Of a stretch of DNA of 64,000 nt, positions 1 through 64,000 are shown piece after piece (within the stretch, counting starts at the first letter, position 1; every line of letters starts with the position of its first letter). The notes under the pieces are model-generated. The model saw only the letters and a list, made by a program, of their open reading frames with translations. It had not been told where the DNA came from and made no database searches. Position numbers and translations under genes: made by a program. Origin of the DNA: Quercus robur (taxonomy: Eukaryota; Streptophyta; Magnoliopsida; Fagales; Fagaceae); assembly GCF_932294415.1 (NCBI RefSeq), contig NC_065536.1, forward strand, positions 14,939,974 to 15,003,973. Direction: 5' to 3'.

Positions 1-1791
1 ATCACTTAACCATTTTCTATGAGTTATATATTTAACAGAACTAATGAGATGGAGAGCAGGAGAAGTCAATATTTTGTCTGAGCTATTGACGGATATCATT
101 GTGTAATTTACGGATAATTTCTGGAGCTGCTTTTGTCTCTGGTTTTCTTTGAATTGAATTCTTATCCATTGAGCCAAATGATAATAATCAACAAAAGTTA
201 ATGTCACCACAAGAACAAATGAACGCTGTCATTTTTGACTAGGTGTGAATGGTATTTTAGCAGTTTTCTTTATAAAAAAAAAAAAAATGCATCAAAAATA
301 TTAATCGTACGTGGGCTCTAACTGATAAAAAATATTGACGTCCAATGATGACTTAGATCTTTGCAACTACATTAAAAAGAAAGCTTCATATATTGTGTTA
401 GTATATGATAATAAATAATTATAATAAAACTAACATCATAAGTTCAAGTAATATGTTATCCCTATCAAAAAAAAAAAAAAAGTAATATGTTATCAATAAA
501 CGAGGACACACCAATATGGCTAGAAATCTAAGATAGACAAGGACCGCGTCTTGTATGACTTCAATGAAGTTTTATAGCCGCCATTTGTCGCCGCAAAATT
601 TTTGAGCATATATGAGGCCTTTACGTGCATGTTGATTTAACCAAACTTTCCAAACATTTAAAATTACGATATTTATTAATGAATTATTTTTAAAAAGTTT
701 TGATATTACTCTTATGAGGAATATAAAAAATTATCAAAAAAATTAAATATTTTTTATTTTTATTCATAAAAAATTTTAAAACACTTCTTAAACCAATATC
801 CTTAGAATATCAATTAATTTTTCTCTTAAAACTAATAGACTTTGAAAAAAATAATCAGTTTTGGGAAATTGTAGGTTGGAACCAAACCTACAAAAATATT
901 CATATAGACAGTCAATGATCACTTGTCCCCGCGTATACAATAAATAGCCTTAGGCTGGCCTTTAGCGATGCATGCACGTATGGCGCGTAACAATTCATAA
1001 AGTCAATGACTTCCCCACATATACAATTCAAATTTGGGACGCTTACTTCTAGTTTTCTTCACTCAAAAAAGCAAAGCCCATAAACATTAGATTGAACAGA
1101 ACCACATATGAATATATATATATATATAGTCGGTTTGAAATTGTTTATTTAGTTAAAATTGAAAAATTTTTGTCGAAAATGTAAAAAAAAAAAAATGTTA
1201 AAAAATAAGCTGAATAGTACAATGAGACTCATAAATAATATCAAAAAGTGTAATAAGACCTATGACTAGCATAAAAAAATGTAGTAAAATCCATGAATAA
1301 TAAAAAAAAAGAAAAGCTAAAAATAGAGATAAGCTGGAAATTTCAGCTCATCTCAAACACAAATGTAATTAAGTACTCCTTTTCCCTTTGGCATTGTTCT
1401 TACACCAATGATTTTATGAGTGTTATAGCCATCCGAAAAGTCAAAGTAATCTTTCTAGGTGGGTTGAGAATTTGAGATCTACATCCATACAGAAATTATA
1501 TACATTTGTGTCACGTTTAAAATGGCAATACCACATACCTTTTGAAATCACGTTTTTAAACATTATTTTTTATAAAATTTTATTGTTTACTAAGGACATA
1601 TATGTACAATGTCAATGAGTGTATAATAAAAAGCATGAGACTTTAAAAAAAAAAAGTTATACAAGATAGAATTTCTACTCTAATCTAATCTAAGTGTATA
1701 TATGTGTGAAGCTCCCTCTTAAACATTTGAACCCCGACCTTTATCCCTCACACCTCATAAGCATTTATACTTGTGAAGTGACTACTGCACC
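1..1791. other. gene-free AT-rich region
   Basis: No ORF here has recognisable coding character. The stretch is AT-rich with homopolymer and TA runs, plus one member of a dispersed repeat (listed separately at 1118-1360). Confidence 0.6.
1118..1360 (-). repeat. dispersed MITE-like repeat, copy 1
   Basis: Read on the minus strand, this matches 41296-41530 on the plus strand across about 200 bp. Shared phrases include a run meaning tttttgatattatttat(a/g)(g/a)gtct, an aaactatttc-like end and alternating short T/A blocks. The ends are degraded and I could not define target duplications, so the superfamily is unknown. It is probably a non-autonomous DNA transposon. Confidence 0.5.
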
Positions 1792-2456
1792 CAGGGGCGG
1801 AGCCAGAGGGGGGCGAGGGGGGGCACCTGCCCCCCTGACTCCTAAAATATCCTTGCATATGTATTCTACTTTAGTTACTCCCTGACATAGAGAAAAAAAG
1901 AAAAAGAAAAAAAAGGACTCCCACTTGAAAGTGACACAGGAAAAAGAAAGGAAAAAGAAGTTGCTCTCAAAGACCAAACCATGTACCTTTTCACCAATTT
2001 CACTATTCTTATAAGCAGCTTTTGTATGTCCAGTATTGCACCTATTTCACTATTTTTTTATTTTTTTATTTATTTAATATCATTATTTTCACATAAATTT
2101 TATCATTGAGTGATGCTAGAGATATTACAAATTTTACTACTTATGTCTTACAAATTGGCATCTCACCAATCACAAAAAATCATTTCAAACATATATTCAT
2201 TATATTGTTTGGATAACACTAATTACATTTTTACCACATCAGTTTGTAAAATTTGTAGGAACTATGATTATGAATTGGTTATTTTTGTTTATTTATTTTA
2301 ATACTATGAAATATATTCATATTTTCTTGCAATTGTTTATTTATTTATTTTGTTATTATTAGTGATTAATATTTTTTAGATTAATTTTACTTTTAATATA
2401 TATATATATATTTTAAATTTTGCCCCCTCTAGACTAAAATCCTGGCTCCGCCACTG
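1792..2456. mobile_element. non-autonomous hAT transposon (665 bp)
   Basis: The left end CAGGGGCGGAGCCAG and the reverse complement of the right end, CAGTGGCGGAGCCAG, form 15-bp terminal inverted repeats with one mismatch. They are flanked by a perfect 8-bp direct repeat actgcacc at 1784-1791 and 2457-2464. An 8-bp duplication is the hAT signature. The interior is AT-rich with no transposase ORF, so the element is non-autonomous. The intact duplication suggests a fairly recent insertion. Confidence 0.88.
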
Positions 2457-2764
2457 ACTGCACCAAGAGTGCGCCATGATAAAAGCATGGGACTATTATT
2501 ACTCTTTGCATTTTTTTTTTTTTTATATAATTTGCTTTCACGTTCCATAAATAGCTAACAGTTGGGACCGTTTCATAAATAGACCAATATGGCCATTCCA
2601 TCTTAAAATTCCTTCTTTTATAAACAACGAAACAAAAAAAGAGGTTCAACTTATCCTGCTTTTACCTCTTTTTTTTATTTTTTTTTAATTAGGATATTGA
2701 TTTGGAAACAGCTTGGCCTCATTTTTTTTACTTATTAAATTATTCATACATCCATTGAATCTTA

Positions 2765-3122
2765 GAGTCCGTTTAGTGTTGCTATTCATGGTTTTTATAT
2801 ATATAATTTAATTATTGCAATAAATAATTAGACCACATCAATAACTGTTAAAATACTTTAAGGGCCTTAAAGCTCTAAGCAGAAATTGCCAAAATATTGC
2901 TAAAGTGCTTTCAACTTTAAGGTTAATAATAAAATTTAGAACTTTTAGGAAAGATATCTAGGATTTAGGATTCATTATTCATGCTTATAAATCAAAAACT
3001 TTCAACCATTATTCTTTGTAATTTTACCAAACACTCAAAACACTCTATAACTTTTTAGTTAAGAGTATATATCACAAAAATTCTACAATTAAAATCTACA
3101 TCTTACAATACCAAATGAACAC
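2765..3122. mobile_element. PIF/Harbinger-like MITE
   Basis: The left end begins GAGTCCGTTTAGTGTTG and the right end finishes CAATACCAAATGAACAC. These are imperfect inverted repeats bordered on both sides by TTA, the 3-bp target preference of PIF/Harbinger elements. No coding capacity is visible. A three-base duplication is weak on its own, so confidence is moderate. Confidence 0.5.
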
Positions 3123-3329
3123 TTAAATTCTTGACCTCACCTTCCACCCCATTCAAATGAAAATTCATATGAGAGGTCTATGCGGACCTTGCTTCATAAA
3201 AAATTGAACTAGATGACCTAACCTCTCAATTCTCATACTTTTGGAATCAAGGCCAAGTATGACAATTGGATTGAAATGGTGGCCAAGTCAACTTATGAAA
3301 AGAAAAATTGCAACATTATAACTTTTTTA

Positions 3330-4634
3330 TTTTCTTTTCTCTTTTCCCAAGATTTATTCAATAGATCTTTTTCCAATCCAAAGTTTTGATACCAAATTTA
3401 TAAATTTCCTTCACAATTAAATCATTTAAGCCAAATTATAGGGACATGAGAAACTATTATGATCCTAATGTTCCACATGGAATAAGAGTAAGCTTAATTA
3501 TGTATATATAAGCTCTTGGGCACCCTACCTTTACAAGCCAGTTTTCAAGGATGAGTTCTACGCATAGATTTGTATCATTTGGTATCAAAGCCAGCCAACA
3601 CGCTGAGTAATCGAACTTAACTCATTAAGTATAAGATCAAATGAGTTGTGGGTTTGTGGTCAGATCTTAGATAGGGCGACCTAGAGGCTAAATTAAAATA
3701 ACTAATAGGTGAGTGGAACCACCAAAAAGAGAAAAGACTGCCATTGGGTCAATGACGATAGAATGAAACGTCGTGGACGTCAATTTAACCATAATGGTGC
3801 CAACTAAGGACAAACTTAGGGTTGGGGGCAAATTTAAGGGCATTGATTATAGCCTTTTTCTTTTAACTAAGTAAGGATATTAATCATTTTCCAATATTAG
3901 AAAAAGGAAAAACTAATGGGAAATCTGAAAGTTCAATTTTTTTTTTCTTTGTGAAAAAACCAGTAATAGAAGAGTTTTTCTATAGACTCTTGCCACTAAA
4001 AATTTTGATACCAAATTCGTAAATTTTCATAAAATTAGATAATTCAAACAAAATTATAGAGAGACTCAAGATACTGGTCAGTCAACCTTTGGCTGTAATG
4101 GTAACAACTAGGAAGTAAGAACAGACTTGGGGTTAGGGGCAAAGTGCATTAATATTATCTTCTTCTTTTTTTTCTTTTTGTCTCATAAAGATATTAATTA
4201 GTTTCAATAATAATAAAAAAGAAAGACTAATGAGAAAATTGAAAGTTCCATATTTTTGGTGAAAAAATAGTAATGCAAGTCATTCTATAGATTTTTAATA
4301 TAGCAAAATTCTAATAATAAATTCGTAAATTTCCCTCACAAATTAGATAATTCAAACCAAATTATAAGAACTAGTCAGTCAACCTTTCACCGTAATGATG
4401 ACAACTAAGAATACACTTGGGGTTGGGGGCAAAGGTTGTCGATATTAGCCTTTTTTTTTTTTTTGGGCTAATTAAGTTGAGATATTAATCAATTAATTCT
4501 CAATATTAAAAAGAAAAAATAATAATGGGAAAATTGCAATTTCCAATTTGTTGGTGAATAAAATGATAATAGAAGAACCACATGGGTAGTACCTCCCCCT
4601 TCCACTAGCTAAAATTGGCCCATTAACCCACCTT

Positions 4635-4665
<31 letters not shown>

Positions 4666-4975
4666 ATTATAAGGAAGATTACATTAGTTTATTTGGAGGG
4701 TTATTAGTGACTTTTGAAATAAAACTCCCTGAAAAAAAGGGTACGAACTAATTTGTTAGTGTTTGTTTCAACACTTTTTATTAACCCTTAAAAAGAGTGG
4801 GTTGAAATAAGGAAAATCTTTTTGTAGTGTTAGTCAACCTTTGACCATAATGGAGTCAGCTAAGAGTAGAGTTTGGGTTGGGGCAAAGGACATTGATAAT
4901 TCGATATTAGTCATTATCTTTTTAACTAAGGATATTAATCATTTTTCAATATCGAAAAAAGGAAAAACCAATTTG
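3330..4975. repeat. degenerate tandem array, ~300-bp unit
   Basis: A recurring phrase (gtcaacctttg..gtaatgg..acaactaag..cttggggttgggggcaaa) starts near 3765, 4075, 4372 and 4832. It is followed in each unit by gatattaat(c/t)a, an aatatta..aaaaagga block and a region resembling gataccaaattcgtaaatttt. The tail of a further unit sits at 3330-3460. Spacing is about 310, 297 and 460 bp, the last with extra sequence at 4580-4830. The copies are strongly diverged, so the array is old. Confidence 0.65.
3469..3585 (+). mobile_element. LTR-end and primer-binding-site relic
   Basis: Sequence ending in gtatca is followed at 3569 by tggtatcaaagcc, the usual initiator-tRNA-Met primer-binding site of plant LTR and TRIM elements. 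Only the end of a terminal repeat and the site are recognisable. No gag or pol is visible. It is an old, broken fossil. Confidence 0.4.
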
Positions 4976-6480
4976 TAAAGTACATTTATATTTTTACACA
5001 AAATTGACATGACTCTATAAAATTAAAGAAAAAAAATGAACCAATTGATATCTAAATTAAATAATGTTTTTTTTTAAGAAACAAGGATAAAAATTGACAT
5101 TTTTCAATATCAAAAAAGGGAAAAAATAAATAAATAAGCTAAAGAGGATGGAAAGAAACTCTAGCAAGCATGACTTCATAAAATTGACAATTTCTAAGGG
5201 GCACCTATATTTTTACACAAATTATTTTTAAAACAAAGTGAACCAATTTGTCTAATCTAAGCATATATAAGAATTTAATTATATATTCAAAGTCATTAAG
5301 CATATAATTTTCAAATATGTGAAAAAAGATAGCACCATATCGTCTTACCTTGAAAATGCAATATAATTTTCTTTCCATTTAATAGGAAGTTTCAATAAAG
5401 ACTTTCCAAAAGAATTTTAAAGGTCATTACACCCAAAAAGTTTATCCCTTCAGTGATAAACATTTCTAGCAATTTCAATAGGGCTTACTTTAAAATTGAA
5501 TTTGCTCGATTATGGACCTTAAAAAGAAGTCTTGGACGAATATTAATCGTTAGTGGATTGGTCTTTCTTTTTTCCTTGTGATAAACGAGCACAATAGCTA
5601 CTTGAATCTTCTAAATTTGAGTGCTCACAAACCAATTTGCACCCAAATTCTAGGTTTCTTCCTAGCAATATAGGCGTAATTTCATAGAAAATTCAATCAG
5701 TAACCCAAAACGATTTGCTTATTCTAACCAAATGTATCGGGACTGATTAGCAAGCACACAAACCAACATGAACGATGAACCTGACTTCTAAGTTTCTTCC
5801 TTGCGATTCAGATGTAGATTCAGAGTATAGAATTGCTGGCCCAATTGTATCCAACCATCTCAGAAGTTACTTCAACAATTTAAAGACCAATTGACTTATA
5901 GTTAGATAGTAGTCTACTACTTTATATAACGATATTTTTTTGCTAAAAAAAAGCAATATTTTTTTTTTCCAAAAACGAAGTTTCAAAAACGAAGGCATAA
6001 AAGCAATATTGTGATAAGAAGAAAAACCAAAAGAATTTCCTCAAATCTTTTTTTTTTCCTAACCCCCGCCCCTGATTTGTAAATTTATAAAGCAGCAATA
6101 GTTATGATATTTGTAAATTTACATAGCAGCAAAAGTTATATACCAACATAGAATTTTGATTAAGGTAACATCATGTGGGCTCAGACTCAGCTTGCATCGG
6201 ATCTTAAGCCCAAATCTGTCATCCATACAAAATGCCAGTGAAAAATGTACCTACCCATGTCACCAGCCCACAAGCAGAAACCCAAAGTGCCTATATATTA
6301 GCCTAGAGTCCAGTGCCACCCTAGGCCATATGAGTTTGCCATTCGCTTCATTTGCAAGGCACTTGGTGACAACTAACAAAGACGTAACATAACATACTGC
6401 CAATAACAACGGAGCCTAAATACCATCATGGGGTAATCAACTAATTCTGATATCTGAATATTATTTATAACAAAAGGAAG
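4976..6480. other. intergenic region, nothing recognised
   Basis: AT-rich sequence with no coding signal. It lies downstream of the DCD gene (minus strand). The last few hundred bases before 6541 probably include that gene's 3' UTR, but I could not fix a polyadenylation site. Confidence 0.5.
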
Positions 6481-6541
6481 TGAGAAAAAATTAAAGAGGG
6501 TTTTAGGGAGGGGGGAAGGGGGATTAATGATGCAAATTCAG

Positions 6542-8533
6542 TCAGCGGAATGAGAATGATGGACCCGCAAAAGAGTACCGAGATGAAACTGGCACAGATA
6601 CAGCTTCAGGCTGGGCAACCTGACGGTTCTCTGTCTGGTCATAACGCAGTAGGGCATCAGCAGCATATGTGGAGTATGACCTATCCGCTCCTTGATCAGT
6701 CTCTATCCTGCGTAAATGTGCAGTCTCTCCTGGAAACGTTCCACCAACAGAATAAGATCTGGAAGGGACTTCCTCTCTCCTCACAGATGGTAAATATGGG
6801 TCCCCTGATAAAGCACCATAACGATAGGCGTAATATGGATCATTTGCATAGGAGCCTAAAGCAGTAGCAGATGTCACAGTTGCTACAGGAACTGCGGGTG
6901 GCAATTCTCGTCTAGCACCAAGACCATAAGCCTGATACTCTTTCTCATTAATGTAGAGAGGGTCAATACTAAGAGTTTCTCTCTGCGCAGGGATGGCATC
7001 CCTGTATAGATAGTCTGGCTGTCTTGGAAGGTGCTCTCTTTCATATTCTTTCTGGTACATTTCTAAAGTAGGCGTAAATTGGGATGGGGTACTTAAATTT
7101 TTTATCTCTCCCTGAAGACCATAAGCTCGATACTCCCTTTCAGTTAGATATAATTCACGAGGAATTTCCCCTCTTGATATGGAAGTCACATCTCTGTGTG
7201 CAATACGCTGATCCCTTTCATGAGACAGCAAGGGATAACTAGTAAAATCACCATTGGAATAAGGATCCCTAGGGAGTGTTTCGTTGTGAGAATAGGGCCA
7301 AACTTCTCTTCCTCTTTCATTAACTTCCCGAGTTTGATCATAAACTCTAGCAACTTGTGGAGAGTGGACAGAGTGTGCATTTGAGAGGACCCCAGCTGGT
7401 CGGAAAAGTTCTGTGAGCTTCCTAACCTGATGGGGAAAATTGGAACATTATGAATGCTAAAAATACTATCGGAAACAATGACCCCAAACTACTGAAGAAA
7501 CAAGTAAATCTTACTTGTCTAACAGTAAGTTCTGTTTTGAATTTGTTCTTTTCATTATAAATTTCCTTGATTGCCTTCTTAAAAACAGCCTCGGATAGTG
7601 GGAAACAATCCTTCTCAACTGTGAACCGCACCTGAAATTAAAAAATTCATTAGCACGTGTGGCTATAAAGATGAAGAAAAACACAAAAATTATCAAGAGA
7701 AGTCAGCCACAAGAAAATCTGACCTGAACAGGAAAAGCACCACCAAAAGCTCTTGGCTCAAGTTTCATGCCCCCAGAAGACGATGCCTTATAAATCCCAT
7801 ACAGAAGCTTCAGATCAAAATCAAAGAGAAATAGTTTAAGCCCGGGTTTGATACTCATCACAAGATCTTTTTTACTTGATGAAACACCCATTACAGAATA
7901 GCGGAAACAATCTGGCTTTGTCTTTGAATTGCACATGAAGATCAAGCCACCAAGTTTTTCTTCTTTCTTCTCCTTATTTTGGTTCCTTTCCCTGCCATCA
8001 TGATTTTCTTTATTCTTTTGACTCTTTATACTATTATTGGACCCACCATTATTTCCTTTGTTTCTCATTTTTTGTTTGCGCTTTTCTAACTCAGAGATCT
8101 TCTCTTGGTTCTTTTGAGGCCGTTGCCTCTTATTATTACGCTCTCCAATAACAATATTCTTCTCTTTGCTTTCTTCTCTAGACCTTAGCTTATTAACATC
8201 TTGTTCCTCATTGTTGCTACTTTCTTTGTTGCCCTTCCATATTTGCTTCTTCTTCCTCCTCCTTTGTCTTCTCCGAACATGTGCACCAACATTATCTTTT
8301 CCTGTGTTCAACGAGTTACTAGCAAGAGGCTTCTTTGAAATTTTGGATTTGGCCTTTAATGATCTTGGAGTTTTATTTCTTGATGGCCCTGCTTCATTCT
8401 TTTTAGAATCTGGTTTACTAGATGCCTTTTCATGTGCCTCCACTGCCTCTTTGTTTTCTTCTTGTTTATTCATGTTAGACTCTGGTAATGTCTTCACAGG
8501 AGTCTCTGCTTCCTTGTTATTTTCTTGTTCCAT
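6542..8533 (-). CDS. DCD (Development and Cell Death) domain protein
   Basis: Three coding exons: 7724-8533 (270 codons, phase 0), 7515-7631 (39 codons) and 6542-7426 (294 codons plus stop), 603 aa in all. Introns begin GTCAGA and GTAAGA and end TTTCAG and CATCAG. Residues 1-190 are Lys/Glu/Asn-rich, low complexity and strongly basic, likely nuclear and disordered. The DCD domain runs from about 195 to 320: it opens [16 protein letters not shown], continues with [13 protein letters not shown] and FPVQVRF, and closes with [17 protein letters not shown] across both introns. The C-terminal part is Arg/Tyr/Glu-rich and carries two copies of a [24 protein letters not shown] motif. In plants DCD proteins are linked to stress and cell-death responses; the molecular activity is not established. 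The ATG was chosen because it opens the long reading frame and lies just downstream of a good 5' UTR splice acceptor. Function in this species is inferred from the domain only. Confidence 0.9.
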
Positions 8534-11500
8534 ACTCTACAAACCACCCAGGCTTCCCAACCAAGATGTACCCCTGCAAGCACATTGCAAATGGAAATAA
8601 TTTTTCTTTGTTTGCAGATTACCAGAAAAAATAGGATTAAATAGCTACAATAAAATGAAACTGAAACAAAACAGAGACAGAATCGAAATTACAAAGTCAG
8701 AAACTTGAAGTAAACTGCGTTGAGATGGGAAGATACTTTAACCGCTTACAGGAATCTTATTCAATAGTGCACCAAATGCGCATGCTAGGAAAAAAGGAGT
8801 GGCAAAGAGGGTTCATCCCCAGTTTATAAAACTGAAAAGCACAGAAAGAAAGAAAAAGGAAGGTTTTGTCTTCAAAGCCCATTTTTATTAAGAATAAAAT
8901 AGGTTAAGGCCAATCATTTATAGCTCCAAATAGGTATACATATCATCAGCCTGCTAACAATATCTCATCTTCGTCCAACTACAACACCCAGACCAACTTT
9001 CAAGTTCTCTGAAACTCCTTCATAGTAATATCCACTAATCAAATTCTCAATCTCTTTTCTTACTCGTATTAAAGTACCACCACATCTATCCATGAATTAT
9101 ATACAATTTTGCACTTCTTCCCTAGTTCCGCAAAAAGACTTCAATTATATAATAGCCCCACCACTACCACTAGAAAGAAAAATTCCTTTTATCTTTCATT
9201 GATGCTTGTTCTTAGAGTGACTACCAAACACATTATTATCTTTTGACAGATGCATAGTCAATCAAACAAGATAGCTCATTCTTACAAAGTCACACCATTA
9301 AAATCTATAATAGAGATCAACCAACTTGAAAAATATACTGACAAAACAGAAGATGGAAAAGCTTACAAAAAGCAATCAAATAAATCACAAGTTTCTACAG
9401 CCCGCGATTGGGCCGTAATATGGTACAGCAGGTACCAATAATGTAATGGGTCCCAAAAAATAAAATCCTTCTATAGAAAGGATCAAGAGTGCTATGCACG
9501 CAGCCAAGTAATTAACACACTAACTTAACGCTTCAGGTGTTTCAAACCTCTTTAAAGTAAATAGACAACTAATCAGAGAATTAGTTGTATCCTAAAGATT
9601 GCCATTTTTTATTCTCTTACCTATAGGCTATAGCATGAACAAGCGGTGACCCTTCAGTGAGATCCTAAAAATAAAAATATACATCATTAAAAGGAAAAAC
9701 ATACATTTAGCATTATCTATTATTATTTACAATTAAAAATATATATAGTCCCGTTTGGCATTGTAACAGAAAGAAGAGTATTCTTTGTATAAGTTGAGAT
9801 TTTATTTTAAAGAGAGAGAAGGAAAAAGGGCACAGCTTTGGTAACCAGGGGTATCCCTTAAAAGAACCACTGCACCAGTCCTTAATAGAAGTTCACATTC
9901 CCTTTCTTGACTGTTCTGAAATTTGTGTCAATCATTAAATATTACCACCAAAAATGAAAAAGAAAATCCAATATCCCCGTCAAAACCCTTGCATGTGATG
10001 TACTTCTCCAACAAACGGTAATCACAGAAAGTTAATTACAAAAGCAGGTCAGTAACTTTGTCAAAGTTGCCAATTTTTTTGAGGAGAGAGAAAATTCCAA
10101 GATTTAAGGCCTCCAAAAATATGAGTGCAAGAATAGAAGCTTCAGCTTACTCTGAGCAAGAATAAAGAAGGAACCAATGGAAAGGAACTGCACTCTAATG
10201 CTTTTTTTTTTTAATTAAGTGGGCACCTACTGTGACACAGATGAGGGGAAAAAACAAACAAACCAAAAAACATAAAGTTTTCCTATCCTTCCGATTCTGA
10301 AAGTTTTGGGCAAGACTAAATTTTTTTACAGACATGATAACAAAATCTTCCCTGTTAATAACTCAACCCACACTAAATAATTATACTTTAATCAACTAAA
10401 AATAATTATACTGTTATATCAACTAGTGCCTGTCGTCTAACATCAACAGACACAGGGGAAAAAAGAGTCTATAAGTACTACATCACCAAGGGGGTGATAA
10501 GGGTTAAATGAGTGAAGAAGGAAATTCTAATATGGATATTTGCATGCCACAACGTCCCAAAAACTGCATTATGTGCTAGTGTGTACATCTGCACAGCCAG
10601 AATGCTCTTAATTACAACTTGAGAGAGAGAGAGAGAGATCCTAAGGAGCACCAAATGTGCAAGCTGGATCTATTATCAGCCTCCTCAATCAAATTAGGAA
10701 ATCCCTACCTATCAAACAAACTAAGTTACCATGTTTACATTTTAGCTTCCTGTCATCTATGAGGACATAATTTTTGCATGTTTCCTTCAAGAAAGGAGTA
10801 AATCAAACTACATCCTCCATAATCACCATTAAATGTCTAATTTAAAACATACATGTAGACTTCTTTCATCTTCTCCTATTACCAAGAACTGCCACATTAA
10901 AGGAAAGATATCAAGCCTGAAAATTCTAGTATAGAAGGGATGAAGGACTTCCTGGAATGAGAGTTACAGAGCAGTCAGGAAACAACTTTTGCAAGTCTGG
11001 CCAGAATATCGGGTTCTTCTTAATACTATCATCAACGCATTGTACTTTTATTATCAATATAACTCTTATTACCTATTAAGAAAAAAAAAAGGGGGGGGGG
11101 GGGGGGGGGGGTTCTTCTTAATTTCAGTAAATACAACAGCCATGAACTCTAGCTCAAGTGGATACTCCTAAATTCAAGACCCACCAGGTGTGTGTAGCTT
11201 ACCATCAAATGCAGTACATAGGATGGAAATAAAGTAAAATTAACACCTAAATTTCATTTGAGGGCATATTAACACCTAAAATTTAAGCTATATATATATG
11301 TATGTACATATGATAAGTAAAAGCCCATGTATGTATGTATGTATGATAAGTAAAAGCCTATTTTAATAATGAGAGTGTCATGTACAGTTGAGCACAAAGA
11401 AGTTTAAAGAATTACAACAGATTATGTACAAAGGGCTAAAGATTCTAAAAAATCGGCAATGGAGTTGGTGTTGCTAAAACCCCACCAATTAAACAATGAA

Positions 11501-12920
11501 CTCACAAATGATTCTATGAATTATGTCCTTAACTTCCCATATCTTCAATTACAAAAATTACGTTCCTGCCACAACGTCCATATTAAACATGATGGGACAA
11601 TATTCCAAATATTTGAAGAATGCTTGCCCACCCAACCATATCAAACCTATCCATATATTTTTTTATAGTCCAACACTATATATATAGAAAGACATTAAGT
11701 ACACAAAACAGGCATCCATCTAAACAGTGATCTAACAAATGAAAATTTAATCAGTGCATAGGAACCTCAAATTTGTCAACTATTCGTCTGAAAACATAAG
11801 CTTTTCACATTTTTTTTTCCTATAAACTCCAATATCAAAGCTCAGCACTTGTACACCTTGAGCCATCTGTAGACTAAGCCAACCAGGATAAAAAAAAATA
11901 TAAATATTACCAGATAAATGCCCATCTTCCATCACCACCATATCTTGATTCTGGACACACTAACTATCAAGATATCTCCTATGGGCAAACAACTTAAATA
12001 GATGGATTCCAATGCATTAATTTTGGTCTAGCCAATAACCACAACAAATGACTTCAAAAACACCATGATACAAGGCTTTAACTACTGAATTTTCTAGCAG
12101 TACTTGCTGGCAAAGCATGAACATGCCACACTTGCATAGATTGAGCGATACATAAAACTGCTATCCCATTGTAACAATTTCAATAATGTTCATCTTGTGT
12201 AATCCATTACAATCCTGTATACATGCTTCACAACACATCCTCAGAGCAAAAATTTCCCTAGAAAGCCCTCTCAGAATAAATCCTTTAGAAACTCAAATCC
12301 AACATTCTCCACACTTCTATCAAATGCAAAACAATTCGTTCACTTAAAAACCCAATTTTTTTTCTTTTTCTTTTTCTTTTTTTTTTTAATTTTATAACCA
12401 ACTTTTATATAGTCAACAAAGCAATATATCAACACCCAAAATCTTTAACGTAGAACACAGAAGAAATCTGTTTGGCTGCACAGAAAAACATAGAAACAGA
12501 AAAAAAAAAAAATAAAAAGTAAAATTTTGAAAATTATTATCTCAGAATGGATTTGCTAGAAACATGGAATTCAGTTCAACTAAAGCCAATTCGGTAGCAC
12601 AGAAACAAAGAATTGAGTAAAGGGGGTCGCATTATAGGCTCAAGAATTATAAACAACCGACAATCATACTTACAATCCAATTCTTATTATTTTCTTTTCT
12701 TCTCTTAACCCTTATTATTTTCTCGGGAACCAAACAGAAGTTAAGTGAATTTCAAACAACAATTAATTTTTGATTCGATTTGTAATCGAATCAAACCCTA
12801 AGAGAGAGAGTACCTGGAGAAAGCAGAGAGATAAAGAGAAACGTTAAGAATTCCGGTTGAGAAAATTGCAAAAGAGTGAGAGACAGAGAGAGTATCTGTT
12901 GTGGATGGGAATAAATATTA
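8534..12920 (-). other. 5' UTR of the DCD gene with a 4.2-kb intron
   Basis: An acceptor CTTGCAG sits at 8574-8580, leaving 40 nt of UTR before the ATG. A matching donor CAG/GTACTCTCTC lies at 12812-12816, so the inferred intron is 8574-12813. The first non-coding exon would be 12814 to about 12915 and is CT-rich, as plant leaders often are. Intron starts of this form after a CT-rich leader are common in plant genes with 5' UTR introns. The intron contains no coding ORF. It holds a poly-A/poly-G tract near 11080-11110 and a GA microsatellite at 10621-10637. Confidence 0.6.
9621..9664 (-). other. possible 44-nt internal 5' UTR exon (DCD gene)
   Basis: On the minus strand an AG acceptor (ATTTTTAG) precedes 44 nt that end directly before GTAAGAG, a near-consensus donor. 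The segment is less AT-rich than its surroundings. It could be an alternatively included leader exon inside the 4.2-kb intron, or chance. Confidence 0.3.
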
Positions 12921-12944
12921 AAACATGACTGACTATATTGACCT

Positions 12945-12954
12945 CCTTATATAT
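12945..12954 (-). promoter_or_regulatory. TATA box of the DCD gene
   Basis: TATATAAGG on the minus strand lies about 30 bp upstream of the start of the CT-rich leader (transcription start expected near 12915-12920). Its position agrees with the first non-coding exon inferred from the splice donor. Confidence 0.55.
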
Positions 12955-12959
12955 CCATG

Positions 12960-14138
12960 CATTTATCATTATTCTCACAAATTAACTTTTTGATTAATTA
13001 TTATATTTTAAATGGTTTCGTTTTTTTTTTTTTTTTGGAAAGAAAAATGTTAGAAATTAAATAAAGTACACTTTTGGTTTATAAAGTTTGGAATTATTTT
13101 TGTTTTAACCATTTATTATGTTTGATTCCATTTTATATTGACAATATCGTTCATCTCCGTTAATAATCTAACTGATTGCTAAGTGCCATATTAATGGTCA
13201 AATTACTAAGTATTTAGCACTCAAGTCAATTATTTACATAGATAAACGACGGAGTTAATTTGAAAACAAAATCAAACATTTAAGAAAAAATTTAAATTTT
13301 ATAAAAATGTAGTGTAAAACTCAAGTTTTAATCTTCAAATTCCAACATGTCATATCATTATATTACATATTAAAGAATAGGCACAACCACACTTAATCAA
13401 TCCTAATGCCTATTTAAAAATCCAACTTAACAGTGAGTTTATTGAGATGATATTATGTGTGATAGGATGTATTAAGTTTTAAGTAAAAAAAATGATTGCG
13501 ACAATCTTTTATTGGATGGTATAAAACATGAGTTTTACACCCTATCCTTACCAAATTCGAACTTTAAAAAGAAACATTCAAAAGAAAGAGAATTGGGTTC
13601 TAATATAAAGATACACTATAAACTTTGAAACTCGCCATTGCAAACAAAATCAAATATGAATTAACTAAAATGAAAATTTTAAAATATAAAAGTTCAAAAT
13701 TGCATGACTTTGACACCCCTAGTATCACCACATTCAAAATGGAATCCAAAAATATCACACTCAAATATGAAATATGTTGACGAAACAAGATACAAAACGA
13801 AATTGCGAAATATCTTTTTGCTAACATGCATTGAAGGGAAAAGACTTGTACACATGACAAGATGAGAAACCCTTCAGGCCACTTTTATATAGTTACAAAT
13901 CTTCTTCAAGAGGAAGAAGAGTTAGTTCTGTTATATAGAATTTGCAAAGAAATGACTGTTAATGGATTTTACAAAGAGATAAGGGAGTTATTATGACTTT
14001 CATATTGGAGATTGACATAGAACCAAGTCGGTTTAAATTATACCTAATGCTTTCAAAAGTTCCAAATGAAACCTCAAAATTCAATATTGTTACAAATTAA
14101 ATCTTATAATTTCGTTAGTTTCAAATCGAAATCCAAGC
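12960..14138. other. gene-free region upstream of the DCD gene
   Basis: AT-rich sequence with no coding signal. It contains old repeat-like phrases (for example around 13060-13250) whose ends I could not define. Confidence 0.5.
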
Positions 14139-14490
14139 CAAAATGGGGATATACCCCTTTCGATGAAAAGTTCTAGCAAAATACCCTCTTTCTGAAACTA
14201 TTTAGCGATATGCCCCTGTTTTGAAACTTGATTTTCTAAAAATCGAGTTTCAAGGTAAAACTCAATTTTTAGAAAATCGAGTTATAGCCAAATTAAACTT
14301 TTTTAAAAAAAAAAAAATTTGTGGAACTCAAGTTCCACTTGAAGATTTTCAAGGAACTCAAGTTCCACACTAAAACTCAATTTTGATAAAATCGAGTTTC
14401 AAAACAGGGGCATATCCTTAAATAGTTTCAGAAATGGGGCATTTTGCTGGAACTTTTCGCCGAAAGGAGTATATCCCCATTTTGTCCTCA
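14139..14490. mobile_element. Mutator-like (MULE) MITE, 352 bp
   Basis: The arms are inverted repeats of about 95 bp: CAAAATGGGGATATAC on the left against the reverse complement of GTATATCCCCATTTTG on the right, continuing to a shared TTTTGAAAC(T/C)(T/C)GATTTT. A 10-bp direct repeat aaatccaagc flanks the element at 14129-14138 and 14491-14500. Long arms with a 9-10 bp duplication point to Mutator-like elements. The centre holds further short inverted copies of gagttcca. No transposase is encoded. Confidence 0.85.
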
Positions 14491-14500
14491 AAATCCAAGC

Positions 14501-17440
14501 AACAAAATTTTTCCTCAATTTAATTTGTGATCAACCCCATTAATCAAACTAAAAAATAATAGCTTTATATTGATATGATTTTAACTTTGCCTATGTTTGT
14601 GCCTAGTGTCATATGTTTTTGTTCACAACCGGTCACAAGTCTGAGAAAAGGTGGAGGATTGTAGTAGGTTGATGGTCAATATAAAATTTAGTCACTCTAT
14701 TATGAACGAACTCATAATAGATAATCATTAGGGTGTCCCTACTAGCAACATGTTGCATCGAACCCCAAATGCAATGAAAAGTTGGAATCAGTTAGCTAAG
14801 GTATACCCTATAAGTGATGTGCTTCATTAGCGCTTGGGTGTGGTGACAAATGGGCAGGATTTCCCACACTTTGATCAATGGATGCAGGTAAAGAAGTTAG
14901 TCCAAGAGAGAATACATGTGGCCAACTCTACCTAACTTGTTGAAGATCAATATCCGATTCAAAATTTGGGGACTAAGGCTTTGTTGTTGTTGTATATTTT
15001 AAAAATTTTAAATTTTGATTTAAACTAGTGAAATTATAAGGTTTAGTGTGAAAAAATCTTAAACTTTGTTTGAAACTTTTGAAATTATAGATTTAATTTG
15101 ATACTATACCCATAAAACATAGGGTTTAAAATATAATCCACCATTTTTTTTCTTGATTATTTTTTCCCCTCTTCTTTCTCTTTTGTAAGTAACTTAATTC
15201 TTTTCCACTTATGGCACTAGAAGAGTAACATGAGTTTGGTTTGTGCAAAAGGATTCTTCATCAAACTTATGAGTTCTTTTATGGGAGACTTCGATAAATT
15301 TATGTTTAAGAGCACAGAATAATTCTAATGGTATATTCGCACAAAGACACTATGTGTGAGACAAGATTTCGCACCAAAAGGATGGGCTTTGCTACTGCCT
15401 GACTCAATAGGACTTTTTAAGGTAAAATCAACCAATGAGGGTGAGAAAATAAGAATAAAATCAAGTGCACAAATAATCAAATAATAAATATTAGACAATA
15501 GAACTCACTTGATATTATAATAGCACAAGATCAATGTCACTAGATTAAAATAGAATACAAACTTAAATTGGTAAGATTATATTACAATTACTCCTACTTC
15601 TAAAAATTAAGTTACAAGCCTACTCCTAGATAATTCTTGCAAGGTGGTGCGCACTTGTAAGTATGAAGTTATCATTCCGTTCATTGGAAATAATCACTCT
15701 TGAGGATTACATTATTGTTGGAGAGACCTTTACTTGTAGACTTCCAAGTTCCAATTTTCACTAATACGCAATGGGTGGTGGTTACTTTTGGCCCATAACT
15801 ACCCACAAATCAAGGAGAGGTTGATTTATGTGTGGGAAATAACTATAATATGTGTATGAAATAACTATCATTTGTGTATGAAATAACTACTACTTACAAC
15901 TGTCATTTTTTGCTAATTTATTTAATATATGACATAAGTGACAACAATTATTTTGTTTAATTAATTTTAATTTTATATAAACACTTCCTAACTATATTTC
16001 TTTATCTATTTCCCATTAGGTAAATTTAAATTAAATATTGATGGTAACTTTAAAGGTAATCTTTGACCCCTCAAGTGGTTAAAAGTGTAATTCAAGACCA
16101 TTACGATAATTGATTAATGTGATTTGCTATGAATGTTGGACATACCTAATTTGTTATGATTTATGATTTGTGTGAGAGTTTTAGAATTTAAAATAGCTTA
16201 GTGGCCAAAAATTTTCTATTTTGTTTTATAAATTTCTTACCTCTAATATGTTGATTCTCCTTTGGTGTGATGTTTTGGTTCATGATTGCAGAAGGTTAAT
16301 GAAATACTATTGTATCTAAAAAATAAAAAATCATTTGTGCTAGTAAAGTAGTGGCACTTAATTGAATAATTACTATATTTATTGGCATTGTCTTAGTTTG
16401 TATATGATGTATTTTGGGATACTTGTCAACTAGCCACATTTTCGTGTTGTATAATGGCAATTATGTTTTAAACACTATCATCAAACTATATTTATTATAC
16501 ACACACTTCCTTCTTAATTTTTTTTTTAAAATTTTTTTTTAAAAAGAAGTATTTTAGCCATTAGAGATTTGCTTTTATTAATGTTGATTTAAAAAGTATT
16601 GTAGCTCAATTGGTTGGTATATTCTAAAGTTTCCAAAGGAGGTTTCTAAAGTTAAATCATCTCTTTCATTGTAACTATTGAATTATAAAAAAACAAAGAA
16701 TTAAAAAAAAAATATTAGTTATATTGTCATTAAATATAATAACATTCCTTGATCACCAGCAGATACAGTATTTTTGTGAATACTTTGGCCATCCGATACC
16801 TCATCCTTCATAGTACGTGGATCCAAAAAAAGTATTTAGTGTCAAATTATATCACGCCAGCCGTATCAAAATTTAATAATTGAAAGACATATATGCAAAA
16901 TAACCATATCAACATTCCACAGCTACTTTTCAAGGGTGTTAGTGGGTGATTTTTTTTTTTTGGGGTACATGTCTCTCATTTATTGGATTTTAATATAACT
17001 GATGTAGTATCATTTGATATCAAATACTTTCTCGAGGATCCCACTACTATGTGGAGTATAGGATCTGTCATTGTGAGAGAAATGATGCATATATTGAAAC
17101 TGTTAATATAAATGTAGAAAAGGTTAAACCCTTTTATTACCTTTAACAAAGCTTGTATTTCTTTTAAAGAAAAATATAGTTAGAAATTAAAACTAGAATT
17201 TAAAAACTAAATTAGTGTGTGTGGCATCAAATCAAGTTATTCTTGGTGTAAACTCTTTGTTAATATTGCATCATTCAATAATTTAATGTACAATTTAGGA
17301 TAGATTAAGTGGTTTCAGTTTTTTACTTACCCATGAGAGAAAATCAATTTAAAAGTTTTGCAAAACTAAGTTTTAGAGGATTTTCTTTAACGGGTTTGTC
17401 CTTTTTCTCAAAATGATACAAACTAAATTTGTTGTCAAAC
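14501..17440. other. gene-free repeat-rich region
   Basis: No supported gene. A fragment at 16595-16710 begins tagctcaattggttgg, like the A box of a tRNA-derived SINE, and ends in an A-rich tail. It is too eroded to classify firmly. The right part adjoins the Copia fossil. Confidence 0.45.
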
Positions 17441-19690
17441 TTTCACCTAAGTCAAGAAATTATAATAGTTCCACTTGTTCTATTTGGAAGGGAATTTGTC
17501 AAACTTTCAACTAAATTTGTTCTCTCTTTCCACCATGACATAAAATTTCTTGAAGTGCTCAAATACTTGGTCTTTTGTTTTCAAAACATAAACCCACATC
17601 TTTTGTGAAGTATCATCAATAAATATAACAAAATATTTATTGTTACCTAAAGTCTCAACATCAAGGGGACCACATATATCAAAGTAAACAAGATCTAATA
17701 CATTGAGTTTTCTAGTAGAGACTATATGAAATGGAATTAAATATTGTTTGCCAAGTAAACAAAAATGACAAGGATTTAGTGATATACCTTTGGCAAAGGC
17801 AACAAGTCCAGGGACTTCTTTATCAAAATCTGCTACCATTTTTCACTCATGTGAGCCAACCGCCTATGCCACAAGTTAGGCAAAGAATCTTCCTGAGCTA
17901 CACTAATAACATTATTGCACAAATTTAATTGTGTCTTGTAAAATGTACATCAAAATTTTCCTCTAACAAACACCAATGACCCGTTGGTAAGTCTCCATTT
18001 TCCATCACGAAAATAATTTTCATAACCTTCTTTATCAAGACCATGAGTGGAAATCAAATTAAAGTATATATCTAGAACATGTCTCTCATCCTTAAAAGTC
18101 AGGGTGTATCTAGTGTTAGCCCTAACACATATATCACCAATTCCCATAATATCGGCATAATTATCATTGCACATCTTCACTCTCCCAAAGTTTCTTGCTT
18201 CGTATGAAGTAAAGAATTCATTTCTTGGAGTAACATGACAGGAAGCTATCGAATCAATCACCAATTCACCATACGAATCTGAAATAGTACAATGATCATC
18301 CTGTCCTTTGGAAAGGACCACATCTTACAACACTGTGATAGCAGTGATGTTCTCATCATTCCCTTTTTTTTTTCTTTTTTTTTTTCAGATTTTTCTCTTT
18401 CTATTTGTTTTTCCAAGCCCTACATTAATTTCTTTTTATGTGACCTTCTTTATCATAGTAGAAACACTTAAATTTTCCTTTCAATTCTAACCGACTTCTG
18501 GATTTACCGCACCCCTCTAGAATTTCTACTCTTACTTCTCCCTCTATTATGACAAGAGCTTGTGCATTATCTTTGCCCATATCGTTTCTTCTAGTTTTTT
18601 TCATTAAGCAAACTATTTTTAACTATGGCAAGTTGTAGCTCAACATTAAGCAAAGTCTCTCAGTTGTTAAGTAAGGAACTCAAAAGTAATAAAGCTTGTA
18701 ATTCATCATCTATTATCAGCTTCATTGTGACTTACCTTCCTTAAGCTTCAAACACAAACTTTCTAGCAACAAAATCTTTCTTTTGAGTTGTCTTTCTTTC
18801 ATAGAGACTCTTAAATTTTTCCCAAAAAGCCTTTGTATTTTTGTTTCCTAAGACAAATGGTGAAAAACACTAACATCAATGAACTGTCTAATACACTCAA
18901 TGGTTTGTCTATTTAACTTCTTTCAGTCTCTATTAGACATATCACTAGGCATTGCACTATCACTCTCAATAGGGTCATGCAAATCCTTACAATAAAGGAC
19001 ATCCTCCATCATCGGCTTTCAAATTGAATAATTTGATGCTGAGAGTTTAATCATAGTATTCATAGTCATATTCTCCATTTAATCCAACACAAAACAGTCA
19101 TACCCAAGCAACCAATAGCTTTGATACCAAAAAACCTAAATCCCCTCAATGTCTATGTGTGGATTAAAATAATTTACTACCAAACAATAGCAATATCTAC
19201 AGAAAAAAATTTTTTAGTAAGCATAACAAAAACACTACCACACAAGAATACCAAGTCTTACATGAAAAACATTCTAGTGTAGAGGGAAAAATCACAATAC
19301 ATCTCCGAAAAATACCCACTATGAAAATAAAAATTATAACTCTCAAGTTTATGCCAAACTTGAGTTCACAATAAATTGGCGATACACAACAAATAAATCT
19401 CTAGGAGTAAAATACAATCTCACTATAAAACCTTGTAGTAAGATTTTTCTTTGAACACTCCAACATTTTGTGGTTATAGCACTCAAAAATCCTCCAAGAG
19501 AACTCCACCAATATATCTTCCTTGTTTGTAGCTTGAGCAAAGAAAAATGTTACATTTTTCTTTTTCACTCACTCACTCTCACCATGTATCTCTCTCAAGC
19601 TCTCTAACTTTCTTTGTGTTTCTCTCCTCAATTTTTTTGGAACTGAACTCACTGAAGCATTCTCACACAAATAGCCAAATGACCTTACTT
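17440..19690 (-). mobile_element. broken Ty1/Copia retrotransposon
   Basis: On the minus strand, from high to low coordinates: a terminal-repeat-like region (about 19130-19690), a tRNA-Met-type primer-binding site at 19118-19129, a gag-like region with a zinc-knuckle-like segment near 18450, a protease/GAG-pre-integrase region (17950-18321) and the start of a Copia integrase core (17507-17839, including NKYFVIFIDD). Order and sequence fit Ty1/Copia. No reverse transcriptase or second terminal repeat is present, so it is 3'-truncated and broken in several places. An old fossil. Confidence 0.8.
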
Positions 19691-19766
19691 TGCTTTACTT
19701 TGCTTTAGCGTGTTTCACAAACCTAATGTCAAGTCCCATTAAGTTAAGGCTGACATTGGAGACTTA

Positions 19767-19893
19767 TGGTCCGTTTGGATTAAGCAGGAGGGAGGGAGAG
19801 TATAGTAAAGTAAATAAGAATTTACTTAAAATTAGTCTATTTTCAGTCTATTTTAATCTACTCCTCTCTCTCTCCCTCAATCCAAACAAGCCC
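19767..19893. mobile_element. PIF/Harbinger-type MITE, 127 bp
   Basis: Left end TGGTCCGTTTGGATT and right end AATCCAAACAAGCCC are inverted repeats that continue into a GGAGGGAGGGAGAGTA / TACTCCTCTCTC block. TTA flanks both sides (19764-19766, 19894-19896). The short size, G-rich ends and TTA target fit a Stowaway/Tourist-class element, most likely PIF/Harbinger. Confidence 0.6.
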
Positions 19894-19896
19894 TTA

Positions 19897-21490
19897 ATGG
19901 ACAAGCTCATTAGACGAGCTTTGACAAATGTATGTGTGTGTGTTGGTAAACAAGGGTCACGTGCACCCAACACTATTGTCATCATCAAGGAAATCCTTTA
20001 CGCGGCAATGAACCTGTAAATGTGCAGCATTAAAAAAACTTTCTTGCATCATAAGTAAATATTTTGTGGAAAAAAATTCAATTGATGCCAATTTGAGTAA
20101 CTTAGCATTTTCCAAAGCCCGAATGCATCAATATTTTAGCAGGTGAAGGGAAAGCAAGTAATGTAACCTTAGAAACCACAAGGAGACCTAAAAGAATGCA
20201 TCACACTATCATTAATCAAACCCTTCTGTCATTCAATAACATTGATAAGACTATGTATGAAGTAATGAAGGCCTCATATGATTTTTTCTCATTAAAGACT
20301 CCACATGTTGCAACTATATATGTAGATCATTTATTGATGTAGTGTCTGATACACATTTTATTCCTTTCTAAAGTTTGCTTGATGGTGGACTTTGAGGCCA
20401 TGGCTTTATATTTCCAACCCTTGGGAAAAGAAGAAATCAAATCAATCATCACCAAGTTGCTAAGGGCGGCCACAGACATAACCAAATTAATTAATATATC
20501 AGTTCATAATGCATGGAAATTTTTTTAACTAATTTAATTAAACTTCACGTCATGACTATAGTTCTGCAAAAGTTTGAATATCATAGTTCCTGAACTTCAT
20601 TACACTAAATAACTCATGCTGATGCATCAAAGTGCTCCGGACGTTTTAAATTTTTTTTTTTTTTTAATTCCACACCAATCAATATACAGAGGCTATATAC
20701 ACAAGTTCTCCAAACAATTTTGGTCATGGTTCTTTTGTGAAACTAAACTAGCAAATTTTCTAAGCAACTTTTATCACTAGTTTCATTTCATTCCATGACT
20801 TGCCATCCAACCTACCCTATTCTTACAAGATACTAGAGAAGAAAAAAAACACAAATACCAAAGAGATGTGCACATAACCCAGAAAATTTGTATTTGTCTT
20901 ACACAAATAATATTTTTGGATACACAATATTGGAAAAGGTATGAGGAAATGTAAGTAACACAAATTTTGTCAATAGTTTTATACAATGAGAAAATGAGGA
21001 AGATTCTATGTCAAGCATTGTCAAATAACTAGCGAAATAGTATTCTAACTTACTAGCTTCATCGCATACGCAAAGTGCGTGCAATGAAACTTTTTTTTTT
21101 TTTTTTTGGTCTAATGTCATAATTTTCCTTTAAAAAAAAAAATTGGATAAGTTTATTTGGAAGGCATGGATTAGTAGGAGAGAATCCAATTTTGTAAGTA
21201 TTTTAAGTAGAGTTGAAAAAATATTTTTACCGGATTGTTCCAAGTTTTTTTCCTTTTAAACATAAGATTTAGAGGTATTTTTGAACTAGATAAAAGTTAA
21301 ATCAAAAAGAGGAATCATCTTATAAATACTATAGATAACAAAAAAATAATAATAACATTTTCGAATTTATGGAATTAAATTAATAGCCACTGTGCCAGAG
21401 GGACTGACCATGGTAGAAATGATCTGCGGGGCATTGCGTTTGGAGGCGTCAGTTGTTTTATAATAATATAAAGTATGTTTAGACATGTAA
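19897..21490. other. gene-free region
   Basis: AT-rich, with short reading frames lacking homology or codon structure. I see no promoter or RNA gene before the tRNA at 21491. Confidence 0.5.
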
Positions 21491-21562
21491 GGGCATTTGG
21501 TCTAGTGGTATGATTCTCGCTTAGGGTGCGAGAGGTCCCGAGTTCAATTCTCGGAATGCCCC
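21491..21562 (+). tRNA. tRNA-Pro (AGG)
   Basis: A complete 72-nt cloverleaf. The acceptor stem GGGCATT pairs with AATGCCC, discriminator C. The D-arm contains TGGTCTAGTGGTA (A box), the anticodon loop TTAGGGT gives anticodon AGG, and the T-arm contains GGTCCCGAGTTCAATTCTC (B box). No intron. A T-run starts about 17 bp after the gene (from 21580) and can serve as RNA polymerase III terminator. It reads CCU codons, and CCC after A34 to inosine editing. Confidence 0.97.
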
Positions 21563-21578
21563 CTATCAATGAACCTTG

Positions 21579-21589
21579 TTTTTTTTTTT
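21579..21589 (+). terminator. Pol III terminator of tRNA-Pro(AGG)
   Basis: A run of ten or so T residues shortly downstream of the tRNA, as RNA polymerase III requires. Confidence 0.7.
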
Positions 21590-21817
21590 ATCGATTTCCT
21601 TTTGGGCCTTACTTTAATTGTACACATTATTAACTTTATTACTTTCCTAAGATGTTTTTTACGTTCCTTTTTGGGCCTCCAAGTAAATTGTTGTTGTGGG
21701 CAGTGGTAACATATTATTATCTGGGATCTGGGCCATAAAACCCATCTGATCAGAGTCCATATGGTGATTATAGTGGGCCTGTCTGGGCTTCGTGACACAA
21801 TTTTATATTTTTAGGAA

Positions 21818-21831
21818 AAAAAAAAAAAACT
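21818..21831 (-). terminator. Pol III terminator of tRNA-Pro(TGG)
   Basis: On the minus strand a long T-run follows the second tRNA by about 20 bp (a TTTTT run a few bases nearer may also act). Confidence 0.65.
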
Positions 21832-21848
21832 CTTAAAAATGGTCAGAA

Positions 21849-21920
21849 GGGGCATTCCGAGAATCGAACTCGGGACCTCTCGCACCCAAAGCGAGAATCA
21901 TACCACTAGACCAAATGCCC
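21849..21920 (-). tRNA. tRNA-Pro (TGG)
   Basis: A 72-nt cloverleaf on the opposite strand to the AGG gene, with the same acceptor stem and D-arm. The anticodon loop TTTGGGT gives anticodon TGG, and the T-loop reads TTCGATTC instead of TTCAATTC. It reads CCA, and CCG by wobble. The two genes converge, with 286 bp between their 3' ends. They differ at only two positions that I can see, so they are probably local duplicates or gene-converted partners. Confidence 0.97.
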
Positions 21921-23560
21921 TTGACGATACTGATTGCTTTTTGTATTCTTTCTTGTTCTTAAAACTATTCTTAACACCCAAATCATTTTACCCAAAAACC
22001 AAGGGTGGGAATATTTGATTACTTAATGGTTCTTTAAATTACTAATGGATTCTACTTTTGTTAATTTTGAATAGAATAAAATAATACCAAAACTTGGAAG
22101 AATAAAATGAGAACAGTACACATATAGGCTATATTATAACACATATTTTCCCTTCTTGCAACTCATGACCATACTATGCCCTTACAAATTTAATAAGAAC
22201 CACACACAGACTATGCTGATCATTAAACAAGGACTAAAATAGAGAATAAAAAATAACTTAAACTAAATAAAAATAACTTAAACTAAATAAAAATGAAATT
22301 ATCAGCTTTCTTATGCAGCTTCCAAAAAAATCTTTGTAGAAGCTGACAACAAATCCAAGATTGGAAGGATAATTATAGGAAAAAAAAAATTAATCATTTC
22401 AAGCAGTACTCAATTTGAGAGGGGCATAGAAGAATTCTTTACTTACAAAAAATTCTTTATGGAAAAAAGAATCTTATCAAATCAATTATTTAAAAAAAAA
22501 TAAAAGCACAAAACCCACATAATAATGAATACCATCCAAACACACAAAATCTCATTTTAAAAAAATACAGTATTCAAAAGTATAGCATAGATCGACCAAA
22601 TATATAAAATTAGAGGAAAATGAATACCAGAAAATAGAAGAATTTGACCTCGTGTTCCCTGAGCAAAGGTTGATAAACCCAAACAAGAAGACTGGCACAG
22701 TTAAAGGCTATGGCATTGAGCAACGAAAATTTCCGAATTAAGAGAGAGAGAGAGAGTGTGTGTTTCTGATAAAACAACAAAATCATTCCTACCCTTCTCT
22801 ACTAATCTTCAGTGGTTGACGAGAGTTAATCACCTCACCAGGGCAGCTGGGCCCTAGAAGATGTGAAAGCATCAGCTCTCTTTGTGTCTCATTCTCCTTA
22901 TGTAAAGTATACGCACATACTAAAGCACACCCTTGCTTGTAAGGCATAATAACAATGGCCAGGATTTACGTTTCCAAGAGTTTCATATATATATATATAT
23001 ATATATATATTTATTTATTTATATACACACTTAAATTAGGTTAGAATAAAATTTCTATCTTGTATCAAAAAAATAAATAAACACATATTTAGCCAACAAT
23101 TCAAAGATGAGATAAGCTCACCACAACTAATCCCAAAAATTAGGAACTAACACTAATCTGAATACACAATGCAACGTTTCAAAGATATAAGCTCACCACA
23201 ACTAATCCTAAAAATTAGGAACTAACTAGTATTTGAAAACAATGCAAATCTGAAATTTTATTTATCCTAATCCTGCCGCAACTGTTTCAGCTGCATAATC
23301 ATTTTGAACTGCAAAGCTTTGAGCTTGGCTTATAAATTCAAGGACATAGCAGTCCTCAAGAAAAATGGGGCAACATTGCACTAAATGTACTGTATAGTTT
23401 GTTTGTTTTTTATTTTATTTTTTTGGGTTTAAGCCAGATTCAACTTCCTCAAACACACAATAAGCAGAAGCAAATCTCTATCTTGATACTTGTTAAACAG
23501 TAAAAAGGAAAACACTAACAAACCAATTTTCAGTTAACATAATTTGTTTCCGAAGTTCCT
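21921..23560. other. gene-free region
   Basis: No coding signal. It contains an (AT)n microsatellite at 22986-23010, a GA run at 22742-22757 and a short direct repeat (two copies of a phrase reading ataagctcaccacaactaatcc near 23110-23220). The right edge approaches the 3' UTR of the J-domain gene. Confidence 0.5.
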
Positions 23561-23958
23561 CTAGTAACAGGCACATTCAATACTGCATCGTCCCAAATAT
23601 CCAGAATTTACAGTTGGGAGTTACATCTTGGCAAATTCAGCTAATAGTCCAGTCAGCCTTACTTCACCCAAAAGGTCAAGCTACAATGCACGGCCAAAAA
23701 AAATTTGAGGAAAAGGAAAAGCCAAAAAGGTATCTCAGAAAGACCAACAAAACCACCTCCTGTGTGACAAATCTGGACTCCGAAGAAAAGGATAGCTTCT
23801 GAACCCTTTCATGGTTTCAGACATAAAAATTGAAGAATCAAACTAAAGCTTCTCTAAACTTCATTTCATTTGTCACTGAGATCATTGTGACACAAAGCTT
23901 CTTCTGGTTATAATAAATTTAGGAATCTAGGATGGATACAATGTACCACATTGCTGAT

Positions 23959-26900
23959 TCAGTCTAAACAAATTACAAGACCAGGAACTGCTTTGGGATC
24001 AAGCTCCCAACAGCCTCTCAGGAGAATATCTTTTTCCCCCGAGTGCTGGAAAGCAGGAATCTGATGAGAGAATCTGGCAATCTCATCCCGCGGTATAACA
24101 ATGACACCAGATTTTGACCTCTGGATTCTTGGAGACCTGTAAACAGATGTAAACCCACTAAGAGGTGACAAAACCACAACTTCTGTGCTGTTGTCATTGA
24201 CTTCTAGTACTTCCACTATGTCACATTCTCCCTTCCAAATGTCAGAACTTGTCACCTCTAAGTTCAGGTTCTTGTATAACGCCCAAACCTCACCTCTTCT
24301 AGGGTAAATTTTGTATCTATACTTACCAACACGTTCAACTGTTAAACGATGAGAAAACTCTATGCGGGTAAGGACCTTAGTCCTACCATTTTTTACCTCA
24401 AACATGCCACAACAAACTGACTGATTAGTGTCTTTTGGCGGTGAGCAGGGTTTAAGCAATGCCACATGCAATCTAAAGTTAGGTGTGGATTCAATCTTCT
24501 TAACTTGAGCATAGTTCTTAGGCATCCCATCCTTATCAACATATATAGCCCATATCTGATCAAGCTGAAACTTCTCTTCTGATTTTTCTCCATAAAAGTC
24601 ATAGCACTCACCGGGGCTTTTTGTCAAACTACTGGAAGAATGGTCCTTCACAGGCAACTGCATTTTCTCATCAGACTGACAAGAAGCACCACCTTTGGAC
24701 TTAGTGAAGCTGCCACAGTTTTCGCCTATGTTGGCATCTGAATGCTTAACAGTTCCCTCATTCGTAGAGAGTCCATTTATCAGACCATTTTTCTTGCTTA
24801 AGTCCCTTGGCGATCTTCTAGGATTTAAGGACACTTGTTCAATATCTTTCTTCTTCTCATGCTTCTTTGGGGTGTTGATCTTCTTATCAGCCTGATGTGA
24901 AGTAGCAGTTCCTTTGGGCTGAGTGAGGTCACAATTTTCTTTACTATCATCCTCTTTGGTTTTACATTTGCTTGCATCTACTTGAACATTATTTGTATGT
25001 GTTCCATTTGATTGTCTTGGAAATCTTTCATGCATTGTGGTCTCTCTCCCTTGGTCATCCCCTTCATGCTTCATCGATGTGTCAGAACCCATAACATGTT
25101 CCATTTTATTTTCTGAGGATTTACAACACAAATTACTGACTTCAGCATCCATGCGTCCATTTTCCATCTTCACAACATTGGGATCATCATACAAATTGAA
25201 ATCAGTGGGCAGAGCAGCAGGATCGAGTTCAAAACATCCTTTGGGAACACCTTCTTTTTCCCCACCAGTCATTCTGAATGATGGAATTCGATGTGAAAAT
25301 CTATACAGCTCCTTAGGTGGTACTTGAAAAGAGGTAATTCCATGCTGCTTAGTTTGCTGGAAAAGGCTAACAAACCCCTTCACTTTGCCCAAATATGCCA
25401 CGTAAATGCCAAAACCATCAACAAAGTCTGAAAGGACTTCCACAAATTCAAATTTGAATGGCGTATTCTTTTCTGGGTCAGAACTCCATCTAATATCCCA
25501 ATTTTTGAAAAGAGCCCAAGTTTCTCCCTTTCTAGGATATATCAAGTATGAACCTCTACAACTGCCTTTTATGCAATGCATCTGATGAGAGAACATAAGA
25601 CGCTCAACGGCTTCTTCAGTGTTACCAAGTTTGAACTTACCACAAGCAACAGGCAATTCTCCATCACACCAATCAATCTCATCTTGGTCATCTGGATTGG
25701 CCTCCAACCAAGTGATCTGCAGCTTAAAACCAGGGGAGAACACTTTCTTGACACGGGCATAAAATCTTGGCATACCATCTAATGTATCATATATAGCCCA
25801 CATTTGATTAACAGCAAAGCAGTTTTCTTCCTTACCCTTCTCAAAATCACTAAACTCTTGATCAGGAACTTGAATAGCAACATCATCTGATGCAACATTA
25901 GAATTCAATCCAGATCTATCATCAACTTCAGACTTTCTGTCATCCTGATCTGGCATACCCTCTTCCTCTGTCTTTACATCACATTCTCCCATTTTGCACT
26001 TTTTGTTTGGCAAACTCTCTTCAGTGGCACTTGCTTTTTGCTTCACACTTTTCCTGGATGATTTGCAATTCTGCTTTGGAGGACTCACAAAATCATCATC
26101 ATCATCATTTAGATTCTTCTGGTGAGAAATATTTTCCTTTTGCCTTTGCCTTGAAGATCTCCTATGGTTCCCAGAATTCTGTCCAGAAGGATTACCACCA
26201 TTTTGGTGAATACCCACATCTTTTTCATTGTCGTCACTACCTCCAGTCTCATTACTTTCACTGGATTCCACAGCTGACTTCCTCCCTCTCTTCCTGCTCA
26301 CATTTTTCGATGATCCTGGTTTCTGAGCCTTTGCTGTGTTAGACTTGGTCATCTCAACACCTTTCTTCCCCACATGCCCATCTGCTTTCACTTCTGCTTT
26401 AGAACCCCCACGAACCTCAGCAGTGTTTCCTGCCTTTGACTTTGGATCTAACCCAGCAGATCTATCCGGAAATCTCACATTGGAAACATTTCCACCATTG
26501 CATTTTAAGGTTACTTTTGAGGGCCCCTGATTTGAAGCTACTTTTTGATTGGGAAACTGACCCCAGGGAGTTCTTACTGGAACATATTGAGTACCCACAT
26601 CCTGGGCAATGAAGGCTTTGGAGCAAGTCTGACATCGCAAGAGTTTATTCTCAGAACCTTTGTAGTATTGAAACCTAGTACTGCAGTGGGGGCAACATGT
26701 CCAGAATGTCTGGAATAGGGGTGCCTGGTGAATAGGATTCAAATTAGTGTAAGGCGGATGAGGAGGTTTATGGAGATTATTGTCAGCCCATGACTGTCTG
26801 TTGACAAACAAATTGCTATTTGACTGATGGGGTGGTGGCCTTGATTCGGCAGTCCTCGCTGAAGATGCATAATTCTTATCAAATGAAGTACGCTTTGCCT

Positions 26901-27261
26901 GGTCGGAGAGGACCCTATGTGCTTCCCCAACTAGCTTGAATGCGGCCTCTGCACCAGCAAGCTTATTTTTATCAGGATGAAGTAACAGTGCTAGCTTTCT
27001 GTACTGTTTCTTGATGGTCCCCTCATCAGCTGATTGTTCAATCTGAAGAATTCCATACCAGTCCAAATCTGACTTGCTAACCTTTATCAATGCAGAGCAA
27101 TGAACCTCACAGACTGCAAGCAATTGAGACATGTTCTCAAGCCCAGGAAACAGCTGCTGAGCCTTCATCGCAATCTTCCTTGCCCCTACAAAATCGTTTT
27201 CATGCATCTTCTTCTCTGCAATCCCCCTAGCCCTGATGGCCTCCTCTTTGTTGCATTCCAT
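23959..27261 (-). CDS. J-domain protein with two DUF3444 domains
   Basis: A single coding exon, 1100 aa. The frame stays open ten codons further upstream (to 27291) but without another ATG; 27261 is the first ATG and opens MECNKEEAIRARGIAEKKM, the usual start of this plant family. An N-terminal helical segment (about 1-60) is followed by a J-domain at about 66-130 with the HPD signature at 95-97 (LLLHPDKNK), which stimulates Hsp70 ATPase. A CxxC...CxxC zinc-ribbon-like segment (CCPHCSTRF and CQTCSKAF) follows near 190-220. The middle is Lys/Ser/Asp-rich with basic nuclear-localisation-like patches (SRKRGRKS). Two DUF3444 domains lie at about 480-695 and 895-1095; each starts (N/D)Q(M/I)WAIYD/V and contains YPR(K/R)GE(T/V)WAL(F/Y)KN and FSH(R/Q)IP(S/A)F. 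The family is a nuclear-type plant J-protein group; client and partner are unknown. Confidence 0.93.
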   Translation of the reverse strand: MECNKEEAIRARGIAEKKMHENDFVGARKIAMKAQQLFPGLENMSQLLAVCEVHCSALIKVSKSDLDWYGILQIEQSADEGTIKKQYRKLALLLHPDKNKLAGAEAAFKLVGEAHRVLSDQAKRTSFDKNYASSARTAESRPPPHQSNSNLFVNRQSWADNNLHKPPHPPYTNLNPIHQAPLFQTFWTCCPHCSTRFQYYKGSENKLLRCQTCSKAFIAQDVGTQYVPVRTPWGQFPNQKVASNQGPSKVTLKCNGGNVSNVRFPDRSAGLDPKSKAGNTAEVRGGSKAEVKADGHVGKKGVEMTKSNTAKAQKPGSSKNVSRKRGRKSAVESSESNETGGSDDNEKDVGIHQNGGNPSGQNSGNHRRSSRQRQKENISHQKNLNDDDDDFVSPPKQNCKSSRKSVKQKASATEESLPNKKCKMGECDVKTEEEGMPDQDDRKSEVDDRSGLNSNVASDDVAIQVPDQEFSDFEKGKEENCFAVNQMWAIYDTLDGMPRFYARVKKVFSPGFKLQITWLEANPDDQDEIDWCDGELPVACGKFKLGNTEEAVERLMFSHQMHCIKGSCRGSYLIYPRKGETWALFKNWDIRWSSDPEKNTPFKFEFVEVLSDFVDGFGIYVAYLGKVKGFVSLFQQTKQHGITSFQVPPKELYRFSHRIPSFRMTGGEKEGVPKGCFELDPAALPTDFNLYDDPNVVKMENGRMDAEVSNLCCKSSENKMEHVMGSDTSMKHEGDDQGRETTMHERFPRQSNGTHTNNVQVDASKCKTKEDDSKENCDLTQPKGTATSHQADKKINTPKKHEKKKDIEQVSLNPRRSPRDLSKKNGLINGLSTNEGTVKHSDANIGENCGSFTKSKGGASCQSDEKMQLPVKDHSSSSLTKSPGECYDFYGEKSEEKFQLDQIWAIYVDKDGMPKNYAQVKKIESTPNFRLHVALLKPCSPPKDTNQSVCCGMFEVKNGRTKVLTRIEFSHRLTVERVGKYRYKIYPRRGEVWALYKNLNLEVTSSDIWKGECDIVEVLEVNDNSTEVVVLSPLSGFTSVYRSPRIQRSKSGVIVIPRDEIARFSHQIPAFQHSGEKDILLRGCWELDPKAVPGLVICLD

Positions 27262-29010
27262 GGTTGGTTTGAAAATCAATAAATAAACCACCCAGGATAT
27301 TTAACATAAACTATATACACCAGGAAAGGGGTAGCTTTCTTTTGCCTTGTCTCTCCACAATCCAGCAATCATCCAAATTCCTCATCCTACAAGAATACAA
27401 CCCCAACAAGCTCAGTTGAATTCTACCAAACAATTTTGGTATTTCTCCACTAATATGAATTTACATATACAAGAGCCCACACCCATGTGTGATTGTGTGT
27501 GCGTGGTGATATACGAGTGAAATTTTATTAACAAAACCATAAATTACAACAGTTTACATACAACACTGAACTTCTAAAGCTGCAATGTGTATTAACTTAA
27601 CATCCCAAAACAGAAATTAGCAACTCACCCACCATCTTAGTAAACAATTTGAAGCGGAGACAGCCCCTAAACAGATTAGCCAAGCATTGGCCCTTTAGAA
27701 CCAAAAGGTTTTGAGCAAACCCACCAATGCACACAATAACCTAAACCCCAGAAGCCTTTGCAACTTGGAATTGAAACCTGAAACCCAAATAGTGATACAC
27801 TGAATAAGAATCGCCTAAACAACTGCCCAAAAATACCAAAATCAAAATGACACAATTTCTAGCTTTGATTGGTACGTTACACAGGCACACAATTTGAAAA
27901 GGGTTCCAAATTCAAATAAAAATAAGCAAAAATTTCACAAATGAGCTCTGGTTCAAACAGCACTTCTTTCATGGGTTTAATTTAAAGATTCAAAACCCAT
28001 TGAGTGGGTGGGTTGCATAACTTACCAATCAAAGAATAAGCAAACATTTGAACAAAAAAAAAAATCAAATCCAGCCTAAATAACGACATGCAAACCATTC
28101 TAAATAGAGAAGTGCTACGTTCACAACATTTTCACAACCAATTATAGGTGGTAAGTTGTTATTCGTTTTAATTTGAATTTACAACTTAAATTACTTTTGT
28201 GCTCATCCATAACAACCAATAACAACATGTCACTTAAGATTTATTGTAAAAGTGTTGTGAACACAACATTTCTCTTCTAAATAACTACTTAGAACAAAAA
28301 TCCTAGCACAAACCAATCAAAATCCCTACATTAAGTTGCTCAGAAAATACAGGAAAACAGAACAGAAAAAACCACAATACTGAATCTAAAACCAACTCTC
28401 CATTGCCTATAGAAACATAAATAAATAAAAACCCACTGAACTGAGTCCAATAAAGCCATTGACAACATAACCCCCCCCCCCCCCAAAAAAAAAATCTATT
28501 GCCCCACTATTTTCTTCCACTTTCCCATCTACCAAACAAACCCACATAACAAAACAGCACTATAAATAAATTCAAAAACCACAAAAAAATATAAAACCCT
28601 AGATTTTCAGCATCCAATACCACACAAGCAACAAATATACAAAACCCAGAACCCCAAATCGAAAAAAATAGTATCAAACATAAAAACCCAAAAATATAAA
28701 CAAGGCATGCATGCACGTAAATTAATTGCAAAATGAATGGCATTAATGTCCAAAAAGAAAATGAGAATGAGAGAGAGAGAGAGAGTTTCCAACCCTAACC
28801 TTTCAGAGAAGAAATTCCACAGTGAAAGAGAAAGAGAGAAAGAGAGAGAGAGAGAGAAAAAGATACAGAGAGAAAGAGAGAGAGTTTTGTATAGAAATTT
28901 TTAAGAGGTGGGGTTGGAGGGAAAGGATAGCGGGAAGTGAAAAAAAAACAGCGAAAATTGTTTTGGTTATTAGAGGGAAGAGGAGACTGCGGAGACAGCC
29001 CCTCTTATTT
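27262..29010 (-). other. 5' UTR and 1.4-kb leader intron of the J-domain gene
   Basis: An acceptor TTCTTGTAG at 27387-27395 leaves a 125-nt leader before the ATG. A donor AAG/GTTAGGGTT at 28798-28799 fits, giving intron 27387-28799. The upstream non-coding exon (28800 to about 29010) is CT-rich on the coding strand with long (CT)n runs. The intron hosts a 168-bp MITE (28107-28274), and part of it is duplicated at 37774-38154. I saw no convincing TATA box; CT-rich TATA-less promoters are common for plant housekeeping genes. Confidence 0.6.
28107..28274. mobile_element. MULE-type MITE, 168 bp
   Basis: The left end GAGAAGTGCTACGTTCACAACA and the reverse complement of the right end, GAGAAATGTTGTGTTCACAACA, are inverted repeats. 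A perfect 9-bp direct repeat ttctaaata flanks the element (28098-28106, 28275-28283). It lies in the 5' UTR intron of the J-domain gene. A relative lies at about 38520-38692. Confidence 0.8.
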
Positions 29011-29261
29011 CTGTGAAATTCGTTTTTGGGGCTCTTTTTTAGGTTTTTTTGTTTCTTTCTGGTTGCAATTTGCAATGATGGTTTGTTGTGGATGACTGTA
29101 TTGTTGTTTCTAGAATATTTGCTTTGTAGGACTTATTTCTTGGGCTTTTCATATTTTTTTTTTTTCTCCCAATGTTATGATATTTTTTTTTTTTTTTTTT
29201 TTTTTTTGGTTTCTAAAGTGGGTTTGGGTTCAAATTTTTAAGCCTGTTTTGGATCAAATTT

Positions 29262-29570
29262 GAGCCCAATCTAGTTAGGACTAAAGGAGGATTTGATTGT
29301 GTGCTTTGAGCCCAACTCATTTAGGATTTGAAAATGATTCAGTTGTACTTCTTGAGCCCAACTCAGTTCTGAATTAAGAATAATTCGATTGTATAATTTG
29401 AGCTCAACGCATTTAAAATTTAAGAATGATTCAATTGTATACCTTGAGACTAACTTATTTAGGATTTTAAAAAGATTCGGTTGTATACCTTGAGTCCAAC
29501 CCATTTAAGATTTAAGAAATTTTGGTCCTACAAGGATTTGGTTGTACATTTTAAATCCAACCTAATTATG
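29262..29570. repeat. 46-bp minisatellite upstream of the J-domain gene
   Basis: Units start with tgag(c/t)ccaac at 29262, 29308, 29354, 29400, 29445 and 29492, a period of 45-47 bp. Each contains a (g)atttgg/attcagttgta core. The sixth unit is longer and a partial unit follows. The array sits about 250 bp upstream of the inferred transcription start. Units are roughly 70-80 percent alike by eye. Confidence 0.8.
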
Positions 29571-31780
29571 CGCTTAAGTAAATTATTCTAATATCCCCTT
29601 TTTAATTTTTTTTACCAATATCCTTATTATTAGTTCTATTTACAAAAGGAAATCTTGGGGGGTTTTATACTATGATTAATCATGCATGCTAATGTCAATT
29701 TTGAAAGACTTTTTAAAAAATAAAATTATAAACAATTTAGGTAGCATTTAGTTTTTTTTTTTTTTTTTTTCATTGCTTGAACTAAAAGTTATTACAATTT
29801 AAATGTTATTTTTATTTTTATTTTTCTATTAGTATGGACATAAAAAAATGCATACAAAATATAATGGAAAAAGTTTAGCTTCAAACCAGTTTGGAGTTAT
29901 ATTTCTTCAACCAACTATGTGATAATCTTTTTTATTGATAAAAGACTATGTGATGATTAAAGAAATTATCCATGTGTAGTTTTAGTCACATGGCTTTTTT
30001 AATAGGTCAATTGAGTTTTGGGAAAAAAATTAGGAAAAATCAATAGAAAACAAGGGAGTCACAAATCAATTGTTTTATTTAAGATGATATTTATTTTACC
30101 CCATTCAATTGAGTTTTGCTTAATGGGTTCTAGAAAAATTATCTTCAACATAAATTGAATTTAGATTATACAAAAATAAATAAATAAATAAATCTTGGAG
30201 AATCATGAATTTCTCTTTAATGACGTGCAAAATTTGTTAAGACTTTGAAAATTATAAAATATGTTAAAAATATTGGTGAAATAATTAAATTTACCATATC
30301 CCAATAGTATAAGTTTTTGGAACAATCGGAAATTTAACATGGTATCAGAGCATAATATCCTAAGTTTCGATCGTTATCTTCTCCACTTTACCTCCCATTT
30401 AAATTCCCATGCATTGAGCCTATTGATTAAATAATTAAATTTACCATATTCTAATAATTTAAACTTTTGAGACAATCGGTAATTTAACAAAATATAATAT
30501 GATAATGATTTATAGACAATAAAAAGTTGCTTTCGAAAATATATACATATGAAATATTCGTTGGGTTGGCTGAGAAAAAACCTTGAAGGTGGACCTAGGA
30601 GTAAGTCAAATATTTGTTGGGTTGAGTTACTTACTAAATCCACACATTACAATATTATTCTCTATCTTCTCTTAGGCTTACATTGATGTTTCTTTTCCTT
30701 TTTTTTAATGCATTAATGTTATTAGATGTTCTTTTGAAGCAACGTAGTATCTCAGCTGGTAAATTTCCTTTAAAATAACATCAACATATGCCTAAGAAGA
30801 TATTCAATAATGTTGATGTTCTTATCAGCTAGTATACTTCAGCGAAGGTTCCCACCGGCTGTGTGAATTTTTAAAAAAAGGGTTCAAAGTTCAAACTATC
30901 AACAGGGTCAATAATAATAAAAAATCTAGTAAAGTTTTTTTTGTATAAAATATAAACTTATATATAGATCATATAGTAAATAATATCCGATTGGTATAAA
31001 ATTTGACATGTATATTAAGAGCGCAACGAACATGCAATCCAATGGTAAGATTTTCAAAATATGTAATAATGTTAATTTTTTTAAAGGAAGTTATAGTCTT
31101 AGGTTACAACCAATTTTGTAGTTAAATTTTGTCCAAAATTTTTTTTTAAGTAGTATTTTTTAAACCAACCCCTTAAAACATAAATTATCTATATATATAT
31201 ATATATATATATAGAGGAAATAACTGCTCAATATTTTTACCAATCTAAAAGTTATTTTACAAGTATAAGTGTTTATAGAGTGTGGGAGGCAAGAGCTAAG
31301 ATTTAAGTCTCCAAAAAAGAGTTTCTCACACATATATATATATATATATACTTAAATTAAAGAAGAATTTCAATGATAGTGACACGCACGCACACACAAA
31401 GTCGTAATATGTACGATTGTACTCCCTTGGTCTCTCAGAAAACTTTATTGGATTTTACCAAGTTCTTTCTTAACCATTTCTCTTCTCCCTTTTCTCTATT
31501 CCTCTTTATATTAAAGAAAAAAAAAAGTTTTTCTTCTCCCTCTCTGTTTATATTAGTAGTATTTACTATTTAGTATCTCTGGACTTTCCCGGGAATTCTT
31601 TTTTTTGGAGAAAAACTCTTTCCGTGATTTGAAGTTCCAAGTTCCAACATCATACGCTTTTCCCAAAGTAGAAAAAAGGAGGAAAAAGCGTGCCCAATAA
31701 CTTCACACCTATCTATTTTTAAAAACACGCGTTGTTGATTTCTAAATAAGACCATAGCCGAAATATTGAATACTTTAACT
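29571..31780. other. gene-free region with a TRIM relic
   Basis: AT-rich, with no coding signal. It holds a TRIM-like element (30262-30489, listed separately) and TA microsatellites near 31185-31215 and 31330-31352. Confidence 0.5.
30262..30489 (+). mobile_element. TRIM (miniature LTR element)
   Basis: A 78-bp repeat (30262-30339) starts TGTTA and ends TTTAACA. It is followed at once by tggtatcagagc (30340-30351), the tRNA-Met primer-binding site. A second related repeat (about 30424-30489) ends in the same ATCGGTAATTTAACA. Tiny repeats, a primer-binding site and no coding space are the hallmarks of TRIMs. The two repeats have diverged, so it is old. Confidence 0.65.
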
Positions 31781-31859
31781 AGCTATTCATTAAACTAAAA
31801 AAACAACTACTACACAGTACAAACCAAAACTCCTTTCCCGAAATTCCCTTTAAATTTCC

Positions 31860-32078
31860 AAATTCCAGTCTAACAATAAAGATAGCTCCTCTCTCCCCTA
31901 TATATATAGACATGCATTTAACCATTAACAATCCACAATCAGAAATCAGAATCCTCATAGATAAATAAAAAATAAAAAAAAACCACATTTTTTCTCTTTA
32001 AATCCGTATCATCCAAACGTGTAATATCTTTCACCTATTTATTTTGACACACAAATATCAGTTTTAGAAAGAAAGAAA
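31860..32078 (+). promoter_or_regulatory. promoter and leader of peptide copy 1
   Basis: Homologous to sequence in front of copies 2 and 3: a ttcctct(c/t)ccc(t)ata TATA-type region (CTATATATATAG at about 31898-31909), then taaccattaacaatccacaa and a shared leader. Conservation in all three units shows the duplicated block includes the promoter. Confidence 0.55.
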
Positions 32079-32204
32079 ATGGAAAGGATGAGATCTTGCT
32101 TGTGCCTTGTAGTCATCATAATGCTTTTGTTTTTAAGATCTGAAGCTCGCCCTCTTAATCCAAACATGAAGGACAAGAAGAATCACCAATCCTTATTCAG
32201 GTAA
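32079..32204 (+). pseudogene. secreted peptide precursor, copy 1 (truncated)
   Basis: The reading frame gives 41 residues: MERMRSCLC, a hydrophobic core (VVIIMLLFL) and SEARPLNPNMKDKKN, then ends LFR and a TAA. The first 38 codons match copies 2 and 3 closely. After the stop the DNA stays alignable for only about 20 bp before turning unrelated. The region that encodes the putative mature peptide in the other copies is absent from 32.2-33.9 kb. The stop overlaps a potential AG/GTAATC splice donor, so a spliced product cannot be excluded formally, but I found no matching 3' exon. Most likely a truncated pseudogene with an intact signal peptide. Confidence 0.65.
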
Positions 32205-32697
32205 TCATTTCTAATAATGTAAACTAAGAATTTTCCTTTTTGGAAACTCTGCGGTTGCTTAACCAAAAACAACAAATTTTTTTTTATTCTCTTTTGATTG
32301 TTTTGTTTTGTTCAAAGACATATATTTGATAATTAAAGTATCATTGCATACAGCATACTAGAGGAGATTTTTTTTTTCAATGGTATTAAAGTTTCATTTC
32401 CCATATAGTAAGGGAGGAAGAGTAAAGGAGAGTAAATATAGTGCATTATTTGGCCTACAAGCCATTTTTCCGAATTTGACCTTGTTCCAATGCTTCACAG
32501 CAACAAATCTTTTCCCATACACAAGTTAGTTTTTTTTTGAAAATGTAGGTGTATGCATGTTAACATTCGTTGCACGGTTAGTAGTTTTGTTGCTACCAGT
32601 GTCCACATCGCTTAAAAAAGACAAAACAAAACAAAAACACCAAGCATATCCACCATCAATGAGCCCACCCGACCTCTACCATGCAAATGCTCCCTCC

Positions 32698-33422
32698 TAG
32701 GGGTGTGCAGAAAACCCACCGACCCGCCAAACCCGACCCAACCCAACTGGGTTCCCATCGGGTTGGGTCGGTTTTTAAGGCTTGGTGGGTTGGGTTGGGT
32801 TACAAAAAAAATTTATGGCGGGTTGGGTTGGGTTTGGGTCATAAAATTACAAACCCGCCAAACCCGACCCGGCCCACCCATATTTAATATATATTTAAAA
32901 TACATTTTATATTTAATAATTTTTTTTAAATCAATTGTAGGGCACTTTTATATATATATATATATATTATATTTAATAATTAAAAAAAAAAACCAGCTGT
33001 AGAGCAGCATTTCCTCAGTTCCTCCTATTAATACTAATTTAATATATATAATATATATTATATAATTAATAAAATTTTTTAAATAGCCAGTTCTTCCTAT
33101 CCTATATAAAAATCAATTAGTTCACACAAATCCTAATAAATTACTATTGTTGTTTAGTCATTAGTGTTGTTTGCCTTTAAAGAGTTACATTGATACTAAT
33201 CTTTTGGTTTTTTTAATATATTAATATTTTTTTTTTCTACTCAATTTAATAATAATAATAATAATAAAAATTTGTCAAACTCATGGGTTCAACCCGACCC
33301 AACCCGACCCATGTGGGTTGGGTTGGACTTATGTGATGGGTTGGGTTGGGTTGAATTTTTTTTGACCCACCATGGTGGGTTGGGTCAAAAAATCCCCTCA
33401 ACCCGACCCATGCACACTCCTA
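32698..33422. mobile_element. non-autonomous hAT element, 725 bp
   Basis: Terminal inverted repeats TAGGGGTGTGCA (left) and TGCACACTCCTA (right) differ at one position. The flanking 8-bp duplication ctccctcc is perfect (32690-32697, 33423-33430). Just inside the ends are complementary C-rich and G-rich tracts (repeats of acccgacccaaccc and gggttgggtt) that would fold back. No transposase. It separates peptide copy 1 from copy 2. Confidence 0.88.
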
Positions 33423-34229
33423 CTCCCTCCTAGGGGAAAATTAGCAAGACTCCCATTTTGTTAGTGCCGATTCAACGATGGAGCATCAGACAAAACCATT
33501 GATTCCAAAATTCTGTATATTGTGGTGTAGAAAAAAATTCATCTGTATATCTTTGCTTATATTCAGGACCACTAGATGCTTTTATTTGATTTTTGTTGTT
33601 ATGTATACCTTGTTGTAAGTCCTATATATTGTGGTCAACAGTTTAGAATTTTCCTCGTATATATGAATAATTACTTAGCCAAGTCATGAAACCCAAAAGC
33701 GACTTTTCATGATCCTTTAATTATTTACTTCAAAGTTCAAATCCCAAAGGGTTGGTTAATTAAGTAGTCCTAAAGTGTTATGATATTTATAAGATCTTAA
33801 ATTAATTCTAAACTTTTTACTAGTTTCTTGAGGCTATCTTCAAGGAATTCTTCCTTCTAATAATTTAGGGGACCTATATACACCTGAAGAAATAGTTAAA
33901 AACTCAAACAAGTCTGAATATTCTTGTTTGTCAAAAAAATAATTTATCTACTTCAAAACTAAACCTACTTCATAAGTCATAACCTTTTTTTTTAAGTTCC
34001 TCCTGATTTCAAGTTGTCTGTATTAGGAAACACGCGTGGAATGGAATTGATTTCAATGATGAGAGACCATAGTTCGGGTATAGGAAGGAAACAGGACTTT
34101 TGTGTGAAATATTATATTGATTTCATAGTAAAACTTTTACTATCTGTCAATTAGTATGTATTCAACTTAAAAAACTTCAAAGTTTCACAACCGTGTCCTC
34201 CCTAGTTTATAATCAAACACATAGAAAGA

Positions 34230-34370
34230 CAGTTCCTCTTCCCTATATATACTATATATAAATATAAAGATTACATAACAATTAACAATCCACAATCAGA
34301 ATCCTCACTAAAACACGTTATCCCTTAAGGCCGTGTGTATATTTTGAAACTACTAGCTAAACAAAAAAAA
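34230..34370 (+). promoter_or_regulatory. promoter and leader of peptide copy 2
   Basis: Contains ttcctcttccctatatatactatatataaa (TATA region) followed by taacaattaacaatccacaatc, homologous to copies 1 and 3. Confidence 0.5.
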
Positions 34371-34643
34371 TTGAAAGGATGATATATTGTGCATGTGTGC
34401 CTTACAATCATCATATTGCTTTTGTATTTTAGACTTGAAGCTCGCCCTCTTAATCCAAACATGAAGGACAGGAAGAACAGATCCTTATCCAGCTCATCAT
34501 TGTTAGCAATGATCAAAGATCGGTATGTCCCCAAACGAGAGATTCCAGGAGGTCCAAGGTTCCTTGGTGAAGTTGTTCCACTTAATAGAGGTCCTGTCGC
34601 ACCTTCTGCCCCTAATCCAATCACCCATGGTGCCAATCCCTGA
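34371..34643 (+). pseudogene. secreted peptide precursor, copy 2 (start lost)
   Basis: Colinear with the intact copy 3. The position of its start codon reads TTG here, and small length changes in the next 25 bases shift the frame, so no ATG opens the conserved frame. From about 34389 onward the frame is intact through the signal-peptide core (TIIILLLYFRLEA), the RPLNPNMKDRKN block and the C-terminal region GPVAPSAPNPITH, ending GANP at 34643. The C-terminal part has stayed close to copy 3, so loss of the start is recent, or translation begins at a non-AUG codon (a GTG at 34389 lies in frame). Confidence 0.7.
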
Positions 34644-34979
34644 TGAGATGGGTGGTAGAAAATGTCCAGTTGATGCATAAATCTCTTTCAAACTTTTCTG
34701 TAATGTTTTAAGAGTCCGGTTAACGAGTAGGGGCAATGGTTACAGTTAATTTTTTATTTATTTATTACAATTGGTCAGTTTTTTTGTGCAGTCTTTCTGT
34801 CTGTACATAAATAAGTATTTCTTGTTTAGTTTTTATTGTTCTCCAATGGAGTGGTCTCATTGAATTTCAAGTATATTAACAAAGATGTAATGTAATAAAT
34901 TTAATTGTAATTTCAAATATGTTATTATTAATAAAACAAGTTTTACAATAAATTTATAATAGGTGTAGAAGTACAGTGT

Positions 34980-35170
34980 GACAAATTAACACAAAATAAA
35001 GTTTTGCGGGGTGAGGAGAGGCCCAGCAAAGTCTTGAGAGGTAGGGATGGAACAAGGCAATTTCCCCCACTATGAGGGGCGTGGATGGAATAAGACAAAA
35101 TCATGCGAGACAAAGGTAAATACCCCATTCTTCGGTCCCACCCCGCCTCATCGTCATCCCTAATTGTAGC
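34980..35170. mobile_element. GC-rich hAT-like fragment
   Basis: The minus-strand end TAGGGATGACGATGAGGCGGGG and internal gcgggg/ccccgc blocks resemble the ends of plant hAT elements. The other end and the target duplication were not identifiable, so this is a fragment at best. Confidence 0.3.
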
Positions 35171-35693
35171 CGGCCTAGTACCTCTCAAGAGATCTTAGTT
35201 TTTTCCTAAAAATATTGAGTAAAAAGGATCGGAAGATCACATAGATTCATATAAGTTATAACATATTGATATGGATGCATGTCCTAGTCATTTTCACTTG
35301 TCAATTGTCACAATGGTCAACAAAAACCACTTGAAAAAGTAGTCATAGCAAAATTAAGATGTGTACCTCCATAAAAATTTATGTAAATAAAAAATTTTAT
35401 AACATTTTTCACAATAATTGAGTTTCCAAATTTTTACTAATTATTTAGATCTACCATTGTCAACATTTTTTTTACCTACTACTATTAATAAATTGCCACA
35501 TCAACCAAATGTGAAATTTTTTTGTGTCTTATTGAAAAATACCTAGAATTTTCACCTCGAAAAAGTGAACTCTTTCACTTTCATTATTCCTTTTTTATGA
35601 AAGAAATGATGCATGTAGTTGTGAATATGATACATTGAATAATCTCCATAAAAAAATTTCGAACCTATGAACTTTCACAACTTTCCTATATTT

Positions 35694-35830
35694 TACAAAA
35701 TTTTGTAAATGAATATTGACCTAGTGGTACAAGCTAATTAATAAGTATCAAAGAGAAATTTACAAAATTTTGTAAATGAATATTGACGTGCGGTACAAGG
35801 TAATCGGTACCAAAGAGAATTCATCTTAGG
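35694..35830. repeat. two-copy 67-bp tandem repeat
   Basis: The block starting tacaaaattttgtaaatgaa occurs at 35694 and again at 35761, followed both times by tattgac, a ggtacaag phrase and tac/tatcaaagagaa. It is absent from the matching position of unit 2 (about 40845), so it arose after the larger duplication or was lost there. Confidence 0.6.
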
Positions 35831-36518
35831 GTTTGAATTCGTGTAAAATGACCTAGTGGTACGGGGTAACTTTTACAACTTTCCATACTGGAGAATTCAT
35901 TTTGGTCATTGTGAAACTTTCACAACTTTCACAATTTGTGTCTAAGACTCTAACTTACCAATACTGTTCACTGTTGTACTACAGATTTGTTATGCTTTAT
36001 CCTAACTCTTCCTAACTTGTACTGCAACTTTAAGATTAGTTTATGGTTAAGCCTAGACTTAGCCTACTCTATATATACCGAACCATAATCGAGTCTATTG
36101 TAATTAATATACTGTGATAAAATATAGTAATATCGAGTCTACCTGTACAATCTACTCTATTTATAATTTGATTTTATTTTTCACATATTATGTTATCATA
36201 TCTTAAACGCAATATTATCTTTCTTTTTTAGGCACTCTTACTATAATAGTGTATAATTGTGATGGATAGTCACATATAGTAATTTTTCACTTGATAAATG
36301 ATGTTGCTTCATAGACGTGAAATTTATTTCTTTAAAATTTTTTAATAAAACGATATTTGTGAGATTTATTTCTTAAAATATTATTAATTAAACGATATTT
36401 GTGTAAAGGTATAACTTTTAAATTTTATATATCTATTTATAACAGAAATGCATCATCAAATGCAAGGAGCATGTACTTGCCCATTAAGTACTTCTGGGCA
36501 TTCATTTGTGTAGACACA

Positions 36519-36526
<8 letters not shown>

Positions 36527-36583
<57 letters not shown>
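36527..36583. repeat. (AT)n(CT)n compound microsatellite
   Basis: About 14 AT units run straight into about 13 CT units. The matching place in unit 2 (about 41680) lacks it. Confidence 0.9.
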
Positions 36584-36588
<5 letters not shown>

Positions 36589-36706
36589 ACACAAATTCCT
36601 ACGTTTGTGATTCTCACCCTATCGGGGCTATCGTCCACATCAAGGACCAACAGTGGCATCATAGCCTAGGTTCTTGATGCAATTTCTTTAACAAGATACT
36701 GGCAAA

Positions 36707-37635
36707 CATAGGCGGAGGGAGAAGGGGCCATGGCCCCTTTGGATTTTCCCAAAATGCCCCCTTCCCTCTATTTAATGTTAAAAATTTAAAGTATTGAGTA
36801 AATTTTAGGTGACTACCCCCTTTCCATTTAAAAAAAAAAAAGTATAAATGCTCCTTAATTTATTGTTGTCTCCTTCATTTTCCTTTTAAAATTGACTTTT
36901 TTGTCATATAAAGTCATTAATTTTAGGAACATTTAAAGTATAAGTTGTTGGGTTTTGTGGAACCTAATTGTGTTTGATCCAAATTATGACCTGACTCAAA
37001 ATAATATTGCTATAATTTTTAATGTGAAATTTTCTGAAACTTAGTCCATAGAGCGGAGGTTTGGCCTATTTTGTAAGTTGTAACCCACTATGACTCTTGT
37101 GCGCAGGATAAAAAAATTGTTGCTTGGGAGATTAGGGGGTGTTTGGTAGTGTATTTCGAACCACAGTTTTTAGTATTTAAACAACATTACATGTATTTTC
37201 ACACACTTTTTTATCCACACGTATTTTTAAAAAATACAAATAACGTTACTAAAACAACATTACCGAACGGGTTTTGTGTTGTTTTTGAGAGATAAAACTA
37301 TACTATCGCATCTTGTATTTTTTCTTGTCAATAGTGAAATTCTTGCAACTTCGTGGACGTAGGCAAATTACCGAACCATGTAAATACTGTCCAGTATGAT
37401 TGTTTTTCTTTGGTGCATAATTTTTCTCTAATTCTGCTTCTCACGGATCTAAGAATTTCATGTATATTTCCTTCATAAATTAATAATAATATATAAGTAA
37501 TTTTCTTTAGCAAAAGATCTTTTTTTCTTTTCAAAAAATAAAGTCATACGCATTTATATAGAGAGTTAAAGCTCCCAAAATACATTGATATATTTGGCTT
37601 GGCCCTCTTAAAAAAATTTTCTAACTTTGCCACCA
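36707..37635. mobile_element. decayed hAT-like element (~929 bp)
   Basis: It begins CATAGGCGGAGGG and ends TTTGCCACCA, a degraded version of the cggagccag-type ends seen at 1792-2456, with G-rich and C-rich blocks just inside. Flanks ctggcaaa (36699-36706) and ctggcaag (37636-37643) form an 8-bp duplication with one mismatch. A smaller element (37136-37271) lies inside. Confidence 0.5.
37136..37271. mobile_element. small MITE nested in the hAT-like element
   Basis: Left GGGTGTTTGGTAGTG and the reverse complement of the right end, ACCCGTTCGGTAATG, form inverted repeats about 135 bp apart. Target duplications are unclear. Confidence 0.4.
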
Positions 37636-37773
37636 CTGGCAAGTGATCATCATAAACCCAAAGCCTTTTTTCTATCAAAAGACAGTCGCATAGCCGTTTC
37701 ATGCGATGGTGAATCGGTGATTATCATAAAGCCATATTGCACTATCTCCAAAGTTGGTCACTGTAATCACCAC

Positions 37774-38154
37774 AAAACAATTTGAAGCAGAGACAGCCAC
37801 TAAACAGATTAACCAAGCATTGACCCTTCAGAATTCAGAATCAAAAGGTTTTGAGCAACCTAGCTCACCAACGCACACAATAACCTAAGCCCTAGAAGCC
37901 ACCTATGGGATAGGTGAAATTGAATACAAATGCATCAATCTCTGGGCAATGTACCTTTGATATATTTTATTTTCTTATCCACCGCTTGTGGTGAATCAGC
38001 TATGTACCCTTGATAAAGAGGGAATATTTTGTAATAGACTTATTTAATTTCAATGTCAACTATCCTCTTTTACCAACCAAAAAAAAAAAAAGATATACTG
38101 AATAAGAATCACCTAACGAATGCCTAAAAATACCAAAATCAAAATGACACAATT
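37774..38154 (-). repeat. captured fragment of the J-domain gene's leader intron
   Basis: 37774-37900 matches 27642-27756 (shared phrases include caatttgaagc(a/g)gagacagcc, agattarccaagcattg and gcacacaataacctaa). 38095-38154 matches 27799-27857 (ctgaataagaatc(a/g)cctaa, taccaaaatcaaaatgacac). Between them 37901-38090 is unrelated and ends in an A-run, like an inserted retroposon. The fragment abuts the start of tandem unit 2. Both copies read in the same orientation relative to the plus strand. Confidence 0.8.
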
Positions 38155-38180
38155 GAATCCAAAATTCTGTATATTGTGGT

Positions 38181-38875
38181 TAGGGACGACTCATGCATTT
38201 GGGAGCCTAAAGTAAAAACTAACATTGAGGCCTTATATATATATATATATATATGACTTTAAAAAATTAAATATTACTTAAACTTTATTATCTTGTTTTA
38301 TATGCAAAATTAACTATTACTAATTAACATGAACTAATTTTTTTTTTTATAGAAAGTCTATAGATACAAAAAAATTTGACAAAACTTTTCACACTTATTG
38401 ATATGGTAGATTAATAGTGGTAAGTAAAATAATGATATTAGTGGTGGACCTAAGTGAGAATTAGTAAAAGTTTGTCAACTTAACTATTGTGAAAAATGTT
38501 GTGAACTTTTCATTTTTTGAGAAGTGTTACATTCACAATATTTTTCACAACAAATTTTAGGTGTTAAATTGTTACTGATTATAATTTGAACCTACTACTA
38601 GAATTATTTTTTTACCATTAATAACGACTTGTAACAATTTACTATTTAGGATTTCTTGTAAAAATGTGAAAAATATTGTGGATGTAGTATTTTTCTTTCT
38701 TTTTTTCTTGTCTTTCATTTGATTAAAAAAAATTATTTTATTTGTTAGCTAATATTTGGGCTTAATTAATTAAAAAATAACCATATTGGTTAAATTTTGG
38801 GGGCCTTTTTTCTACTTGGGGTCTTGGGCAACTGCATCGACTACATTAACTATATCTACTACAGAGCCAGCATTA
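38181..38875. mobile_element. hAT-like element with an empty site in unit 1
   Basis: Unit 1 reads ttctgtatattgtggtgtagaaa without interruption (33511-33533). Unit 2 reads the same up to attgtggt (38173-38180), then 695 bp of extra sequence, then attgcggt (38876-38883) and gtagagaaa. The duplicated octamer has one mismatch, and the size fits a hAT insertion. Ends TAGGGACGACTC and the reverse complement TAATGCTGGCTCTG are weak inverted repeats. A MITE related to the one at 28107 lies inside (about 38520-38692). Confidence 0.75.
38520..38692. mobile_element. MITE related to the 28107-28274 element
   Basis: Starts gagaagtgttacattcacaata and ends with the inverse, tattgtggatgtagtatttttc, around a similar interior (aggtgttaaattgttact against aggtggtaagttgttatt). 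Nested inside the hAT-like insertion. Confidence 0.6.
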
Positions 38876-39239
38876 ATTGCGGTGTAGAGAAATGTAAATC
38901 TATATTCATTTGCTTATATTCAAGACCACTAGATGCTTAATTTTATTTGATTTTTCTTATGATGTATACCTTGTTGTAAGTCCTATTGTTGTCAGCAGTT
39001 TAGAATTTATCATGTCAAAATTACTAGCCAGTCATGAAACCCAAAAGCGATTTCAAAAAGTAACCTACTTCAAAAAGTATGGTACTTCTCATAACCTCTT
39101 CTTAAAGTTCCTGCTGATTTCAAGTTGTCTGAATTAGGAAACACGCATGGGATGGAATTGATTTCATCATGAGACCATAGTTCGGTTATAGGAAGAAAAC
39201 AGGACTTTTGTGTGAATATTGTATTGATTTCGTGTAAAA

Positions 39240-39540
39240 CTTTTACTATTAGTTTAGTATTCAACTTAAAAAACTTCAAAAGTTTCACAACCGTGTGTCT
39301 TTTGCAACGAAATCTCTTTCCCAAAATTCCCTTTGGTTTCCAATCAAACACATAGAAAGACAATTCCTCTTCCCTATACTATATATATATTACTATTAGT
39401 CAATAAGTATATTCAACTTAAAAAACTTCAAAATTTCACAACCGTGTCCTCTTGCAACGAAATCTCTCTCCCAAAACTCCCTCTACTTTCCAATCAAACA
39501 CATAGAAAAGACAGTTCCTCTTCCCTATTCTATATATAAA
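39240..39540 (+). promoter_or_regulatory. tandemly duplicated promoter of peptide copy 3
   Basis: A 152-bp unit occurs twice. The block attcaacttaaaaaacttca starts at 39259 and 39411, and each unit runs through ttcacaaccgtgt, gcaacgaaatctct, ccaatcaaacacatagaaa and ttcctcttccctat to a TATA-type run (about 39377 and 39528). Copies 1 and 2 of the gene have one such unit. The proximal unit is at the correct distance from the leader, while the distal one repeats the TATA region and upstream sites. Confidence 0.75.
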
Positions 39541-39653
39541 TATCGATATTACATAACCATTAACAATCCACAATCAGAATCCTCATCAATATTCAATACA
39601 CGTTCTCTCCTAAGTCCGTGTATATTTTGAAACTATACTAGAGAGAAAAAAAA

Positions 39654-39929
39654 ATGGAAAGGATGAGATATTGCGTGTGCCTCTTAGTCATCATATTGCT
39701 TTTATTTTTTAGAATTGAAGCTCGCCCTCTTAATCCAAACATGAAAGACAAGAAGAACAGATCCTTATCCAGTTCATTATTGTCAGCATTGATCAAAGAC
39801 CGGTATGTCCCGAGACGAGAGATTCCAGGAGGTCCAAGGGTCCTTGGTGAAGTTTTTCCACTTAATAGAGGTCCCGTCCCACCTTCTTCCCCTAATCCAA
39901 TCACCCATGATGCCATTGCCAACCCCTAA
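39654..39929 (+). CDS. small secreted signalling-peptide precursor (IDA/CLE-like)
   Basis: A 91-aa, single-exon, intact frame. The first ATG follows an A-rich leader; a second lies at codon 4. Residues 1-23 form a signal peptide (MERMRYC, then VCLLVIILLLFF), with cleavage likely after IEA. The variable middle is basic (MKDKKNRS, LIKDRYVPRRE). The C-terminal part, EIPGGPRVLGEV then PLNRGPVPPSSPNPITH, is what copies 2 and 3 share best. LNRGPVPPSSP resembles the LPKGVPIPPSAP core of IDA-type peptides, while PNPITH resembles the CLE/TDIF ending PNPISN. I could not assign it firmly to either family. No cysteines lie in the mature part, so a proline-rich, processed apoplastic peptide is expected. 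Pro residues in PPSxP would be hydroxylation candidates. It lies within a tandem array whose other two members look disabled. Confidence 0.75.
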   Translation: MERMRYCVCLLVIILLLFFRIEARPLNPNMKDKKNRSLSSSLLSALIKDRYVPRREIPGGPRVLGEVFPLNRGPVPPSSPNPITHDAIANP

Positions 39930-40099
39930 TGAGATGAATGGTGGAAAATGTACAGTTGATGCACAAAGTTCTTTTGATTTTCAATGAACATATTTTTTGT
40001 AATATTTTCGCAAGTACAGCGCAACAGCAGTTTAAAGTAAAGTTTTTTATTATAATCGATCAGTTTTTTGGTGCAGTGGGCTCATCAAATTCCTCCTTC

Positions 40100-42900
40100 A
40101 TCGGATGCTCATCTATTAGCAAAAGTCATGTTTCAATACTTAGTTCCTATATGCTTATGAACAAAAAAAAGGAAAAATATAAAGGAAATGCTTTTGCCAG
40201 CTTCCGTAGTAAAACAGTGAGAACAGAATCAACAACAATGAAAATCTTAGCTTTAAAAACTGCTCTTAAGTTGCAAAAGCATATGGCTAGAAGCTCATTG
40301 TTTTCTTAGTATTTTCAGATACTCATTTGATAACAAGGCAGAAAGCAAATCGTTATATTGATTTATTCAACTTTTGCATTTTTCATGAAAATGTATAGTT
40401 GACCAAGACTTCATTTGTTACATGCAAATCTAATGTTACCTTGCTAAACTAAGGCTTTGTTTGTCAATAGTTATAATATCGGAGAGAGAAAATTCAAATT
40501 ATAATTCTTTAATAAAGAAAATTAGGTCACGTCGTTGAATTACAAGACTCTTAATGTCAAAGTATGACTTTTTTTTTTTATATTAAAGTATGACTATTAA
40601 ATACATTAAAAAATGTATAATCAAGAAAGACTGTTTGAAAACTTTTATTTGGAGGATTGTCTAGAATCATGATCTCTAAATATTTAAAATAACTAGAACG
40701 TTTGCCCCCCAAAAAAGTGATTTCTTTCACTTTCATCATTCCTTTTTCATGAAATATATTATGTATGTAGTTGCGAATATGGTGCACTAAATAATCTCCA
40801 TAAAAAAAATTCGAAAGGATGAACTTTCACGACTTTTCTATAATTTACAATATTTTGGTCATTGTGTCTAAAACTCTAAAATAAATTACCAATACTGTTG
40901 TACTGCATATTTGTTACGCATATCCTAACTAGTACTGCAACTTAAAGTTAGTTTTATGGTTAAGCCTAAATTTAATCCAATCTATACCCAACCTATATCG
41001 AGTCTATTGTAAATTTGTAATATACAATGATAAAATATAGTAATAGCAAGTTTACCTGTACAATCTATTCTATTTATAATTTGATTTTTTTTTTTTTAAA
41101 ATTCTGTTACCATCATAAAGGCACTAGTATCTTCTTCTTCTTCTTCTTCTTCTTCTTTTTTTTATTTTATTTTATTTTTTTATTTTTTATTTTTTATCAC
41201 TTTCATTGTGTTAGTTTATAACTGTAATGGATAATCACACCATAATATAGTACACCCTCACTCGTGCAGTAACTATATAGTGTTGCTTCAGAGACATAAA
41301 GGTTGCATTTGACATGGGCTTAAAAAGTTAGTTTTTTTTTTACTATTTAACTTATTTTTTTTACTATTAAGCTTATTTTTACCACTTTTCATGGGTCTCA
41401 TTGCATTTTTTGATATTATTTATAGGTCTTACTATACTATTTCAGTTATCTTTTAGTTTTATCTACAATACTTTCAGCAAATGATTTTTAGTTACAGATA
41501 AATAAACTATTTCCAAATTTGAAATTTGTTTCAATAGAGAATTATTAATTAAATAGTATTTGTGCAGTGGTAAAACTTTTGGAAGTGATATATCCATTCA
41601 TAATAAATATGCCTATTTCGAAGGAGTATGTGATTACCTAAAATACTGTCTTTGTCATTCATTTGTGTAGATAGATATTAAAAACAAAATTTCTCTTTCT
41701 GCGACACAATTTCCTACAACTATCTCTCATGGCCATTTCATGCGATGGTGATCATCATAAACCCATGCTGCACTATCTCCAAAGTTGGTCACTGTTGTTT
41801 GACCAGTGCAAGTGATTGTGGTAATGGGAACACCAAGGCCACCAATTCTATTTGATTATTGTATTCAAAATTGGTTGGATCATTACCAGCCAAATCAAAA
41901 TGTATGTACAAATTTTGATCGTACCTTTATCTCGTGGGCTAATTTGGACCGAGCATAATTTCTTCCAAGAGTTGCATTGGACTGTAATTCCTTAGAGATC
42001 CACTATGTTGGGACTTAACAAGTGGGTTTGAGCAAGTTGTCAAATAATGACCTCTTGCTTAAACAAGAGAAACCAAACCATAAACTCTAGCTTTATGCAG
42101 TTTTCCAACTTCAGAGAGAGGAAGACTTTTACAAAATTACCAAATGGATGACAAACTTTATTAAATAGCCTTCAAGGCAAGGCCAGACATGCTCCTACCC
42201 CTTTTGAAGTCCATATGACTTCAGAAGGTATGGCTTTGAACCTTTGATGATGAAGTGCTTGATTGGCATTTGTTGGCAGTAACAAATAACATTTATGATT
42301 TTTCAACAAATGGCAAGGGTATTTCTGGATGTGCAATTCAACAAATACCAATACCCTATGGTTAAGCAGATCCAGCAGTTCAAGCCTCATTTCAATGTCT
42401 TGGTCTCTTCCCTCTCTGAATTTTTGAGAAGAGGACTTTCAATGGTTGGATCTCAGATGCCAAGATAGGCCTTTTCTACAAACTCACAAACTTGTGAGAA
42501 GGCTCATTACTACTGCTATTATTATGTTGTTATTTTTCAGTATTAGTGAAGCAGTATGGAGATCATGATATGGTTCAATCTATCTTATCTTGACTAGCTA
42601 GTGAAGCTGTAACAGCAATCCGCTCTATTATTGGACAATCAATATGAAAAAAAGAGCCACAAATGGCCCATCCTATGTTATATAAAGTTGTTCCAAACTT
42701 CCAAAAAGCGAGAAATGGCTACATGAATCCTCTCTGGTGAAACTGCCCTATTTGTGGGTAAGATCGACAAATTTTAGAATTCATGATCATCACTAAATAG
42801 ACAAGCGTGAAAATTTTATTGGTACAACAGAATAAGCCAATAGCTGATGGTACATTTAGAAATTGAAATGAAATAGATGTAATGAAGAAACTAGTTTCAG
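40100..42900. other. gene-free region downstream of the peptide array
   Basis: Holds the tail of tandem unit 2, a dispersed repeat (41296-41530) and a cttcttctt/T-rich tract near 41130-41200. The reading frame at 42172-42390 (minus) has no recognisable domain. Confidence 0.5.
41296..41530 (+). repeat. dispersed MITE-like repeat, copy 2
   Basis: Same family as 1118-1360 in the opposite orientation. The shared core includes a catgggtctcattgcatttt-like phrase followed by gatattattta. Confidence 0.5.
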
Positions 42901-42931
42901 CTGCAATAAGAGCCACCAGACAGATTCCTTC

Positions 42932-45900
42932 TTATGTATTTCTTGCCAACGTATCTCTAATAAGTTGCTTTGGTGCTGCAAGGAAGATTGAGCCAAAAAT
43001 CATAAGAAAATGAAAGAGAAAAGTGAGGATGTATAGAAATTAGAAGTTTTATACAGGAACTCCTAGGTTTGTTAATATTGTTGGTTCATCTTACCTGGCA
43101 AACCAGTGAACTTTTCAAATTGTACAAATGCTTGGTTAATGAACATTTCTGTCCCATAAACAATAGTGGCTCCAGACTCTTCAGCTTCTCTTAAGAGTCT
43201 GGTTAGTTTCGGTGTGTAGATGGCATCAAAAACCAAAGAATAGTGCTTCAAAGCATGCTGTCAAGACAAAGAAAGAAGAGATGTCAACTTATTTTGTCAC
43301 AAGAAGATTAATTGTTAACTCATCATGATAAGTTAATGTCTTTGCCAATATGACACATGCTACAGAATTTCACCACATTTGCATACATTATTTAGAGAAG
43401 TTAAATTTTAAATGAAACAAGAGTTATAAGTAAATACTGCAGATTAAGCAAAAATTATTTTTTGGAAGAATAGTGAAACACATTATTTTCTTGACAGCTG
43501 TGACTGTGAGAGAGAATTATTTCACAAAACAAGTCATATAGCTAAACAGTTAACTCCGCCACATATAATCACTAATCTACTCAAAAGAGGAGAATCACAA
43601 GGAAAAATGATGGCTCTGTTGTAGTGAAAGTAGCTTAAAATTCTTTTTACCATATGAATGTATGTAGGCATTTTAAAAAAGAAACAACTTTTCGATGTGT
43701 ATCTGGAGAGAATTGAATGGTAAAGAGTAAATGATTTCAGATTGTAACAGCCCATGTAAACTGAAAGGTCTTGTCTTAGATATGCCATTCAATGATGAAT
43801 GAGTATGAAAAAACCAAAACATATATGGTGCTTCCTACAGGGATAAAAACCATCATCTTATATGGCACTATTTCATTCCACACAATGATGGACTTGTAAA
43901 AAAAAATGCATACAAAAAGAAATATGAAGCAATTAATTTTTTACTTGAGGCCAGTGAAAATTTCCAAGAAACATTCTCCAGCATTCAATTCAACAACAGA
44001 ATACATAAAATGACAGTGACAGGGAGGCAAACCTTGGGTAATGGTGTGTTCTCAATTTTTGGTTTCATTCCAACAGATGTAGTATTTGCAAGAATCATCC
44101 CCTCCTCTGGATGGAAATTTTCTAATTCAGCGAGACTTATAGCTTCTCCTCCAACTTTACTGGCAAGTTGTTTGGCTTTGTCTAGCAGCCACAAGAAAAC
44201 AAAAAAGTTCTCCAAGTTAGCAAGTAGATTAAATCAATGCTCCTCTCAGTAGGCTAACACTAGTTGAATAAGAAAAAATGATAAGTGCAGTCCCAAATTA
44301 TACCCACTCTGGATGCCTTTTCCTTTGCATTAGTGCAAGTATTTCTACATATTCTAAAAATTAACTTACACAAATAAATGACTCCAGTAATTTTCATGTC
44401 ATTCATCCTTGTGCTTTCGAAGTTATTGACAGAAACAGCAAAAAATATGAACAAACCCCACACTGGGAGGTGGGGGTGGGGGTGATTTTTCTTACTGGAA
44501 GCAATCTTCAACGTCATGGGTGAGTTTAAATGATTTTTACACTATATATCACGTGAGCTTACTGTAACAAAACTAGTCATTGTTGTTTTGAAAGTTCAAC
44601 TCTGGTCTCACTCCAAATGGTGATTTATGCTTTTGAAAGCTATAAAATACACATTAATAACAGAATAAACCAAAACTGTTCCACATAATTAAAGATTCTC
44701 ACCATATGAGCGATTGGCAACTACGACTCTTGCTCCCTTTTCTTTTCCACCAAAAGCAAGTGCCTTTCCAGCACCACCAGCTCCCATGACAACAAACAGT
44801 TTACCAGCCAATGGGGAACCAGATCCATTGCTTGCACCATTTGATGCTGCATATAAAAATTTGATATATTAAACTGATCCACCCAAAAAGTAAAATAGAG
44901 CATTGCATAGCTTGTAATATAATCTCAACCTCGAAGTCCTTCCTCGATAGCTGCAATGGCTCCAAGATAGTCAACATTGTAGCCCTTTAACTTCCCATCA
45001 GGTCTCCTGATCATGCAACTAATAGCTCCTATTTCCTATAATACAAATCGTAAAATTAACAAAGCTTGCATGACACTGAAAATATGGTTCCAGACAAACT
45101 TAGATATCTTGATTCATGAGGGTATGGAAAACTGTACAGTTGCGATCATAACTAAAGACATAATTGGATACCTTGGCAATTGGATCTATCTCGTCACAGC
45201 AATTAAATCCAGCCTCCTTGTGGGGAATTGTATAACTGCATTGTAAATAAAAATTATTTACATTAACAAAGAGAACAACCCAGGGTCCCAGACCAAACAT
45301 ATATTATGCCATCTAGACCAGACATTGCAAGCATATCTATCCTCTAACCATCGCATATTGCCTAGTTTACCATTATGGTAATTCAATATTTTTGGATCTC
45401 CACTATTTTCCTTTAAAATGTTCCGGACATTTATGGTGTTACATTTTTGTTGCTACTTGCATTGTCTTTAACTGTTTTACCTAATTAAGTCCACTTCCAA
45501 ATTCATTTGAGTATAAAATGAAGTCAAAGACTAAGAACCTGCTCCTGAATACAAGAATGATAAATAAAAGATAAAAAATATAAAAAGCAATTTATAGTTT
45601 GACAAAAGACAGCATTATTCTGAAGTTTCTAAAATGAGATTTTACCTGTATCCAACAAAATCAGGAGATGAGTAGGTGTTGAGAAAGTTTGCAACATTAT
45701 CAACCAACAGAGGCAAATAAATTCCATTAAAGCTTACTGACTTGAATGCTCCATTGTACAGATGAGGACTTTTGCTGTGACCAATAGGATTCCCAATAAC
45801 ACCATGTACTTTGGTATCGGGCCCTATCTGTCTGAAATTGTATAAATCCAACAAATCTGTTACACTTGGTTGCCCAGGAGCTGATACCACTCCCACCTCA

Positions 45901-48711
45901 ATAGAACCAAAAGTGAGAAAACCACCAAATTTTGCACTAAGTATTCTTGAAATAAAACCCTTCTCACCCATGACGATTCCGATCATTGGGACCTATAATG
46001 TCATTTGAAGTGTCATTCAGCTATGTAGGACTTCAAAAGACAGGGATATGACAAATAACAAGAGAAATTACAATAAAAAAAACTTTTATGTGGGGCTTCC
46101 TCAAAGAGGGAGCCAAATCAGTAGTGGTGGTAAGAATTGACAGGTTATTATTTTGCAGATAGTGCACATTGATTCTATCACATGCTCATCATGCAGTCTC
46201 TTATGGTTTACTATATATCAGCAGTTTACACATTTTGATAGATTGGACATAATTTACAAGTGACAGATTCCGAGATTTCAGGGACCAATAGAGAAGAGAA
46301 AAATACTAAACAATACTAAAGTTCATGAAGGATGAATATAGTGTATAAGTTACTTACTTGAGAATGCACAAGAACTTGAAAGACACGTGCAGAGTCTATG
46401 ATGTCCAAGGCAGTTGTTGCAACCTTCACTATGTCAGCTCCAGTAGATAGTATTTTTGCCACAAGATCGCCAATTTCTTCAACAGATGGAGTGTTTTGAT
46501 AGTTGTGTGAAGAAACAATAATTTTGACCTTTTCAGGTTTCTTTCCTTGAATGGCATTGTAGAAATCATGAGCTACCTTCAAGAGGCAAATTTAAATGTC
46601 TGAGTAACTTGTTCATGGGAATCACAAAGGAATATCTAGTTTGAGGAAAAAACAGAGCTGTTTAAAGTTTAAACATCATTATTGGCAGTTTGGAATATGG
46701 GTAGTTTACTAATGTATCTGAATCACATGTAATCATAATCACAAAAGATAATACCCATATATCTTATATCATATAGATCGTTGACTAAGGGCATAACACC
46801 AAAGAGAAGAAAGAAAACAATTTCAAAACATAGATGAGATAACAACCTTAAGCTCAACATCAACATAATCAGCTCCCAACTCCACGGCTAGACGTAATGC
46901 ATTTTGTCGCTGGCTTTCATCACCATCATACTGACCACCTTCCCATATTGGTCTAAAGGATGTATGATTCATGGTAAGTATTTGTTAAAACAGAATGAAA
47001 AATATAGTGTAAGAAATTCTTTCTTACACTTAACATGAGAAGAGAACTTGAAATGTTCCGATAAAGACTAAAGCAATAACTTACATCTTAAAAAATGCTA
47101 GAAATATAACTTACAAGATTAGAGTAATAAAAAAGAACCATGATCTCTAATTAACAATATTATCATTAAAGATATATTACTACTCAAAGGGTTTTCATGT
47201 AAAATTGTTTTGTTAATCATCAAGCAACATGAATGATGCATCACAATAACATGGCCAATAGATGATGTTTATATTTGATAGAACAAATGGATGGAATTTA
47301 ATGAAGAACTACTTTGAAACAGTGTGATCAGGCCTAGAAATGAAATGTCATTTTCTTTGCCCCCCACATGCCAAGACTGGACATATGGGTTATGAAGTGA
47401 AGGTCCTAAAATGGAGGATTGTGACAGAGGGCTAAATTACAAATTATACCCTCTAACTTTGATCTATTTTCTATTTGTTTCTTCATGTAGTTCCATCCAA
47501 TCTTGCATTAGTTTTATATTTTTCACTTTGCAAAAAGATGTTATTTTGGTGGACTTAACGGTGTGAATTGGACGGAAGGAATACATTGGGAACAAATGGA
47601 AGTTAAAGGACTGAAATGAAAAAAAAATAAAAAAATAAAATAAAATAAAGGACTGAATTGAAAATATGCCAAAGTTAGAGGGTGTAATTTGTAATTTAAC
47701 CAACATAAAACGAATATATGATGCAACTTGCATGATAACATCGACAATCAAAAGTGCCCCCAAGATTCAAATAGAGGACCTTTCAGGGTGGTTCAGACAA
47801 AAAGGTCTTAATTCCATGTTGGTTAACCAATTGTGCCCCCCCCCCCCCCCAAAAAAAAGGTTTTAGCATTTTTTTTTTTGGCAACCAAAGAAAGGTTTAA
47901 GCTAGTTGAAAATGTACGGATTATGTATACAAGCTAACAGCATATACAGCAAGCCTACATGAACAATATTCAACTTCAACAGATTAGACACATTTTTATG
48001 AGCTATATATTCATTACCTGTAAGTGATAAGAGTGGGCAAAGGAGATTGCTTGATCAAGATTTCAAGATCCTGTCTTGGATTGAAATTCTTCAAGAAGTC
48101 AACTCGAACCTCAACAAGGTCAGCACCAAGTTCCTTCGCCTTCCGCATCAGAAGCAGCATCTGATCAACCGTTTCCGCCATTACGGGCGCACATATTTGA
48201 GTGGAACTCCTTCGAATTCCACCTGAAATTTGAAGATCCGAGGTAGCCAACTACAAAAACACCAATTAAGACATGGAAAATTTTACAAAATCATCATGTT
48301 GAATTTAATTATGCAATTTATACACAATCACATACATAAAAGAAATCAAATTGCCTAGTTTGGTAGCTGAACAAGTGGAAACTGAATATAAAATGAAACG
48401 TTTGAAGCTTTGATTTTATATTCACTTTTCATTTCCTTGGTTTTCCCAGAAATTAAATTGAGAGAAACAAAGGAAATTAATCAAAATATTGAATCTTTCA
48501 CTTCCAAACATTTGAGAAACTCAAAAAAATGAATCACCCATCAACTTTTTCCAGTCCTGATCACCAGTTGACTTAGTACCAAAACAACAAGAACAATAAA
48601 ACCCAAAACCCCATTTCCATTTCCGTTCCAAATTGTCCACTTTCTTAGCAACCAAACAGAGAAATGGAAACATCGAAAGAGAGGTGTTACCGGAATGCTG
48701 CTGAGAGTCAT
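42932..48711 (-). CDS. bifunctional 3-dehydroquinate dehydratase/shikimate dehydrogenase, copy A
   Basis: Eleven exons, high to low: 48691-48711, 48018-48250, 46847-46952, 46358-46576, 45646-45992, 45172-45235, 44930-45035, 44703-44846, 44033-44181, 43095-43257, 42932-42975. All introns are GT-AG and phases close, giving 531 aa. It would catalyse steps 3 and 4 of the shikimate pathway. Type I dehydratase domain (about 25-240): SSHN with His144 and the Schiff-base Lys in ADIVKVATTA (Lys171). Shikimate dehydrogenase domain (about 255-531): HSKSP (Ser266, Ser268), TIPHKE (Lys315), GYNVDYLGAI (Asp352), the NADP motif GAGGAGKA (387-394) and NRS (410-412). Odd points: the usual NTD motif reads NVD, NRT reads NRS, and TIPHKE is preceded by Tyr. 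No clear chloroplast transit peptide is visible. The substrate could be shikimate or quinate. A tandem copy follows at 61158. Confidence 0.93.
47429..47701. mobile_element. MITE in intron 2 of DQD/SDH copy A
   Basis: The left arm starts ggctaaattacaaattata with ccctctaactttg; the right arm is its inverse (caaagttagagggtg, taatttgtaatttaac). Arms are about 35 bp and the interior is 200 bp. Long arms suggest a MULE-type element, but a target duplication was not clear. Confidence 0.6.
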
Positions 48712-48821
48712 TGTGAGTGAGAGCTTGAGGTTTGAGCAGTGAAAGATTTTTTTGGTTTAAGTATTTGGAGAGAGAGACAGAGAGAGAAAGAGAGAGACTT
48801 TGTTTGGTGGGCGGGGTTAGG

Positions 48822-48832
48822 TGTATATTTAT
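48822..48832 (-). promoter_or_regulatory. TATA box of DQD/SDH copy A
   Basis: TATAAATATAC on the minus strand, about 110 bp before the ATG at 48711. It is followed by a CT-rich leader (GA runs on the plus strand at 48771-48798). Transcription start is expected near 48795. Confidence 0.65.
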
Positions 48833-49026
48833 ACAGGGGAAGGAAGAACTGTCAGCTGTGAGTGACATCGTCATGCTTCTCTTTGAGTACCTTTCTTTTT
48901 TTTTTTTTTTTAATAAAACACGACCGTTAGCTAGTTTGGATTTGGGTTTTATTTTAGAAAACTGCTACTCCCAAGTTTTTCATCACCATTTTTATGGTTT
49001 GATAAGGCGGTAACAGTTAAGTTTGG

Positions 49027-49072
<46 letters not shown>

Positions 49073-49261
49073 AGCAGTTAAGCACGCAGTTGTGCATGCT
49101 CAAAAGCCCTTATATATTTTTTTTATAAGTAATAATTTGTATTTTTTATAATTTGGAAATATTTTTTTATTTTTCAAACAAATAAAAATTATAAACTTTA
49201 GAGATAAACAGAAATTATAATTTATTTTTTGAAGATGTGTTTGAAAGTGATGCAATGATAT

Positions 49262-50110
49262 AGAAAAAGTGTACTGATACTGTGGGGCTCGGCCCAAAAA
49301 TAATAGGCTATTCCAAATTCAGGCCCGACCGAGGAGCGTCCTGTCCGAAGAGAAACCACATATGAAGCATTACACAATCCCAATAACGCCAAGGAAACCT
49401 GTCCGAGGAGTAACTCCTCCTCGGACATCACGAAGCCCAGACGAGGAACTCTCCTCAGCCATTTCAGTTCATCCTCCCAACATATAAAATGAATAAAATC
49501 CAAAATATCTCATGGAAAGCTACCACCACATTAATTGCGCCCCAACCACCCTCTTGGCCGCATTAATGAGGAAAAGACCCCTGAACAGTACCACCTTGAC
49601 CTCTGCAACTCACAAAGGGAGTGATGAGGGCGTCTGATGGGACAGGTGCTCAAGTAGATGCTTAGATGATCAACAGGTGTAAGGTTGAGATGAGAGGAGG
49701 AGAGCTATATAATGTAGTGGAGTCCCTCAAAGAAAGGGGCGGAAAAACTGTATCAGGAACTAAAGAAATAGAATCATACGTGAGAGATCCATTCTTGTGT
49801 TTTTATTTTTGCAAACAATACTGTCTATGTATCAGACCGAATAGGTTCACTGAGGCCAAGTTCTTTGACCCATCCTCTACAAATATTTATTGTGGGTTGT
49901 GCTTTGGGCCAAGGCCTGATCAATAAAAGTTGGGCCAGGAAAATCGTGCAACCACAGATACAATCACAAATTATTTTACAATATTTTTACAAATTGTTGA
50001 TGTGGTAAATTTTTACTAGGTCTCATCTTTACATATCGATAACCATTCACTCCATCAGCAGTTTGTAAAATATTTTGCGAAATAGTTTGTATATATAGCA
50101 TTTTTCATAG
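49262..50110. mobile_element. MITE split by a solo LTR
   Basis: The right arm, reverse-complemented, reads gaaaaatgctatatatacaaactatttcgc. The left arm reads gaaaaagtgtactgatac, then after the LTR and its duplicated gatac continues aatcacaaattatttt. The inverted-repeat arms match only if the LTR is read as an insertion. The remaining element is about 170 bp. Confidence 0.6.
49281..49956 (+). mobile_element. solo LTR (676 bp)
   Basis: Starts TGTGGGGCTCGGCCC and ends GTGCAACCACA. The 5-bp direct repeat gatac flanks it (49276-49280, 49957-49961). The interior is GC-richer than its surroundings, with gaggag/cctcgg phrases. A single terminal repeat with a target duplication and no internal region is the product of recombination between two LTRs. 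Superfamily not determinable from the LTR alone. Fairly recent, given the exact duplication. Confidence 0.88.
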
Positions 50111-50925
50111 AAAAAAATTTGGGTAGGAAAAATAAGATGAAAGTAAGGGGGAAAGAATGCTAAATTTTAGGAATTCTCTTAGTTTTTTATTTTTTATTTT
50201 TCAAATTGGGGTTGTTTTACTTTTATTAAGTTGAAAAATGAATAAAAAGGCTAAATTTTAGGGAATAAAAAGATGAACTTTGAAGGGAAAAAAATTCTAA
50301 ATTTTAGGAGTTCTTTTTTTTTTTAATTCAAAATAAAATTTGTTATTTGACATTTATGACTTTATTTCTAAGAGAAGTTACTATTCATTAATGAGAGTAT
50401 TTTTGAATCACATAAAAATCCAGTTCAAAGAGGAGAATTCTCTTATAAATAATGTGTGTGTGTGTGTATATATTAATTATAGCAATTTCAATATTTTATT
50501 TTATTTTTTTAAGTTTTAACTTATGGTGTCCACTTCTAGAGATTGTCCTTTTTGGTGTAGGTGGAGATTGAAACTTTTTTTTTGAGGAGTGAGTGGGGAT
50601 TGAATTCTAAAATACCAATCGGTTTTTTATGTAGGTGGAAATTGAACAAATCTCTTATTCAACATATTTTGGTGTTAGTAATTGTAAAAAAAATTGTATC
50701 ACCAAATTTATTGTATATTTTTCAAACTACAAATTACACAAGTTTTAAGAAAAAAATCCTTATGCTTTATTTTTTTTCTTTAATTTTAGAAAATTGTAAT
50801 TGTATAGCTTTTTTACTCTATTTGATAAGAGTATAAGACTATTGAAATATATTTTTGGCAAAATAATTACGAAAATATATATTATTTTAAAGGGTCCTAT
50901 TACACAAATGTCCTTAAGACATTTA
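50111..50925. other. gene-free region
   Basis: AT-rich with a short (GT)n(AT)n run at 50453-50474. Nothing recognised. Confidence 0.5.
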
Positions 50926-51147
50926 GAGTATGTTTGGTACACTGAATGAGAATTATGACAGGAATTGTAATCTTTATTACTAGAAATAAAATGTGTTGTA
51001 ATGTAATAACTAAACCTATTCATTAGTTTGGTTGTGAATTATAAAATTAGAATGAAACTTAACATTTATTTTAGGAAATTTCTTATTCATACAATTATTT
51101 TTTTTTAATTATTATTTTTAAATTTAAGAGAGATATGTGTTATTTTT

Positions 51148-51184
<37 letters not shown>

Positions 51185-51425
51185 GTTAGATGTGTATGGA
51201 AAGTTTGTTTTCTTGGAAATATATTAAGTTTTGAAATTATTGCACTTACTAAGGAATAGCTAATACAACCTTTTAAAGAGGAATAGTTATTCCTAATTTT
51301 GAAGAATAGCTATTCATAAGGAATGATTATTCCTTATAATAAAAACATAACCAAACTAAAGAGTAATTAAACTATAGGAATAACTATTACATTACAACGC
51401 CTATTACAGTCTACCAAACATGCCC
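50926..51425. mobile_element. PIF/Harbinger-like MITE, 500 bp
   Basis: The left end GAGTATGTTTGGTACACTG and the reverse complement of the right end, GGGCATGTTTGGTAGACTG, are inverted repeats. TTA flanks both sides. The interior is AT-rich with a long T-run near 51150. Confidence 0.65.
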
Positions 51426-52014
51426 TTATTAATAGGTAATTTTAGAAAATTCTTAATACCACATTCATGAGAAATATAAAAAGATGTCCAAAAATTGTTG
51501 TATTTTAAAAAAAAAAATTTCCAATAAATTTTTTTTAAAAAGTGTTACCTAGGTCAATACTCTTAGAACTTTCGTTAACTTTTCATTATTTTAAAACATT
51601 TATGTTGAAATTTACTAATAAATAATTATGCTTGTAGTAAAAAAAAAAAGAATAATAATAATTATCATTGAATGGAATTGTGGTGAGGGAGGGAGATGGT
51701 ATCTAGTGATAGTGTGAAATTGCTCCATGGAGGGGGCTACTCACAATCGGTCTCACATGTGAATAGGGCCATCATTTGTGAATAGAGCAGGCTCTTAAGA
51801 TAAAAAGGAGAACAATAAAACATAAAATCACAAAGAAGGGGAGGACACAGGCTAGTGTTTCGGAAACACTTACTGATTGTCTATGTTTTTCTGTAAATAT
51901 GTATAGGACATTTTGTGTATAAAGACTCCAGGTGAGTGCCCTTTAGTTCCTGTAACTAGACACCTTTCATAAGTGTCTCTTGGACAAATCTGATATACTA
52001 ATTATTTTATATAA

Positions 52015-53416
52015 GGGCAAATTACACTTTGTCCACCTGTGATTTGCCCAAAAAATACTTTACCTACCTATGATTTAAAAGTTGGTACTTTACCCACTTG
52101 AGGTAAGCTTTATTTGTCTCCAATCCTCCAAACCACCACCATCTTCCTCGTTTTGCCACCACTGACAATCATTAACCTAAAACAAAACCCTCAATCACCC
52201 ACTGTCATTGGTATCAGAGCTCCATCGAAAAATTTTGTAACTCAGCATACCCAAAACCCACATCGCAGTACCCACATCAAAGCTCCAACAATCCTAGCTG
52301 CCAATCCCAATCGCCGATCCTAGCTCTCGATCCCATTCATCAAACCTAAGCTAACTCAACCTTCTATCCCACACTAGCAAAGCCTATGAAAATTGAAAAG
52401 TAAGGGGAGGAATTGATGTGTCTGTGTGGGGGAGATATTAAAAGTAAGAAGAGGAACCCAACAACATTACTCAATACTAGGTGTAAGTGCCAAAAATGAG
52501 TTGATGTTATATAATGAACTTGTAGAGGTGGGAAATTGAGTCAAAATAACCTAGCACATTTGAAGAAGAAGAAAAAGACAAGGAATAATGCAAAGTATTA
52601 GTCCTCGGCAAAGATCTGAGGACAGATATTTATATTGGTTTGATTTCAAGAACAATTTTCTACAGTATTTCTCTCTCTGAGAATATTCATGAACCTTTTC
52701 TTTCAGGAGGATCTCTTTCATTATATAGCCTCTCTCAACTAATCTTGGTCTTCCATTTGTTAATCATGCAGGCCACTACTCGAGTACTTGTCCCATCAAA
52801 CGCCCTCCCAAATCTTCTGTGAGTTGCAGCAACCAAGACAGCACTGTTAAGGGGTTTTCTCCACATAAATGCGGCCAGGGGGTTTGGTGGGGTGCATTAA
52901 ATGTTGTGGCAACTACCATCCCTCCAGTCACGTCAGGGCTAACCCCCTCTCTGAATCTATTCCTCTACAGTGTGGCCTCCTCTGGTAATGTGCCATTGAC
53001 ATGGCCATGGCTCACCCCTCCGGCCTTATCGTCCGAGGGTATGGCCTCCTCGGACCTGCATTAGCCCCCTCGGCTTTGAGTATGACACGTGGCCTTATTA
53101 ACTTATCAAATTTTTGTATCTCACACCAGGTATTTTTAATTTTAACAAGAACAATATTATGATTGTTCTTAAATTTTAAAAAACCTAACTTTTAGATCTT
53201 TTTTCTCTTGATTTTTTTAGTTTTTCATGTTCTACGAGGAGAGAGATATTTTTTTAAAAAAATAGCAAAAATACAAATTCACCCCTATTTTTAATAGAGG
53301 TGAATAATGGGAGACAAACGAAGCTTACCTTAGGTGGGTAAAGTGCCAATTTTTAAACCATAAGTAAGTAAAGTGTTTTTCGAGCAAATTAGAAGTGGAC
53401 AGAGTGTAATTTGCAC
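52015..53416. mobile_element. Mutator-like element, non-autonomous, with a nested LTR
   Basis: Inverted-repeat arms of about 100 bp: GGGCAAATTACACTTTGTCCAC on the left and the inverse of GTGGACAGAGTGTAATTTGCAC on the right, continuing through tttacc.acttgaggtaagctt. A perfect 9-bp duplication tttatataa (52006-52014, 53417-53425) marks a MULE. About 640 bp of its interior is a separate solo LTR (52482-53125). Confidence 0.85.
52482..53125 (+). mobile_element. solo LTR nested in the MULE (644 bp)
   Basis: Starts TGTAAGTGCC and ends TATCTCACA, flanked by near-identical 5-bp direct repeats (ctagg, ccagg). The GC-rich half carries cctcggac phrases like those in the other two solo LTRs. A fossil with no internal region left. 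Confidence 0.7.
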
Positions 53417-53425
53417 TTTATATAA

Positions 53426-54335
53426 ATAAACCTCTCTTCTTAACAATAAATAAATAAATAAATAAAAAGACCAAACTAGCCATTTAGTTTTCTAGTGGAG
53501 TTCTAAAAAAAAAAAAAAAAAAAGATTTTCTAGGAAAGTGTGTTTGCGACGCGAGTATAGATATTTGTTTAAGTAAAAATAAAAATCTCATTTTGAATTA
53601 TTTGTAACATTAGGGAGAGTACAATTTGGGAATTCACAATCAATTATAATTAAGTTGAAAATGGGAAAGTAAAATGCAACTTCATAATCAATCAAGAATT
53701 ATGAGAGTGGGCTATTCATACAGTTTAGGTTTAGCTATACTATGTAGTTCGGTTAGTTTTTAATTACAGAAATAATCATTTTTTATGAATAACTATTTTA
53801 TAAAATGAGGAATAATTATTTCTCTCTAAAAGCGTTGTTATCATGGTTTTAGAAATTGGTATAGTTAAAGAACCGAAAAAGTTCTTGGTTTTCGATTTTA
53901 ACTGTTTCTTGACCAGTTTTGAGGGTTTTAACTGGACCAAATTGGTGCCTGGTTCTCGGTTGAACCAACCAATTCAGTCCAATTTTAAAAACTATGGTTG
54001 TAATAACTATTCTTGAGTAAGTGTATTAATTTTTTTATTAATATATTTTCAAATTAAAAAAAATTCCCAAATGCACATAATAATTATATATAAAAAATTT
54101 ATCTATCAAATTTTTTTTTAAAAATATTTTTAGAAAATATAATTGAACAAGTAAGATATTTCTTAAATATACTTTTTTTTATAATCTTAAATATAGATCT
54201 TTAATTTTATTCTAATTTTATCTCAATACCATATTTAAACTTGATACATGTGCCTATGTGGAGCATGTATTGATAATTTAATATATGTGCTCAAAATTCA
54301 TAATCTCAAATGAACAAAATATGAGTAATCCGCTT
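53426..54335. other. gene-free region
   Basis: AT-rich with A-runs; nothing recognised. Confidence 0.5.
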
Positions 54336-54986
54336 TGTGGGGCTAGTGGATTCGTGGCCCAGTCCCACTCTACATGGGGGCCCAGGCCCTACGGCCCAAG
54401 CCGAGGAGGGCCATTGCCGAGGACGACCTCTTGCTCGGCACCTCATGAAATGCCTGAAGAAAGGGAGAAACTGAGTTCAGGGGCAAGGTAAGGGAAAAAG
54501 CTGCCAGCGTCATAATACCAAACCCTGTATCTGACAAGTCCATCCTTTAGACCATACTCTTTAACTTTCCCAACGACCCCAAAAACATACTGGGTATGGA
54601 TTGGCAGGACAGGTTTGCACCCCAAAAAAGTGACACTTACACGTGGACTCTAAATAGGAAAAGAAACATGAGTATAAAAGAAAGAAGACCCCCAGAAGAG
54701 AAGGGCTCTCTCTCTCTCCCCCCGGTAAGAGGAGAGAAGGGGAATAACACAAGGATCCTTGGACAGCGTCCGAGGACTAAAGTCCTACATCACATTCCAA
54801 CGGAGGGCTTAGCTGGTCAAGCCAGGCCCGCCCGTACAAGAATTATTATGGACGCCACGATCAAACCATCCACCTGTACCCAAGGTCATGCCATTCAAGC
54901 CCACCCTCTACAAATCATATTGTTGGGGCCCATTGCTTACGAGTCCAACGTTACTCTTGGGTCGTTAAACAAATCGTGTCTCTACA
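54336..54986 (+). mobile_element. solo LTR (651 bp)
   Basis: Starts TGTGGGGCTAG and ends GTGTCTCTACA, flanked by the exact 5-bp repeat cgctt (54331-54335, 54987-54991). It shares the TGTGGGGCT start and the ggccc/ccgagga composition with 49281-49956, so the two belong to related families. A TATA-like agtataaaagaaag near 54670 fits an LTR promoter region. Relatively young. Confidence 0.85.
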
Positions 54987-54991
54987 CGCTT

Positions 54992-55599
54992 CTATTGCAA
55001 ACTACTTGTATATGATATAAAGAGAATTAAACTTTTGTTGTTAAGTACTAAAGTTTAAAATGTTCTCTCTAAATGCTTTCAAAAAAAAAAAAATGTTCTC
55101 TCTAAATTAAAATAAATTAATCTAAAAAATAAAATACTATGGTTGTAAACTAATTAAAGCGAGTATTAAAGTTCATGAATATTTAATTTTATTCCAAACA
55201 TGAGTCAAGCTTGAGCTCATCATCAAACTAAATTACATAAACAAATTTTGTTTGTTTTCTTGTTAAACAAACTCAAACTTGTTCACAAGCTACTGGATTA
55301 ACTTATTATTTTTAATATATAATAAACACCATAATTAGAATTGATAACTAAATTATAGTTGAAATTATATGATTGAAGTTATTAGATATAATAATTTAGC
55401 TTATGAAATTGTATAAATTAGTTTCACCAACCGTATATTGTTAATATATATATAATATATGTAATTTTACTAAGAAATTGACTATAATAAATTACAAATA
55501 ATATTTTATATCTTATAATAAACTTATTACAAACTTACACAATCAAATTTGAAGTTTTTTTTTTTTTTTTTTTTAAGTAGTATATTTCTATACATGTAT
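54992..55599. other. gene-free region
   Basis: AT-rich with no coding signal. Confidence 0.5.
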
Positions 55600-55752
55600 A
55601 CATTTATAGTCAGGTATGCTCCCTAGTTCGAGTCCTGCTACCTGCACTTTGAAAAGAATCCTTGGGCCAGTGCTTTACCCCTTCGTGGGCCGACCCGGCA
55701 CGAACAGTGATTAGTCTCTGGTTGAAAGCTTTGAGGATACACTGTGGGAAAC

Positions 55753-55783
<31 letters not shown>
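55600..55783 (+). mobile_element. tRNA-derived SINE fragment
   Basis: tagttcgagtcctgc (from about 55624) is a good Pol III B box. It is followed by a non-tRNA body (ttgggccagtgctttacccc, gacccggcacgaac) and a poly-A tail of about 30. The A box is missing or eroded, so it is 5'-truncated. Confidence 0.6.
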
Positions 55784-55788
<5 letters not shown>

Positions 55789-57980
55789 TTAAACATCTAT
55801 TAATATATCTACTTAATTAATCAAGTCTAATAGTATCATGGGTTTGTTCACGAGCACGCAATTATGTTTGCTAAATAAATGAATATAAAAGTCTCTTTTC
55901 CAAATTGAGCCAAAAACATTAATTAAAAAAAAAACTTAATTTTATTACAACCCTGATAACAAGTAGAAAAAGTAAATAGAGAATGAGATAAATGCAAAAC
56001 TTTTTTGGAAAAATGACACCGGCATTGAAAACATAGAAGAACCTTATGCACGTAACAATAGTGGAATTTTTTTGAACTTATGCAAAAGCTTGAAAGTGAA
56101 TAATAGCTCTTTAGTGTTAATTAATGTCAGCTGTTTAAGTTATTTTTATCTTAAAAGAAAATTTACAGTTTTTTTAGATTTCTCGTTTTTTCTAGAAACA
56201 ATAATACTTTTTTCTAATTTATGTTTTAGACAAAAAAAAAAATAATACTAATTTTTTTTGGGAGGGTTAATAAATAGTAAATAGTAAGTTTAAAATAAAG
56301 GATAAAATTAAACATATTATATTGATTAATATAACGAGTTAATCAAGTGCATTACTTAACCAACTATATCGTTTTATACCTTAAAAAAAAAAAAAAAAAA
56401 AAAACTTAACCAACTAAATTTTCAAAATAAATAAAAAAAGAAAAAAAGAAAAGAAGATGACTATGAAACAACTAACTTTTTTTACCAAAAAAAAGAAATG
56501 AAAAACAACTAACTTTTGAAAATTTTGAATCGGCAATTCATCGTGAGAGTTAGGTAGACAAAACCGCCACGTGGGTGTGAAGTGGGCTTGTCGACATATG
56601 GGCTGCTACTAATTATTTAGGTGTTGCCGATTTGAGGTTGGTGACTTTATATATATAGTTCGGTTTACCAGAATGTCCTTTCCTTAAGTCCGGTCTAGAC
56701 CAGTGCATATTATCATCTTATTTGTCTTTTGCCAATTGCAAGTCCTCCATGTCTCCACATTCTATTGCAACTTCAAAGACTGTGTGACCTACAGTTACTA
56801 AGGTTTGGTAGGCCCTTATTTTTTATTTTTTATAAAAAATTCTTCAAATTTAATTGTATTAATTATATGGATCTGGTTAATGAGTGTCCTTAAAATATTT
56901 GTTCACTAACTATTTTAATAAAGTTTTGATACAACTTTTTTAAAAATTTTGTCAAAAAATTAGTTTCTTTTTTCTTTTTTGAGAAAAAAGTTTTAACAAA
57001 TACTATTTCTTAGTATGTCTTAAAGATATTGGTTAATTTTTTCCATTTTTTTTGGGTAGGTATTTTTCTTTAGATTTCAATGATGATGTGTCGATGTTAC
57101 CTGTTTGCCTGACTCTAGCACAAATCCCATGCATCATTAGGTGAGAGTCATTAAGCATTTAAATGGAATATAAGCATATATATCATTAAATCAGTGAAAT
57201 ACAAATCATGGTGGGTGAAAATCATTGACCATTTAAAATTTTCAATGCCTATGTGTGATTGTTAGAGATTATATATATATATATATATATATATAAAGAC
57301 AAAAAAGAATGTTGAGACTTGAGAGATTCATTATCTTCAGATGTGAGCGATGAGGGACATCTAGCACTTCATCACATAGTTAATTTTTGCATTCGATCAA
57401 TAATTCCATAATTTGGATTTAGGATGTTTCATATGGCTGTATTTTCATTGTAATCTATCCCTTTTTTTTTCCATAGGTTTCATATGGTTATCGTTTTCCT
57501 AGAATTATAAGTTGATGTGAGGGGTCGATTCATTATGTTCCTAAGAATTTAGACTGATATCAAAAAAGAAGTGTTGGTACTTGGACCAGTATCATGAATG
57601 CTGAACGTGAATCCTGCAGATCTTTGCTATGAGCCTGTGAGTGGCTATTATATATATATATATATATATATGGTAAACAGTAATATTTATTATAACACAC
57701 ACGAAAATAGTAATAATAGTATTTTAAACAGGGTTTATAATATATTATATAACCAAAATACAACTACAAAAAGATCTAATTTTTGAGTAATAATAATATT
57801 TATCCCACATTAATTGTATGTGTCTAGAGTAACTATTCTATTAGATCATGTAAAATTGGACTCTAAAAAAAAAATGTAAAATTTCTCAAAAGCATGTGAT
57901 CAAAATTCAAAATTTCAAAAAGCATGAAAAATGAAAATACCTGCAAGCATATTTGTGATGTGTCAAGAGGTCTAACGATA
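55784..57980. other. gene-free region
   Basis: AT-rich, with TA microsatellites near 57270-57296 and 57648-57670. Around 56540-56640 the base composition is more balanced, but no reading frame is supported. Confidence 0.5.
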
Positions 57981-57984
57981 AGGC

Positions 57985-58360
57985 ATAAATGCAAAAACAC
58001 TCCCTGCGGTTTAGGTCTGGGTCAATTGCAAAAACATTTCATGAGGTTTCAATTCCTTCTTATAATATTATGATTTTTCCATATTCGTCAAATTGACTTC
58101 TGAGACTAATTTTTGTTTGCTCTTATGAATTGAAATATCATGTGATTATCATGAGACTAATGACACAAATCAGTTTGTGAGTCTTCTTAATGTAGTCACA
58201 TGATGGTCACAGGATTTTTTCATCCCTAAGAGTTAACAAAAATTAGTTCCAAGAGTTAATTTGGTAGATATGAAACCTCATGGAGTTAAGGAAGAATTGA
58301 AATCTCCATGAGAGTTTTTGCAATTGAACCAAACCCTTTGAGTGTTTTTACATTTTTAAC
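57985..58360. mobile_element. MULE-type MITE
   Basis: The left arm (gcaaaaacactccctgcggttt, then ggtcaattgcaaaaac and gaggtttcaattcctt) is mirrored by the right arm (aattgaaatctccatgag, gtttttgcaattgaacc, gagtgtttttac). Arms are about 70 bp. Target duplication not clear. Confidence 0.6.
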
Positions 58361-61150
58361 AAAAAGTAAAGTTTTATTTCAGACATGATGTCGACATAGT
58401 CTCTTCCTCAACATAGACTCACCAATGTCACATTTGTATGAGTGTTTGTGACACATAGTGAGGATTTTTTTTAGTATTTTATTTTTAGACACAATTTCTC
58501 TCTATCTTCCCCAACTGTCTAATCATTCATACATCTTTGATGATATTTAAATTGATTGCCAAAAAATTCTATTGGTGCTCTCTCTCTCTCTCTATTGCCA
58601 AAAAATTCTTTGATGATATTTTTTCTTTTTTTAATTTTTATTTTTTATGTTTGGTACTTAATTCATGAAAAATTATCTTATCAGATAAACTTATAAAATG
58701 TCTCTTTCATAACATGTTGGGTCCACAATTTTTTTTTTTTAATAAATCCTTTGTTTATTGTTATTTTTAATTATTTAAACCTAAAATTTTAATTTTAAAA
58801 AATAACCGCTCTATGAATGAAGAGAAAAAAAAATTATCAAAGTACTTATCAAAAAAAAAAAAAATCAAAGTAAAATTTATTTAATAAATTGCTTTGATTT
58901 TATATTTGCTATTAAATATTTTAAAACGAAATGTAGGTGACACCGTGACAGTAAAGTAAAACAGTGGTTTTACTCTTTTTTTTTTTTTTTTTTTTTAAGA
59001 GAGAGAGAGAGGACAATGCGGCAAGCTTAGCATTCAAACTTGGTTTCTTTAGGCTGACATGAATGTTCAGATATGAAAAATTATTATATATAAACACAAT
59101 TTATTAAAAAAAAAAAAAACTCATAAGGGTTCAACCTCTATTAAACATTGGTTTGATTTCAAAAACCTTAAACTCTTTTTTTAGTTTTTTTAACCTTCTG
59201 AATTTCAAAATCATGGTTTCATAGTAAAAGACAATGGGAAAAGTAAGTCAAAAGATAATGAAAGGCTAAAAATGATGTGGCTGCAAGCTTAATTGGCAGG
59301 AGGGCCAACCCTTACATAAATGGACAGGGGTTCCCATTTCTAGGTCCTCTACTTCCTCTCTCTTTCTCTCCCTCACAGCAAATATTTAATAATATGTTTT
59401 TGCCTTTTTGGGTTCAAGGAGTTAACACCACTCAAAATTACAGAAATCTGAATTCCGATAATAAAAGAATACACACCATAAATTACAAGAAGAAGAATAG
59501 AGGTGCTTTCCACAACCACAAACGACTTCCTAATAACTAAGGTTCTAATCATGTCCTACACATAGGATTGACGATTGAGATTGATGACAAACAACAAAAG
59601 GCTACACCCTAGAAATTTTGGTGCAGGTGGTCCCTTATTTGATCCCAACATTGTATTGTCTATGTCAAATTCTGATTCCAACAGGAATTGACTGTGCTAA
59701 CATTCTAGGATAGCAAGGGACAGTTGTACTTCTGTTTCAAAGCCAAACTTTCCAAACCTAACATTTTCCTCTACTTTTCTATTACACGGCCGCAGCATCT
59801 CTTCAACATTACACCTAGTTTAGGACTAAAATATCAGATGCAATACTTACCATTGTGGTACGATATTAGAATTATGATTAAATGATCAAATTTATTATTT
59901 CATAACAGTTTTTTTTTTTTTTTTGGGACAATTAGTACCTCCCATTGACGGCGTGTTAAAATTATAGATAAATGATTAAATTCATCGTTTTCTAACGGTT
60001 TAAGCTTGGGGCAACCAATAAGTTATCAATACACACATGATTACAAGATAATGATTAAATAATTAAATTCACTTCAAATATTTAAAGAGCAAATATACTA
60101 ATTTTCCAATATGGTACTATCGAGAGATTAATTTATGGATGCTAAGCATTAAAGCTCTTTTTTTTTTTGGTTATTTGAAGGGTAGCTCAATCTCTCCCTT
60201 CCCTTCCCTTTTCAGCTTCTCACTTCTTTTTGAGAAAGAGCTTCTCACTTCTTAATAAAAAATAATAAAGAGTAAAAGGAAGTTCGTTCTTAGTCAAAGG
60301 TATTAGTTTTCTCTCCCCCTATTTCGTAGTTTGTCAAAGACTTAAAGGTGTAATAGCTTTATCATCAAAAAGTTGATGGGGCACATTAGATATATACACT
60401 AAGTTGACTTTCTGATGGACACTTTTAAGCTATGCAGATCTCCTAGATGAGCCCTTCTCTAATCATTCAATCAGACGGGACCCCAACAAAGCTGCTGGTG
60501 CTCTTGATAAATGGGGTCACATGTAATTCTACTGCTTTTTCTCTCTTTGTAATCTGCCCTCAGGCTGTTAAGAGTTGCCTTGGGAATAGCTAGTTTGTTG
60601 TCCTCTTAGCTTTCTATCTTCTTTCTGAATAAAATAAAATAAATAAATAACAGTGCTGAATTCCCATTGTTTGTTCCTATTTTGGTTTAATCCCTCTTCA
60701 AGTTTAGCAAAAGTAATGTAACACTTCATGGCACTGCAAAATATACCAGTGGCAGTCTCTTTGAGTCATGGATGACTGATCAAAGTTCCTGTTTGTCTGG
60801 TTAAGTTGCTTTACATACATTTGCATCCTTAAAGTTCTAAAGTGTCACAGTTTTAACTTTTGCTTGAAAAATTCAATGAAGCAGTGGCACGTAAAGAAAC
60901 TTAAAGAAAAAGAGTTGTCCACATTAACTCATTAACACCATCTCTCATTATGAAGGGTCATATCTTAATGCATAACATTGCAATTTTAGCATCTAGTTTC
61001 CATAACTCATTCCATTAATAGAAACAAAGATTTATTCATACAACATGATAATTCAATAGCTTGTCACATAATACAAAAATTGAAGCAATTTGAGCTGCAT
61101 TGGGGAAGCATAATTCAGCTGCAAGCTTGTAATAACAGAGTACCAAGCCA
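58361..61150. other. gene-free region with repeat relics
   Basis: TRIM-like phrases (taaatgattaaattcatc..ctaacggtttaagctt) recur near 59870-60005 and resemble 30262-30489. A segment at 60470-60650 ends in an AATAAAATAAAATAAATAAATAA tail that may be a retroposon 3' end. No gene. Confidence 0.4.
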
Positions 61151-61157
61151 AATCCCA

Positions 61158-63690
61158 TTACGCGTGCTTCTCCATGAGTTGCCTAAACAAATCTTCTGGT
61201 GCTGGAATTATAAATGAAACAGATTCAAAATAAAGCCCAACGAGTTAGTAAATATTAAGAACCAATAACTTAGGACTTAAAAATACAACAACAATATGGT
61301 GCATCTTACCAGGCAAACCGGTGAAATTTTTGTATTGTTCAAAACCTTGACGGATCAACATCTCCGTCCCATAGACAACAACAGCTCCAGTCTCTCTTGC
61401 TTCTCGCAAAAGTCTGGTGTCCTTTGGTGTGTAAATGGCATCAAAGACCACACAATAATGTTTTAGAGCTTCCTGCAAAATCAACCAAATACATTTACTT
61501 ATTTGGCATATAAGTTGATGAACCTATCATGATGTAACTACAGTATGTTGTTTGATGCAGTGCATCAATGTCACTTCAATTTTCATCCAGCTGTTCCACT
61601 TTTTGAGCAAAGTCTCTTTAATTTTTTTTTTAAAATTAAATATTGACATCAATACAGCCTTCGACATGTATCATTGTTACAGATTCAACATGTTGATCTG
61701 TAGCATACATGAGACCTTTTTTTGGGTAAGTAGCATATATGAGTAAGTAGCATATATGAGACTGACATCATGATGGAATGGCTTAGTGACCCTTTATGCA
61801 AGGTTTAGTGAAAAAGAAAGTAAGATGAGAAATATATGAGGCAAACCTTTGAAATGGGAGTCAAATCAATTTTAGGTTTCATTCCCACAGAAGTAGTATT
61901 TGCAAGAACCATCCCTTCTTCTGGATGGAAGTTTTCTATTTCAGCAAGAGTCATAGCTTGTCCACCAACTTTGTCAGCCAGTTCTTTCGCTCGTTCTGTT
62001 AGAAGAAGACGCATGTCATTCAAGTAATTGCAAAGATTGTTCATAAACTTTAGGACTTACAAGGTATGTAGTTTGTGCTAAAAAATATATGATAGATAAT
62101 TTGTATTCTCTCTATAGAAGCAATACCAAATTTGAGGAATTATGTTTTAGCTCATTGTTTCATGAGATGTCTTTTGAAATAGTATATGTTCTGAAACACA
62201 GAGCTAGGTTATTACCAAATGTACGATTGGCAACCACAACTCTTGCTCCCTTCTGTGCAGCACCATAGGCAAGTGACTTGCCAGCACCACCAGCTCCCAA
62301 GACAACAAACAATTTACCAGCTAAGGGTGATCCAGCTGAAGGAATTGTACCGTTCAAACCTGTAAAAAGGAGAACACCAACTAAGTGAACCATGAAAAAC
62401 AAGAACGAAAGAAAAAGAACTTGTCTAAACATCTCTTGGATAGCTTGTAGAGCACTCAAACCTCGTAGTCCATCCTCAATAGCAGAAATAGCACCAATGT
62501 AGTCAGTATTGAAAGCAATTAATTTTCCATCAGGTCTCCTGACAATGTTATTAATAGCTCCTATTTTCTGTAAAGAATCAAAAAGTAATGGTAAGTAACT
62601 AATAAATTTCTGAGTAATATCATAACATACAAATTATAAAATATTTCAAGGTGAAGAGATAATCAGATACCTTGGCAATAGGGTCAATTTCATCCATGCA
62701 CTTCAGTGCTGCCTCCTTATGTGGAATTGTACAGCTGCATTCCAAATTCAATTTCTATTATTTTGCTTATCAAGAAAACAAAGTTCTAGCAATCTTATAC
62801 CATACAGAAATATGAGCATGGTCTATGCTAAATCTCTCTAGCAGATTATTCTTCTGCTAGTACTAATTCGGCACAATGACAAGTCATAGCAGCCAAGGTA
62901 CAGCAATTCAAAGCTGTTGGTTTAATTCTCAGTGCTCAGAGAAACCAAACTAAATTGATGCTATAAATATAAAATTTTGAGATATATCTCCTACATGGAG
63001 GAAATCTTACCTGCATCCGGACCAATCAATGGATGAATAGGTATTGAAAAACTTTTCAACATCATCCACCAAATAGTGCACATAAACTGCATCAAGACCA
63101 ACTGACTTGAATGCTGCATTGAACAGAAGTGGACTCTTACTGTGTCCAACAGGCTTCCCAATAATACCATATACTTTAGTATCAGGCCCAATAAGCCTAA
63201 AGTTATATAAGTCCAATAAATCTTTTGCTGTTGGTTGACCAGGAGCTGATATAGCACCAGCCTCAAGTGCACCATAAGTGAGATACCCACCAAACTTGGG
63301 GCTAAGTAACCGCGAAATCAAACCCCTCTCACCCATAACAATTCCTATTGTTGGAACCTACACGTTTCGGCAGATTTGTCAATTGAGCTTCACAAGGATA
63401 CAGTTTTATGGAAAACTGTAAATGAACAAAGTTTAGTAGAAAAGTAAATCCATGCAATGTGCATTACATACTTGAGAATGCACCATTATCTGAAAAATGC
63501 GTGCACAATCTGTAATGTCCAATGCAGTTGTTGCAATCTTCACTATGTCAGCTCCGGTAGCCTGGATTCTGGCAACAAGATTGCCAATGGCCTCAGCAGA
63601 TGGAGTATTGTGAAAATTGTGTGAAGAAACAATGAGTTTGAAGTTATCAGGCTTCTTTCCGTTGATGGAACTGGTGAAGTCATGAGCAAC
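61158..63690 (-). CDS. bifunctional 3-dehydroquinate dehydratase/shikimate dehydrogenase, copy B (partial)
   Basis: Eight exons are in the window: 63472-63690, 63011-63357, 62671-62734, 62462-62567, 62216-62359, 61847-61995, 61310-61472, 61158-61201. Together they encode the last 411 residues. Their lengths (219, 347, 64, 106, 144, 149, 163, 44) equal those of copy A exons 4-11 exactly, with the same phases. The first three exons lie beyond position 64000. Catalytic motifs are canonical: SSHN and ADIVKIATTA in the dehydratase part; HSKSP, CTIPHKE, FNTDYIGAI, GAGGAGKS and NRT in the shikimate dehydrogenase part. It ends DLFRQLMEKHA. This is the better candidate for the housekeeping plastid enzyme of the shikimate pathway. 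Same strand as copy A, about 12.4 kb upstream of it in transcriptional terms. Confidence 0.93.
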
Positions 63691-64000
63691 CTGCATAGTA
63701 GGTGAGCTTGGAAATCTAAGTAACTTGTTACTCAAACATGCAATCACATAGTTTTGACATTTTTCAACCATTTTACTTTCTATCATAATTTCAACCAAAT
63801 AGAAAGAAAATAGGTTTCATATAGATATTAAGCCACAGGAAATATCAGAGAACCCAGATTTAATGGTGTAATGAAAATGGAGGGTACGTATAACTATAAA
63901 CATCAAATAATTGCTAATGAATTTATTCATTCAATAATTTCTTTGACTGCATAGATAGGCCCCAAAAAAAAAAAAAAAAAAACATGTTCTTATAAAGAAT
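63691..64000 (-). other. intron of DQD/SDH copy B
   Basis: The acceptor CTATGCAG ends at 63691 on the minus strand. No counterpart of copy A exon 3 appears before the window ends, so this intron is longer than the 270 bp of its copy A equivalent. Confidence 0.7.

Follow-up and report, generated by a model that had tools for sequence, protein, structure and literature searches.

A short secreted-type precursor of Quercus robur with a predicted peptide that resembles both IDA and CLE signals

A short precursor gene in the genome of Quercus robur carries a 12-residue motif, PVPPSSPNPITH, which resembles both the IDA and the CLE families of plant peptide signals, and this resemblance is beyond chance. 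IDA is the hormone of organ shedding. The gene is copy 3 of a group of three tandem copies recognized as direct repeats, and no other intact copy was found in the window, by which is meant the whole stretch of DNA analysed (64 kb of contig NC_065536.1). The motif, its relation to known peptides, the history of the three copies and the receptors that might perceive the predicted peptide are considered below.

The intact precursor and its motif

The open reading frame of copy 3 (39654-39929, +) is real, and its coordinates, strand and translation were given exactly in the preliminary description, as was its C-terminus, LNRG-PVPPSSPNPITH-DAIANP (Table 1). The predicted product runs from a charged start through a strongly hydrophobic stretch to IEA/RPLN, the slash marking a probable cleavage site that was placed there on the assumption that the -3,-1 rule applies; it continues with a basic middle region and closes with the C-terminal end just mentioned, in which the motif occupies residues 74-85 of 91. 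Hydropathy in the N-terminus, MERMRYCVCLLVIILLLFFRIEA/RPLN, peaks at 3.7 over 12 residues (residues 8-19), and this signal-peptide-like start supports the earlier claim of a secreted-type precursor. Among the 57 ATG-initiated open reading frames of 60-150 aa in the 64-kb window, three have a strongly hydrophobic start, and one of these three, copy 3, also contains a 12-mer that scores above 10 bits for CLE or IDA. A TATA-like hexamer lies at -123 in the proximal promoter. An antisense frame of 92 aa (39638-39916, -) is open across copy 3, and copy 2 also has an open antisense frame across it. The frame across copy 3 was set aside as a gene, since the signal-peptide-like start, an A-rich start context and the leader shared between copies are all found on the sense strand.

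Table 1. Coordinates of the tandem copies and of the elements of copy 3, in positions of the window.
Feature	Positions	Strand	Basis or remarks
Copy 1, truncated on the 3' side	32079..32201	+	ATG, signal-like start, RPLNPNMKDKKN, six residues, stop
Copy 2, pseudogene-like	34370..34643	+	start lesions; C-terminus PVAPSAPNPITHGANP
Proximal promoter and 5' leader of copy 3	39526..39653	+	repeat family D4 shared between copies
Intact precursor gene, copy 3	39654..39929	+	91 codons + TAA, single unbroken frame
Probable signal peptide MERMRYCVCLLVIILLLFFRIEA, then Arg (R24)	39654..39722	+	hydropathy peak; predicted cleavage site
CLE-like half motif REIPGGPRVLGE	39816..39851	+	residues 55-66; noticed after the fact
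Predicted mature dodecapeptide PVPPSSPNPITH	39873..39908	+	IDA score 17.1, CLE score 16.6
C-terminal tail DAIANP, six residues, presumed trimmed	39909..39926	+	translation

The motif was scored with two matrices of 12 columns each. The CLE matrix was formed from 44 distinct tomato CLE motifs (52 rows in Table 1 of PMC9670457), and the IDA matrix from 18 distinct IDA-like motifs (Table 1 of PMC6971993, Table 1 of PMC12903503, and PMC4627355), with AtIDL1 taken from PMC4627355 and with SlIDA7 and NbenIDA1A dropped. Among the 58,991 12-mers read from the six frames of the window, PVPPSSPNPITH had the highest IDA score (17.1 bits) and, after copy 2 (16.8), the second-highest CLE score (16.6 bits). 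When the residues of the motif itself were shuffled, its own score was reached in 5 of 20,000 permutations for CLE and in 11 of 20,000 for IDA. Shuffling the last 45 residues of the precursor gave a 12-mer at the respective score in 16 (CLE) and 30 (IDA) of 20,000 cases, and in none of the 20,000 were both scores reached by the same 12-mer; the match is thus not due to proline content alone. The preliminary description had divided the motif into an IDA-like and a CLE/TDIF-like half, and the column scores bear out this division, being IDA-like at positions 1-5 and 7 (3.4, 1.6, 3.5, 3.5, 2.7 and 3.6) and CLE/TDIF-like at positions 4, 7-10 and 12 (3.7, 3.5, 2.8, 3.6, 1.8 and 3.3). Its comparison of the preceding LNRG with the LPKG of IDA holds in part, in that the two do align, but only with a gap of one residue, IDA reading LPKG-V-PIPP.

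A further CLE-like stretch, REIPGGPRVLGE, is found upstream of the motif within the same precursor. Its CLE score of 13.8 bits, noticed after the fact, is the third best among the 58,991 12-mers of the window, and shuffling the mid-region of copy 3 reached it in 27 of 20,000 cases; the fit is mainly to CLE positions 1-7 and hardly to positions 8-12. The counterpart in copy 2, REIPGGPRFLGE, scores 13.0. Precursors with two motifs have been described for PIP2, PIP3, PIPL1 and CLE18 (PMC4526919), and the stretch, with its REIPGGP, may represent a degenerate second peptide motif.

Relation to known peptide families

Curation of the IDA/IDL family has relied on a length below 120 aa, a hydrophobic secretion signal and a motif near the C-terminus (PMC4627355), and copy 3, with 91 aa, has all three. 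The precursors of IDA, IDL, PIP and PIPL peptides carry in addition a conserved Arg past the signal peptide, and those of IDL peptides may extend up to 13 residues beyond the motif (PMC4526919); copy 3 has such an Arg, provided that cleavage takes place as predicted (EA/RPLN), and a tail of six residues. Within the motif (positions being numbered here along the printed 12-mer, which differs from the numbering of the source paper), the Pro/Ser set of PIPPSAPS is represented by P3, P4, S5 and P7, while S8 is replaced by Asn, and the [R/K][R/K]HN end of IDA is absent, the motif ending in P-I-T-H. The heavily weighted sites of CLE peptides are R/H1, G6, P7, N/D8, P9, H11 and N/H12 (PMC7552357, and the table of PMC9670457), of which PVPPSSPNPITH has P7, N8, P9 and H12 and lacks R/H1, G6 and H11. 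The marks of PIP and PIPL peptides are likewise absent from copy 3, the core being SSPN and not SGPS and the end DAIANP and not GxGH. Because S8 and R-H-N of IDA are missing, as are R/H1, G6 and H11 of CLE, the motif would strictly be a member of neither IDA nor CLE.

In leave-one-out scoring of the 18 distinct IDA-like motifs, the minimum was 22.5 (SlIDA11), and the 17.1 of PVPPSSPNPITH, obtained with a matrix that includes SlIDA11, lies below all of them; the best CLE motif on the IDA matrix, RLVPSGPNPLHN, reached 16.2. On the CLE matrix, PVPPSSPNPITH is level with HKPPSGPNPNGN, which at 16.6 is the lowest of 44 leave-one-out scores of tomato CLEs, and IDA-like motifs scored 18.0 (SlIDA11) and 16.6 (PIPPSEPSPRHN). 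Two known motifs fit both matrices better than PVPPSSPNPITH does, namely the transitional motif PVPPSGPSPCHN (CLE 19.1, IDA 29.1) and the CLE9 variant PIPPSGPNPLHN, in a spelling that is this analysis's own (CLE 25.8, IDA 28.2); the 12-mers of PIP1 and PIP2 fall below zero on CLE and IDA matrices alike. Pfam, which may lack CLE and IDA profiles, returned no family at E values up to 10 for any of the three copies; PDB chains of at least 20 residues gave one weak match, to a threonine aldolase (E 1.8); and among viral contigs three stretches fitted a pattern, none of them a relative. A profile search, named in the preliminary description as a means of refutation and performed here in a small form (Pfam and the two matrices), placed PVPPSSPNPITH in no existing family.

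The statement that no named family has this combination was nevertheless too strong, for although no family fits strictly, transitional IDA-like CLE candidates and SlIDA11 were already known. IDA-like CLE candidates of the SVPP, PVPP and RIPP types (6, 7 and 8 genes) were described in 2020 and called transitional between CLE and IDA (PMC7552357). According to the same text, the PVPP-type genes all encode PVPPSGPSPCHN, which was clustered with IDA/IDL by its authors; it is identical to PVPPSSPNPITH at 7 of 12 positions, with the PVPPS-x-P start and P9 in common, and has G6, S8 and a C-H-N end where the oak motif has S6, N8 and I-T-H. Tomato SlIDA11, PVPPSGPSPIGN, likened here by its 12-mer alone, is identical at 8 of 12 positions, including P-I at 9-10, and differs in having G6, S8, G11 and N12; its precursor is short too (97 aa) and lies, according to its authors, in a gene cluster (PMC12903503). 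IDA itself, PIPPSAPSKRHN, has P1, P3, P4, S5 and P7 in common with the motif (5 of 12; PMC4627355, PMC6971993, PMC4848090, PMC4526919), and in these sources IDA/IDL precursors share with copy 3 the signal peptide, the Arg behind it and the short C-terminal tail; S8 and the R-H-N end are what the oak motif lacks by comparison. The likeness to TDIF/CLE, HEVPSGPNPISN, extends to P4, S5, P7, N8, P9 and I10 (6 of 12), and H12 is found as in CLEs ending in H-H (both from PMC9670457), whereas H1, E2, V3, G6, S11 and N12 of TDIF are replaced and the tail of copy 3 is longer. Identity at 7 of 12 positions is also seen with an engineered CLE9 that carries the N-terminus of IDA (R109P/L110I/V111P) and for which the cited text reports no detectable binding to BAM1 (PMC8847575), whereas PVPPSSPNPITH is a natural mix. 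The strings PPSSPNP, PVPPSSP, PVPPSAPN, PVAPSAP and PSSPNPI were not found in the main texts searched. Peptides of this kind are known, and within these main-text searches the variant S6-P7-N8-P9-I10-T11-H12 seems to be unreported; the peptide of copy 3 is an interesting variant, not a new kind of signal.

Tandem copies and coding constraint

Copy 2 does read PVAPSAPNPITH (34593-34628), as had been described, but it is not intact as a gene. In the place of the first ATG it has ATT. The second ATG is retained, but an insertion of 4 nt puts the sequence behind it out of frame, so that reading from there yields 17 residues and then a stop; and the open frame with the motif is immediately preceded by a TGA. 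These changes leave copy 2 without a usable start. It is 91% identical to copy 3 over 234 coding nt, and 65 of 78 residues are the same. The preliminary description had missed a third, truncated copy, copy 1 (32079-32201), which is identical to copy 3 at 29 of 35 positions over residues 1-35 (tblastn). Copy 1 diverges at a splice-donor-like CAG/GTAATC (32198-32206), which could be a donor to another exon or the truncation point; its C-terminal half was looked for downstream within the window, and none was found. A second intact gene in the cluster was thus rejected, copy 2 having no usable start and copy 1 no C-terminal half. The leader repeat (family D4) is 92% identical between copies 2 and 3 at 39526-39585 and 63% identical between copies 1 and 2, and since it is common to all three copies, these look like duplications of one gene unit including its promoter.

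Comparison of the copies gave a dN/dS of 0.63 for copies 2 and 3 over 78 codons (7 synonymous and 14 non-synonymous; Fisher p 0.42), of 0.38 for copies 1 and 3 over 35 codons (p 0.22) and of 2.51 for copies 1 and 2 over 27 codons (p 0.68); in none of these comparisons, which have little power, was the ratio significantly below 1. Substitutions between copies 2 and 3 number 8, 6 and 7 at codon positions 1, 2 and 3. The preliminary description regarded SxPNPITH as the constrained part of the motif, a claim that is left unsupported because dN/dS over the last 21 codons that can be compared is 1.15 (3 non-synonymous, 1 synonymous; again a comparison of low power) and because copy 2 is broken. The open reading frame is not significantly more identical between copies 2 and 3 than its flanks (0.91 vs 0.875, p 0.14). 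Its whole 276 nt hold two indels, one being the insertion of 4 nt and the other an in-frame indel of 6 nt in the tail, against 10 expected from the flanks (Poisson P 0.003); the 234 coding nt compared above hold none, a stretch picked because it is indel-free. The flanks have 33 indels in 912 aligned nt, counted in four blocks that were chosen as alignable and one of which overlaps the last codons of the frame. The lower GC of the flanks (0.25-0.33 vs 0.43 in the frame) may raise their indel rate and so weaken the contrast, and one flanking block runs for 159 nt without any indel. This scarcity of indels is the one remaining sign of past coding constraint.

Other features were recorded along the window, the GC content of which is 32.7% and which, judged by its gene content and the motif, resembles nuclear DNA of a plant. 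Upstream of copy 3 there is a direct repeat with a spacing of about 150 nt (39258-39358 and 39410-39508), which copy 2 seems to have once. About 0.5 kb downstream of the truncated copy 1 lies an element of about 0.7 kb (32698-33423), presumably hAT-like, whose terminal inverted repeats read TAGGGGTGTGCA / TGCACACTCCTA and which is flanked by an 8-bp duplication, CTCCCTCC. Farther away are two related loci for dehydroquinate dehydratase / shikimate dehydrogenase, separated by about 17 kb (45645-46591 and 63010-63816, -), an open frame of 1113 codons with matches to DnaJ and DUF3444 (23962-27300, -), an open frame with a match to the Development and cell death (DCD) domain (7706-8536, -) and a retrotransposon polyprotein remnant with a match to Pol_BBD (17953-18324, -).

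Perception of the predicted peptide

The reading tentatively preferred here, with a chance somewhat short of even, is that copy 3 gives rise to a dodecapeptide with hydroxyproline, IDA-like with a CLE-like C-terminus, which is perceived by a HAESA/HSL-type receptor; secretion, cleavage, hydroxylation and receptor are all deduced from the sequence and from published relatives. Copy 3 would then encode a pre-propeptide of the SGP-type superfamily of plant peptide hormones (CLE, IDA/IDL, PIP, CEP), which its signal peptide would send to the apoplast, where proteases would release the peptide by cutting directly N-terminal to PVPP and removing the DAIANP tail. With its central proline, at position 7, hydroxylated, the free peptide would occupy the groove of a leucine-rich-repeat receptor kinase in an extended form. 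Its P-V-P-P N-terminus and the core residues S5 and P7 would fit the HAESA/HSL subgroup, and the same start would be expected to prevent binding to BAM/PXY-type CLE receptors; Asn8 and the missing Arg-His-Asn end would make binding weaker than that of IDA, or would go with a co-receptor contact of its own.

Receptor studies provide the logic of this proposal. HSL1 takes the proline-rich N-terminus of IDA and reads its S5/Hyp7/S8 core; S5 and Hyp7, which IDA and CLE9 have in common, enable CLE9 to bind HSL1-SERK1, although CLE9 binds HSL1 weakly, its N-terminus being shifted away and Asn standing for Ser at position 8, where Asn is worse than Ser for HSL1 (PMC8847575). In the same report, the V3P change in CLE9 moved BAM1 binding from 100 nM to 3000 nM (30-fold weaker), and a full P-I-P start made it undetectable. 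As BAM1 needs the N-terminus of CLE9, and the swapped CLE9 is 7/12 identical to PVPPSSPNPITH, perception by HAESA/HSL receptors and no BAM/PXY binding are predicted. The C-terminal R-H-N is read by HAESA and SERK1 (PMC4848090), and the IDA mutant K66A/R67A/H68A binds HSL1 about 15-fold more weakly (PMC8847575); the lack of R-H-N in PVPPSSPNPITH therefore counts against a HAESA/HSL ligand. Also counted against it are the sub-IDA score, which exceeds that of the best CLE motif by little, a CLE score that IDA-like motifs attain too, the better fit of PVPPSGPSPCHN and the CLE9 variant to both matrices, dN/dS values that give no sign of selection on the motif and the breakage of two of the three copies; counted in its favour are the build of the precursor, the column scores, the joint shuffles, the few indels of the open reading frame and the receptor logic itself.

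The mix of motifs might instead mark a separate family with its own receptor, the peptide being a ligand of an RLK7-, CEPR- or HSL3-like or an orphan receptor. The absence of the defining residues of IDA, CLE and PIP favours this, and further members of the HAE/HSL2 receptor subgroup, to which the receptors of the PIP1-RLK7 and CEP-CEPR1/2 pairs belong, are candidate receptors (PMC4526919); it is nonetheless considered rather unlikely, in that positions 1-5 and 7 are those that fit IDA to HSL1 (PMC8847575), and SlIDA11, with the same P-I at 9-10, was found through a search of tomato with Arabidopsis IDA (PMC12903503). Unlikely, too, is a cluster in decay, with copy 3 as a functionless, lineage-specific remnant or as the source of a secreted, proline-rich peptide with no role as a signal. 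The truncation of copy 1, the two lesions at the start of copy 2, dN/dS values none of which is significantly below 1, the even spread of substitutions over codon positions (8, 6 and 7) and an identity not significantly above that of the flanks (0.91 vs 0.875, p 0.14) would all suit such decay, but copy 3 is intact, with a signal-peptide-like start, a shared leader and few indels, and the joint match to IDA and CLE arose in none of 20,000 shuffles.

That the peptide is a divergent CLE, with PVPP as a drifted CLE N-terminus and with receptors of the PXY/BAM/CLV1 type as its targets, is judged improbable. The good fit of CLE columns 7-10 and 12, a CLE score level with the lowest of 44 tomato CLEs (HKPPSGPNPNGN), the 6 of 12 identities with TDIF and the CLE-like REIPGGP upstream of the motif point that way; against this stand the missing R/H1, G6 and H11, the 30-fold weakening of CLE9-BAM1 binding by Pro3 and its loss from detection with the P-I-P start (PMC8847575), and a tail of six residues, where about two thirds of the CLE candidates in the cited text have 0-2 (PMC7552357). 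Improbable as well is a chimeric ligand of natural origin, in which an IDA-type docking half would be joined in register with a C-terminal half of the CLE/TDIF type, with REIPGGP kept as a degenerate CLE-like half motif, and which would form its own family with its own receptor pairing, or bridge HAESA and CLE perception, as a living intermediate from the common origin proposed for CLE and IDA.

CLE and IDA peptides use related yet selective receptors (PMC8847575), and a few transitional motifs have led to the proposal that the two families share an ancestor (PMC7552357). The peptide of copy 3, as a candidate signal, is a lead. As a natural peptide near the laboratory swap between IDA and CLE9, it would make it possible to test directly which half sets receptor choice, and PVPPSSPNPITH would also test whether transitional peptides are real ligands.
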